The notes under the pieces were generated by a model, which was not told the origin of the DNA, ran no database searches, and saw nothing but the letters and a program-made list of their open reading frames with translations. Positions 1 to 64,000 of a DNA stretch of 64,000 nt are shown piece by piece. The position numbers were made by a program, and so were the translations under genes. This stretch comes from Branchiostoma floridae (lineage: Eukaryota; Chordata; Leptocardii; Amphioxiformes; Branchiostomatidae): NCBI RefSeq assembly GCF_000003815.2, contig NC_049979.1, positions 10,882,471 to 10,946,470 on the forward strand. The letters are read 5' to 3'. Position 1 is the first letter of the stretch. Each line of letters begins with the position of its first letter.

Positions 1-732
1 TCAGGAATAAACAAAGGTTTCAAATCATTCAATATTACTTGCTTGGTGCCAGTCAACTCTGCTACTGGACTTTAATTATATAATCATCTTGATCAACCGC
101 TGAAGGATACCAATGTGTGGGTTCCGTGGATTGGCGTACGTCGGGAAGACACTATCAATTTTCAACTGTTAAGGAATACTTTAGCCTACCTAAACATCAA
201 CAGTTTTGTTTGGTCAGCTAATGGTGGATATGCACATCAATCATCATTATCATTTGGTGCCATCATAGTGATGCTTCAGAGAATAAGACTGAAAGGAACT
301 GCAATGTCGGGACGGACATAACAATCATAGCCCAAAGGCTAACAAAAAAATCACACACCACTGACCATGGGCTATTTTCAGGACAATTTGAACAAGACAG
401 TGTTATATCTTTCTCCGAGTCTGAAGTGAAAGATAGCTTTGATGACTGATGTAACGAGTAATATGATTTCAAATTTTGGTCAGTGAGGAGCTACAAACCA
501 ACCTGTGGACACTGAAAGTGTAAAGACAGCCTGGGAAAAATATCTGCACTGACATGGAAAATCTGATTCATTCACTGAACATGTGGTATGAACAGTGAAT
601 GGTAGAGTTGGACATACATTGTATGACAAAGTTGCTGAAGATGAAGGACTTGACACATGTTTATATAAATGAGCAGGGTTGACCTATAGTGTGCTTGCAC
701 AAACTGTGGACTTCACAGACCTTCTCTCCTGT
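1..732. other. No recognisable gene (intron of hnRNP L-like gene)
   Basis: This stretch lies on the 3' side of the last hnRNP L exon seen in the window (the gene runs on the minus strand and leaves through the left edge), so it should be intronic. Only short AT-rich open frames occur and none shows a domain I recognise. Confidence 0.5.
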
Positions 733-930
733 CATTTGATAGTGGTTAGGGTTGTTGACTCATCAGAACCTGGAGAGTTCAAATCCCTAACAGGTCCCCA
801 TGTTGAGCCCCTGGGGAAGGCACTTCACACCAATTGTCAGGTTTTAATGAGCACCTAGCTCTGGCTAGGGCTGTCCTTCAGATAGGACATTAAATGGAGG
901 TCCCCATTTGAGGGGATCCTTCATGGTGTG
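733..930 (+). repeat. tRNA-derived SINE
   Basis: The block starts with a tRNA-like head. An A-box-like TAGTGGTTAGGGTTG is followed about 40 nt later by a B-box-like GAGTTCAAATCCC. The body contains GGAAGGCACTTCACACC, a GAGCACCTAGCTCTGG segment and GGACATTAAATGGAGGTCCC. A Pol III promoter head followed by an unrelated body is the usual SINE layout. The body resembles SINE bodies I associate with lancelet sequence, but that is memory rather than a search. The ends are approximate. Confidence 0.65.
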
Positions 931-1071
931 AGTTGGTCAAATATATCTGCCCAGATTTGCAGCTTGTAGTAAGTTGCACTGTTCAATGCAAACCAGGTGT
1001 GCTACCATATAAGGTGGTTTATTGGGTATGAAATATTAACAATGTAGACCAAAATAGCATCCATGACCTAC

Positions 1072-4000
1072 CTGGTAGTTCTGTCCTTGGTTGAACTGAT
1101 TGTTGTAACCCTGGTTGGGAGGATGTCCCTGGTTCCCAAAGCCACCATGCTGGCCAGGGGGATTGTGGTAGCCAGGATTCTGGAACTCTTGGTTACCTAG
1201 AAACAAGCAAAAACACAAGAGAAAAAGGAGTCCTTCTTTTGTAAAATTTCGACTGATACTCGTATTATAAACATTTTACCAATTTGTGCACATGGGGGAG
1301 TCTAACAAAAGCAGTCTTCTGTCATGCAAGTTTCTGCCAAAATATGTCACAGGTATATTCCAACAATCTTAACTTTATGACAAGACATTAATAAAATGTA
1401 TTTTCGTAAGCTTAAAATGACAGATGTAACAAATAAATTAACAACATGAGTTCCCAAACAATGTGTGGGACAGAAAAAACAAACATGTAAAGCTGGAGAC
1501 AACCCTGGTCAACCCCATCCTTGCCATTTGGAACCATCGTTAACTTAATTAACTTCATGGACTTGTTTTCCCCTGGCATGTGTAATGGCCAAACTAGTAG
1601 ATTTTCTACAGTTCAAGCTGCCCTTGAACCACCTGCCCTTAACCTATGAAGGTCAAGTCTACCCACCAAAGTTGGGCGGGCCTGCTCCTCCACGGCCATT
1701 ACCATACTGGGGAGGTGGATCCCTCAGGAGGGGGCCCTGGTTCTTTCTCGGTTGTTGGTCTGGGGAAAAAAACATTGATGTCAGCATCTTCCAATACACT
1801 GCCGAACTACAATCAAAAGTTAAATGCAATTACTATCGCAGGGGATTTCTCTTTGGATAGGATGGAAAAGGAGGTATTTTAGCAGTATTTTAAGCTCACA
1901 GGTGAAACATTTCTGTAGTATAACAGTACTGTGGAGATGAATATTAACCTAACATGAATTTGCAGTAGAAAGGTAATTGAAATAAAACCAACACAAAAGT
2001 TTCACTGTTTTCAGTACCAATTTGCTATCCTCTTTTCCTACTTATTTCACTTGATTGTTGTCTTCTACATCTTATGACCAGCTACTAAAAAATACCAAGC
2101 TTATATCAAGTGACATATCTTACAAGGATACTAAGTGCACAAAGGTAAACTACAGTCAACAGTCAAACCTGTATCAGCGACCACCTTTACATAAGGACCA
2201 CCATGCCAATTTAACCCACTTTTTTTTGTGTGGTTCTTTAGATAAGTTTTCCAAATGACATAGCCTGCCTATAGAGAGCACCTGATTTTTCTTGGTCCCC
2301 TGGGTGGTCTTCTGGGCAGTTTTGACTATGTCCCATATATTTGTAGGTTCTATTAAAAGGTGTGGTTTGAATTATCAGTAAAAAGAAACATTGTTTATGA
2401 GGGCGCCTTTCTAGGTAATACAGTGCCTGCTTCAAATTTTATGCCCCACAAACACCAATCCTTAGACACTAGTAAAATTGCCAATAACTTGTTCACTGCA
2501 TTTTACAGTGTTGGCACGCTATAGGACAAAATAATACATAGCAGTGTTCTCTGAAGAGTGCCCTTGCAAGTGCTCGAGAACAAAGCAATACACAAATTAC
2601 TGGGTCTTTTGGAACATCGAGCATTACATTCACATATATGTATCTAGTGTAAGGAAACATCAATAAGATGCTTAGGGTATCTAGAGTAAAGGCTTATGTT
2701 ATGAGGCTAGAGTAAATGCTTATGTAACATGGCTTGGTCAGATTCTTTAACGTTGCACACAAGACAAAGTCTTAAAATATAGAGTCAGCTCAACAATTGC
2801 TTGCTATATTGCATAATGAAAAGTTGCATAAAAGGTACTCAACATGAATGTTAGTGTAACATAGGAGAGTTCACTAATATATTGCTTTTTAACAACACTG
2901 CCAACAAAGTCATAAAACAATCTCTTTACATACATTATTAGTTTCAGGTACATAAATCATTGCCAACTTGTACCATACATAGATTTACTATTTCTAAGTC
3001 AGTTCTACCGTACCACAAATACCTTTGTAGCATCAACCAGTCACAAAAGTATGGCGAGGCTCCCTGGCAGCTTAAGATGGCTTATGCTTTGCTGTGCGCG
3101 TGGGACGATGGAACACGCCTCTCCTGGTGCCGCCAACACAACATGGCAAGCAAACAAAGGTCCCCACACAGTCCTTGCCCTAGCTCCTGTCAAATTCACA
3201 GTTGGTGACAAACTTTTAATACTCAAGGCTTCTCCAGCCATCAACATGTTTTGTCTGCAGTTGGAGGGGCCTCCAACAAGGTACGTTACAGAACATTAGA
3301 TCATGCCCAAGTGCCGCACAAACTCGCTTCTATGCTGATGCTGCAATCCCTAATGCTTTGTAGATTTTTCTGCCACGTCGAGATGTGCAATTTTCATCTC
3401 TTAATATCTCCTGAAAACATTTGTTTCCAAACCCTGTCATTACAGCATCAATGTCTGTCTCTTTCAAATCTTAAAATTGTACTTTCTTCACAATGGAAAC
3501 TGTTTTTGTTTCCAGCCAACTTTCGAGTCTGTGCAGCACTTTTTGAGCACAAGATCTACTCTGCAAGGTACTACTGATCAGTGTTCTTGTTCCGTGGCCT
3601 TGTGGGATCTTGTCTGTTGTGTTGTGGCATGCCATGAGAGGTTCTGTTGCCATCTTGTCCCAGTGTAGTGTGGTGCCAATGTAGTGACGTCTCAAGTGTC
3701 CAATTCCCCACACCAGAACATGTTTGTTTTACTACTTCCTCCTTAGGGAAAGGCATCAGAGTCATGTCTAAAGTGTCAAGAGTGTCCATCAGAAGGACCT
3801 GCTCTCCCACAGATCGTGTGTAGTGTCTGTCCTCCAGAAGCCAGATCACAGAAGAAGGAAGGGTGAAGAGTACGGGAAGAAGCAGTCTTTATAACCCATC
3901 AGCCTTTTTCTATACAGCGTTTTTTCCAACCTTGGCTACACCCACAAGGATTCCTCTACATGTGTAATGTGTTGAAAGAGTCCAGCATGACAGAGGTTGT

Positions 4001-7000
4001 TCCACGGTGCATGTCTGCGTTAGTTCGGCGCTCCGACACCATGCTGAACACTCTCCGAGATGTCTGTACATTGTGAAGTGTTCCCTGGCAACTATCCGCT
4101 TGTTATTTCTCGTGTTCCTTGTGTGCAGTCTCTGTGGCTGTACTGTTCTCGGGTGTTCTCGTCTTCTGTTTTGATGTTGTTGTCGGGTATACATGCTGTG
4201 CGCTTGTTGTTCCCTGCTACCCGCATGTTTCACTGTTTCTTTGTAATGGACGGTTGTGTAAATTCAATCAATGGAGATGGGGTCCCGAAGCACTTGCGAC
4301 TCGACTCTTGTGCCTTAGCCGAATCTTCTTCGGTAAAAAAAAAGTCGCCCCTTTCAGTTTCTTACATCCTGCAAGGGGCACTTCAAGTAAACGGTTATTT
4401 TTTAACGTTAGTCCGTATGTAAACGTGCACAAGCCGTGTGCTTTTTGATAGAGTGCGAATCAAAGGTGTTTCTGATAAGTGTTGTTAGCAACCGAACCCC
4501 ATCTCCACGAGTAAGAGTATTCAGAATTGGAGGGAGAAGAATGGACATGATTTACAGAAAGAGCTGGGAACTGGTGAACTTTATATGCACAGCTAAGCAC
4601 TAGATTGTGCGACCTACCTCCGCCACCTGAGCCCAGGTTAGGGTTGGTGTAGTCCCATGTCTCGCTGTCGTTCTTATGCACATTCAGTTTGGTGGGCTGC
4701 AAAAAGAAAGAAACATTTAGCGGGAGAACATTGTATACTCTTATGCAAACCTTTGAGGAATGTCACATTCACATCTTCACAGCATTTCCTACAAAATGCC
4801 TGTATATAACGTTAACTCTTAATGAATGTTAACCATTATCTTTATTGCATTCAGTATGGATTGCTACCTTTATTATGTGTTGAGCATCATTTTAAGCATG
4901 TTCTATTTACTTTTGTGTATCAATGATTAAGGTTGAATTATGTAACAAACTCATTAATTCAACTCATAGCTATGAAAGGAGTTTTACCAAAACATAATTA
5001 GAACAAGCTGTAAAGAACCCAGCTGAAATGCTTGTGTTGTATTAATCTTTGATTAAAAGTGACACATTCACTGTTTTGATGAGATACAGCAGACAATATT
5101 GCGTGACAAGCCACAGAGAAGAAGAAATACTGGACAATAGGGCTTCAAAATTTCCAATTACAATTGATGACAGGTTCATTCATCACAAAACTGTAATTGT
5201 AGCGCCAAATCAAATAAGGGTCTGTCATTGCTGTGGAATGATGTATCTGTAAGGATGTAAGTTGTACTGTTCTGCTTCTTTATTCACTATAAGTGACCAC
5301 ATACCATGGCTCATATGCTATCCAAGGCTCAGGGTTATTCAAACCTAAGTGAGGGGTGCCATACATGTAGATGAAAGAGGAGAGAAGTAGTGCAGACAAT
5401 GTGGGATTTGAAGAAGATTAACCAAGACATTTCTTTACCAATCCACAACTCACTAACTCAGTGTCAAATGTTTCTGAAGTAGCAGCAAGACAGGCTTGTC
5501 ATGCCAGTAGGCAGGAGAGATTCAAACAAATCCACAAACACACACACTTGGGGGTTCCCAAAAAGAAGGATCAATGCATCTTTTCTTGACAGAAATTTTT
5601 GCCCTTTGGGGTAAAAAAAGGAGAAGTACGGCACATTTAATGTTAGCTGTGGGAGCAAGGTTCTGGCTGACCTTAGCAAAGCAATTAAATAATTGAAATG
5701 ATGAAATTTTTGCAGTTTTAACGCGACCGCTAAAGTAGTTGAACTTAAGTTACCGCCGTTAACAGATCAAGAATCACAGTTTTCTGTCTGTGCAGTGGCT
5801 GAGCTCTCATACTCCGAAGTCTGAGCATTACTTTATCCACATTTTTAGCCATGACACCAAACTGAAGAATCTTTCTCATTTGTTTTGTTGCTGTCAGGGA
5901 TACATTGGTGAACAGACAACAGATCCCTAATTCCTGCAGTAAAACTATTACATGCACATAATGGTAAAGTATCATAATTAGAAAAAATCTCAGGTGGTCC
6001 TCACATCTTTCTATAAATTGTCACCTGTAAATTGTAAGATGCAAATCATGTAGTGTAAAAATGACTACATTACGTTGACTTAATCAAGGTACTTAATTCA
6101 CACCCCACACTATTCAATGATGTCCTGTTTGTTGCAAACTGTAGAGTATGCATTTAGTCATGCCTTCAATAAACCCTGCTAGCACTTGTGTGTGAGTCAG
6201 CATAACTGAATATAGATCCATGCTTCCTGAGTTGAACTGATCAACTTCATCTTTTTCTATGCAACTACTTCAGAGGCAGTTGTCTGGGTATTATCTGAAT
6301 CTAGAAGGCACTGGAAATACCACCTGCACATGCAGATTATAAGTACAGATGAGGTTGACATTGGAGTTGGGTAGGTATTTCTAATGCTTACCAACACTAA
6401 TCTTTGTTCTAGTTAAACAAATGTCTTCTTGAGCATGATCAATACTTCTTAGTATTACTTCTTAGTATTATCTGGTAACAGTGATTCTAGACGTTACCTG
6501 TACCAAGTCTTAATGATGTAAGTACACCACTACCTCCTTCAGAATCAAGAGTCTAAAGACTAAAGTAGCTGTGAGCCATTGACTAGCCACTCATTCTGCA
6601 TACTAATGAATGCTTTGCAGCTTACTTTACTATCTTATCTAACATCCAATGTTCTAGCTGATGCCCAATAATGCAAGAAAATAAAATAGAAAATAAAAGA
6701 ACTCAGAGAAAAAATTTCTTTTAAGCCATGCTGTATCTTGCTGGTTGTGTCAGGGTACCTGTTCCTTCCCATATACTCACCTTAGCATATTCAATCTTCA
6801 GGGTACAGCAGCCTGAGTAGATGTCTGCCCCGTTCAACGAGGCCTTCGCTTTCTGTGCGCTCCCGATGTTGTCAAACGTAAACATTGGTTAAGGAAAATA
6901 CAGCAAGACCAACAACATGAAATTGAAACGTGAAGAAACTACAATCTATGCATCTTAATCACCTTGATATACACAAACCATATGCATGTAGCTCTCCATG

Positions 7001-10000
7001 ATGATGTCATCAATTACATACATTTACTTGACCAGACACTCAATACATTGTAGAGTTAGGTTTTCTGCAATAATAGTGAGTAGAACACAATCACTAGTAT
7101 CAGTGATATTATCATTGGTAGACTATTTCAAGTCGGGCTTGGCCCAGTTTATGGGCCTCCCCAAACCTTAGATGTGATTCTGGCTTGGTTAGTATGATGC
7201 CATGAATACTTGCATTTGCACAAATTTTGTTTGTTTTGTAATGCTAGTTCTACACATGTTTTCAAAATATTGCGGTTTGATACCACCGTCTATTGACATG
7301 ATATTGCTTAACACCCAGTTCTTAAAAGCAACAGATAATATTAGCCTGAAGCTAAAGGTGTACAACTGTCATATGCTTCTTATTTTGTACTTAAGTAGTT
7401 TTAGGCAATTTTTCTTATTTCAGCAAAACAAACAAACCAGCACTGCCCACGCGGGCCAGCCATACATGGTACACCTGTACATGATGCCCTACCAGAGGGC
7501 TTTGTTCAGTATAATATAGATTTACATGTATCAGCCAGATGGAACAGAGGGGTATAAATAATAAATCACCCAAAACATGCCAGACAGTTATGTAACCTTG
7601 TATTGTTGGCCATGTTGCATTTAACTCGCATATGTTGCTTATGATTTCTTGGCAAAACTACCCATTGGCAAATTATCACAAAGAATTCTATTCTTATTTA
7701 TATGAGGAAGGTCTTGTCTATGCTGACAGTATAACACACAAGACTACTGTTAACTTCTATGTGAAACAGTTCTATCTTGCCATTTTAAGTATCCTCCTTA
7801 CTACTTAGATAAGTTTTTTTTGTCATCATAAGACATTGTTGCTATTCATGTTCTTTTTTTTACATTTTCCACAATTGTGACATTTAACTACCACAGGAGG
7901 CTGCAGCAAACAGGGAAAACTAAGTAAATTATAAGATTTCTGGATTCTGAACCAGTCCTGCTTGCAGCAAGTCTTCATACTTGAGTATACACAGAAGGTC
8001 TCTGGCTGTGGTGGAATAAATTTCATTTTCAGCTCCATGTCCTAGCTTGCTACAGGTCAGCCCACAGGCCTGGCTCTCCTTCCTTCCACCAAGGCCCTGA
8101 TATTTCAACACCCTGCTAGAACTAGCCCTCTGGGAAGCTTAGGTACAGGGAATGATTGGATTTGGCCTCAGCACAGGCAGTAGCAACACAATAAAACATG
8201 TTCCAGGGTTGTGCCGCATGACAGAAATATAAATCAGATACTGTAAATGCATTTAAGTTCGCGGGGATTTAATTTCGCGGTAGCAAGAAAAAGGACTTTT
8301 CGCGGTGGTTTTAAGTTTTAACACCATAGATTGCAATCTAATACTATAATAGAAAAATGTTCGCGGTGGTTTTAAGTTTTAAGTTCGCGGTGAAGTGGTC
8401 ACCACGACCCCCCCCCCCCAACATTAATCCACCGCGACCATTTCTGCATTTACAGTAACAGCAAACAGAGACTGATGTACGTAATTTACAACCTACAAGC
8501 ATGGAAAGGAGATAAGAACACTTTTAATCATTTTAGGTACTGGGATGAGGGAGTTTATCGTGTAGTGCACCAACGAAAGCACATCAAGGTGACAGCATTT
8601 TTAGCAGGCTTGTCCTTTCTACTGCTGTGCAGCTTTAATGAACTGAAGGTTTTCTCCAATCTTCTGTAGTTGCTATCCCTGCCACGTCCACAGTAAAATT
8701 GAGAGTATCCAGATGGTCTTATCTTAATCCTACAAAATTACACTAATCACATCTCATCTGATAAGAATGTCATGACACAAGAGCACAATCTAGCTTAGTT
8801 GTTCCTGCCAGGGATAATTGCACCGTTTATGCCAGACTTCAACTTCCTCAAAAGGTCACACCATGTGACACGTAGCCACCATAATAAGCTTGCTTAATTT
8901 CCTAAAAACGTCAAGCTACAAAAAAAGACCAAAGGTCTGGGCTTCAGGTTTTTGAATAAAAAGCACAGACTACAGGTCACTGAAGGAAACAAAAATTGCT
9001 ACTAACATTAAGATTTGTAAATAGGAAAACAAGTAAGTGTTTCATCAGGCTAGTATTCTTCAAACTTTGAAGAAAGTGGCCAAAAGATACAAAAACGTCA
9101 TCCGCTAAAATCCCTTCAGTTGTGTGGATAAGAATTTCTTCAAAGCAAAACACCCGCAGTGTAGGAGTAGAACTATTAGGCAAGCGTATCCCCTTTCCAT
9201 CATGTTTCTAGAGTCCAAGTTTAATCCTGTCACTAATCTGTACACACTCTCTGGTTGACTGCACAGTGTCTCACCAGCACAAAGCACATCAGTTAGGAGT
9301 GGCCTGCATGTCTGGGTCTGGTGTCTTCCCTTGTTACTGAAACCTTGGCCCACAGCCAGACTCAGCCTGTGACATATTAACCCTCCCTTATGTAACATTG
9401 GGGCAGTTTAATACCTTTCAGACACTGAGGAATACCTGTGTGTGCTGGGGACCTGGGCGGCAGCATCACCTTGTCTGGGTGACATCAATCATTTCTTGGC
9501 AGCATAACAAAATGATATCATGTTGTTGTTTGGTATGCAGGGCTAACCCTGAAGCTAGAAAAAGTAATGAAATAATAGTGCTACACCTCCTTGTTACTCT
9601 CTCATCACCACCTTGTCAATTTCCAAAATCAACATAGGTTATTTTGCTTTGATTCATCAATATTTGCTTATTCTGTACCTTCTTTTCACCCTTCCCAGAC
9701 CTACAGCATGGTCTTGCTGGGGAGAGCCCTGGCAGTGTCAGCATATTTCCCTTTTCCTCTTTGTATTATTTACCCCAACAAACCTGACTTTTATCCAGTT
9801 TTATGTACAGCTCAAACAGGGAAGCCTTTTACCTGGAGGTTGGTGGTGGGATAGATGGTTTGACTTATTTGACAAGAGGTCCCCTTATATTAAAAACTAA
9901 TGAGAAACACACAAGGTAGTGTTTAAATGCTAAATGTCACAGTTCCATTTTTGTTTCATGGTCTACAGGGATGAACATGACTTGGGGCAAAGTGTGATGC

Positions 10001-13000
10001 TTTTTCAATAGCCAGTAGGGGGTGCCTTGCCAAGTCTTGTATTTTTCTCATTTCAATAAATGTGTTAGGGTTCTTTTGCGTGCGGAGTCTTGATGCCTAA
10101 AGCCCTGCCATGTGCAGGGCTGGCAGCTATAAGTGTAATCCCCATCCAAAAAGTAGTATCCAGTATTTAAATATACTGCTGCTGGGGTCCCTGGCACAGG
10201 GGTAGGCAGCAGTTGGCCAGGGAGAAATGAATAAAAGCAAACATCAGGTACTGGTGCAAAAAGGATATTCGACCATGGCTTGCACTCCGTTTTTCTTGAA
10301 GATCACAATCCGCTGGACGGCTCCACAGGGACTGCAGATGGTGTACATCACATCCTGCATATGGAAAGAAGGGTGGGGGTTATGATCAGTATAACACAAG
10401 TATAACACAGCCATTATGACTCAGTACTTCAACAAAGTCAACCTTAGTTTCCTTCTTAGTATTGATAACAGCTTACCAGATTACTGATTATTTTCATGAT
10501 TTTATAGACAAAATTGAACTTAAATTAAAATGTAGAAAACTTAATGAACACCTAGTAATGGCTTGAGCCAGCTTTCAAATTCCTCTACTTTCACAAGTCT
10601 TTCAGAAACTAGTTTTGAGATATCAAATAATCATTGACAAAATGCAGATTTCATTTCATTTGTCTGAACATCAGTTCATATAGTCTGTAGTTACTTACGG
10701 TAGTGATGGGGTAGGTGGGATTCAGGATGGTGAAGAGGAGAATGTGATTTGCATTTCTGGTATCCTCCGGTCCACTGGAAGAGATCAGTAAAAAAATTCA
10801 GGTCTAAAGACTGTTGCGACTGGGATATAAGATCACCGGCAAAATGACAGACCCACCCAGGGCTGTTTCCAGATCTTGTCTCTCCATCTCAGAACAAAAA
10901 TGATAGTTGGGACAAAAATTTCACCAAGAGCTTGAATAAAATCTGTTCCCTACATGACAGATTTATGAAAATGTACTTTCAGAGGCTAAAAATTTAACAA
11001 CAAAAACTTACAACACCTAGGTTTCCACAACGGTAAAGAAATCTAAGCTGGAGACAGCCCTGGTCACACCACTGTGCATTTTGTGACATAACTAACATAC
11101 TGGTAGGCTTATTTGTCTGTGTTGGACAGTGTACAGAGAGGCACATATATGATATGAAAGGTCTACCAAAAACTGGACACTACAGTTCATGATAAATGAT
11201 GTTGACAATGATGATGATGTAGACAATGTTATCATCAAGTATAGAAAATTGCGAATTCGAACAGAACATGTTTAGTATCAGTGCTAGTCAGAAAATCTAA
11301 CCCGCCCACCCTCGGTTTGTTCCGTACATTAGTGCGTGTGGGCCACACCAAACACTTACTTGTGTCCCACTGTACCATTCCCTAAACGTTGCCGGCTATG
11401 AAAAAAGGAAAAAAAATCTAAGGCTTGAAAGCTGTCACCGTTATCTTTTCTTTAAACATCCCTTTAGTCAACTTAATCAAAGGTAACATAATACAAACGC
11501 AAGCAAATATTGTTGAGTAAGAGATACTAATCTGAAACACAATGAGGGTAACAAATACTGATGTACAGAACTATAACTGACAAAAAACTACTGGAATGCT
11601 TGCAGTGGATTAGCCATGTATCCATCCTATCTTGGCTTTGGTCAGCTCCTGCGATCACTTCCTACGCTTAATAGTCTGGCAACTATTAATAGAGAAACAA
11701 CTGGCATTTGAATATTCACCTAAAATATAGGCGAGAGTTCTGATTGGCTCCAAATCACAAGGTCCTTCTTTACAACAGCATGGTGACAGGGTTTGAACAA
11801 GATGTTTAATCCCTGTTACACTGCTTCTCAGACACATTGGATCCCGGTAAAAATGAGGATGCAAGGATCAAATGTTTTAATGGGGACGGGGCCAGAATAT
11901 TCTGTAGACAGGCGATCAGAGGAGCGACTCAGCTAGAATGGGATGCTTAACAGGCGAACAGTACATAATACAGATGATCAGGAAGGACATGACTTTCTTC
12001 TCACAAACGTAGTACCAAACACGTTGGCTACTCACCCCGGGCGGGAGATCTTCTGGCTGGTGGAGTAGTTGAAGTAAGCTGGGGCGCCTCCAACGTAGCA
12101 CTGGTTGGTCTGCAGAATGCAAACACACAAGACATTTAGATGTTAAATTTCACAAGTCACTTTATTTTATCATTCACTCTCGATATAATACTCACTTCCT
12201 TGTCACCTACCCTGGCTAGCTATATTCATGTTACATGTTCTTGAATCAAACTCCAAGTGAAATGCATGAGACAAATGTAATACTTTAGCAGCTGATAGTT
12301 CAGTACCGCTTTGCTACTATCTTCTCGATTGCACTGTTAGGTTCCTAGACTTGCAAAGAACAGAGTTTGCCACTTGCTACATAGCTATCTATTTCTTTAT
12401 ATGTCAGAAGAGAATATTGCACATGCGCATGTAGAAATAACAAGACAAAACTTCAGAAGACAATCAAACCTCCGGGGTACAGACAATGCTGCACAGGTTA
12501 CCCTAACACATCATGATCACCATCATTATAGACAAGACCTGTGTGGCATGATTGACTGGGAAGATTATATCTCTTTTGTTGCATGGTAGGCATTAGTCTC
12601 CATTGTAAATCATCGCCTCACGGAGAGACTTTGCTTTTGTCGTGCGTTCTGAGTTGGCAACGAAAATCTACCTGTTACACGCACCAACAGACAATGAAAA
12701 TAGGAATGGACTTAGGAAGCATTTTATGCCTTCCGAAAGATATTGGCCTGGTCTCTGCTGCAATCCATAGATAAAGCAGTATTAGGCCACGTCATAGCAA
12801 ACAGCACCAACTAGAGACACATGACGTGACGAAGACTGCTTAACAGATCAGGTCTTTTGGAGGTCCCTACTGCAACAGCACATAAGTCATTTGACACATC
12901 ACCACAACTTTTGTGGGAGAGATATCCTAAAGCAATATTTTTTTTTTTACACCTACAATGTACAATACAGAGATATTCAATTGTACTGGACAGGTTATCT

Positions 13001-16000
13001 TAGCTAGAGGATAGCTTCCTGTTGAAGCTGCAATATTTAGACTATAATTTTGTAATTGTCAGGTCAGCATACTGACTGAATCAGCATTTTGGCAAGAGTT
13101 GTATCGAACTTCCAATCAATTTCCAATTCCACAGTTAATTTCTAGCTTGGTTTGTATTGATCTTTTTTGTATGGCATCTGTCAGTGTACTTAGTTTCAAA
13201 ATACATATGTAATTGGATTTTTGAACAAATACTTGCCTAGTAGTAGTAGTTACCTAATCCATAATGGACAAGATTAACAATTTTGGCAGCAGATGTGACT
13301 AGCTAGGGCGGCATACCTAAATGAAACATCAGGTATTGGTAGTGAGGTACAAGCCCAGATCTATACCTGTACCTGTAGCTCAACAATTAACCCGTGGTCT
13401 CAAATAATGACAAACAGTAAACAATGTTTATCTTACCTTTTGATAACTCTTGCAAGAGGATCTCAATTCAAAGATTGTATAGTGTTTTGACAGTGCATAC
13501 AATGTTATTGTTGTTTTCCAGTGCTCAAGTTCCTACCCCTTGCTGTGATAGTTTACTAATGATGCATGTACAGTACTGATATAGTTCGCATCCATGCACT
13601 GGAAAACTGGATGGGTGGGTCCCAGCAGCTGGAGACATTCCCAACAGCCTGTGTATCCATTCAGCCTACCGATGTGCATACAATCTGTATCAAATAGCCT
13701 GGGTGCCAGACTGTTTCTAGGGCCTATACAGGACAACTCCGCAGCTTTAGGTCCAACATACATACAAACTGGTAGTTTGGTCTTGATAAGGATAACTAAG
13801 AGGGAGGGGGAGTGAGAGATGTGGAAAAATTTCCTTGGGGATATATTGGCCCAATACCTGAGGAGGTCTCCTGCATAAACCCTGGAAACAGTCTGGCATC
13901 CAGGCTAGTGTCCATAAGGACCAGATACAGAACCACATGCAATGGTGCCAGGCTTTTTGTGTCTTCCCTTCAACCTGTGTCTTTGCTTGTGGCTGTTCAA
14001 AAATAGCACTCATGGAAGTCTATGATAGTAGCTGCCTTTGGACACCCATACTGAGGGGACTTTGAGTGACATAACAATTCTGCCCAATCTATCTGGATAG
14101 ATCTGCTGGTATGGCGCACCACACGACCAGTTATACCTGCTATTTAGCAGTCGACTGAACAAAACAAAGTGACACGAAACCTATCGTTACACCACTGATT
14201 GGTGGTTGTTAATCCAATTTTTCACAGTCCCATCCTTTGTTTTTCTCATCATATCCTGGAGGTAGGCACACAGTAATTATGACTGAAGAAGGAAACCCAC
14301 AGGCTCTGTGTAAGAAATACCTGTTATCAATCACACACATGCCACCACCTTTGTGAAAGATATCTGGCTATTTTGTACAGTGACAGATTTACATAATAGT
14401 GATTTGTGCTTGCCAATATAACTCTTAAGGCGATGTGCTTGTAATTATAGAGGAGGAGGAAAAGGCCGGGTAATGACAAAATTTGAAGAATAATTCTTTG
14501 CTTTCCTTCGCTGAGTAAACATCACAGGCCCAACATTATAAAACACTAAACTAACACTAAGATCTGTCTGGTGTTTGTGTAAGAGTTACCAATTTCTGGC
14601 ATAACTAATACCTTCTCCTACGAGCAGCCTTGCTATTCATTTTCATTGCCTTTCTTATCAATAGGACAGTCTTTGCATTAGGACATCCCTGACTTTACTT
14701 TAAGCCCCAGGATTACCGTACCTGATTAGACATGAATACCTTCACCTTTCAGATTCAGCCACTACTCAGTCTACTGGTTGGACAAGGTGCATATGATGCC
14801 CACTTCGTTGTTTTCCTCTGTGAGAGAGTAAGCTTTCTGGCTACTCCTACCTGGACTTCCGCACCAATTTGTTTCTTACACATAAATAGGCAATTCTGTT
14901 TATTGCTGAACAGACAACAAATCCGTGGACTGTCCAAAAACATCTGGACAATTTCCCCTCTGGCAAACTGACATTATCCTGATTACGTTGATGCTGTTTG
15001 GATACCACTAATTGCAGCTGTACATCTGTGCAGGCCAAAAATGATACCATTCATGGTCAACAGAGCCCTGTCCTTGCAGTACAGTTTTCCCAAGAGTAAT
15101 ATTCACTTTTTAACATGCAGGAAAATGAATTTGTCAAATCATACCCCTCACCAACCCTTGAGAAGGCACTGTGCTAGATGTGTGGCATAGAAATGGTATG
15201 TAAACAAGTGCCATCAATCAGGTTACCATGTTGCACTTTGTTTTCAATACTGTAGATTCTTTCACATCCTTTCGCAATGTTTGTAACTTTAGTTTATTTA
15301 GCAAGCGTAAATGAAATTTTTGCAATGTTTTTATATGTAGTTGATCTAATTCTGTAGCACAATTTGTAATACTCTCAGTTTTGGAAATAGGGACCTCAAG
15401 ACTGTATGGCCATTTAAAGGACAGCATCAGAAAATTTTCAATTCTTTATTTTCCAGTAGTTTACTCATTAAAAAGTTGACGTACGTCAATTTTTACATTG
15501 ATCCGCCTAATATGACCCTGTAGACACGTTTGAACTTCGCGCTCTCCTCCTCTCCCCGCCGCGCTGGCCGATGACGTAATGGCCTCGTTCTGATCGTCTG
15601 AGATTGTATGACGTCACGGATCCGAAACTTCTAGCCAGCCATTTTGCTCGGTGAACCTCGGTCCTCTCAGCAGTAAATAATCACCCCGCCATTCTGGAGT
15701 TCAGTTTGTTGTCATTGAAAATTATTTTCGTGGACCCGTAAGTCGCATTGTGAGCTGTCTACGAAGCCATAGTCCCCGGGAGACTGAACATGAATAAGCT
15801 TGCCTGCGTGTGAACCGCGCGGCGACGGAACGAAATCAAAACAATGGTGGTGGGGGAGGTTCACGCACCGTGCCATTCTGGACTATTACAAGAGCGAGTT
15901 CGGGTCAGTTCTTACCTTCTCCTTTCCGGACAGCACAGCGATAATTACACGTAAGCTTCCACGAATTTTGGTTGAATTCACAATTGTCCAACTGGCAGGG

Positions 16001-19000
16001 ACATTAAAAAAAATCATTCTCTGACAACATACCCTTGATCGCTACATATCGAACGATCCCCCTTCCGCGCCGAAACATACATACAGCATTGTTGTTTTTA
16101 CATACAACACAGGCCGGCATTGTGAATGGCGCGAAATGTCGGCTTCGTTTCAGAGTCCGTGATTTGTTTTGAATGAACCCCCAGCAATCTCCGCCAAAGC
16201 TACATGATTGAAAAACCGACCAGTCCAGATAATTTACCCGAGAAACAGAAAATAAAGTGAGAGGCGAGGCGTAACTCGCACGATCTGTACAAGTTGCGGT
16301 GCTATCTGTTTCGGCGCGAAAAGGGGGTTGTTCGATATGTAGCGATCAAGGGTATGTTGTCAGTAGAACAAACGAGGTCTACAACTGTGAATTCAACCAA
16401 AATTCGTGGAAGCTTACGTGTAATTATCACTGTGCTGTTCGGAAAGGAGAAGGTAAGAACTGACCCGAACTTGCTCTTGTAATAGCCCAGAATGGCACGG
16501 TGCGTGAACCTCCCCAAAAACCATTGTTTTGATTTCGTCCCGTCGCCGCGCGGTTCACCCGCTGCAGACAAGCTAATTCACGTTCAGTCTCCCGGGGACT
16601 ATGGCTTCGTAGACAGCTCACAACGCGACGTACAGGTCCACGAAGTTAATTGTCAACAACAACGGACTGGCTTCCAGAATGGCGGTGTGATTTCCCGCCG
16701 AAGGGACCGAGGTTCACCGAGCAAAATGGCTGGCATGGCCAGAAGTTTCAATTCTGATTTGTGACGTCAGCGCGCAGGCAATCAGAACGAGGCCATTACG
16801 TCATCGGCCAGCGCGGCGGGAGAGGGGAGGAGAGCGCGAAGTTCAAACGTGTCTACAGGGTCATATTGGGCGGATTAATGTAAAAATTGACGTAAATCAA
16901 CTTTTTAATTAGTAAACTACTGGAAAATAATGAATTGAAGATTTTCTGATGCTTTCCTTTAAACTAAACATGAAAGTTTCATACCTGAGCAAATTTGACA
17001 CAGGATTCCGCTCCATCTATGTCCTCAAACTCAACCAACGCTTGTCTCTTCTTTGGCATCATGATAACGTAACTGCAAGAAAAAAACAATAACAATGAAT
17101 AGACAATCTTAAGATACTTTTTTTTCATTCGATGCTAGTCATCAACTCGTATACTTGTAGTCTAGCTTACCACGGATAAATCTATGGTTAGCCAGTGACA
17201 AGATTGAGTCAGTGGTTACTATGGAGAATGGTGTCCAGGTTACTACTCAGGACTGTCTCCAGGACTCGAAATTTGCTTACTGTGACAGGTAAAAATTTCA
17301 CCCCATAGATTTAAAAAATCTCAACTTAAAACTACAGAAAATCTATTTTCGTAAATATAACAAAGAAAATAAACAAAATCAGCTAACAAACAACAAATTG
17401 AACAATTAACGTTGAAGACAACCCTGCATTGACTACATGTATATGATCCAGTCATACATTACAATACAACAGTAGGCAGTAGCATCATTTTGTTTTCTTT
17501 TCTGCAGTATGCAAATTATACACTGCTGAAACAGTTCATTGACCCCAGCTGACCACAGGATACCAATTTTCAAAATTTGGAAATTGTGGTCATTAGCAAA
17601 CAAGCCGTAACTAAACAGTGTAGCAAAAGTAATGAGCAGACCTCATCATGCACACCCAGGATATCTGCTAGGAAATGAGGGCAAATTGCTACCATCTGGG
17701 CAGGAAGGAAACTTCCACTGCTAGAGAAGTAATCTATCATAATCACAAAAATGCAATGGTGTAAAAGATATCTCACATGTCAGATATGGGGGGTGATGTT
17801 GAGTGTTTGTGTAAGGTCCTGGTATGGCACAGAAAAGCATGGGATGGGCTCAGATGTAGCACTAGTAGCAGAGCCAAGCTTTGAAGCAAGGAGCCTCCTT
17901 CAGGGGCATAGGGTGGGTGGGTTGGATTTTATGACACTGACAATTTTCTTCCTGACCATCTTTCTGAGCTATTCTTTGATTCTCCTATCACTTATCTTAT
18001 GTTTCTCAAATTTTCTGTGCCCCAAATTCAGATTTGCTTGGATTTTCTTTCCCTGCATTTTTAAACCCATGTGACCATATGGTTGGCCTGACCTGTTTAC
18101 CTGATGTCTCTAGCTGTATTTGATTCAATTTGCTCCCTTTCCACACCTGCATTGTTTAAAAGTCCACTGTTGCAAAAAGTGATTGTCAAACCCAAAGCTG
18201 ACCATTTTTTGTCCGTATGTTTTGTGACATTGTGTATCCAAAAGTGTGGTCAAGACTTGCTACACAATAGACACCAGGGGTTGTTAACCTTTAGTGGCCA
18301 TTTAGGTGCCAAAAGGCCATCCATTGCCTCCAGGGTCCATTACAGACACCATAGACTCCATAAACCTTCCTCATACTGTTGAGTCTGAATGGTATGTGCT
18401 TTCACTGGAATGTTGCACAGTATCTTTTTATCACCAAAGGCAATACGTAATCACCTCAGCAATACACACCTGCCCCAATTTTCACCAGAAATGTCTTTGA
18501 GTTACCAATAAGACAATGAAGATGTTGCAGATTTTCCTTCCCATATATAATTTTCATACCTAATGAGATTAGAACATCCTAAAATCTGGTTACTCAACTC
18601 CACTGTGATGTACTGCTGTAGCAGGACTTATCTAGAAAGCAAGCCTATAAATCACAGACTCCATCAGACACCCCTGACCCTGTCTGTGTTCCTGCAGCAG
18701 ACTGATCATCACAGCTGCATACACCAGGAGAGGGACTGGGCAGAAGGAATCTCTGAGTTGAAATGTAAATTATAAGCTATGAATGATCTGTTTCTGTCCA
18801 ATTGCAGATATCATTGGCCCTTCTTCCTTCTTTGAATCTTCCCCTTATCAATCCAAGCCATCTTTCTCCCTTCACAGATCATTGTCCCCATTCCTTAGCT
18901 GATAGGAGAGGGAATGATAAGTTTACAGTTTTAACAATTCTGCAGTACAGTAGTAATACATTGAAAAAAATATTTGTAATCACAGCGTCATGAATTTGTA

Positions 19001-22000
19001 ATTGAGAGGCCAAGGCGAAAATACCACTGCGAAATATTTCAAGATTTACGGTACATGCTTTCTCTGAGGTTTCCCATTTGATTCATTCTCATCAGTATCT
19101 CAGAATCTCCCACAGGACCCTTGGTGACCAGTGATAACATGAACCAGTGCTTCCCTTCAATCTCCCTGCAATCTCTGGAGCTTCCTATAACACCTGTTTT
19201 GTCACTTGGGAATATAGCCTAAGGAAGCATCATACATCAAACCTTGGAAGACAAGCCTGAAGAATGGACAAGCTGACCAAAAGTGACAGCCTCCATAGGA
19301 GGATACTACTGAGGGCCTAACTGAAGACTGGACCTGAGCCATATGTTAGGTAAACCTCCCAGTTAGAACGCATAAACTTCAAAGCTTAACGGCTGAGAAT
19401 ATTCTCTGGGTTGTCAGACCTGATGGGTCCGAAATGCTGGACCGCTTCCACGATGTCTGCTTCGATGACATTCTCCGACAGACTGCGCACATGCACAACT
19501 GGTGAAGGAGAGGGCTTGTGTGGGTCTTCAGACTTGTCCTGAAATATAATAAACAAGGAAAATAACATAAATATCTTAAACATTCAGGACTCCGCACAGC
19601 ATATTATTGCAGGCCCTGAGCTTCTTCTACTAGAGGACAGCAAAAACAGAATCATACATGTACAAACAAAGCACAGTACTGCTGCAAAAGGCTACAGAGC
19701 CCCATTCTACTTCAGTCACTTCAGTGATCTCTGCCATTGACACGTCAGACCACAATTGGTTTCTTTATCTCTCTTACTATACCATAGTTTGTACATTTAT
19801 TTGCAGGATTTGAATATCAATACTGTATCACTTTTGCACCAATTGCTTCACCCTGGGCAACTCCCAACATTTCTGGTCTTGTTACTGTACCATACATAAT
19901 AGGGTCAAGGCAGAATTTCTGGGCGGGTTGGTAAACCTTCAATTTTCAGATCATAATCACAGCTCTACCTGAATGCAGTAGGGCTACTCAGAGGATGTAC
20001 AGTATACAATTACATTGTCCACCAAGACACACTTGTGATGTGTCTTTTGTCCCGTGTTTGTACCCGACCTCTAATCCACAAGTTGAAGGGACACATTCCA
20101 CTGCAGGGTTGCCTCCATGCCCTGAAGCCTGATTAGCATGGCCAAGACATTTGTGGGCAGCCGTTTAGCCCAAAGGCAATGCAGTGTTGTTTGTATCGAA
20201 GTAGCATGCAAACTTACTTGGGGCTGTACTAATTGGTCTTATCTACATTCAGAGCCAAATTTACTGGACTTCTGTCTGTTACATAGAAGAATTGTAATGC
20301 CACTGGTACCATGCACAGGTCCTAAGCATTCAATTGAAACAAGCCAAGTCTTTTCACAACTTTCACTTTCTTATATCACCTTCCTTTGTCTACATCCTAC
20401 TTGGATTACCTACTTGACAACCGTTAATGGATGAGTCAATATTACGTAAGTAAAATTACATCCCAAGTATTTTGTCTGAAGGACACTCGTGTCCCTGATC
20501 TGTAATGGACATAAACATGGATGTGTTTGTAGTGAACACATCATGCCTTAATTTCTGAAACATGATAAATAGTTGTTAACTTAATCTTAGTTTTACCAAG
20601 CAACTTCAGGGAATCTTTAAAACACTGAGTAAGAATTAGAAAGATTTTTAAAAGGCTTGTATGGTTAGATTACTTAGAATAGATTGGGCAGCAGCGGCTT
20701 ACATGATGATATAACCAACCTACACATCTAATCATTCACAGAATAACACATCCATGTGAACCATATGTTTTCATTTTTTTAATGTAGTCAAGCCATTTGC
20801 TTGCTACAAAATGTACTTTAGGGTTCTGAGTTCTTACAAAACATACTAGGAAGGGCAAATCATTCTGAAGCTGAGCTTCTCTGATGGGGATGAGTGGCAA
20901 ACTGTCAGAGAATCTTACTCTCAGCCTTCTTTGTCACAGTTTGTGCAATGTGACTGTGAACAAATCTGAAACATATCACTAACCTCCTAGCAATAACTAC
21001 CCTTCTTTCATTGAACCTCATTGCACTAGCTACCTTTCTTTCATCCCATTGTTCAAAATGTCTATAGCTTCCCTATTCAACATACACAATCAGGATAAAC
21101 CACATAAATGCATCTCAGATATCCACACGGCAGTAAATTACCAATAAGCAGTATGGTTTGTCTTTGCCTTGACATTTACTATGATTGTTCTCCCACTGTG
21201 TTCAGATAAGCGTGAAATATTAGGACAAATGAAGGCCAGTATTAAACCTGCTGAGACTGACAGGTCTGATGTCTGTGGATTTCTAGACAGGTGGAATATA
21301 TCTGAACATAATGAAATAATTCATTTGGTAACGTCCTTGGTGACATCCATGAAGCTTTGTCTATTGTGCAATTTTGCGAATCATCAGCCGCTGTCTAGTA
21401 GATTTACAAACACAGCTAGAAGGATTGGTCATAAACAGACTACTCAAATCAGACAGGCAGGCGCTTCATATACCTGAGAAAGACACAGATTTTGTCTTTC
21501 AGACGGACTACGATTCTGTTATAATTCCGTTCATTACGTTGACGCCATTTGGTGCTAATCTAATATTTTGTCCCAATATTGTATCGATTTTGTAACTCGA
21601 TATAAAATTTGCTTCTGGTGTCGTTCTGTAGAATAGAAAATTGTCAAGAAGCCGAAAGCCCTGTACATAACAATCTCTCATCGTTAAGGACGTTTTCTGG
21701 GCGCATCTGGCCCTGAACTAGCGAAGATTTGGGGGAGAGCGATGTGTGGGAAATAGATCGTTGGCACGCCATGCGTAAATCATGTTGTCCGAGAGTCAGC
21801 CACGCCGCGGCGTGGGGAGGCGGCATACGGAAACATTTCCTGCTGCTACTGCCACAGCGTGGGTATCGGCGATGCTAAACTTTACAGAGACATAACCTTA
21901 GCTATTACGATGATCACGCTGACGCCAAATTATCGTAGATAATGGGCAACTCCGTGAACGTCGCAATCAGCCGTCCTTGTCCACAAGGAACAAGCCGGAA

Positions 22001-22227
22001 TAAATTTGCACGCGATACGCGTGCCTCCCCACATCACGGTAAACAAGCCGACATTCCGGGCTCCCTGCTTCGAAAATATCGCCGTAAACATCGCACCAAG
22101 AATGCTATATCCCTCTACATTCCATAAAGCAGCTTCTTACCCTGGATCCAGACTGCACGATGTAGCCATCGTCGATTTTTTGCTTCTTGTTGGCGTGCCC
22201 GTAGTCCCCCCTCTCGTCGGTCGCCAT
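1072..22227 (-). CDS. HNRNPL: hnRNP L-like RNA-binding splicing regulator (5' part, nine coding exons)
   Basis: Nuclear RNA-binding protein that in vertebrates binds CA-rich RNA and controls splicing. Coding exons in transcript order: 22227-22141, 19538-19420, 17072-16985, 12109-12036, 10774-10699, 10354-10269, 6877-6781, 4696-4618, 1196-1072. All splice phases join into one frame of 277 codons. The start at 22227 gives MATDERGDYGHANKKQK. RRM1 spans exons 2-4 (VVHVRSL, then MPKKRQALVEFED, then FNYSTSQKISRPG). RRM2 spans exons 5-8 (LLFTILNP, then RIVIFKKNGVQAMVEF, then KASLNGADIYSGCCTLKIEY). Exon 9 is a Gly/Asn/Gln/Pro-rich linker like the one between RRM2 and RRM3. RRM3 and RRM4 must lie left of the window. 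Intron 6 (10268-6878) has AT-AC U12-type ends. Identity with hnRNP L is strong; the hnRNP L-like paralogue (HNRNPLL) is not excluded, since both vertebrate genes would be co-orthologues. Confidence 0.93.
8239..8457. repeat. MITE-like inverted-repeat element
   Basis: The ends are TACTGTAAATGCA and its exact reverse complement TGCATTTACAGTA. The interior repeats TTCGCGGTGGTTTTAAGTTTTAA and contains a run of C at 8408-8420. It has no coding capacity, so it is a non-autonomous element sitting within an hnRNP L intron. Confidence 0.75.
10160..10215. repeat. Dispersed repeat fragment, second copy at 31098-31145
   Basis: A segment with ATACTGCTGCTGGGGTCCCTGGCACAG recurs with few changes near 31105 (CATACTGCTGCTGGGATCC...). 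It is a short interspersed piece with no further structure seen. Confidence 0.4.
10859..11062. repeat. Interspersed element with GGGCTGTCTCCAG / CTGGAGACAGCCC ends (copy 1)
   Basis: The left end is CAGGGCTGTTTCCAG and the right end is the near reverse complement CTGGAGACAGCCCTGG. The interior has GGGACAAAAATTTCACC. The same plan recurs at 17248-17426, 25507-25743 and 51792-52019, with a further end-only match near 1490-1508. I infer a short non-autonomous DNA element family. Confidence 0.65.
11360..11395 (-). CDS. Candidate 36-nt cassette microexon of hnRNP L
   Basis: On the minus strand, a strong polypyrimidine tract and acceptor (CCTTTTTTTCATAG) precede 36 nt, which are followed by an excellent donor (AA|GTAAGTG). 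The length is a multiple of three. The phases (2 in, 2 out) match the flanking exons at 12109-12036 and 10774-10699, so inclusion adds about 12 residues (RQRLGNGTVGHN) between RRM1 and RRM2 without breaking the frame. No vertebrate counterpart is known to me. Whether it is constitutive, alternative or silent cannot be told from sequence. Confidence 0.55.
13698..13906. repeat. Inverted-repeat (hairpin) element in hnRNP L intron
   Basis: AGCCTGGGTGCCAGACTGTT at the left end matches the reverse complement of the right end (AACAGTCTGGCATCCAGGCT). Pairing continues inward on both sides to about 13765 and 13838. This is MITE-like, with no coding content. Confidence 0.65.
15418..16958. mobile_element. 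Long foldback element with arms of about 650 bp, flanked by TTAA
   Basis: The outer ends are AGGACAGCATCAGAAAATT and the reverse complement of AGGAAAGCATCAGAAAATC. They are flanked by TTAA at 15414-15417 and 16959-16962, the target duplication typical of piggyBac-type transposition. The arms (about 15418-16080 and 16296-16958) match almost base for base, including AGCTTCCACGAATTTTGGTT, GCGGCGACGGAACGAAATC and CGATGTAGCG-type segments, around an unmatched loop of about 215 bp. No transposase frame is visible. The right end lies only about 22 bp from the donor of hnRNP L exon 3 (exon edge 16985), inside the intron. Confidence 0.85.
17248..17426. repeat. Interspersed element with GACTGTCTCCAG ends (copy 2)
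   Basis: Starts CAGGACTGTCTCCAGG, contains GTAAAAATTTCACCCC, and ends TTGAAGACAACCCTG. Same organisation as the copy at 10859-11062 but more diverged. Confidence 0.5.
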
Positions 22228-22511
22228 CTTCCTGCTGACTGTGCTGCTGGCTGGGCCGCGGTGTGGGCGGGGCTGACCTCTGATGACGTCACTGCAGGCA
22301 CAAACAACCTAAACCATCCAAAATCACCCAGATTTACCTAAATTAGTGTGTCCCGTCATGGACGTTCACAATATCGGCAATCATTGTTACAGTTAGTAGT
22401 CTAAAGGGGTTCAAACAATCTGAGGAAGATCGTGTACCGTCATTCTTGGTGGGAAAGTGGGGTCAAGAGGTCAAAGTTTAAAAGGCAGGCCCACCAGGTG
22501 ACAGCAAGGAA
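22228..22511. promoter_or_regulatory. Bidirectional promoter between hnRNP L-like gene and GALM
   Basis: Only 284 bp separate the two divergent start codons. The stretch is GC-rich near hnRNP L, with a GC box (GTGGGCGGGGC, 22262-22272) and a full palindromic CRE, TGACGTCA, at 22284-22291. No TATA box is evident. Head-to-head housekeeping genes commonly share such promoters; joint regulation is inferred. Confidence 0.6.
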
Positions 22512-25500
22512 ATGAGCGGGAAAATTTCTGTGGAAGACTTTGGGACGACACCTGAAGGACAAGCTGTCCAGCGCTTTGTCCTCAGGAACAACAGCAACGT
22601 CTGCCTAAAGCTCATCTCCTACGGAGCGACAATCCAGGCCATAGAAGTGCCGGATAAGGACGGGAAGGTTGCCGACGTGACACTAGGATTTGATACTTTA
22701 GATGGTTAGTAGGGATTTAGCTGGACAAAGGGTTAGCGTTGGGTTGTACTTTGGTCCCTGCCACGCAGGTACTCCAGATTTCAATAGGATAATAAAGCCA
22801 CAGTTGGTTTGCTATGGCATTGAAGAGAGGCGGGGGGATTTAAATGAATATCAATCAAATTAAAGAGCGGCCCAAACACAGGTGGACGTGGCAAGGAGGC
22901 GGTATTAAAGGGTTGTTGACAAAGGTTGTTGCTTCAAATCCCCAATGTTGTTCCCTTCCCCCCTTCAGTCCCTTGACTCAAGTAAAAATGAATATCAGGC
23001 TAGATGTCATCTCTGATGGGATGTAAAGCTGGAGGGGTTGCATTTAAGGAGTCAGCCACACCTCAGCATGTTGTAAAGAGCAGGGATTCTTGTTCGGTTT
23101 GAATGGATCAAACCTTTATACTGTCCAGTCTTTAGCAGTTTCTACTTCAGTATACAAAACTGGTGTGTAATGCCTAAAGGCTGTTTTATACCTATTGTAC
23201 AAAACAAAACGTTTCCTCTTGGCCTAAGATTCAACTTTAAACTTGTGCAATTTGTCAATAAATGCATGTCCCAAGGGAGATAGGTGGTGTTAGTGACCAC
23301 TTTCACATATCAAAAGTGCAGACAGACAGCTGGTAAACATGTGGGGCAACCCCCATGTGTCCTTATCAATAATTCATCAACTGGTAGTAATTTTGCATGT
23401 TATGTGTGCCATGGCTTGAGGCCTTGAGCATTTTTTGCATTGATGATTGAGACTGTAATAGTTGAATTACTTGAATATTGATGATAGGGGGCAGCAAGAT
23501 ATACTAATTTAATTGTAGCTGTCTCTACTTCTATGTAAAGAACTGTCTATGTCAAGCACTGTTGGTCATGTTAATTCTATGTAGCACATTTATACTTCTT
23601 ATCTTGAATTCTTTGTTTCTTTAGATCTAAGTGTTGTTAACAAATTATTTGGATTGCACAGTCGACCTCACCTCACCACAAGATATTATGACATAGGCTG
23701 TCAAAATATCTTTAGGGAGTAAGTATGGCAGCCTGGTAAACTTGCCAGATTGCCCCAGAGTCACATTAAAAGAACCCAGGTGTGTCTGTGTTTGTAGAAT
23801 ATTTTTTTCATAAACCCCAGTGGAAATTAGTTCCAAAATCTTTCCAAAGAACAAGCCAGTTTACCATTTCTCATTGCCAGCCTTCCCAGTTTACTGCTGA
23901 GCGGTGCCAGCCTTCCTAAAATTACAAGGATCCCCCCATGCAGACCCTCATATGCCTGGAACATTTGGTTGGAATCAAGATACCGTAGTTTATAGCAGGG
24001 TTTTAATGGAAATTCCAAGGATTTATAGGTAGACCTTAACCTTGCTCATATCCCTCAGTATGGTAGACTGCTGTTTCACGAGAGAGAGAGAAAGAAAAAA
24101 ATCCAAATAAAACTTTCCTACAATTTTCCATCAAAACGTTCTATTGGATGCCTGTAGACTTTATGTCGGAGGTTGTATTACAAGTGTTTTTATCATGTCG
24201 TTTCCACAAGGCTACCTTGGCAAGCATCCCTACATGGGTGTTGTGGCTGGGAGAGTTGCCAACAGGATAGCCAAGGGGACCTTCTCACTGGATGGGCAGG
24301 AGTACAAGTTGGCCTGTAACAACGGTCCAAACCACCTGCATGGTGGACTGAAGGGCTTCAGCCATGTAAGTGTTACTAGAATTCTTCATGCACCTTCTTT
24401 CCAATTAAGATGACACAAACATATAGATTTTTGTATACTTTATCAAGTTAAGAAAAGCTAGCATACGGAAAAGACAGGTGATGAAGTTGGAAGTAGACAA
24501 ATATGTGTTATCAACATAATCACTGGTGTGTATCAGTAACCAAACATACACAAAAAAACTTGAAAGTTTGATTTCTGTCAATCATATCTCTATAGTTACT
24601 TTATCCAAGAACATTATAACATCCTTGCTTTATCAATATCAATTTCATTTTAAAGTTTTTTTTCATAACCCTTTACAGTGGAACCCCATTTGCTGTGATT
24701 GTATCTTCAACTTGGTACATTTTACATACTCTAGTAGACTACCAGGGCTGCAGAGGGGAGCTAGTCTGGAAAAAATGCTGAAATTTCCCACAATCAAATG
24801 CCTGTTGTTTTTGGATAATGAGCTGCATGTTTTAGATTCATGGGAAGCTCTCTATTGTTCTTTACAGAGATACCTCATTTGTAATGATAACATTTTTGTG
24901 CAACCAGCACCATGATTGACTTCGTGGGTGGTTATCCCCCAAAAGTGCCTAGATTTCCCTGCCAGTATCTAACACTGTTGGCAGGGAAATTTCAGCCATG
25001 GTGCTCTATCCATAAATGTATGATCATAGTAAGTGGTCATAATTTGACTTTCCATTCATATCTTTAACACAATGGAATTATTTGAAGAACAGCAGGGATA
25101 TTATCAACTGAAGTCTTGGACAGAATTTTGGAAACGGTCAGACATTTCATGTAGCGTCCACTACCTTGCATCATATACTGAGGACATCTTGTCGAAGGGC
25201 AGTTTTTATACCCTAACAATGAAGACAACTTCTAGATAATCCAATGGGAAACAAGTGTATTTTTCCTGTGATTTTCCAGTATGTGTGGGACAGCAGTGTG
25301 GAAGGAGACAGCGTCAAGTTCACCTATGTGAGCGCCGACGGTGAGGAGGGCTATCCTGGGGAGGTCACCGCTCAGGTCACCTACAAGCTGACCAATGACA
25401 ACGAGGTTGACATCCAGTACCAGGCCACCACAACCAAGGCAACACCCATCAACCTCACCAACCATGCCTATTTCAACTTGGCAGGGCACGTAAGTTGTGT

Positions 25501-28500
25501 TGGATGTGGGGATGTCTTCTGGACATGCTCCTCCCTCCCGGGACAGAAATTTGCTTGTTTGGAATGGGAAGGACAAAAATTTCACCCAGTGCATCCAAAA
25601 ATGTGACAAGGGATAGATGTGACTTTGTGACAAGAAATAGATGAAAATGTGACAGATTCAAGGAAGAAAATTAACAACACGGGCTTCAGAATAACAAGGA
25701 ACAATGAGTGGGATGGTAAAAATTGAAGCTGGAGACAGCCCTGAATACTCTTTATTACTCTTTCATTTAATGTAGAATAAAGATACACAGGTAAGAAGAA
25801 AAACAACTCAGCTTGAAGTAGAAGTTTCAAGGCTGACAGAATCGTGATGAAAAGAAGGTACTTGAACATTGTGCATTTGTGAGAAATGGATTTGCTATTT
25901 TGTAACATAGAAAATGATATGGATATGAATGAAAACCTGGACAAAACTCCTTCAAAACAATGCGTTATGATATACAACAGTGCATATAAGTCATGAATAT
26001 CCAATACCTGACATGTAATAAAAGTTTACTTTGGTTCCTTAATTTTTTGTGTAGAGCGAGGCAACTATCTACGACCACATTATTACCATCATGGCAGACA
26101 AGTACACACCAACTGATGATGACGCCCTTACAACAGGTATGAATCGCACAGACTTTTTCTCTGCAAGATTGCTAATCATGTGTTCCAACTACATAAGGAA
26201 GGAAAGAGAGAATCCATAGATTTACAGGCAGTGAAGAAGCCTGACAGTGTCTTTCTTTCCTCCCACACATTTTGAAAATGTAAAATGTACTTACTTCTGC
26301 TTTGCACTTTTATGTGCCTCAGCACAACTACACTTTGTGTACGAATATCACTGGATAATCTTCAAGCAGATGAATTGATTAGGTTCATTTTGTTGGACAT
26401 GCAGCTTTTTCCGTGATTCTACAGCTATTCTAATGGTGTGCAATTTCTTAAGGCTGTACCATTAGGAAAAAAGCCGTAGAAACCAACAGACCAACAGAAT
26501 TACTCCGCTTAGAGTTTAACGTTAACCTACGTTTCTGGTCAGACACAAATGTCCAGTAGATACAGCAGTAGATATACCACCCACCTGTACTTAGCTCCAA
26601 GTGTACGCTGCTGTCGGCCGTGTGAGCCTGTCTCTGCAGACAGAGCCAATAGGGTTGGGACTGACCTTCTGAGCTGACGCACGAGTATAAACTAACCTTT
26701 ACACATGGCCGGGCTTTTATCTGCAGCCTTTAATGTGTGGAATGGCTCCGGGCTAGGTTGATGGGTGTTTACGTGTGGTATCTGACACCTAGAACCTTTG
26801 TTCAATTTTGGGAGTTGGCATTTCCTCGTCTGAATACGGGGATATATTCGGAATGCGTTGACGTGGTACCTCTGATTACAGAGAAGATAGTCCTCTTTAA
26901 TTTAGTGGATAAAGTTCTTGTTTTGACTGTCCTGATTTTAGGACCTGCCTCCTGGCAGAGTTCTTTGTTATGATAGGACATTGTGACGTGGATCCTGAGT
27001 ATGGTTTAACAATGTTTCCACAAACCATTTATTTAGCTTCACAAGTCAGCAACAATGCATGGTAGACTGTCAAGAACTGGCAAAGAAAACATTCATACCT
27101 GTGACACAAGCAGTGCTCCTAAACCTAAATCAAGTGTAAAAAAAAAACTTTTGGTTTGTGCACTGCACTGATTTAAGGAAAATATGTTTGTAATGTAGAA
27201 ATTTCACTACCAGTACTTTTGCAATGTGGAGAAGAGTTATGTTTTTAGACTCCATGTCTTCATCCATATGCTAGAAATATTACACACTACTTTCAGGTAG
27301 TCAGCCAGCCACGTTTTTCAGAAATTGTTACAGTCGGTATGATATTATGAAGGGAAGGCCTGAGACAAAGTGAAGGCTGAATTGTTATTTTTCTGACTAT
27401 GCAATGCAGTGTAGAAGTTTCATGTTCAAACTTAATTGTGCAGTCATTGAGACTTAATCGGGTTGATTTTGCACAGTACATTTTTTCAAACATAATGATT
27501 AAACTTCTATTTAAGCAACAATATCTAAATGACTTAGCATTTTTCATATAGAAAAAGAAAATGACACTCATGTATATTGCTCGTATACGATATACTTTCT
27601 GATATTCTGTTCAACCATGCTGACTTGTTTCCGTCTGTGTCAGGTGAGATCAGCCCAGTGGAGGGCACCCTGTGGGACCTGCGTGAGGGGGTGAGGATGG
27701 GCGACCGTGTCAACTCCGTCCCAGGGAAGGCACCTGGCTACGACCAGAACTTCTGCATCACACAGCCGGGAGACAACCAGCTGTGTGCCAGGTCAGTTCC
27801 AACACTGGAAGCCTCCACCAGGCTACACACATCAGCCACGACTTTGAAAAAGTGTTTTAAAGATATTTCAAATGAAACACTGCCCCCACGTATGCACAGA
27901 GTTGAGATTCAGGAGTGTATGGGATGTCACATATCGGAGATGTTTTTGAACACCTTTTGTTAAAAGTGGCTGGTAATCAATATGTATGTAGGCATGCATA
28001 GCAGATAAATGGTAATGAATTTAGATTTTTGGTCCTTTAGGTTTGGGATGATATACATTGCTGTAATGGCTGTAGAACTAACGCTCAGGTATAAGAAAAA
28101 TGACACTGCTCAGGCAATGTGTTGCAGACTCGTCTCCTTCATCTATGTGCCAAACCTCAATAAGTTGAAGGCTTTCATCTTGGTACAGGTGACACAGGTG
28201 GCTTGCACACACTTACTCACTGTCCAGTTCACCTGTTACTAGTATTCCTGGTCACGCACATAGATGTGGTGCTTGGTGGCAGACTGCCAGGGTGAACTTG
28301 GATTCCTATAGTATGGTTAACAAACATCCTGCCAATTCTGATTGATACGTGTGTATCTTTATTGTTGTTATCATTATCATTCACTCACTCTCTGCACAAA
28401 TACATTGTAAGACATGTTAAGGAAGTTGTCCTGTTCTTTTCAATATCAATGATTTATTCAGTAGTGACCTCGCGGGTATGAGACAACCTGAATTGCGTCC

Positions 28501-30236
28501 TTATCAACTGGTACAATTACAGTATATTAACTGCTTAAAGCTTAGCTTAAAATGTTCAGCTCGTCATTGCACAGGTAAAATCTTTTCATAGTTTTGCATT
28601 GTCCAGGTCCATATTACGGTTAAATCATGTAGATATTACTGTTTAATTGTCTTGTTGTGATTTTCAAATTGTGTATTTGTTTGCTTGGTTCCTGCAGGGC
28701 CCAGCATCCAGCCAGTGGCCGGACTATGGAGGTGCGGACGAACCAGCCCGGGGTGCAGTTCTACACGGCCAGCTACCTGGATGGGACGCTGGCTGGCAAG
28801 GGTGGGGCCAAGTACAACAAACATGCAGGCTTTTGTCTGGAAACCCAGGTCTACCCTGATGCCATCAACAAAGTGAGCTCTGTTGTCTTTGTTCGGGTTT
28901 GGAGTCACGCCTTTGTTATTAGGAGACTCACAACAATAGGGATAGGCACTGTCATTCTATTAATATCTCTGAAGCTGAAGTTTTGTAGTCTTCTTTGTTT
29001 AACTTTGAAGTCATGCCTTTGTTATTTGCAGACACGTAGATAGGTGTAGGCATGACATAGATCTCACCAATTTTTTTTTCATAGGCTAATGCTAGATTGT
29101 TGTGTTCCCTTGAAGATAGAATCTGCCTGGACAAAAACTATTATTCATGTTGGCACCAACATTGTATTGGATCTTACTGTGGGATTAAACTTCATCACTT
29201 AGCAGTAAATTGGGTAATGAATGCCTCTAGGGCATTTTAAAAGTCTGCTATGTTAAAGTTGTAATCAGGTGATAAGTGATGTTGGTATCCACATGGGGGC
29301 CCCACTAATCACAACCTTCAAAACTTCAGAGAGCTAGAGCTCCTCTTTTGCAATCTTTCATATTCTTTTGCTGCTTGTCTAAAGTTTTTGATCCTTTATT
29401 TACATTGGGGTATCTTGCAGCCTGCTGGCTGAATTGCATACTCATGACAATCAGACTACTTAAAGACGTTGCATCACACATAAAACTTACTTCTTATTCT
29501 CGTTCTAATATTAAGACTTATTCTGAAATGTTTGTTAGTAGCGTGCGGTAGTTGTGCATTGTACACTACATTTATTTATTTATTTATTTATTTATTTAGG
29601 GTAGTCCCTTCAGTTAACGTGGTAACTGATTTCCAAGGGAGCCCTATAACAATAATAATAACTCAAAGTACAAAAGATAACTACAAACATAGGATTGAAC
29701 ATAACAAAGCAATAATCCAATTCGGGTTTGTAAATCATACAAGCAACTTAGGAAAACTCAAAAGAATAACAACTCATACTTAATAACAAAAACAAATCAA
29801 GATCACAAACTCATAGGGGCATTGGACGGTCATTGCGGTCAGAGGTCAGATGTCAGTGCCATTTGTCCTGATCAATCGGACTGAACATAAGAAAGAATAA
29901 TCCAATTCGGATCAGTAAATCATATACGCAACTTACTAATAACAACTCATACACAATAACAATGAATGTGTTACATCATCATCATCATCTGATGAAGTTG
30001 GAGCACATATCAGTTAAGTCCTCTTACAGACCTTGTCGATAACATACCATGTATGAGGTTCTTCCCATGTAGACATGTCTCAGTTTCAGTCAGTTTCTGG
30101 TATGAGGTACATTTTGTATCTTACCTACTGAATGTGTTGTCACTGCCTCCCTGTCCAGCCCCACTTCCCCAGCAGTGTGCTGCGCCCAGGCGAGACGTAC
30201 CACCACCACACCTCCTACAAGTTTGTGCTGGGGTAG
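22512..30236 (+). CDS. GALM: Galactose mutarotase (aldose 1-epimerase), complete, seven exons
   Basis: Cytosolic enzyme that interconverts alpha- and beta-galactose and feeds the Leloir pathway. Exons: 22512-22704, 24211-24365, 25280-25489, 26055-26136, 27644-27791, 28698-28872, 30159-30236. All use GT-AG signals and join in frame to a stop at 30234-30236, giving 346 residues, about the length of human GALM (342). Family landmarks in order: [39 protein letters not shown] (catalytic His), [21 protein letters not shown] (second catalytic His), PGYDQNFC, and FCLETQ (catalytic Glu). All three catalytic positions are kept, so the enzyme should be active. It lies head-to-head with the hnRNP L gene. 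Introns hold dispersed repeats only. Confidence 0.96.
25097..25219. repeat. Dispersed repeat family B, copy 1 (TCAACTGG...TTTTATACCCTAAC)
   Basis: Contains TCAACTGAAGTCTTGGACAG, GACATTTCATGTAGCGTCCA and a GGCAGTTTTTATACCCTAAC end. Related copies are at 37499-37618 and, partially, at 30893-30975 and 34533-34575. Nature unknown. Confidence 0.5.
25507..25743. repeat. Interspersed element with CTGGAGACAGCCCTG end (copy 3)
   Basis: Begins 17 bp after the donor of GALM exon 3 and ends AAGCTGGAGACAGCCCTG. Contains GGACAAAAATTTCACCC, the shared interior motif of this family. Confidence 0.55.
29568..29598. repeat. Simple repeat (TTTA)n
   Basis: About seven tandem TTTA units. It is followed by two diverged direct copies (from about 29693 and 29880) of a segment containing AATAATCCAATTCGG. 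Confidence 0.8.
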
Positions 30237-32522
30237 AGATGCTGCCTCGTCCAGACTGCTACATGTGTGCTGCTTTAATCAGGAACCCTCAAATACACCA
30301 ATGTGCCTTCAATAAGTCAGAATATCCTGCCAAACTTTGTCTCAGAGGATCAAGCAAACAGTATATCTTGGCCCCCCATGTATGGCAACGGGCCACAGAA
30401 AATGTCAGCCAGTCTCAAAATGACCATAAAAACTGTGGGAGGTACATTTTGTACATCTGGACTTGAATAGATATTTCTTTCTTGATAATGTTCCCCATTG
30501 CGTACCAGAATATCCTGTGGACAAGCCAACAGCAGATTTTGGTAGCAGGTAGAAAGACTGCTGTAAAAGGGGAAATTGTTGCAGAGATTTTTTGTTACGG
30601 CTTTCACTGAACCAATATGAAAATTTTTGTTCCATCTTCTGCCTGCCGTCACCTTTGTCTCAATAGCAAACCTAAAACCGCCACAAACTAAATTTGCTCC
30701 TACTGCAAAATTAAATCCCCAGAAACAATTTCCCTTTTACAGTATAGTGTGCATTACACGCATCATTTTGTATAGATTCACACTTAGTAGTTTGGGCTTG
30801 GCCATCTGGAAAAGCTTTATTTCAAAGTTCAACCCTTTAATATTGAGTTGTGATTTGCTGCCAACATTTCTGCAACATATACCTACTAGTCAGGGGGACA
30901 GTTACTCAAGCAGCTGGATAGATTTTGAAAAGGGACAGACATGCAAGGTAGCATCCAGTACCTTTCTTCAGTGGCATTAAGCATGATCTGTAGATCAACA
31001 CTAAAAACTAAACACTATGATTGTATGAATTGATATTTAGATAAGGAACTGGAGGAACTGTTCACGGTTTGATTAGTTTGCAGTAAAAGCAGTAGTATTC
31101 AGCATTTGATCATACTGCTGCTGGGATCCCTGACACGGGAAGGTCTGTCTTCACACCATGCTTCCAAGTGGCTCTGTCCAGCGGGTCACATATATAACAT
31201 ACAAATATTTCACAATTTCCAGTATTAGATTGAAATCAGTGCAATGACAGACAGATTCGTATGAGAATGAATCTTGCAAAAGAATCTAAGAAAAGTAGTG
31301 ATACAAAAAAGCAGATGGCTGTACCTTTTTCGATGTACGTTAAGCTTTAAATCAATGCTATGCATCAATTTCTAAGCAAACCATTTGTAAAATAATTATC
31401 AGCACAAATAAGTGGGGCCAAGATGTAATAGTAACATTTATGATATATTTATCATCCATATGATGACAAAACATTCCTTAAAAGATGGCTGCCTAGTTGC
31501 AATCCAAAAAATGTTGTGCGATATTTGTTATTGATGAAATTAGATGATTCTCAGTATGGCTATAAGCCACAATCATTGACTCTCTTCTGTAAGATGAAAG
31601 GTTTGTGCAATGGAAATGAAGCTGCTATAAGGAGATATCTGATTACAAACTCAGGATGAAGAACAATATACTTTTTGATAAATGGTTTGATATGATGAAT
31701 AAAGGGATTATGTCTTTATTGTTTGATGGCACACGTCACACTGCTTGATTGAAAGTGTGGTTTTGGGATGTGTAAAGGCCGATTAAAAATGTTATGTCAC
31801 AACTGAGCTCTAACCAGTACATACAAATCACACCAGAAATTTTTTGCAACAGGAAATGACAGCAGATGACAGGTTGAAGATTTGGAATTGCAAATATGAT
31901 GGTTGAAAATGTTCCATGTCTTCTTTTCTTTTGGTGACAACGCTGCACTGAGTAGCCTCCATAGCAGGCTCTCTATGGACTTTTTTGGCACTTTTGCTGG
32001 CCATTTCTTTTTGTACTGGGTCGCTGATTGCTGGCTGAGGGCAATTTGTAAAAGTACCCTCTTCCAGCATACAGTGCAGCAGCGTTGCCTATCGACATGA
32101 TTATGTACTGCAGGTAAGTGTCCACTGTCTTCGCCACCTGCCAGACAGGTTTAAATGTCTCGTACCCCCTTGGTACCGCATACCGGTACGCAGCACAAAT
32201 GAAAACCATTTTTTTTTTTGGAAACAGTTAACAGTTAAATCAATTTTCGTGGTTATCGCGACACTCCGTTCCCAGGTGGACGGCCTCTTGGCTGAGGTCT
32301 GGCGGAAACGCTGCTACCTGGTCTTCCCAGACGTTCTTCATCATCATCATTTGTTATCCTTTGACGTTCTAGATGGAAGAAAATTTGACTGTTCATTCCT
32401 TCAGACCTTTTTAGTGCTTAGTGGCACATAAGACCACATGTTTCCTTGCTCCTTTCCGATATGTCCTGATCCCGCGACGTTTAACCGGCTTCTTCCCAGT
32501 TTGAACAAAATTAATTGGAACT
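30237..32522. other. Intergenic stretch downstream of GALM
   Basis: Holds the GALM 3' untranslated region and repeat fragments (30893-30975 and 31098-31145). A possible poly(A) signal AATAAA lies near 31697. On the minus strand around 31830-32209 there are two overlapping open frames with some hydrophobic and basic stretches, but no family match and no consistent splice plan. I see no supported gene. Confidence 0.4.
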
Positions 32523-32764
32523 GTGACGTTGCTACCACAGTACCATGTACCAGCTGAGCCAAAGCCCCGATGCAGCGTTCTGTGTATGTCTTTAGATTAT
32601 GTATGGCGGGGGTTAGCGCGAACGCAGACCCCCACTATCAGAAATTCCGCAGCCGAGTTACCCGCGTTTGGGGTAATCGCAGGGGTCAACCCAGGCCGAC
32701 AGTGCAATGGTCAGGCCTCGCCCTGGACAGTCGCCGTGCGTGATCAGCGTACTATCTATGCCAG
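32523..32764 (+). other. Uncertain open exon candidate with strong donor
   Basis: A CpG-rich open segment of 80 codons (ending ...VAVRDQRTIYAR) runs into a perfect donor, GCCAG|GTAAGT, and is followed by a CRE-type TGACGTCA at 32772-32779. No domain is recognised. It might be a 5' exon of the next gene, a promoter-associated transcript or a repeat. Unresolved. Confidence 0.25.
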
Positions 32765-33881
32765 GTAAGTATGACGTCATGAGGTCGGCACACGCACCTA
32801 GCCAAGACAACTTTATCTTTTCATTGTGGTTATCTTCACAAAATGAAGTCTGTAGATAACGGTTGTATGTGATACAAAATCATAAAGGAAATAACGATTT
32901 TAAATCTTCAGTTTGAAAAGTGCACAACTTTTTGGAGCTCGAGAAAAATGATCATAATTTTCGACGTCGCAAAAAAAAGAAACGTTTACGTCTGTGATTT
33001 ATCATTAACATAATTATCTACCTTGCCAATGACGCCTCATGATCATAATCATTGGTGACGTCATTACATCACCTATGGGCATGATACAGTAGTGAGCAGA
33101 TCAGGACCAGTACGCTGACGGGACTAGCAGAGAACCCCAGTCCATTATGCTCGTGATGAGGGATGCTCTATACCAGCCTCCCACCAAAATAAAGTAAACT
33201 AATTTTTTTGCACAAAGATGAGAACATAATATATCTATGTACAGCCGTATATCTCGGTGTAACGCACCTGCTTTGCAGGCAGGCGGTGCGACAGCAGTAG
33301 CTTATATTACCAAAAGCTCCTTGATATTACTGAGCGACCTGTCAAACCAAGGACGTCATTGTCACACCAAACATTTGCACGTCTAATCTCGAACGTTATT
33401 TGGAACTATCTAGTGAGGATGCCCCCTTTTGAAAACAACACAAGACAACATGTGGGGAACAACACTCATAGATACATTCCCACATGCATGTATAGGCTCG
33501 AAAAAAACGCTCGTCACAAATATACATTGGCGCCTTCGTCAGAGAATTGCAGCGAAAATGTTATTACATTTCTATTGTCATAGAAAACAGGTCAACCGTT
33601 TAGATCATAACAAGCATTCCGTGTTGCCGTCAAACCTGTCATTGTCTGTTTGCCTGTGGCAGGGGCTCGCCTATTCACCAGTCACGCCAGTGTGGGACTG
33701 TTTGGGTATTTGCATTTGTCGCCTAGGCAACACGCCCCCTGGATTATCCAGGTGTGTTACTGCAGGTGAATCGGCACAGGTAACGTGGGGACAAGAAACT
33801 AGACAGAGAAAGGGATAGTGTAGCCGAATTTGGCCATATTGTTGAACAAGTCGACGTCGCTGATTATATCATGTATTGAAT

Positions 33882-33958
33882 ATGGCACGTCTGGGATTGA
33901 GCGAAAGAATCGTGTCAGAAGACACCCTGGTCATCTGCGGAGCTGTGTACAATACGAG
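33882..33958 (+). other. Candidate alternative first coding exon of the NHR-Roc-COR gene
   Basis: ATG opens a 77-nt segment encoding MARLGLSERIVSEDTLVICG and five more residues, with a strong donor (ACGAG|GTAAGG). Its phase (2) would be compatible with a weak acceptor at about 35045 that is in frame with the NHR start. The acceptor lacks a good pyrimidine tract, so use of this exon is speculative. Confidence 0.3.
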
Positions 33959-35069
33959 GTAAGGCTCGATAGAATCGGCTGAAACACACCCACTGCAATG
34001 TTAATAGACATTGGGACAGTATTGTGTTTTAACTATAGTTCTAATGTGAACTATTATGTTGACGGGTGGATATTTTCTCAGTCTGGGTAGCGTTTGTCAG
34101 AGCAAAGCGAACATCCAAGCCCTTTCGATCTCACGTTTCGTGGATCATAATTAGGCCATGAATAGAACAGGTGTCATGGCGGCTGTCTATGACAGGATGT
34201 ACAGGATGACCAAACTGATGTAATCCCTCTCACACACATATGCTATCTCCACAAAGTACTGATTTTCCTCTTCGCGAGACAACTGCCACTTGGGCCAGGA
34301 GAGATTATCAACATATCCATTAAGTCATAAACGACCACACTAAACTGCTAGGTGACGAGGCATTTCTATTGTCCGAACAAAGTTCACCATCTTGTAGTAT
34401 TTGCACGCAGTAACTAATCTGTTATGGCAATTATCGTGCACAGTGATTTTGTCGATGTATGAAATAATATACATTTATTTTTATCCATTCGTCGATAAAG
34501 ATAAGATATCGAGGTAGCAGGATATATTAGCAGTTCATTCAACTGGATATGATTTTTTTTTCAAAACCATATCAAGCTGCTTGAGTCAATGCTATTTGGC
34601 ATACCTTTATTCATTGTTGTGACATTTATTGTTTTTGATACACATGTATGTGTTTCTTTCGATCATTTTTATTCGATAATTGAGCAAAGAAAATAATGTT
34701 TTACACAGATAGAAGTTTAGTCAGGCACGTATATTGATGTGTCCTCAAATTCACCAATTTTTATTGCTGTCGGATATCATGAAATATTTATTACACAAAG
34801 CCAATCTTTCGTTCACTCGTCATGCAGACAATTAACTATGATATGAATTATGATTTACTCCAGTGATTCCATGTGAACATCATCTTGACGACACGACAGA
34901 AGCCAGCCAGAAAGATGAATGATTTCACCCGTTTCTTCGTGCCATAACCTTCGGTTCAAATATCTGATGACTAGAAGTACTGTTTCTACAACTTGCTGAA
35001 GACTTATTCCGGTGATAACTGATATCAGCGTGATCTACCAACCGGAGTCTGTGTGGAGCACGCATAACG
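33959..35069. other. Gene-poor stretch upstream of the NHR exon
   Basis: AT-rich, with a fragment of repeat family B (TTCAACTGGATATGATTTTT near 34535). It contains the region upstream of the 35070 start codon. No TATA box or other clear core promoter is seen. Confidence 0.4.
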
Positions 35070-38000
35070 ATGTATTTCCACACCGTGCACGGCACTGCCA
35101 TCACCCTGTCGGGCGACAGGCTGACGGCTACGCGGGGAGACGGCTTCTGTAACGGCATCACCTTCAGCGCCGCCCCCATGGAAGTCGGCGAGGAGATCTC
35201 GATCGAGTTCGTCTCGACGACGTCGTCCTGGAGCGGCGTCTTGCGCTTCGGAGCCACCTCGGTGGACCCGGGCACGTGGAAACAGGAGGACCTGCCGAGG
35301 TACGCCGTGCCTGACCTCACCAACAAGGAAGGCTACTGGGCGAAGGCGATGCCTGAGAACCATTGTGAGCCAGGGAACCTGATGACGTTTCACGTGGACG
35401 CTCAGGGAAACCTGAGGTACTCCGTGAACAATGACGACAAGGGAGTGTTCCTCTCCGGGCTGCCCACCGAAGTACAGCTGTGGGCGCTGCTGGACGTGTA
35501 CGGGGTGACCACCTCCATCAAGTTTGTCAGTACCGGTGAGTTCTCCATTTTTTTCAATCTTCGCAAAGAGGTCTATGTTGTCGATGCTGTTTGTATGTGT
35601 GTTTGTGTGTGTGTGTTGGTGCCTTAATACTTTTTGGGAGTCCAAAACTAAAACAATAGATAAACCCGAATAATTCCCCCCTTGACAGTGATGTTGCTCC
35701 GATCCTTACAGATGATGTCCCCACTGAGATCCTTGCGCGCGGCCCACACGCCCTGAAGGCGTTCAAGGAGGCGGCCAGCTCGGGCACCAAGCCGGTGTTC
35801 CGCACCCGCCTCATGCTGGTCGGGCAGGACAGGGTCGGCAAGACTAGCCTCAAGAAGTCGCTCACGGGGCAGACGTAAGTAACGGGACGACAGACGTTAT
35901 TCCGAGGTTAAACGTCTATACCCACTTTTGTAAACAGTTAATCAGACTGGTAAATTAATGGTTAACAAACTTCTTTGCACACACAACCACACAACGGGAA
36001 ATGTGTTTGATGGTCCACCGAAACTGCTACAGGTGAAAAACATTGGTTGACTTTAAATGAAAACTTTGTGTACCAATATTTTATCCTGCACTACATCCTG
36101 AAGCACTGCATACCAGCTATACCAAGACATCTTTTCCTTCCTCAGGTACGACTCTGGAGAGATCAGCACGGACGGAATCGACACCGCGGACGCCTGTGAG
36201 ATCAACGTGCAGGACGCGACTTCCTGGAAGGTCCACGGCAACCAGGAAGACTCAGACTCAAAGAAGAAAGGCGTGCTGGGTAAGTACGGTATCCGTAGCA
36301 CCGTCCAAGGCGTCACACTACACGGAAATAGCTTACCCTACGAGTCTGCGAGCTCAAAAGGAGAAGTTTCGGTTGTTATACTGCCGGTGTCCTATCGTTT
36401 ACTGAAACCAAGGAGATTTTTTAACCTCCTTGCTGAAACTGAGCAATGTTAGGGATTAGCAAACGTTAGCAGGCCACCGAGTCCTGTCATTGCACGGTGG
36501 ATTTTAAGGCAAAAATACATTCGACTCTGTGGTGATTTTGATATTCGATGACCTTCTGGCGATCAAAAAATTCGACCGAATGTCATTACCTGTGTGGCGC
36601 CGGTTTTCTGACTCTGCACACAGAAGTAGGTAATGACTCTACAGAGCGGGCAGTGAGAGATCACGTATACATACCACTGTTCGCTTGTGCTGAAATTCTA
36701 CCATGTTATTTTCCCCAGACGGATCGTTTGGAGTGGAGGAGGAGTACGCCCAGGCGGTGGCGCACAACATCGTCAAGGCGCTGGTAGCTGAGAGGAGGAA
36801 GAACAAGGACACGGAGGAGCCCGCCAAGAAAGCGAACATTTCGAAGGGCCCCGTCAAGAGCACCGAAAACGCAACAAGCAATGATGATGACGAGAAACCG
36901 GTGGATACAGACCAAATCGTCGAGGTATTCATTGTATTTTTGTCCGATGATGATATCTAGCCCCCATACATGTACATTTGAAACAAGACATTGGAATTCA
37001 GCACAATCGTGAATTCTACAGGAACAGATTGGATTCGGAGCCTCTCCTAGGACGTATTGGAATCGGGATCAATTCTTGGACAATCTGCGATTCTACTAGT
37101 ATAGATTGGGTTAGGGTTAGTACAGCTAGGCTAACCTTAGCCTCAATCCTATCTAAACTACTACTGGTAGAATCGCGAATTGTCCTAGGATCCCAAGCGC
37201 AATCAAATTAAGATAGATTCTAGTTTGTCATAGGACAGATTGCGCTCGCGGACTGCCCTAGGATAAGTCTGTAGATCTGCATTACAACTTTCAGCCCAGC
37301 ACTGGTGCGTTGTGGCTAAAATAATCATGGTGTCGAGCTGCTTGCCCAGACTAACTTAACCCAACTTCTCCGAGTGTTTCCGTCCTAACTGATGTTCTGT
37401 AACTCCCGTGCCTGTTGGTCTTCATTGGTTCGTCGACGTCGCAAATACTTGTGTTTGGGTAATATAGGGCACAACATTGTGATTACAACTGTCGTTTACT
37501 CAATCAACTGGATATGATTTTCAAACGGCAAGACATTTCAGCTAGCATTCACTACCTGCCGCAACACCGGGAACACCGATGAAATCTTGTTGTAGAGCAG
37601 GTTTTATACCCTAACTGTAAATTAAACGGATGATATAAGTCGTATACTCACTATCGTTTTATACCAACAGGTGTACAACAAGCCCCCCGAGCACACTGAG
37701 ATCTCCCTGAAGGATAACGACCTGCTGAAGGACATGCCAGCCCGCGTGGTGGAGCTGGTGACGGGCCTGCTGACGGAGGCGGAGGAACACGGGATGGAGC
37801 ACAAACCTGCCGAGGAGGCCACCAGGCCCAGCATCATCATGAAGATATGGGACTTCGCCGGGCAGTCTGTGTACTACACCACACACCAGGTAATGTTTCA
37901 GTCCGTGTAGTACACCGCACACCAGGTAATGTTTCAGTCCGTGTAGTACACCGCACACCAGGTAACGTTTCAGTCCGTGTACTACACCACACATCAGGTA

Positions 38001-41000
38001 ATGTTTCAGTCCATGTACTACACCACACATCAGGTAATGTTTCAATGCTAATCATAGTTCCTCTTATTGTAATCAAATGCAATGACTTCCGCAGGTGTTT
38101 CTGACGCCGCGAGCCGTCTACACCGTGGCGTTTAACCTGTGCCATGACCTGGACGCCAAGGCGCTGACCCAGGTGCGCCGGTCGGAGGGGAGCGACGATA
38201 AAGCCAAGGTAGGGAAAATGGTCACTCTGCATTGCAAATACGTCATGCTTTACTCATGTTTATATTTCTGTTGCTTATGTTTACAACAACCTCTGTTGTA
38301 TGTTTTCTTCGTTGTTGCAATGAAGTTCTTTAACGGAAACATTTATCAGTCTACGTGAAAGCCAACGCATTTGAGAACTGTAGTCATACATTACGTACCG
38401 GCTGCCGGTGCTATTTTTGATAAAGTTTGAAGCTAATTAGAAATGACCAACCGAAACTGTTGATCACCATGACAATGACACACCCTACATATACTGTAAT
38501 AACATGTCACCTTCTGCCACCAGATTGAATGGGAGGAGAGTGAGATGACCAACATGGACTTCCTGGAGTTCTGGGTGAGCTCGATCCACGCGCACACGGC
38601 AGATAACAAACCTAAACTGCAGAAAAACGGTCACAAGTCGCCGCCGATCTTCCTCGTGGGAACGCACAGGAATTCCCTGGATCCGGACCCTGCCGTCTGC
38701 GAGAAAAAGGTGTGTGTGCCTGTGTTTGCTTTGAACGGTCACAAAATGCCAACACATCGGTGTAATAATCAAACAGACAGGCTGAGTCCTTAGAGGTTTT
38801 AGTGGAAGAAGATTAGATATAGGACCTTGATTAGAGAACAAAATTGGCTTCAAAACCAAAGTACAACTACAACATCATTGGATGAAATCCACAGTGCCTA
38901 GTCCTAGACAATGTGTTCTAGATGTGTATTATATGATGTAACACGTGGACATTTGTATCCACAGACTCGTGAGATTTTCGCAAAAATTCGGAAGAACCTG
39001 AAGGGCCGACCGATGGAGGGTCACGTGGTGATGCCGTACTACGCGGTGGAAAACGGGCTGGAGGACGACACAGAGGTAAATCGGTCGCACAAATACATCT
39101 TGTAACGTTTCATGCTTCTAAGCTACGCAACAAAGTAGATTTTAAAGCATTGGATTAGCAGAGTTCATCAAGCCCCGAGGAAGAAAGGTTGTTGCTAAAA
39201 TCTACCCGGCTGAGTAACTAAGAACCCGGTATAACGTAATGTTTTTTACCAACCCAATATAACTACTTAATAAAGACACAAACCTAATTGAACCATGTAA
39301 CCATATCGTGTAGCAGATGTGGTAGGGTAGGATCATATTTCAGTACCAAAGACAGGACCATGTACTGTACATGTCGCAGGGATATTGAGACATGATCACA
39401 TTTTAGTATCATGGACAGAACAATGCATTGTAGCAGGGATTGTGGAATAAGATCACATTTCAGCACTAAGGACAAGACCGATACAGTAGTAAGGTTAATA
39501 GGATTGAGACCACAGCTCAGTAGGAAAGACAGAATACTTCTAGTAGAGCCGTATGATATGATCAGTTTTCAGCACCAAGGACAGGACCTCGCACCGTAGC
39601 GGGGGTTGTTCGTTAGGATCACTTTTCAGTACTAAGGACATGACCATCTATCATAGCAAGGGAGGTAATATAGAAGTCTTGTGAGTTGTGATTCTTACAT
39701 AACGGTCACGGATATGTTCTACATGCCCGTTATAAGTGTTCAGACTTCACAACGCTACATCTTACACATCCCCAGATCGCCAAGCTGCGGCAGCACATCG
39801 AGGAGGTGGCGTACGGCGAGCCGTACATGGGGGAACACATGCCCATCAGGTGGCTCAAGTTCGAACAGTACGTGGCGCAGGAGACGGAGAACGGAGTGGA
39901 CTCTCTGTCCCTGGAGCAGGTAAATGATGCGGAATACAAAATGTACAAGTACAAAACCTTACACGGGGCTAGGTGCACACACCTTAGATTAGATACTTTT
40001 GATGATTTGATGCTATAACTTCAAGATACTACTGAGCACAATGACGTTGAGAATAAAGAAAGGAAGGATATTAACGTTACATATCAATTGCACAGAAAAT
40101 GTATTTAGTCAAATGTAAAGCCCATGTCCTTTCCTGTTCTCATGAGAGGGCAAGAATCTCTCTTATGCATTCAGCAATCTACATAGCCGAGCGAGAGCAA
40201 GTCCATCCAACTGGGACCTTGTGTTTCTGTACACTATACACGTCATATCTTCCTTCTTTAGGTCCAAGAATCCGTTAAGAAGTTCGGCATCCACAGTAGA
40301 GACGAGCTGGTCGCCATGCTGGGGTTCTACCACGACCTGGGCACTATCGTCTACTTCGGTACCCAGGGCGCCGTGGACGACACGCTGCAGAAGACGGTCA
40401 TCTTCAGGCCACAGTGGCTGGTGGACACCTTCAAGAGGGTCATCACAGTCAAGGACATCGATGATCAGGTATGTCTGCCAAAACAAAGTGTATGAAAAGT
40501 GTTTAAGACATATTTCAAATAATTAGTATCAAACAGTATTGTACGGGATTTTATTGGAAGGAAGCATATTACCACCTGGAGCGGCCTGTCGGCATAAACG
40601 TTACAGCTCATTCCTATACATGTCAGATACTAAAAATATGTGCTAGGATAGTGACCCATCTATAAATCCCAAAATGTCAAGATCAATCCCTTGATCTTAA
40701 GTGGCATGACATGAATAAAAGTTGAAACGTTCTGACTGTCTTTGAAAGGAATATATTTAAATGTGCACACTTCGATCGGGATCTCTATCACAATATCTAT
40801 AGAAATCTCTACATGAGTTAGCAAACTGTGTCGTTACGGCGTCGCTCACGTGTATGATGGTTACCGTTCCAGTGGGACCGGTTCAGTGAGGCGTGGGCGC
40901 GGCTGGACGCGGAAGGCGTGCTGGAGGACTCGCTGATAGACTACATGTGGCGGGACGTGCTGCAGCAGAAGCCGCTCCTCCTCAACCTCATGGACAAGTT

Positions 41001-44000
41001 CGACCTGCTTTGCGAGAGGCTTCCGCCGAAAAAGGTACCTCATCCTTTGACGCTTCGGTCACATTTCCAAACCGTGGCCTGGCCGAGATGTTAAATGAAA
41101 GTGTTTATCACGGAAAATACACGAATTATTGACATGACTAATCATATTCCGTTCTGTGTGCTTTGTTCACTCTTTTATTGTACTTTTCGTTCCCGAAAGC
41201 TGCCCGGCCGGGCCCCGGTTTAAAAATGTGACATAGTGTGAGGAGAAGATGACTGATGACTGATAATGAAGTTCCTGCCTGGATGTCTAACCTTCATCGA
41301 CTAAGGCTTAGGTCGCATTTCCAAACCGTGGCCCAGCCGGGATATTTTGAGAAACAAAAAATTAAAATGTATACCTAGAAATATACACATATTATGCCCA
41401 TGAATCTTATTTTGACATTTTGTGTATTTTGATGTCTTATGTATCATTCTTTTCGCTCCCGAAAGCTGCCCTACCGGGCCCCGGTTTGAAAGTGTGACCT
41501 AGGCTTAAGGGATGTTGAGCTGACAGTTAGATGTACAATGGTTTGACAGGGCATTCCGTGTGACATAACATAACCAGCTGTTGCCGCATCCTGTTGTCCT
41601 GTGTAGATCACTTCCGAGGAGAGAGCGGACTGGGTGAAGAGTTATTACGTCCCCTCCAGGCTGCGTGAGAAACCTCACGACGTGGAGACAGTCACGGACC
41701 AACCGCACTTCTCCTTCTTCCTGTGGTTCCACGGCTTCCTCCCAGGTACAGTTAGAGAGCATGTTCGGATAATAGCAATTAAATATGCATCATTTCTCGT
41801 AACAGATAAGGCACAATCCTGGTGATGGCATGTACTCAGATACACATTGGTTTACTGACAGCCGGGAATGAACTTGCTTTACCAAAGAAGAAAGAAATGG
41901 TCAGTAGTGTGCTACTGCTGAAGGACTTTGCAGAGATAATACTTGACAAGCCCAGCAAAACCTGGTAACAGCAATTAAGCCCCTTCGAGCATTCAAAAGA
42001 GGGCCTACAAGATAGTTGTAGTGCTGTCCATGGTACTGAATGAACCTTTAAAACAACTGTGTTCCTTAGAAAGACGTGAATGGTACTATCATACTGACAC
42101 AAATGTGATAATTTGCATAATTCTTTTATGCTTTTCAATCAGAAAGGGTAGTTACAGCACTGTACATGGTACTGAATGAACCTTCAAAACAACTGCACAA
42201 CATAAGTGTGCTGCTTAAAAACAGTGTCTTCAAACTGTTGCAAATGTGTCAAGCATCACTGCAGTGTATGATTTATTGAGTTTTGCTCCCACCAGACGGG
42301 CTGTTCCACCGGGTGCTGACCCGCGCGGTGCGGTGGGCGCAGGAGTGCGGCGGCCGGGAACCCCAGCTGTACTACCGGAACGCTCGCTTCTACCTGGACG
42401 AGGAGCACGACTACCTGCTGGAGATGGCTCCGCTCAGGCTCTCCAGGATCAAGGTGTGCCCCAATAACTACGTCATCTCGTAGCTCTTAGCATATGAAGT
42501 CTAGCGATCCTGTGTCTGGTCGTGAGTTCGAATCCCAGCTGGTGTCCCTCACCCGAAACGGGAAGGGTATGACGGCGGACGTTAAGCCGTGGTCCAGTGT
42601 TCATTGTATTTGTCGGAAAGAGCTAGGGGAATGGCCCCGTTACAATGCACCTACATATATCGTACCTTTTGTTGCATTTTCTGTCATGACCAGTGGAAGG
42701 CCATGACAGAAAGGTCTTTCGTGGGCTATTGTAAAACTGGTTCGAGATCACTATCACTTTTAGACTGGCTGGCGCCAGCAACTTACACGAGCCAGCAATA
42801 TGTGTTAGGTATAAGAAAGTCATATTATGTTATGGCTTACTGGTCTTCAATACTCGAATAAATCTGCGTCTCTTCTCTATCGTACAGCTTGACGGCATAC
42901 GTTAATGAAAATGCAGTCCATGATAGACTGAAACGAAAGAGGTAATTTTATCAACGAGTTGTCTAATATAAGGCTGTTTCGTTTCCAGGTGTCAGTGGTC
43001 CGGGTGATGGACCTGTCAGATGATGCAGAGGAGGACGATCTAGGAGAAGCCAAACTTCCTCCTCCGGACCCACAGTCGTGTGCCAGGGTATGTAACCACC
43101 GTCCCTCATTTCATTGCCTTGTGTATTTGTAAGTACAGTGCGATTGGGATGGGGCATGCATGGACTGCCGCGATTTGTTGGTCTTGTATCAAACATGAAA
43201 TTTTATTTCTAACAACGGAGAACAGTTTCTGTTTCAGTTCTTCTCATGTAACCCGTATACTTGAAATGAAACACGAAACGGACCCCAAAGTAGCAACAGC
43301 ATGCCTTGTGAATACTTATTGGCATAAACATTAACGTTTCGTTGCAAAATACCCGACCGAGCCCGTGGTAGGACATGTGATGTGGGCCTGAGTTAAGTAG
43401 TTCAGTGCCCAGATGTGGTCTCTGAGTTGGCCTTGCACTGAGCAAACTCGTTTGGCTCGCACGTCAATCATGAAACCAGGTTAGTTTGTCTGACAGATGT
43501 GCTCACCCTTCTGCTGATCTCTCCCCCAGGTGCGACACTTTGTTGACGCGACGCTGGCGGACCTGCAGGAGATGTGGATGAAGAGAGTGAAGTACAGCGT
43601 CACCGTGCAGTGTCCCTGCGGGGACCCACAGGAACACTTCCTCTCACTGGACCAGTGTCTAAGCGGGAAGGTAACGAATTCTGTGTCATGCGTATCATTC
43701 TATACATACAGAAAAAATTCTGCAGGGAAGAGATCAAATTTAAAGACTCTCATAGGAACCTGGAATAGGATAGATAGCAGGCTATATAACGGGATCGCAC
43801 ACATTAGCGTTTCTTGAAATGAAATAAGTATCTTATGATGTTCTAATAAATGTAAGAGAGAAAAATGCTGAGAAGTAATTTTTAAGTCCTCACTTCATCT
43901 ATATATATGCATATTGTAACAAAGTACACTCTACTAAGAGACAACTATGGTTTATAAGTTCTTTCCAAACAACTAATGTTTTTCACCCGCCGAAGGTCGT

Positions 44001-47000
44001 TATGTTATTTTGTGCAAAGTTTAACCCTTGATTCGCCAACCTGATTAAACTATTCAAGAGAGAGACTACAATGGAACACAGTAGTACCGCACATGTCCTA
44101 AACTAACCAACGCTATCGCTTTCGTGTGTTGTAGGTCGTGCTCTGTGAGAAGAACAAGCGAGTCAAGACCCTGCCATTCAGGAAGAACTTCCCGTCGGAA
44201 ACAGTGGCAGGTCAGATTCTGATTGTGTCTTCAATGTTCTGCACACGTGTGACATGATCTGAACCTTTCTTCATATCGTTTGGAGTACTGTACACCTCAG
44301 CCCGGTACAATGCCTCAGGGGCTGAACTCTGCCTGGCATTCGGCAGGTCAGCCAACATCATCCCCGATCATACAATACAAAGACTTTTCTTGTTTTAACA
44401 CTCAGCACTTATGATAAAGGGTAGTAGTACACAAGAACAGTGGACTCCTACTCCTACCATGGTTGCCTGTGTGGCCAAAGGCTATAGAAACGAAAATGGG
44501 CACCACCCCTATATACCGAAAGGTGTAGGAAGGATGTTAAATTTTCATATTAAGATCTTACTCAGATAACTTATCAGTAACGTTACGCTTGTCTTGCAGC
44601 CCGCCCGGCAGCCCCGACAGCCGCGCCCCTGCAGCCGGGACAGCTGCCCCCGTGGGTGCCGGAGGCCGCCAAGCTTCTCAACTCCGACAGAAACGCCGCG
44701 GACTGGGCGGAGCTGGCCAACAGGCTGGGTGAGTAAAGTCTGATATGAAGTTAAGATGTATCCGACGTGACGTTCGGTGTTTGCCACTAGCTTATTTTTT
44801 AAGGTTCTTAACTGTAAAGTAATTGCATAAAACTTTTTCTTGAATAAATCATATAGATCGTGAATCACCGGCCTCAGATTTTAGTTTTTAAAAAGGCCAA
44901 GTATGTTTCCTGGTCGCTACTTTTCATGTTTGCTATATTGTCTCATCAGTATACAAATTGATACTTAGTGATCAGAACATGGTCGGTATAAAAAAAGCTG
45001 TCTTCGCTTTGTAATAATTAGGCTATAGTAGTCAGAAGACGGAGACAAACCGGGAAGCAAACTGGAGTGAGAATGGTCTTGTTTTAGCGCTAGTGAGCCT
45101 ATACTACAGAGATTAGACTCAATGTTTCCCCTCTGTAATACCCAGGCTACAGCAGCCAGAAGACGGAGACGTTCATGAAGTCCGCGGACCCGACCTCCGC
45201 CCTGCTGCGGGACTGGCTGGACGGCAGCGGGGAGGCGGCGGTGGACCTGGTCACCAAGGCGCTGGAGAACATGGGCAGGGACGACGTGCTGCAGGTCATC
45301 AGGGGCCGCCAGGGTAGGCGCAGTTACCAGTTATAAAGTTGTTTTGGATATTTTTAATACAAAGTCAGCTCTTCAATAACTGAGATGTTTAGACCGTGTT
45401 GTATGAAAATAAAGTATAAAGTGAGAGTGCAGTTTGGCGTGACATTTGCGACATTAAGATTCATGTCATTTGAAAGTTCAGGAGGAAGTAATCTCCATAT
45501 TCTATCAAATTGTAGAGATTGTTATGTCTTTGAACAGTTTGCCTGCGGATAAACGTATTGATGACAACTGTTTGTCCTACAGGAGCTGTTGACACCCAGC
45601 CCGACATCTTCATCAGTTACCAGTGGGACATCCAGGACCGTGTGCGGGACCTGCGGGACCGGCTGGAGGCTGCCGGGTACCCCTGCTGGATGGACATCGG
45701 GCAGATGGGCGGAGGGGACGCGCTGTACGAGAAGATCGACCAGGGCATGAGGGCGGCCAAGGTGAGTACATCAGAGACAGATCTGACATCAATGTATGGT
45801 CTGAGCTTTAGACGCTATAGAATTTAGCCTGGTATCCGCCCGTATTCGTCTACCTGAGTTGGTCCCCACCCTTAAGCGCTGTACGAGAAGATCGGCCAGG
45901 GCATGAGGGCGGCCAAAGTGAGTACATCAGAGACAGATCTAGCATCAATGTATGGTCATGAGCTTTAGACGCTATAGAATTTAGCCTGATATCCACCCGT
46001 ATTTATTTACCTGAGCTGGTCCCTACCCTTAAATATAGTATAAGCGCCGTACGAGAAGATCGACCAGGGCATGAGGTCGTCCTAGGTCGGTAGATCAGCT
46101 GTAGTCCCTAGCAGGCTCCATACTGGCCATGGGTTGCGTTCTTGCGGATAAAAAGAGTACAAATTGACCAAAGAGCGTGAACAATTTGCCGGTGTCCCTT
46201 GGCATCCTATAGATGGTCAGCTAACTCACTTGGCAAGTTGTTAAATGGTATTTTTCAGGAACCTAATGAGTACCCCAACTGTCTCATGTTAAAAGTGTTT
46301 ACGTCAATGGTTTATACGCTTTATACGCTGTAGAATCAGCTACTGTGTGGGGTCGACTGTTTTATGATACATGATATTCCATGGAATGGTTGAGAAATAC
46401 ACGTTCATTAGGTATTTTCTTGGTTTCCTGTATACTACACGCAGTATCTTACCCAGCGCTGGTCTACAGTTGATATATATGGTGAGATATACGTTATTCA
46501 AAGTGCTCTATTGTTACCTTTAGACATGCTCTATGCCCTAAACCTCCAAACCTCTAACATGGATTGCTTGTCCTGCAGGTTGTGATCGCCTGCCTGACCA
46601 CCAAGTACTCGGAATATACATAGTTGTTATGCGCTTTGCTGTAAACTACCAAAACTAACATGGGTTACTTGTCCTGCAGGTTGTGATCGCCTGCCTGACC
46701 ACCAAGTACTCGGTGTCGCAGAACTGCAGCAAGGAGATCAACCTGGCCAGCCTGCTGGGGAAGACCATCATCCCCATCATGTTCCAGAAGATCGACTGGC
46801 CCCCGCCCGGCGGCATGTCCCTCATCTTCTCACCGCTGCTCTACATCGACATGACCAGTAAGTTTGGAAACAGTTTTATCAGGTTGTTAGTTCAATAATT
46901 TCGACAAAAGAGGGGCCTCCGTGTCCCCAAGTAGCAAACTTTGTTGCGTGAAATCGTTTTATAATTCGTCGAAAGTAAATTACGACGGACTTTATTTTAT

Positions 47001-47595
47001 AACCAAAATTTGAACCATCGCCGACGTTTTAACAACCTGTCTACTGACATCCTCAAAGGATAAGGACAAATAGGATCATTAATGACTAGTAAAACATACT
47101 GTCAGACCAAACCAATTAATATGAAGTAATATGAATATGATATTCTAATAATTTGATGTAACTGGGCTAAGTTTTTCTTTGATTTTTCCAACAACTACTT
47201 ATTGTAAAGATGGGCCAGTTCTAGCAGTATGTTTCACGATTTTCTCCATCAATTGGTGCATCCACAAATTTATCAAATCATTTTCTGCATACGGATAATC
47301 ATTCAGAGAAGTGACATTTTGCCCGTCTGTTTATCCAGGCAACGGTGGTGGCCATGGCGGTGCCGGCATCCACTCCAAGCTGGAGACCAAGTTCCAGGAG
47401 GTGGTGGAGCGGATCCAGACCACCATCCAGCCTGTCGGCGCGGGGAAGAGGGACAGCACGGTGCCAGAGTCACCGGAGAAGCAGGCAAGCAACACCGGCA
47501 GTCCCGCTAAGAGACCTAACAGTGCTGCAAGGCGACCCAACAGTGCAGTGTCCCAGACACAGGTCACAAAGTGTGGGGCATGTGTCATACTGTAG
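35070..47595 (+). CDS. NHR-Roc-COR-Death-TIR protein with C-terminal CaaX motif (ROCO-type GTPase, candidate innate-immune regulator)
   Basis: No single known gene matches. Exons: 35070-35535, 35712-35874, 36146-36279, 36719-36924, 37671-37889, 38095-38208, 38524-38709, 38965-39075, 39776-39919, 40262-40468, 40873-41034, 41607-41745, 42296-42453, 42989-43087, 43530-43670, 44135-44210, 44600-44728, 45146-45313, 45583-45761, 46680-46857, 47339-47595. All junctions are GT-AG and keep frame over 1211 codons. Residues 1-156 are a Neuralized (NHR) domain. The Roc GTPase has P-loop GQDRVGKTS (193-201), TDGIDT, DFAGQ (384-388) and GTHRN (about 480-484), with a charged insert of over 100 residues between G2 and G3. 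COR runs from about 497 to 830 ([47 protein letters not shown]). A Cys-containing module follows (CPCG). Death is at about 916-1007 ([33 protein letters not shown]). TIR is at about 1014-1127 ([26 protein letters not shown]). The tail ends KCGACVIL. The start at 35070 begins exactly at the NHR domain; an upstream exon is possible. Confidence 0.9.
35595..35617. repeat. GT-rich microsatellite
   Basis: A TGTGT run just after the NHR exon, intronic. Confidence 0.7.
37067..37194. repeat. Imperfect inverted repeat (hairpin) in intron
   Basis: GATTCTACTAGTATAGATTG on the left pairs with TAAACTACTACTGGTAGAATC on the right. The flanks TTGGACAATCTG and GAATTGTCCTAGG continue the pairing. Probably a decayed MITE. 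Confidence 0.5.
37499..37618. repeat. Dispersed repeat family B, copy 2
   Basis: Contains CTCAATCAACTGGATATGAT, GACATTTCAGCTAGCATTCA and GCAGGTTTTATACCCTAAC. Matches the copy at 25097-25219. Confidence 0.55.
37863..38042 (+). repeat. Five-copy 36-bp tandem repeat spanning an exon end and its splice donor
   Basis: Each unit is CAGTC(T/C)GTGTA...CACCAGGTAATGTTT. The first unit carries the last 27 nt of the Roc exon that ends at 37889 and its donor GTAATG. The next four copies repeat the exon end and donor inside the intron. Reading through into copy 2 meets an in-frame TAG, as does copy 3; copies 4 and 5 lack it. Confidence 0.9.
39308..39660. repeat. Diverged minisatellite of about 57-bp period, about six copies
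   Basis: GATCACATTTCAG...AAGGACA-type cores begin at about 39331, 39394, 39451, 39506, 39560 and 39617. Each is followed by GACC and a GTAGCAGGG-type spacer. It lies within an intron of the Roc-COR gene. Confidence 0.75.
41057..41232. repeat. MITE, GGTCACATTTCCAAACCG ends (copy 1)
   Basis: The left end, GGTCACATTTCCAAACCGTGG, is matched by the reverse complement of the right end, CCCCGGTTTAAAAATGTGAC. A related element lies about 80 bp downstream in the same intron. Confidence 0.75.
41311..41499. repeat. MITE, GGTCGCATTTCCAAACCG ends (copy 2)
   Basis: The ends are GGTCGCATTTCCAAACCGTG and CCCCGGTTTGAAAGTGTGACC. Same family as 41057-41232 with a different AT-rich interior. Confidence 0.75.
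42478..42680 (+). repeat. tRNA-derived SINE fragment
   Basis: A degenerate A-box (TAGCTCTTAGCATATGAAG) and a clear B-box (GAGTTCGAATCCC) are followed by a body with GACGTTAAGCCGTGGTCC. It lies in an intron, 24 nt after a COR exon. Boundaries approximate. Confidence 0.6.
45022..45060 (+). pseudogene. Decoy duplicate of the start of the second Death exon
   Basis: TTAG|GCTATAGTAGTCAGAAGACGG copies the real exon start at 45146 (CAG|GCTACAGCAGCCAGAAGACGG) 124 bp upstream, with acceptor AG retained. Similarity ends after about 31 nt. Confidence 0.7.
45719..46085 (+). repeat. Tandem duplication of the 3' end of the first TIR exon plus intron sequence (about 2.3 copies)
   Basis: The block CGCTGTACGAGAAGATCGAC through TTAGCCTGGTATCCGCCCG recurs from about 45875, including the exon end and a donor (GCCAAAGTGAGT). 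A partial third copy begins at about 46047 (CGCCGTACGAGAAGATCGAC). The copies lack a preceding acceptor and are probably inert. Confidence 0.85.
46579..46623 (+). pseudogene. Decoy duplicate of the start of the second TIR exon, with stop
   Basis: Identical to the first 36 nt or so of the real exon (46680), including the acceptor GTCCTGCAG, but diverges after TACTCG into GAATATACATAG. If spliced it would give [14 protein letters not shown] and then a stop. Confidence 0.8.
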
Positions 47596-47717
47596 GTATC
47601 AAACACAGTGTAACACCTGTCTGTGTAACACGTGCACAGTCTCCATGTACAGGACTCTGTGAAGCTGGTCCCTGCAGAGCTAGACAATGGAGGACTGCTA
47701 TTAGCTAGAAGCGCGAC

Positions 47718-47817
47718 ATACAGTCAAACCTGCCCAAGACGACCACCCGGAAAAAGCGGTAAAAATGGCCAGGTGGTCGCTGAAAAGAGGTGGTCGCTCG
47801 GGCAGGTTTGACTGTAT
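47718..47817. repeat. Short MITE with ATACAGTCAAACCTGCC ends
   Basis: ATACAGTCAAACCTGCCC at the left is the reverse complement of GGGCAGGTTTGACTGTAT at the right. The interior pairs GACGACCACC with GGTGGTCGCTC. It lies in the likely 3' untranslated region of the TIR-encoding gene. Confidence 0.85.
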
Positions 47818-47821
47818 CTAA

Positions 47822-47862
47822 AGCTTAACGGTCATGCTCTTACGACTGAGCTATGGTACAGC
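47822..47862 (-). repeat. tRNA-like fragment (A-box only)
   Basis: Minus strand reads ATAGCTCAGTCGTAAGAGCA, an almost consensus tRNA/SINE A-box. It directly abuts the MITE at 47718-47817, and no B-box is found beyond the MITE, so this is a broken SINE head and not a tRNA gene. Confidence 0.6.
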
Positions 47863-47877
47863 TTTGTACAAATATTC

Positions 47878-47883
47878 AATAAA
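47878..47883 (+). promoter_or_regulatory. Candidate poly(A) signal
   Basis: AATAAA lies 283 nt after the stop codon of the NHR-Roc-COR-Death-TIR gene. A second AATAAA at 48597-48602 would give a longer 3' untranslated region. Confidence 0.45.
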
Positions 47884-49419
47884 GGATTCAGTTGTGCTGG
47901 ACAGTCTGTGTCACAAAGTGAACACAGTATCAGTAGGATCAAGCCATGTAGGCACCAAATATTATTCTGTGTTTTGTGTTTTCTTTTACTCTTGTAAATA
48001 AGAGTTATTGTAAATCTTGTCTATAAGAAGTTGCCTGGTGTACTTAATGTTGTGCCATATGCATGTTCAGGTCTATTCAAAACTAAGTCATTTACAGACA
48101 TCATCTAGTTTGCCTAATGTTAGCTAACCTGAGTAGCATCCCTGTTACTCCCATATACTCGCTCACACCAATGTTGGTTGAGACCAAGAATCAACCAACA
48201 TGCATGCCTAAATGTTGACTTTTCTGTATATTCCATCACAAATACTGTGTTGCACTGCTTTCAGAAGAGTGACATACACAAGTGACATACCCACTACACA
48301 GACAGAAAAGCAGACATGATGGAAATATCTAATCTAGTACACTGTCACCAGATATGTCAGATCTCCAATAGATGGTAACGTCTCTTTCGTTGCAACATCT
48401 TTGAGAAAATATTTTTTTTGCATCAGTTTTCCTTAAGATTGATTTCATGTTTGCACTACTTTGCCAGTTTCAGGTTTAGATTTTGGATAGATGGGGTTTG
48501 CTGAGATACTTTCCTCGTGTCATGTAACATACCTACAGTTGTAAATATGTATATGTGGAAAAAGAATATGTATATGTGTGAAAAGGCATTATGTGAAATA
48601 AACCTTGGTGTAAATATCTTACAGATTTGCAATCAATTTCATAGAAGTTGGTGAATTGTTTGATATCAATTAAAAGTCACAATATTGTTTTATACTTGGG
48701 TCATATCTTTTTTTTCCTTAGGAATGTCTGTAAGATTATCAAGACTGCATTTATTAGGGACCCTTTGATTATTCAAGTAACTTTTCATGATAAAATGCAC
48801 CTGCAGAGCTAAGTTAGCAGTAGCAAGTAACACAATCTGTAGCTGCAAATATGGAAAAAGTGCAACTTTACTTTTGTTGGACAGACAATAATGGAACTAC
48901 ATCATGCATATTATTAAAACACAATAAAGAGCAGGTATGTCAAAGACAGACAATGCTCAAAATATGACAAAGGGTAACAAAACAATTTGCTCTCAGATAT
49001 TGAAGGCATGGATGTCTCATGATGTCATTGATGTAAGAGAGCATCTCATAACCACAAATAGGAGTCATATGGGTAAGTTAGCCAATCATTTGACATAAAA
49101 ACTTTTCTGTAGACCTACCATCATGAAAGTTGAGCTGCCAAAGAAAATCTGTGTCACAGGGATTATACAAAAATAAAATGTGCTGAATTGCAAGATGAAA
49201 ATAAATATTCCCAAAATTGGCATCATATAAGAATAACTGCCATTATAACTATTCTGGCCTGCAGAATGCCAGTTTGTCTGAATCATTGCTATTCAGCTCC
49301 AGAGAAACAAGCATGATCCAGATCACACTAGGCAAACTCCATCCATCATTCACTTTGTCCTGTGTCTGGGCAATCTACAAGAAATGTCTGTAAACACGTA
49401 AACAAAACAACCCTATCTA
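47884..49419. other. Convergent 3' intergenic stretch
   Basis: AT-rich DNA between the stop codons of two convergent genes. It contains AATAAA at 48597 (plus) and TTTATT near 48749 (a minus-strand poly(A) candidate for the glycosyltransferase). No coding features seen. Confidence 0.5.
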
Positions 49420-51782
49420 TCACAGCAGCCATGGCATGTCTTTCCTTGGAAAGTCCTTGGCAGTGAATCTGGTATCATACGGACGTTCTCCCCTCCACTT
49501 CAGCAGCTCCTGCAGACACTGCAGGATGACCGGGTCAAAGTTCAGGTCAAACTTGTTAGCAAACAGGTGATGACAGTCAATCAGCCACTGCATGTCTCCG
49601 ACTCCGAAAATGCACACGTCTCGCACGTACTTCCCCTGACAGGGTGGGTACTGCTTACCCTCGAAGTACACCCACTTGATGGCACGGATGGAGGACGACC
49701 ACGTGGGTTTGGAAAACCCACCCGGAGCTGATGGGAGTTTGTTCAGGGTGGCCCAGTAGAACTCGTCTGGGCTGAAAAATAAAAAACGTATGAAAATTTT
49801 GTCCACCATCTAAAATTACATAACATTTAATACATAACACATTTACACTATACGGATTTATCAATCCATTGTAACCACTATCTAGCTATTTTCTATGGAA
49901 CATATTAAACAACAGTCCATCTTACCATAAACCCAGGGCATGGAACACATTTTTCTACATATCTTAACTTAACTATAGATCCAACTGGAAACAGTTAGGA
50001 AACCATTGCAGCTTTTGCATGCTATAGTCAATATAGTAAAAAATCCTCATAGTACATGGTCTAGACATCATAAATCCCTGCATCACTTTAAGCTATACGG
50101 ACCTGTATAAGCAGATAGTATTTTTATGTACCTGTATGTGTCCTGAGACCACTCCAGTAGGTCCTTAGCTACCTTGTCTGTCAGCACCCAGCTCATGAAT
50201 GCACGGCTGGCGATGTAGTATGCGATGCCAGTATAAATGGTCACATTGTGGGGAGGGGGGCTTTTCCTCTTTTCTGTCTGAACCACTGACATCTGACCAT
50301 CCTGAAAGAAATTGTTGAAGGAGCAAACGTTAAGTAACATATATCCACTGCAGGTAACACTGGGGTAAGATTTCTAACCTTTGGTATCAATTCACCCACT
50401 AACTTTTTTAAAGACATTTTTCTCTTTTCACAAGTGTAGAACAAAATCCTACAAACTTGACATTGAATATGCAATAGGACAAAAATCTTCATGAATATTT
50501 TCATCAGGTTGTAGCAGAACCGACAATATTGTCCTGAGGAAGGTAGCAAAAGGACTACCAATATGCTGGCAAGCAAGTATCTCTTGATTGAGTGCTGAGA
50601 ACTTTGCTAGCCACACATCTAGTTTAATAATTTAAGTTTTTTTGCAAATTTTTCCCTGTGAGTGAGTGAGTGAGTAAGCTAATTGCAGGTAACATGGAAT
50701 GGCACTGACAAAAGTGTATGCGTCGACTCTACTTTAACGGTTAACTCTAGATTCTAAGTTGTTGGGTTTGACTTCTCTAATAAGCATCAGAATTATCATA
50801 TCTAGACTTACACTATTGGAGACTACATCGTGGACAAAGCGTGTCCTGTCCCCATGGATGTTGCTGGAAGACTGGACACCAGGAATGTCATTCTGTCCAC
50901 CAAACACTCTCAGCTGTGCAACAATCTCATTCTGCGTCTTGAGTGGGAAGTCCTGCCCAGCCAGGTTGATCACATAGCGCCATCTGACGGGGGAGCTGAC
51001 CAGGTCGTGCAGACAGTTCAGGTCTGCCTGTAGCCTGCTGTACCCGCCGTACACGACGGACTCCAGTCGACGGGAAATGAAAACATTGTCATAGCAGTCC
51101 GCCACTGCCGACAGCACCGCTCTGAACTCGGACGGAGACCTTTTGTCCACATGTATGCAGTATACGTTGTACGGAGTGTAGATGGAATGTAGTAACAGTT
51201 CTACCTGAGCAGCGTTCTTGTGCACGACGAGGATGTATGCTATGGGAAAGTCCCTTGTGTCCACTCCAGCTGACAAGTTCTGCTGCCAGTTCTGAGTATA
51301 GTCAAGACAGCTTGCAGCAGCAACATTCAAATGATGAGAATGTGAGAGAGCTGTGCTAGACTCAGTAAGGTCTGCTTTACTTTGGTTCCTTTGGAGTAAG
51401 TCAACACAGGTGTCCCAGGCAACAGGTCTTTGGGCATGAGTTTGTTTTGCGTGGTGACTTTCTCTTGTGCTGTGTCCAGTGACTCTGTTTCTGCTGCTCC
51501 TGATGTGGGAAAGAAACAAGATTTAAAGTTGATTCAATAGCATCTGGCCACCATGCAAGCAGTTCCATTTTATGAGTGTATTCATCTATAGTTCTGAGAA
51601 AAAAAGATGCCTGTGCCAAGTTACATCTGGAAAAGTGGCATGTACCTTTTGAGAAAGCTGGTAACATGTTGTTTCTTCACAGTCATGTAGTTTGATAAGA
51701 AAGCGAGCCCTACTGCAGCCATGAGGCACACCAGCAGGACCAGACCCAGCCTCCTCCTCCTGCAGGGCACCAGTACTCCCAT
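49420..51782 (-). CDS. Beta-1,6-N-acetylglucosaminyltransferase-like (GCNT family, GT14), complete, four exons
   Basis: Predicted Golgi type II membrane enzyme that adds branching GlcNAc to O-glycans or poly-LacNAc. Exons in transcript order: 51782-51646, 51499-50812, 50301-50132, 49771-49420. All are GT-AG, giving 448 residues, close to GCNT1/3/4 (about 430-450). Residues 1-11 are Arg-rich (CRRRRL) and 12-31 form a hydrophobic signal anchor. The catalytic domain starts with FPIAYILVVHKNAAQVELLL and continues with YNVYCIHVDKRS, VFISRRLESVVYGGYSRLQA, WRYVINLAGQDFPLKTQNEI, and TGIAYYIASRAF. SPDEFYWATL is the family signature near the C-terminus. A Pro-rich KRKSPPP segment precedes the third block. 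Family assignment is firm; acceptor specificity (core-2, I-branching or other) cannot be read. It is divergent to the RdRP gene. Confidence 0.93.
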
Positions 51783-51791
51783 GGTTCACAC

Positions 51792-52019
51792 CAGGACTGT
51801 CTCCAGCTAGGAATTATTTTCTGTCTCACTCATTGTTTGGGAGCCCAAATTGTTGATTCTTGTTAATAAAATCATTCTAAGTTACAAAAATACCCTTATT
51901 TTTCAATTTCATGTCACAAAGTTCAGATTTTTGGACGGATGGGGTGAATTTTTTTGGTCTGCCCCAACAAGCAAAATTCCATCCTGGTATTGGAGGGACA
52001 GGTCCTGGAGACAGCCCTG
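51792..52019. repeat. Interspersed element with CAGGACTGTCTCCAGC ends (copy 4)
   Basis: Starts ten bases upstream of the glycosyltransferase ATG (minus strand) and ends CCTGGAGACAGCCCTG. If transcription starts further out, this element forms part of its 5' untranslated region or a 5' intron. Confidence 0.6.
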
Positions 52020-52584
52020 ATTCACACAGCCTCCATCACCTGCTGCAGCACCTGGAGGAGTCACCTGGAACAACAGATAAAATATAAGCATGACATCACC
52101 ATGACACAGAGGTTGGTGAGTCCTGATAAACACAACATACTCATACACGCATGGTCATGCACACTATCTACATTTTTTTAAAAGTATTAAACCAACAGCT
52201 AACAATAACAACGGTTGAAAAAAAACTTTTAGACGCCCCCCTCCCCCGCCAACACCTACACAGCACCATAAAGCACAAATCATACCGCACGACTTACCGT
52301 GCACTGGAATGATTTGTCTTTCGGACATCTTTAGCCGTCATCGATATCCCTTTAAGCTACATCATTACCAGACCGGCTTGCAAGCAGCAACTTTTTGTTT
52401 TAACCGTGCACGGCCGTGCACCGTGTACCGTTAGAATTTCAGCGGCGACACCAAAACACCGGGATCTACTTCCGGGTGAACCGCTAGCACCCCTGGGAAC
52501 AAGAGCACGGGGCGGAAAGCACGAGCCTGGCATATCCGCACACCTGTTCAGGTGTCATGAATCATTTGATAAGTTCCGTGTCTG

Positions 52585-52745
52585 TAGTTTCGGGACACGT
52601 TACGTTTAACGTTACGAGTTTCGGTGCGCCTGCTTTTCTAGTGCACCCAACGCACGGAGGTTTTATCAAACAATGACGCCAAGGGGAAACCTGGTAGTTT
52701 CGATTATATATGGGCGGTACCGAAACCATCCTGGTTTCGGTCAAA
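52585..52745. promoter_or_regulatory. Cluster of GTTTCG/CGAAAC motifs with a TATA-like box
   Basis: GTTTCGG at 52587, GTTTCGGT at 52618, GTTTCGA at 52696, ACCGAAACC at 52718-52726 and its inverse GGTTTCGGT at 52732-52740 form a dense group. A TATATAT run sits near 52704-52710. GAAA cores in this arrangement resemble interferon-regulatory-factor sites. The cluster lies between the divergent glycosyltransferase and RdRP genes, about 0.6 kb upstream of the RdRP start. Function is inferred only. Confidence 0.45.
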
Positions 52746-52920
52746 TCAGCTAGGTTTCCTTCTATGAGGAGCTGCGTTTCGTCTCTGTTCCAGTATTCTG
52801 GAGAACCCGTTGTTTAGTCGAGGGGTAAAACTTCGACACAGCACTACCAGACTACCGTGTGAGGTAGAGAAGGCCTTTGGCAGCAGAGCTAGCTCTAGGT
52901 CAAGTGCACAAATCACCGCG

Positions 52921-52928
52921 TGACGTCA
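52921..52928. promoter_or_regulatory. CRE-type site TGACGTCA
   Basis: Full palindromic CREB/ATF consensus upstream of the RdRP coding start. The same octamer occurs between hnRNP L and GALM (22284) and upstream of the TIR gene (32772). Confidence 0.5.
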
Positions 52929-53346
52929 GCATTGGCACTGTGCCTGAAACTGAGCGGTGGGAAAACAACAGGTGCGAATGCAATTTCTATCATTATTATG
53001 ACAGTGCCATCTCGAAGTGGTATACCCATAACTGAAATCCCATATCAACTGCTAAGCTTTATGTGTATATTGGGCACATTACCAAACGACGGAAGTGAAT
53101 GCTTTCGGAGTGTTTGGGGCATTCATTAGCTGTGTTTATTTTGGGTGGGCCATAGGCATAGTAGGGCGATGTACATGTACCGTTGGACCCAACGATCAGT
53201 GCCTGAGCGCGGTGGAAAGTTTCTCACTGAGCTACAAGCTTAGATGGTCTTCAAAGTATACTAGCTAACGGATATCTTTTGCGTGAATGACTAATATTAT
53301 TCTAATTTATAAGACTGCTGAATGATATTTACTGTAAACAATAGAC

Positions 53347-56300
53347 ATGGAGGCAGCACAAGACGAAAGCGAGGAAAGTGTCACCGCCGGGCTGCAGGCT
53401 CTTTCTATCTCGACACCAACGACTGGCGACTCGCGAGAGACACAAACGCTTCAAGGAAAAGTCCACAACGCTAACAGTCCCGAGTCACAGGAATACGTCA
53501 ATGAGGTGTTCCTACAATTTACACGAAGTTTCTCCTGGCATGACGCTTCAGCACAGCAAGATGGTTCACATATCATCACATTTGCTCCCCTTGACTCGCA
53601 AGTCGTGAGCATGTCAGCTATATGCCATCAATGGTGCGGCGCCGTGGAAGAGGGAAAGCCTTACTGGCTGGAAATCCCCCCAAACCAGCTGTTGACGATG
53701 GAGCGATCGTCACCCAAGCCGACACAACTGACGTCTCTGCAAGTCTTGGATGTCGCCAGCGTCTCCTTTGGATGCTTCCTCGATCACAGCACCTATATCA
53801 GCCACTGGACGGAGGCATCTGACGAAACACTGGATATCACACTGCACCTAGAGCATGACATCCAGTCCCTGTCAGTGTACATGTCTGTTGATTATCCGTA
53901 CAGTGACGACCTAGGTCCGACAGAGAAGCTAATCATCCCCTACTCCGGCATCGACAATTTCGTCCTCGTGTGTTCTCGCGATAGTGAGGACATAACTCTG
54001 TTCTTTCCGCTCAACAGTGTACCCCGATGTTTCAAGACGAAGACAGTCACCAACAATTTTGGCGAACAGTACGCCCAGGAGGACAGGATCCTATCGTTCT
54101 CCTCCTGTACTGCCGACATCATGGGTTCCAGCTCGGTGCTGGCCGTGCACATCACCGACAGCTCAGCAGACGGCTCCGTTACAGAGGACGTGCTGCACAG
54201 GCTGCAAAAGGTTGGATTTGACGTCTACTTTTCGTCGACCAGAGTAAAACAGGCACCTCAAGCTACAGCTGACTTGAAAATATTCAAGGACTTCGCGGAC
54301 TTTTCGGTGACATATGCCTTGCACTGCCTGCTGTCGAGGGGTTACAAAGTCTCCGACCGTGTCCAGCCGTCCTTTTTTTCCAACTTGGAGGCTGCTGCGA
54401 GGCACGACCCAGTAGCTACAGCAGCCGCTCTTCACCAGGTGGCAGACGGCTGGGTTGACGGGGACTGCTTCTGTGACTTAGAGGAGGCATTTCAAACAGA
54501 GCTGGAGGTGGCGCGTACCACGGGCCCAAACGACGCAGATGATCTCCCCGACCATTACGTCTACGCGAGGAAGGTGGTGGTCACGCCCACTCAAATGTTG
54601 TTCCTCAAGCCCGAGCCTATCGTCGAGAACAGGGTGGTCCGAGAATACGGCGTCGACAACTTCATCCGCGTCGCTTTTCGAGACGAAGACTTCAACAAGC
54701 TTACTGCTCCGAACCCCAACTCCATCAAGTGCGTGACGACACGGGTGAAAGACGTCCTACAGAGAGGCATCAGGATCGGAGGGCGCCACTTCGAGTATCT
54801 GGGCTCCTCAAACAGCCAGATGAGGGAGCACGGCTGTTGGATGTACGCGGCTGAGGACGAGACGACGACGTCAGACATCCGCGCCTGGATGGGCGACCTG
54901 TCGCACGAGCGCTGTGTGGCCACGTACGTCTCACGGCTGGGACAGTTCTTCTCCTCCTCTCGGGACGCGGTCAACGTCAGCGTCGAGGACCGAAGCGTCG
55001 CCGTGATCGATGACGTCACGTCAAGTCAAAGGAGGTATACGTTCTCCGACGGCATCGGGAAGATCTCCGTCCCACTTGCTGAGAAGGTACTGTGATTGTG
55101 TCATTTTGGGTTGAATGATTGATTTAAACTTGGGAAATACAATGTTTCTAATGACTTCTACATCCATCAATGGTTTTATTAGGTTGGCAAACCACAATAA
55201 CAAAGTTCTTTGTGAACAACCAGAGTGCCTTAATACTTAATACCTATCTATAGAGCAAAGTACTAAAATTGCATCCAAGTTACTTTTTAAGTTTATCTAA
55301 ATTGCAATGTTTCTAATAATTTTCAGCCCCATTTGACAAATGACATGCGAAATTCAGCCCTGCGAAAATGAATGAAGTGTTACAAAATGTTGAATTAAGA
55401 TACTAATATTTTGATAGGTAGCGGCAGCTCTGGGTGTCTCCCCCGTCCCCTCCGCCTTCCAAATCCGGTACGGCGGCTGTAAGGGTGTGCTGGCGCAGGA
55501 CCCCAGCCTGGGCCACACGGACCTGATCCACATCCGGGGCAGCATGAAAAAGTTCGAGTCGGAGCACAAAACTCTCGAGGTGACGTCCGTCACCACACCA
55601 GGTGAAGACATAATTACATTCACGCTTTTTGAAACCCATCTGATTCACGTTCTCAACATTATTGCTTGAAGATATATAGCAGGTTATGGTGTCATGGGAT
55701 GCACGTCTCGTTGCAATTAGCTATACATGATAAAAATAGAAAAAAACTTCATCGCACAGCATGCAATTGTACAAGTTACAAAGTATGGCAATTTCTTCAG
55801 ACTAATCTACCTAACACAAGAGCGTGTAGTATTAAGTAATTTCTAACGTTTAGACATTTTCTTATGTATCCCACACAGGACTTGTCATATATGCATGGTC
55901 ACTAATTATATTATTCTCACTACATGTTATGCTGTTGCTCAATTTTCTTTTGTTCGGTATTTTATAGTTGATATTTATTTATGCCCTGCAGGTGCCCTGA
56001 GATAAGATAGGATAGTGATAACACAGTATTGATCGTATCCCAACCCTACAGGTGCCATGAGATAAATCATTAATGATAATACAACAGTGATGATATCCCG
56101 ATCCCGCAGGTTCCCTGAGCCTGAACAGACAGGCCATCACCCTGCTGTCTGGTCTCGGCGTGCCCGATGAAGAGTTCTTCAAGTTACAGGAACGAGTGCT
56201 GAACCAGCTGGCGGAGATGCTGCTTCTGGACGGGGCGGCTGTCAAGGCTCTGTCTGGTGCCCGAGTGGGCATAAAGTAAGTAATGATGTACGAGTTACTC

Positions 56301-59300
56301 TCCAAGCAGAGGTTAGGCTCCGGCTGTTTTTTAGTCGTTTTTATCGGGCTTTCTATGGCGAATTCCATCTTGCCGGGCCAAAACAGAACCGGCTGGCGTA
56401 CTCCAAGAAAAAGGACAAAATAGAAAGCCCGATAAAAACGACAGGAAAAACGTAAAAAAAACAGCCGGAGCCTAACCTCTGCTTGGAGAGTAGTACGAGT
56501 ACCATATGCAACAATGTCCATTACTCAATCGACTGGTCAAAGATTGTCAACAGAAAGATGACAAACGGTGTCTTTCGTCATTGACTGGCGAAAGACAGCA
56601 CAGCCCTTTGCCCGGAAGCCTAATCTTCGTCAACGCACGTAATGAGTAACTGAACGAATGATGATTGGGCAAATGACGGGATGGATAACGTACGTGAGGT
56701 TGCAGCTACTCAATTGAATGTGACCTACTCAACATAGGTTCATTGAGGAGTCATGGTCCTCCAGTGGATGATAGTAGAACAGCTTCATAGCCATGCCAGG
56801 TTTTAGATGTCCTCCTCTCTTGAATTACGGAATAGAAATGAAATGACAATTGAGACAATCAGTTCAGAAAGAATGTCGTCCATGACGTCGGTGACTTCTT
56901 GATCATCATCAAGATTTCTCAGAAAGGCCAGGCATGCTCAGTTCATGACCGTGTTTCACTAAGCGGACAGATATACATGTATATCTAATCGACCATGTCA
57001 TTCTCTTGTAGTTTCCAGGCTCTCCACAACAGCCGCATCTCCCTGACGACGGAGCCGTTCTTCCGGTCGATGCTTCTCGCTGTTTACCGGAATCAGATGG
57101 GCGAACTCCTCCGGCGAACCAGGATACAAGTAAGGGTTTTCAATTCCATGGAAGTAACCACACTCCTGGTATCCGGTTAGCTGCATCTGTCTAGCTTTGG
57201 CACACACCTCTAGATCTTATTGCTTCCTTAGAAAATAGCAAAAAAGCTATTAGAGGAGCGACCCTGGAATAGAAGAGAAAGGAAAACGTACCAAACCAAC
57301 TAAGACTTAACAAAGCAAAACATAACTTTTACTTTCTATTTGTTTATGACATCTCACACCAAGAGAGAGAGAGGGGGGGGGGGGTATCTCGTTGTTGGCA
57401 CTTAGCATTACTACAGCTAACAATTTTGTGACACCTGATTTCAGCTGCCCGCTGGAGAGGGCCGGATCATGATGGGGACAATGGACGAAACAGGCAAGTT
57501 GCAGTACGGACAGGTCTTCCTCCAGTACTCACGGGAAACAGACAGGCCACAGGCCGAGAAAATCGTTCATCAAGGTCAGGTCACCGTCACCAAAAACCCT
57601 TGTTTCCATCCCGGGGACATGCGGAAGTTCACGGCTGTGGATGTGCCGGAGCTGCGACACATGGTGGACTGCATCGTCTTCCCGTCGCGAGGACCTCGTC
57701 CCCACCCCGACGAGATGTCCGGGTCGGACCTGGACGGCGACATGTACTTCGTGACGTGGCGAGAAGGTCTTATCCTTCCGCGAGAGAACATCCCAGCTAT
57801 GGACTTCACCGCGCAGCCGAAAAAGGTCCTTCGCCGGCCCGTCCAAGTGTCGGACATGATAGAATTTTTTGCCGAGTACATTAGGAACGATCAGTTGGGG
57901 CTAATTGCCAATGCCCATCTCGTCCATGCAGACAAGGAGACAAAAGGCATCTTCTCAGAGAGGTGTATGGAACTAGCGAAACTCCATTCAGACGCGGTGG
58001 ACTTCCCGAAGACCGGCCAGTGTCCCGAGCTCAAGGGAGATCTCAGGCCCGACAAGTATCCAGACTTCATGATGAAATCAGACAAGCCACAGTACCGATC
58101 GGAGAAGATTATCGGGAAGTTGTTCCGCCAGTGTCAGGCGCTGGATAACGCCCAGCGCTTCAGTCCTGACCCTGTTGTGGAAGACGACGGGGTTGACCAA
58201 GACTTGATCCGCGAGGGGTTTGAGTCTTACACTGACGACGCACAGACGCAACTTAACATCTACAACACAAAGATAAGGTCCATTATGTCTTTGTATGGCA
58301 TAAGCAGTGAGGGTGAAGTGGTGTCAGGTTGCATTCTCAAGGTCAAGCAGCGACTGGGTCTACTGAAGAACGAACGTTTCGAGGTCACTGAATACGTCAG
58401 AGCGAGGTTCAAGACTCTCTGGAGAAAGACTCGCGCTGAGTTCTTCAGACAGTTTGACGAGGAGGAGGAATCGTCAACGGACAGACGTAGGGAAGAACAA
58501 CTGAAAAAGGCCTCGGCCTGGTATATGGTCACCTATTCTGACGATTACAACAACAAACCCCACGGAGCATCGCCCAAACTTCTCAGCTTTCCCTGGGTGG
58601 TATATGACGTTCTGGGAGGTCTGAAGAAGAGTGCTCATGGCCTGGACCCAAGACAAGTCTACAGGGAAGACACGAACAAGGCCGTGGTGTCCATATCCAG
58701 AAGCGTAATGGGGCACTCTCATTTGCAGCTGACACGAATCGAAGAAGCGCAGATCAAACAAGAAGAACTCTTTCGAAAGATACAGACGACAGTGGAAAGA
58801 GCTGTGGACGGCGTCAAACTCACCCTCATAGGTTCCGGTCTGACGAGGATTTGTAACGACAACTCAACAGTTGAAATCTTCATTTCGCGAATGGGCAGGG
58901 TAGAGGAAGACGTTTCTGACCCGCAAATGCTCCATTCAGTGTCCAATGCGGTCAGATCTGGTCTCGCGGAAGCCACGCACGTTAAGGCAGGAGAAGGATT
59001 GACGTTTCTCTTTAAAACAGGACCAAGAACAAAGTCGACAGTCCACATCACGTCAGCACTACTCTACCTGAGGAGGTCTGCTTACATTTACCTCCACACT
59101 GCACGGCGGCCGGACATGTTGGCGCTGCTGCACGTTTTAATGGACTGGGCGCGAAAGTTTCGCATCTGCGGAAAGAGCAGGGATGATATCGTCCCGGAAG
59201 AGGTTCTTACTTTGCTGTTTCTGAGCTTCGCAGAAACACACGGCTTCGTTCCACAGGTCCTAGATTCTGACGTCCAGGCTGAAAGTGAGGCGATCATCAG

Positions 59301-61599
59301 AGGTAGCCACTCAACACCACCAGACGGTGATCAGATACCAGTAAATGGAGCTTTGCTGCTGAAGTTCTTTGAACATTTCAGCTCAATCTCAAAGAGAGAG
59401 TTGCTGGCGCTACCAGATCCGGCGATTACGGGATCCCGGCCGTTGCTTGAGCATGGCATCTCCCAGGCCAAGGAGAAGAAGCTGAGAGACAACATGCTGC
59501 ACGCCTACCACGACGTGGCGCAGTCGGCCGGAGTGTTCGGCCTCCTCGGCAGACAGATGACAACACCGGGCCACTTGGTTCTCAACTTGTCGAGGGAAAG
59601 TTTTGGTTCCGTTATGCACTCGGAAGAGTTCAACGCCTTTCGCCTTTCTGACAAGACGGGAGCGCAGGTCGCCATCAGGCGCCGCATGTTCCGCGACACC
59701 GTCGGCCTTATTCTCGAGGCGTGGGGCGATCAAGAGGCTCTCAGGCGACTCGAAGAGGAAGTCGAACAAATGGAGATGAAGTCGAAGCACCTTGTGCCTT
59801 CGTTTGACCTTCGTCGATCTTTTGTCGAAGGAGGACACACCATCGTGTTTGAAGGTTTTACCTCGCCACGGGACAAGATTCGGCTCGTACCTTATCGCGG
59901 AGAAAAGAATCCTGACCACGACAATAAGACGTTAGCTTCGCCTTTCCTGCTAGAAAGGGGACTGTACAACACAGGGGAGAACGGCGTCGATTTTGACTCA
60001 TTCCTGAAAACGCTGAAGCGCCAAGGCAAATGTATTAACGACGAATATACCGATTCAATGCACGGCGAGCTGAGGGCAATTGCACGTTATGGTAACGTGT
60101 ATGTGTATAACACGTCACACTTGTCACCAACGATGACTGTTGAAGAGTTCGACCGTGACCTAAACAAGGGCCACCGGACCGCCGATGAGTTCTTCAGTGA
60201 TTTCAGTGCGGATACCCGTGGTTCATATCGAGGGAGAGGCCGGGGGCGAGGCAGAGGGAGGGGCCGAGGAGGAAGGGGGATGGGAAGGGTCATGGAACCC
60301 TTTATGCGCCAGTCTTTCATCCCGTCAGCGGCCACAAAGGACGTCCTGCAGAAGTTTCTAGAAACGTTCAACTTTGAGGAGTTCACGCGCACAGAGAAGT
60401 ACAACGTGTCGTGCAGGCTGGAGCGGCGTGTAGAAAACACGATCATCCTCGACAAGGACTTGAATTTCCTCGAGTTTCGCCTTCCGGATGTTAAGTGGAT
60501 GGCGTTGGACCTCAAGCGGCGGCCCAGAAGCGATCCGTTCGGGACCGACATTCGCTTCAAACTTCAGTCGCGTCGTATCCTGAGGGGAGACGAAGTGGAG
60601 AAGAGCGAGGCGTACAAGAAGTTCCTAAACCCAGATCACAAAGTGTTGGAGCAGGGACACAGGTATTTCCCTCGGTATTCAATTGCAACACAAGATTGTA
60701 TTTGAGCCAGTGTACGTTGTTGTTGCCATGCCAGTTTTGAGTGAGTTGTTGTATGCCTTGCTGTAAGGTTGTTGAGTCACACTATGATGGATAACATAAA
60801 GTAAGGTTTTACCTGTCGACATCCAGTCATTAGATCAAAACCTGACGAAAGCGCGTCCGAGGGGGGGGGGGGGGGGGTAATCCTGTGCACTCCTTTGTCC
60901 CTCATGTTATTCAGCTATGGCCTTCGACACCTCCACGGAGAACCGAGCCTCCTGATCCATCCCGCCTACAGAGGCAAGGTCCACTTCGCCCGGAGAAAGC
61001 TCATCCGTCGGTTCCGGGCAGCTGATGACGTTCAGCACAGCCGCTTCCGAACGGAAGTGGAGGTAAGGAAGATCGAACGAAGTACTATTCATCTGCGTAT
61101 TTGTCTGTCATTCAAAGACGCAACGATACAGATACAGCCAATTTTTCTGACTGCTACATGAGTCAGATATCATTGGCATCGTTATTGGTCTGTCTGTCTG
61201 TCTCTCTCTCGCCTCCCCCTCTCTCTCCCATTCCTTTGGTATCTGGATAGTTCTTGAGAAGGCAAAGGTCAAGGTCAGTTTAAATGTCTCTATTGGCTTT
61301 TTTATCTTTATTGTTTATCAAAACAAAACAAAACAAAACAAACCAAACCAAACTAAGCCAAGCCAAGTCATACCAAAATCATATCGTATTGTTTTTCAAT
61401 ATGCCAGGTACGCCTGACCGAGGTGTGCGAGTATTCCCGACCTGACGACAGCGGTCGGTTCCTCAGCGTCATCCCCGGGCGACAGGAGGTCACGGTCATC
61501 CCGCCCCTGCCCGACTGGACACGGCCCGAGGAGGTGGACGTCTTCGCGCGGGAATACTGGCAGTTTTGTCTCGAACTCGGCGACACCTTGTATCCGTAA
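53347..61599 (+). CDS. Cellular RNA-dependent RNA polymerase with C-terminal nucleotidyltransferase-like and RG-rich regions
   Basis: RdRP of the QDE-1/EGO-1/RDR type, which copies RNA into double-stranded RNA or small RNA in silencing pathways. Exons: 53347-55086, 55418-55601, 56110-56275, 57012-57129, 57445-60662, 60915-61062, 61408-61599. GT-AG throughout, 1921 residues in one frame. The start has a good context (GACATGG). The core begins near residue 410 (VVVTPTQMLF) and includes SRLGQFFSSS, FSDGIGKIS (566-574), QIRYGGCKGVL, SLNRQAITLLSGLGVPD, LPAGEGRIMMG, DCIVFPSRGPRPHPDEMSGS, and the catalytic loop DLDGD (831-835), all intact. Beyond about residue 1185, a region resembles a TUTase/Cid12 nucleotidyltransferase: G1199-S1200, then TVE at 1211-1213, VHI at 1269-1271, DWARKFRI at 1303, and a PAP-associated-like LLLKFFEHF near 1373. 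Two of three catalytic Asp positions are replaced. An RG-rich tract lies at about 1661-1686. The last two exons have no assigned domain. Confidence 0.94.
55982..56109 (+). repeat. Tandem triplicated splice acceptor before RdRP exon 3
   Basis: CCCTGCAG|GTGCCCTGAGATAA (exon-like start 55992), CCCTACAG|GTGCCATGAGATAA (56052) and the real CCCGCAG|GTTCCCTGAGCC (56110) repeat at about 60-nt spacing. In the required phase both upstream copies meet TAA within five codons. Confidence 0.75.
56296..56492. mobile_element. hAT-like MITE with 8-bp target duplication
   Basis: The terminal inverted repeats start TACTCTCCAAGCAGAGG and run about 60 nt (through GGTTAGGCTCCGGCTG and TCGTTTTTATCGGGCTTTC). GTACGAGT flanks both ends (56288-56295 and 56493-56500). 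An 8-bp duplication is typical of hAT elements. It lies in the intron after RdRP exon 3, 12 bp from the donor to the first flank base. Confidence 0.9.
57366..57386. repeat. GA run followed by poly-G
   Basis: A GAGAGAGA run into about 12 G, about 60 bp upstream of RdRP exon 5. A second poly-G run lies at 60860-60877, before exon 6. Low complexity only. Confidence 0.8.
61190..61372. repeat. Simple repeats in the last RdRP intron
   Basis: A TCTG/TC-rich run at about 61190-61230, and an AAAAC/AACCA/AGCCA run at about 61318-61372 close to the acceptor of the last exon. Confidence 0.7.
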
Positions 61600-62998
61600 A
61601 TGTCTTCATTGGTTTGTCCATTTAGCACGCACAGCCTGGGCTGCCCACTATCCTGTGCCTATCACAAAGGGCTAGCCCTGCTGACGGAAACAAACACAAT
61701 ACAAATTTGACATGGCCAGGATCAAAATCCCGTAATTACGTAAATGCAGGTAGCATCGAGATTTTAGAAACGTTCAGTCAAGAAAAAACATATATTGAAT
61801 ATGTTCTTAGTATTAAGATATGCTAACGCCAAAAGTCTAATTGTCAAATATTGTAAGAAAGATATTCTGCGTGACAAAAAGTAATGTACAAACAAGTGTT
61901 TTCGTGTTCCATTTTGGTATCTTTATGTTACATGATTTGCATCTGCAGCTGGAAGTTGGACTATGTATGTAGCCTGATAAGGACCAAAATGTTCGATATG
62001 TATATTCAGAACTTTCGTCATCTGGAACTTGGGTAATATGCTTTAAAAGTCATAAGAATCTAAAAAAAAATTGGTTGTACATGTTTAGTAATTTCAATCA
62101 AAATGAACTAAATTTAAATTGATTTGAATTTGCGCTACCAACATGTGATATATAACGTTACATATCAATTTCAGTCACAATCAGTTCACCTATTGTGCTG
62201 ATGCTATTATGTTTGAGAGTTTTCGCGTTTTGCCATTGTTTATCAGACCACGATGCACATAGTTAGCAAAATATGACTTTAAATGTTATGCTCCAATAGC
62301 AATGTACTGAAAAAAGACATTGTAATGTGTTCACTGGAGTTATTCTTTGGATGAGAAAAGAGGCATGTCAGGTGTAGTTGTGATTTTTAGAGCGTGTTTT
62401 TATTCCCTTTAGCCACATAACATACCGCAATTAGGGCCTGTGAGCCAGAGAATAGTAGTAATTTAGCATGTATATTCGGATTAGACCTGTATACTTCAAC
62501 TTAGAGATTTCTGCCTGTCTTGTAAAGTATTGTTACGTTTGACACAAATGTATTTTGCTAGCGGCATCCATTACAAATAACGTGCTCTTGTTACAACACA
62601 GCTCCGTTATAATTGGACGCAGAAGAACATTGCTTTGGCGTTAAAAAGAAATGCTTGGTTCTAGTGGATATTCATATGTCTGGTACCCCTTAACTCAATC
62701 TGTGATGATGACCATGAGCATGTAACGTTACATGTATGTAGCCTGATAAGACAACAAAATTTGTATGTACCAGATGAATCTTCGTATATTAATATGCTAA
62801 GGTCCTATTAAACATGTAAATCTGTATTCGCTAGAGAGAAGTACTTCTAAAAAGCTTAAGCTTGTTGATTTCAATATGCCTTATGATACCAAGATTACTG
62901 CGAGGTCCCTGTGATGTTATACCAACCTGAACAGTGTTTCACCTAAAAGTTTCACATCTGGCACTGAAATTCAACTAACACCTGGGTTGAACGTGGGT
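61600..62998. other. Intergenic stretch between RdRP and Mx-like genes
   Basis: AT-rich. Two related segments carrying ATGTATGTAGCCTGATAAG occur at about 61965 and 62730, suggesting a dispersed repeat. No gene, and no obvious poly(A) signal close to the RdRP stop. Confidence 0.4.
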
Positions 62999-63281
62999 TA
63001 ACCGAAACCATAGAACGTTTCGCTCCCACCCCCTGGATCGATTACCGAAACTATAGCCTCCATAGCCGGACTGTCAGCGTAGCTTCCTGCTAGCAAGGCT
63101 CCGGTTTAACAGTGCGTTTTTTCTTTAAGTTTTTATAGTAGATTTTTTTTTTGGTGTGGTGCCGGTTGTCGTCCCAACGTTCTAACCAGGAGAACAACAA
63201 AAGTTCATGGCAACATACTACATAGTACAGCCGCCGTCCGAAGTCTAGAATGGGGGCTACCGAAACCACCGGTTTCCCCCA
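62999..63281. promoter_or_regulatory. ACCGAAAC motif cluster upstream of the Mx-like gene
   Basis: ACCGAAACC then CGTTTCG at 63001-63022, TTACCGAAACTATAG at 63041-63055, and the near-palindrome ACCGAAACCACCGGTTTCCCC at 63259-63279, all within 420 bp of the start codon. The same core appears upstream of RdRP. Mx genes are classically interferon/IRF-controlled through GAAA-rich sites, so an IRF-type role is a reasonable inference but untested. Confidence 0.45.
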
Positions 63282-63418
63282 TTGAAACAGCGTCATCGGT
63301 CGTGGTATTGTGCTTGTTCGATGCCACACCTGGAAATGCTATGCGAAACTGAAGTTGGCGTCCTGAACGCACCTACTAGTATCCAAAACCAGCAGTCATC
63401 CCAGGGAAACCAGCAGGA

Positions 63419-63623
63419 ATGGCGGCGGTAGACTGTTCCTTACCGCTTTCTGTAAACTACCAAGAGAAGGTCCGGCCCTTTATCGACCTGGTGGACGAGC
63501 TGAGGGCTAATGGGCTGGATCGCGATGTGTCCCTCCCCTCTGTGGTGGTCATCGGGGACCAGAGTGCCGGCAAGAGTTCCACATTGGAGGCCATCTCAGG
63601 TGTTCAACTTCCCAGGGGGAGCG
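63419..63623 (+). CDS. MX: Mx/dynamin-like antiviral GTPase, first coding exon (gene continues to the right)
   Basis: Mx proteins are self-assembling dynamin-family GTPases that block viral nucleocapsids in vertebrates. The exon encodes 68 residues plus one base, with start context GGAATGG and donor AGCG|GTATGT. Residues 13-33 ([20 protein letters not shown]) match the Mx bundle-signalling element before the G domain. GDQSAGKSS (46-54) is the dynamin/Mx P-loop, followed by [14 protein letters not shown], which is the Mx wording and not the classical dynamin one. The rest of the G domain, stalk and GTPase effector domain lie outside the window. Mx rather than dynamin is well supported; antiviral activity is inferred. 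Confidence 0.88.
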
Positions 63624-64000
63624 GTATGTAGTGTAGCATGCTCAGTTCAGATAACCCTAAGGAGAGTGTATAGTTAAGTGAATAATTATCCTTAAGATAT
63701 ATCTTATTGAAACACATATTGTGATTGGAACCCCGATATGGCATATGTCTAATAGTGTACACACCAATTCTTCCCATATGGCATATGTCTAAGAGTGTAA
63801 ACAGCAATTCTTCCGCTACAGGGGGTAAAAAGTAGTTTCGAGGATCTAGATTTGAGTTCATATTTCCCATGATCTGCTTCGAAATGACATTAGATACTAA
63901 CATGTGAAAAGCGTCAGTAGCGACGTGTTTTTGTGAAGAATGATTTTTGCCTGAGTCACCCTTCCGGGTAAACTTCCGCGTTGAATAATTGAACTAATCC
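63624..64000. other. Mx-like intron 1, with a 40-bp tandem duplication
   Basis: GATATGGCATATGTCTAATA... (63735-63774) is repeated directly as CATATGGCATATGTCTAAGA... (63775-63814). No further exon is recognised before the window ends. Confidence 0.6.

What the first reader, a model, noticed from the sequence alone, without database searches (positions are those of the whole stretch)
35070..47595. Unusual domain chain NHR-Roc-COR-Death-TIR-CaaX in one gene
Roc-COR followed by Death is known from DAPK1, NHR from Neuralized ligases, and TIR from Toll/MyD88/SARM1. I know of no characterised protein with all of them in this order. It reads like a GTP-controlled switch with a glycan- or protein-binding N-terminal sensor and two signalling or effector modules: an animal counterpart in layout to STAND-type defence proteins.
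Basis: partly seen in the sequence, partly recalled or inferred. Interest (0 to 1): 0.88.

Follow-up and report, generated by a model that had tools for sequence, protein, structure and literature searches.

The report
Lancelet Roco GTPase with Neuralized, Death, TIR
One animal gene, probably from a lancelet, fuses a Neuralized repeat, a GTPase switch of the kind found in the Parkinson's protein LRRK2, and the Death and TIR signalling domains of immunity and cell death; the combination has been listed in passing for other invertebrates but we found no study of what it does, and it suggests direct tests of how such switches are controlled.

Summary
Window 35070-47595 (+) carries 21 exons that splice, with GT-AG at all 20 introns and matching phases, into one 1211-codon frame. 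Pfam on the spliced protein gives Neuralized, Roc, COR-A, Death and TIR_2 in that order, each above its cut-off; the protein ends CGACVIL, a CaaX box after a basic tail. A break between COR and Death is unlikely: exons 16 and 17 have no in-frame ATG. Among 84 COR-A and 35 Neuralized matches in this genome only this locus has both within 100 kb.

The layout is not new in print: a sea-anemone paper notes 'neuralized' in place of kinase/SH3 beside Roc/COR, Death and TIR_2 in a centipede and an oyster (PMC5094078), and an Aplysia figure legend holds all five names (PMC9334734). I found no functional study.

Most likely it is a membrane-tethered Roco GTPase gating a Death-TIR platform (inferred). 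Against a simple reading: G4 is THRN, not THxD; the TIR keeps the NADase glutamate but lacks the pocket tryptophan. Lead: LRRK2's Roc binds NEURL4's NHR region (PMC4565672); here an NHR and a Roc are fused.

The parts
35070..35535 (+). Exon 1: start ATG and the Neuralized homology repeat (aa 1-155)
   Evidence: PF07177 142.3 bits, aa 3-153; nearest solved chains Drosophila-type Protein neuralized 2yue and 4kg0, E 3.4e-43 and 4.7e-43 (species recalled)
35712..35874 (+). Exon 2: start of Roc with P-loop G1 GQDRVGKTS (aa 193-201)
   Evidence: phmmer to Roco chain 4wnr from aa 158; motif place
36146..36279 (+). Exon 3: Roc G2-type motif TDGID (aa 218) and start of the Roc insert
   Evidence: TDGI also in paralogues L043 and L044
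36719..36924 (+). Exon 4: acidic insert inside Roc (about aa 226-372)
   Evidence: query 222 and 378 align to 4wnr 77 and 90; pI 4.75
37671..37889 (+). Exon 5: end of insert and Roc G3 WDFAGQ (aa 383)
   Evidence: Pfam Roc best stretch 373-410
38095..38208 (+). Exon 6: Roc
   Evidence: phmmer 378-433 to 4wnr
38524..38709 (+). Exon 7: Roc, G4-type motif VGTHRN (aa 479)
38965..39075 (+). Exon 8: end of Roc
   Evidence: most paralogue matches begin at aa 482-504
39776..41034 (+). Exons 9-11 (39776-39919, 40262-40468, 40873-41034): COR-A (aa 556-696)
   Evidence: PF16095 52.5 bits
41607..44210 (+). Exons 12-16 (41607-41745, 42296-42453, 42989-43087, 43530-43670, 44135-44210): COR-B-like region (aa 744-880) and linker
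   Evidence: COR-B 12.3 bits, below cut-off 27; paralogues align as far as aa 876
44600..45313 (+). Exons 17-18 (44600-44728, 45146-45313): Death domain (aa 941-1004)
   Evidence: PF00531 40.8 bits; nearest solved chains NRADD, TNFRSF16 (p75), NF-kB p100, MyD88
45583..46857 (+). Exons 19-20 (45583-45761, 46680-46857): TIR domain (aa 1016-1128), glutamate aa 1086
   Evidence: PF13676 81.7 bits; aligned with bacterial TIR proteins and SARM1; residue checked
47339..47595 (+). Exon 21: basic tail (aa 1129-1211, pI 9.78) ending in CaaX box CVIL, and stop

Best explanation
One gene encodes a 136 kDa Roco-family protein. Shown from sequence: an N-terminal Neuralized homology repeat, a Roc GTPase domain with a long acidic insert, COR-A, a Death domain, a TIR domain and a basic tail ending in a CaaX box. 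Inferred mechanism: the CaaX box (X = Leu, so probably geranylgeranyl; recalled rule) and basic tail hold the protein at a membrane; the NHR senses a protein or lipid partner and, by analogy with the NEURL4-LRRK2 contact, also packs on its own Roc; the nucleotide state of Roc-COR sets dimerisation; release exposes Death and TIR, which oligomerise and recruit Death/TIR partners of innate-immune or cell-death signalling. In short, a receptor-like switch and a MyD88-like adaptor in one chain.
For: Single frame over 21 exons. Five domains over Pfam cut-offs and in order. Roc keeps G1 and G3 motifs. The closest relatives in the genome are Roc-COR exons at 29-36% identity; 14 of 84 COR-A matches have a Death match downstream on the same strand within 15 kb, counted on all 150 Death matches scored (only 150 of 588 Death candidates were scored, so a lower bound). 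Human LRRK2 binds NEURL4 through its Roc and the NHR3-4 region, more strongly in the GTP-binding mutant T1348N and in R1441G (PMC4565672, passages). In a tree of 16 NHRs the query falls beside the six-NHR cluster on C10, which by its number of repeats looks like NEURL4 (support 86/87). A Roco monomer-dimer cycle set by nucleotide is proposed in PMC6337361 (passages). Same set of domains reported in other phyla.
Against: G4 is THRN, not THxD, so guanine specificity is in doubt. COR-B, the dimerising half, is below cut-off. The NHR's highest identity is to a Neuralized-type NHR (51%), not to the C10 cluster (best 44%), and no starred set of up to half the rows holds the query. LRRK2-NEURL4 binding was seen by co-immunoprecipitation, depended in part on WD40 as well, and used NHR3-4, so it may not carry over. 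No transcript, protein or localisation data.
Confidence: 0.42

Rival explanations
1. The TIR is an NAD-cleaving enzyme, as in SARM1 and bacterial TIRs, and the Roc-COR and Death parts switch on NAD loss and cell death.
For: Searching the PDB with the TIR gave 18 sequences at E up to 10; the best are bacterial TIR proteins (7uxr, 3h16, AbTIR 8g83 and 7uwg) followed by SARM1, and none is named as a TLR or MyD88 TIR. In the SARM1 alignment the KEI motif, whose Glu I recall as catalytic, lies opposite KEI here, Glu 1086. Matches to phage-defence TIR effector models, best E 1e-11, 42.8 bits.
Against: The tryptophan four places before the glutamate (W71 for E75 in the numbering of PMC7075850, a ligand contact in SARM1; passages) is absent: Asn 1082 stands opposite the Trp of 3h16, and in the SARM1 alignment that Trp falls in an insert. 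The same survey says this glutamate is in over 70% of all TIRs and does not necessarily go with activity. No ARM or SAM domain.
Confidence: 0.25
2. A trafficking regulator of Notch ligands or other membrane cargo, in which the NHR binds cargo as Neuralized does and Roc-COR times it; Death and TIR only recruit partners.
For: The NHR resembles Protein neuralized and a Neuralized-type NHR of this genome at 51%. The LRRK2-NEURL4-HERC2 complex promotes recycling of Delta-like 1/Delta (PMC4565672, passages). Membrane anchor predicted.
Against: No RING or other ligase domain in the Pfam table. Death plus TIR is typical of immune and death signalling (recalled).
Confidence: 0.15
3. Two neighbouring genes (NHR-Roc-COR and a MyD88-like Death-TIR) wrongly joined.
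For: No transcript evidence. An in-frame ATG at 45561 lies just before the TIR exon, so a TIR-only product is possible.
Against: No in-frame ATG in the open stretch upstream of, or inside, exons 16 and 17; the first ATG in exon 18 (45175) is inside the Death domain; intron 16 is 389 bp. Same set of domains reported as one protein in other species.
Confidence: 0.05
4. A decaying or rarely used gene: the changed G4 and the duplicated splice sites mark relaxed constraint.
For: G4 change; copies of splice junctions in introns 5, 17 and 19.
Against: No stop or frameshift in 1211 codons, GC3 0.836.
Confidence: 0.06

Closest known systems
TIR_2 proteins of Strigamia maritima and Crassostrea gigas with 'neuralized', and sea anemone NG3 (kinase, SH3, Roc/COR, Death, TIR) (PMC5094078)
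   Same: Death and TIR (or TIR_2) with central Roc/COR; 'neuralized' in place of kinase and SH3 in centipede and oyster (section 11 read)
   Different: A one-sentence database observation; sequences, exact order, CaaX and residues are not given there, and I could not fetch them
Aplysia TIR-plus-COR proteins, incl. MyD88-like LOC101861518 (PMC9334734)
   Same: NHR, ROC, COR, Death and TIR are among the labels of Fig. 6; a MyD88-like protein with ROCO domain is named (passages)
   Different: Labels also include EF-hand, LRR and Mbt; the passages do not say which protein carries which set; figure not held
DAPK1 (Roco group 3)
   Same: Roc-COR followed by a Death domain, no LRR (PMC6337361, passages)
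   Different: Has an N-terminal kinase; no NHR, no TIR
LRRK2 with NEURL4
   Same: A Roc and NHR domains bind, in two proteins (PMC4565672, passages)
   Different: Not fused; LRR, kinase and WD40 absent here
TPR-ROCO-TIR of the red alga Chondrus crispus
   Same: Roco with TIR (PMC11378527, passages)
   Different: TPR instead of NHR, no Death domain named
MyD88
   Same: Death and TIR in one chain (Death match to MyD88)
   Different: No GTPase, NHR or CaaX; the TIR search returned no MyD88 TIR
SARM1 and bacterial TIR NADases
   Same: TIR sequence class and glutamate
   Different: Pocket tryptophan absent; no ARM/SAM

Membership tests
Roco proteins | Roc followed by COR | tested here: met
   Roc 49.0 bits, COR-A 52.5 bits, both over cut-off
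Roco proteins | COR-B, dimerising half | tested here: inconclusive
   12.3 bits, cut-off 27; paralogue alignments run to aa 869-876, but Pfam gives no COR-B in 4 of 4 paralogous COR exons either
Roco proteins | G1 and G3 GTP-binding motifs | tested here: met
   GQDRVGKTS aa 193, WDFAGQ aa 383
Roco proteins | G4 motif THxD or NKxD (consensus recalled) | tested here: not met
   THRN aa 481-484; three distinct paralogous places with a G4 have THSD, THKD, TNKD
DAPK1-type Roco (group 3) | Death domain after Roc-COR, no LRR | tested here: met
   definition PMC6337361
DAPK1-type Roco (group 3) | N-terminal kinase | tested here: not met
   no kinase in Pfam table at E up to 1
NHR-Roc-COR-Death-TIR architecture | All five domains in one chain | tested here: met
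   one transcript not shown
Neuralized E3 ligases | NHR plus RING | tested here: not met
   NHR present, no RING in Pfam table
SARM1-type TIR NADase | Catalytic glutamate | tested here: met
   aa 1086 opposite SARM1 KEI
SARM1-type TIR NADase | Pocket tryptophan before the glutamate | tested here: not met
   Asn 1082 opposite Trp of 3h16; insert in SARM1 alignment; role of Trp from PMC7075850
SARM1-type TIR NADase | NAD cleavage | not testable with these tools
   needs an enzyme assay
STAND NTPases | NACHT or NB-ARC NTPase | tested here: not met
   none at E up to 1
CaaX prenylated proteins | C-terminal CaaX | tested here: met
   CVIL aa 1208-1211
CaaX prenylated proteins | Prenylation and membrane location | not testable with these tools
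   needs labelling or imaging

The most novel reading that the evidence does not exclude
The gene is a natural fusion of a contact known to me only between two proteins: the NHR region of NEURL4 with the Roc of LRRK2. The NHR acts as a nucleotide-sensitive lid on Roc, and in this lineage the output is not a kinase but a membrane-tethered Death-TIR platform, an old animal innate-immune or cell-death switch that vertebrates lost. With the G4 Asp changed to Asn, its nucleotide preference may also have shifted.
Probability: 0.2. Interest if true: 0.78.

Novelty: new member of a known kind. Interest (0 to 1): 0.5.

Why it matters
Roco proteins are studied largely because of LRRK2 in Parkinson's disease, and how partner domains control Roc is unsettled. 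A protein in which an NHR is covalently joined to a Roc would let that contact be tested in a defined one-to-one construct. The gene also joins GTPase, Death and TIR modules, in a layout reported from a centipede and an oyster, so it may be an old bilaterian signalling device that is missing among the four vertebrate Roco proteins (MFHAS1, DAPK1, LRRK1, LRRK2; PMC6337361).

Tried and rejected
STAND-type NTPase: rejected, no NACHT or NB-ARC. Known prokaryotic defence protein: the Roc-COR part (549 aa) has no PADLOC match at E up to 0.01 and the TIR matches 12 models, best 42.8 bits. Multi-copy family for the full chain: rejected within the limits; of 84 COR-A places only this one has any of the 35 NHR places within 100 kb. 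Two further Roc-COR loci have a TIR_2 match within 25 kb on the same strand (C4:27916394, TIR 3.3 kb upstream; C18:16185013, TIR 13 kb downstream). I fetched them; the open stretch read behind Roc-COR in L044 (8734-9207) has no Pfam match, and I did not settle whether these TIRs belong to the same genes. First exon 2 acceptor choice (35689) broke the frame and was replaced by 35712.

Literature for a function of this layout: searches gave none in what was listed. The main text of the 2008 amphioxus TIR/NACHT survey PMC2575513 holds no word beginning with Roc, neuralized or GTPase; the oyster paper PMC4346834 holds none of Roc, COR, neuralized, NHR or GTPase as whole words. PMC8195603 and PMC7159879 were seen in passages only and gave no such protein there.

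Structure prediction was not used: the protein exists only as a splice of 21 pieces, and the tool asks for letter-for-letter translations of the DNA, so I did not submit it.
Full report
Where it is. The window is G000:C1:10882471-10946470 of a genome of 513,431,437 bases in 431 contigs. The size, and contigs numbered up to C19 that are 17 Mb or longer where I saw their length, fit the Florida lancelet Branchiostoma floridae; that name is my recall and inference, no tool gave it.

Gene model. I translated the region in three frames and placed splice sites by hand. With the second exon starting at 35712 the 21 exons join into one frame of 1211 codons ending at 47595. All 20 introns are GT-AG and all phases agree. 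Exons have GC 0.612 and GC at third positions 0.836, introns 0.410. The splices inside domains are supported by score gains after joining: TIR_2 44.1 to 81.7 bits, COR-A 36.3 to 52.5, Death 28.6 to 40.8, Roc 14.8 and 20.9 in separate pieces to 49.0. Splices between domains are not tested this way.

Is it one gene? Exons 16 and 17 have no in-frame ATG upstream within the open stretch and none inside; the first ATG of exon 18 (45175) is inside the Death domain; intron 16 is 389 bp. A separate Death-TIR gene would therefore need a further start exon in that intron or a start inside the Death domain. An ATG at 45561 lies in frame before the TIR exon, so a TIR-only product cannot be excluded. The same set of domains in one protein is reported from a centipede and an oyster (PMC5094078, section 11 read), which speaks for one gene. 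There is no transcript evidence here.

Domains. Neuralized 3-153 (142.3 bits), Roc (two stretches, best 373-410, 49.0), COR-A 556-696 (52.5), Death 941-1004 (40.8) and TIR_2 1016-1128 (81.7) are over their Pfam cut-offs; so, just, is Ras over the P-loop (21.8 against 21.6). COR-B 744-880 is at 12.3 bits, below its cut-off of 27. By sequence the nearest solved proteins are Protein neuralized for the NHR, Roco chain 4wnr, a bacterial 'Rab family protein' (3dpu, the Chlorobium Roco by recall) and LRRK2 for Roc-COR, NRADD, TNFRSF16, NF-kB p100 and MyD88 for Death, bacterial TIR proteins and SARM1 for TIR. Roc holds G1 at 193 and G3 at 383, with an acidic insert of about 145 residues between; query 222 and 378 align to 4wnr 77 and 90. 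G4 reads GTHRN. My pattern found other G4 motifs in three distinct paralogous places: GTHSD (C3, fetched twice), GTHKD (C19) and GTNKD (C18); the remaining places gave none. The Asp of this motif normally sets guanine specificity (recall), so GTP control is likely but not secure. The tail 1129-1211 has pI 9.78 and ends CGACVIL; X = Leu usually means geranylgeranylation (recall).

TIR activity. The glutamate opposite the one I recall as catalytic in SARM1 is aa 1086. The tryptophan four places before it, a ligand contact in SARM1 (PMC7075850, passages), is Asn 1082 here by the alignment to 3h16; in the SARM1 alignment it falls in an insert. The same survey reports that this glutamate is in over 70% of TIRs and does not necessarily go with activity. 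So NAD cleavage is possible, not shown.

Relatives in the same genome. COR-A has 84 matches, Death 150 scored of 588 candidates, TIR_2 145, Neuralized 35; the tool calls such counts lower bounds. On all of these, only this locus has COR-A and Neuralized within 100 kb; 14 of 84 COR-A matches have a Death match downstream on the same strand within 15 kb (the window's own Death exon is not among the 150); 3 of 84, this one included, have a TIR_2 match within 25 kb on the same strand. The closest Roc-COR relatives are 29-36% identical, so the gene sits near the genome's Roc-COR-Death genes but stands apart. A tree of 16 NHRs (15 of the 35 places plus the query) puts the query next to the six NHRs on C10 (86/87, not starred), a layout like NEURL4; by identity it is nearest to a Neuralized-type NHR (51%, against 44% for the best C10 copy). 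The type of NHR is thus open between the two.

What is in print. PMC5094078 (section 11 read; passages) describes sea-anemone gene NG3, with kinase, SH3, Roc/COR, Death and TIR, and says that the most similar domain combination in a database had 'neuralized' in place of kinase and SH3, in Strigamia maritima and Crassostrea gigas, with a less similar one in sea urchin. It also says TIR_2 occurs with GTPase domains in several bacteria. PMC9334734 (passages) has an Aplysia figure legend with NHR, ROC, COR, Death and TIR among its labels and mentions a ROCO-bearing MyD88-like protein, LOC101861518. [quoted passage not shown] So the layout is known as an entry, not as a studied system. My searches for it were in an open-access library; subscription papers are mostly not covered, and long result lists were seen only in part.

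Mechanism. PMC4565672 (passages) reports that LRRK2 binds NEURL4 through its ROC domain (and partly WD40) and through a region with NHR3 and NHR4, and that the GTP-binding mutant T1348N and R1441G strengthen this. In the present gene an NHR lies directly N-terminal to the Roc. A fusion of two parts that bind each other elsewhere suggests an intramolecular contact sensitive to nucleotide. Roco proteins are proposed to cycle between monomer and dimer with nucleotide (PMC6337361, passages). I therefore propose a membrane-tethered switch in which NHR and Roc-COR hold back a Death-TIR platform. Domain presence is shown; every step of the switch is inferred. Probability about 0.42 for the outline, 0.2 for the NHR-lid version.

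Verdict. Observation confirmed, interpretation partly supported, new member of a known but, as far as I could see, unstudied kind, interest 0.5.

Noticed in passing
37863-38044, 45008, 45894, 46062, 46565: Introns 5, 17 and 19 carry extra copies of the neighbouring exon-intron junction: four copies of exon 5's end plus donor (36-bp units, 88-94%), one acceptor copy (82%) in intron 17, two donor copies (94%, 82%) and one acceptor copy (97%) in intron 19; the other 17 introns have none at 75% or more. In intron 5 read-through meets a stop after 6 codons.
   Followed up: partly
53338-60705 (+): A eukaryotic RNA-dependent RNA polymerase gene (PF05183 162.9 and 288.4 bits in two open stretches; metazoan RdRP PH-like domain at 25.7 bits, just under its cut-off). 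RdRPs in animals, Branchiostoma included, are known (PMC6396948, search listing only).
   Followed up: partly
50737-51522 (-): Core-2/I-branching glycosyltransferase exon (PF02485, 106.4 bits).
   Followed up: no
28633-29040 (+): Open stretch with an aldose 1-epimerase match (PF01263, 43.0 bits).
   Followed up: no
32607-32772 (-): U1 spliceosomal RNA, full length, 132.8 bits.
   Followed up: no
L046 (G000:C1:35258500-35268400): A Death domain exon (62.9 bits) lies 3.0 kb upstream of an NHR exon on the same strand, the only such pair among 35 NHR and 150 Death places: possibly another Death-NHR combination.
   Followed up: partly
L044, L045 (G000:C18): Roc-COR gene followed by an unassigned open stretch at L044:8734-9207 with no Pfam match; further on a 412-aa open stretch at L045:164 that reads like a glycosyltransferase (my reading, no Pfam run), and a TIR_2 match 13 kb from the COR-A.
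   Followed up: partly
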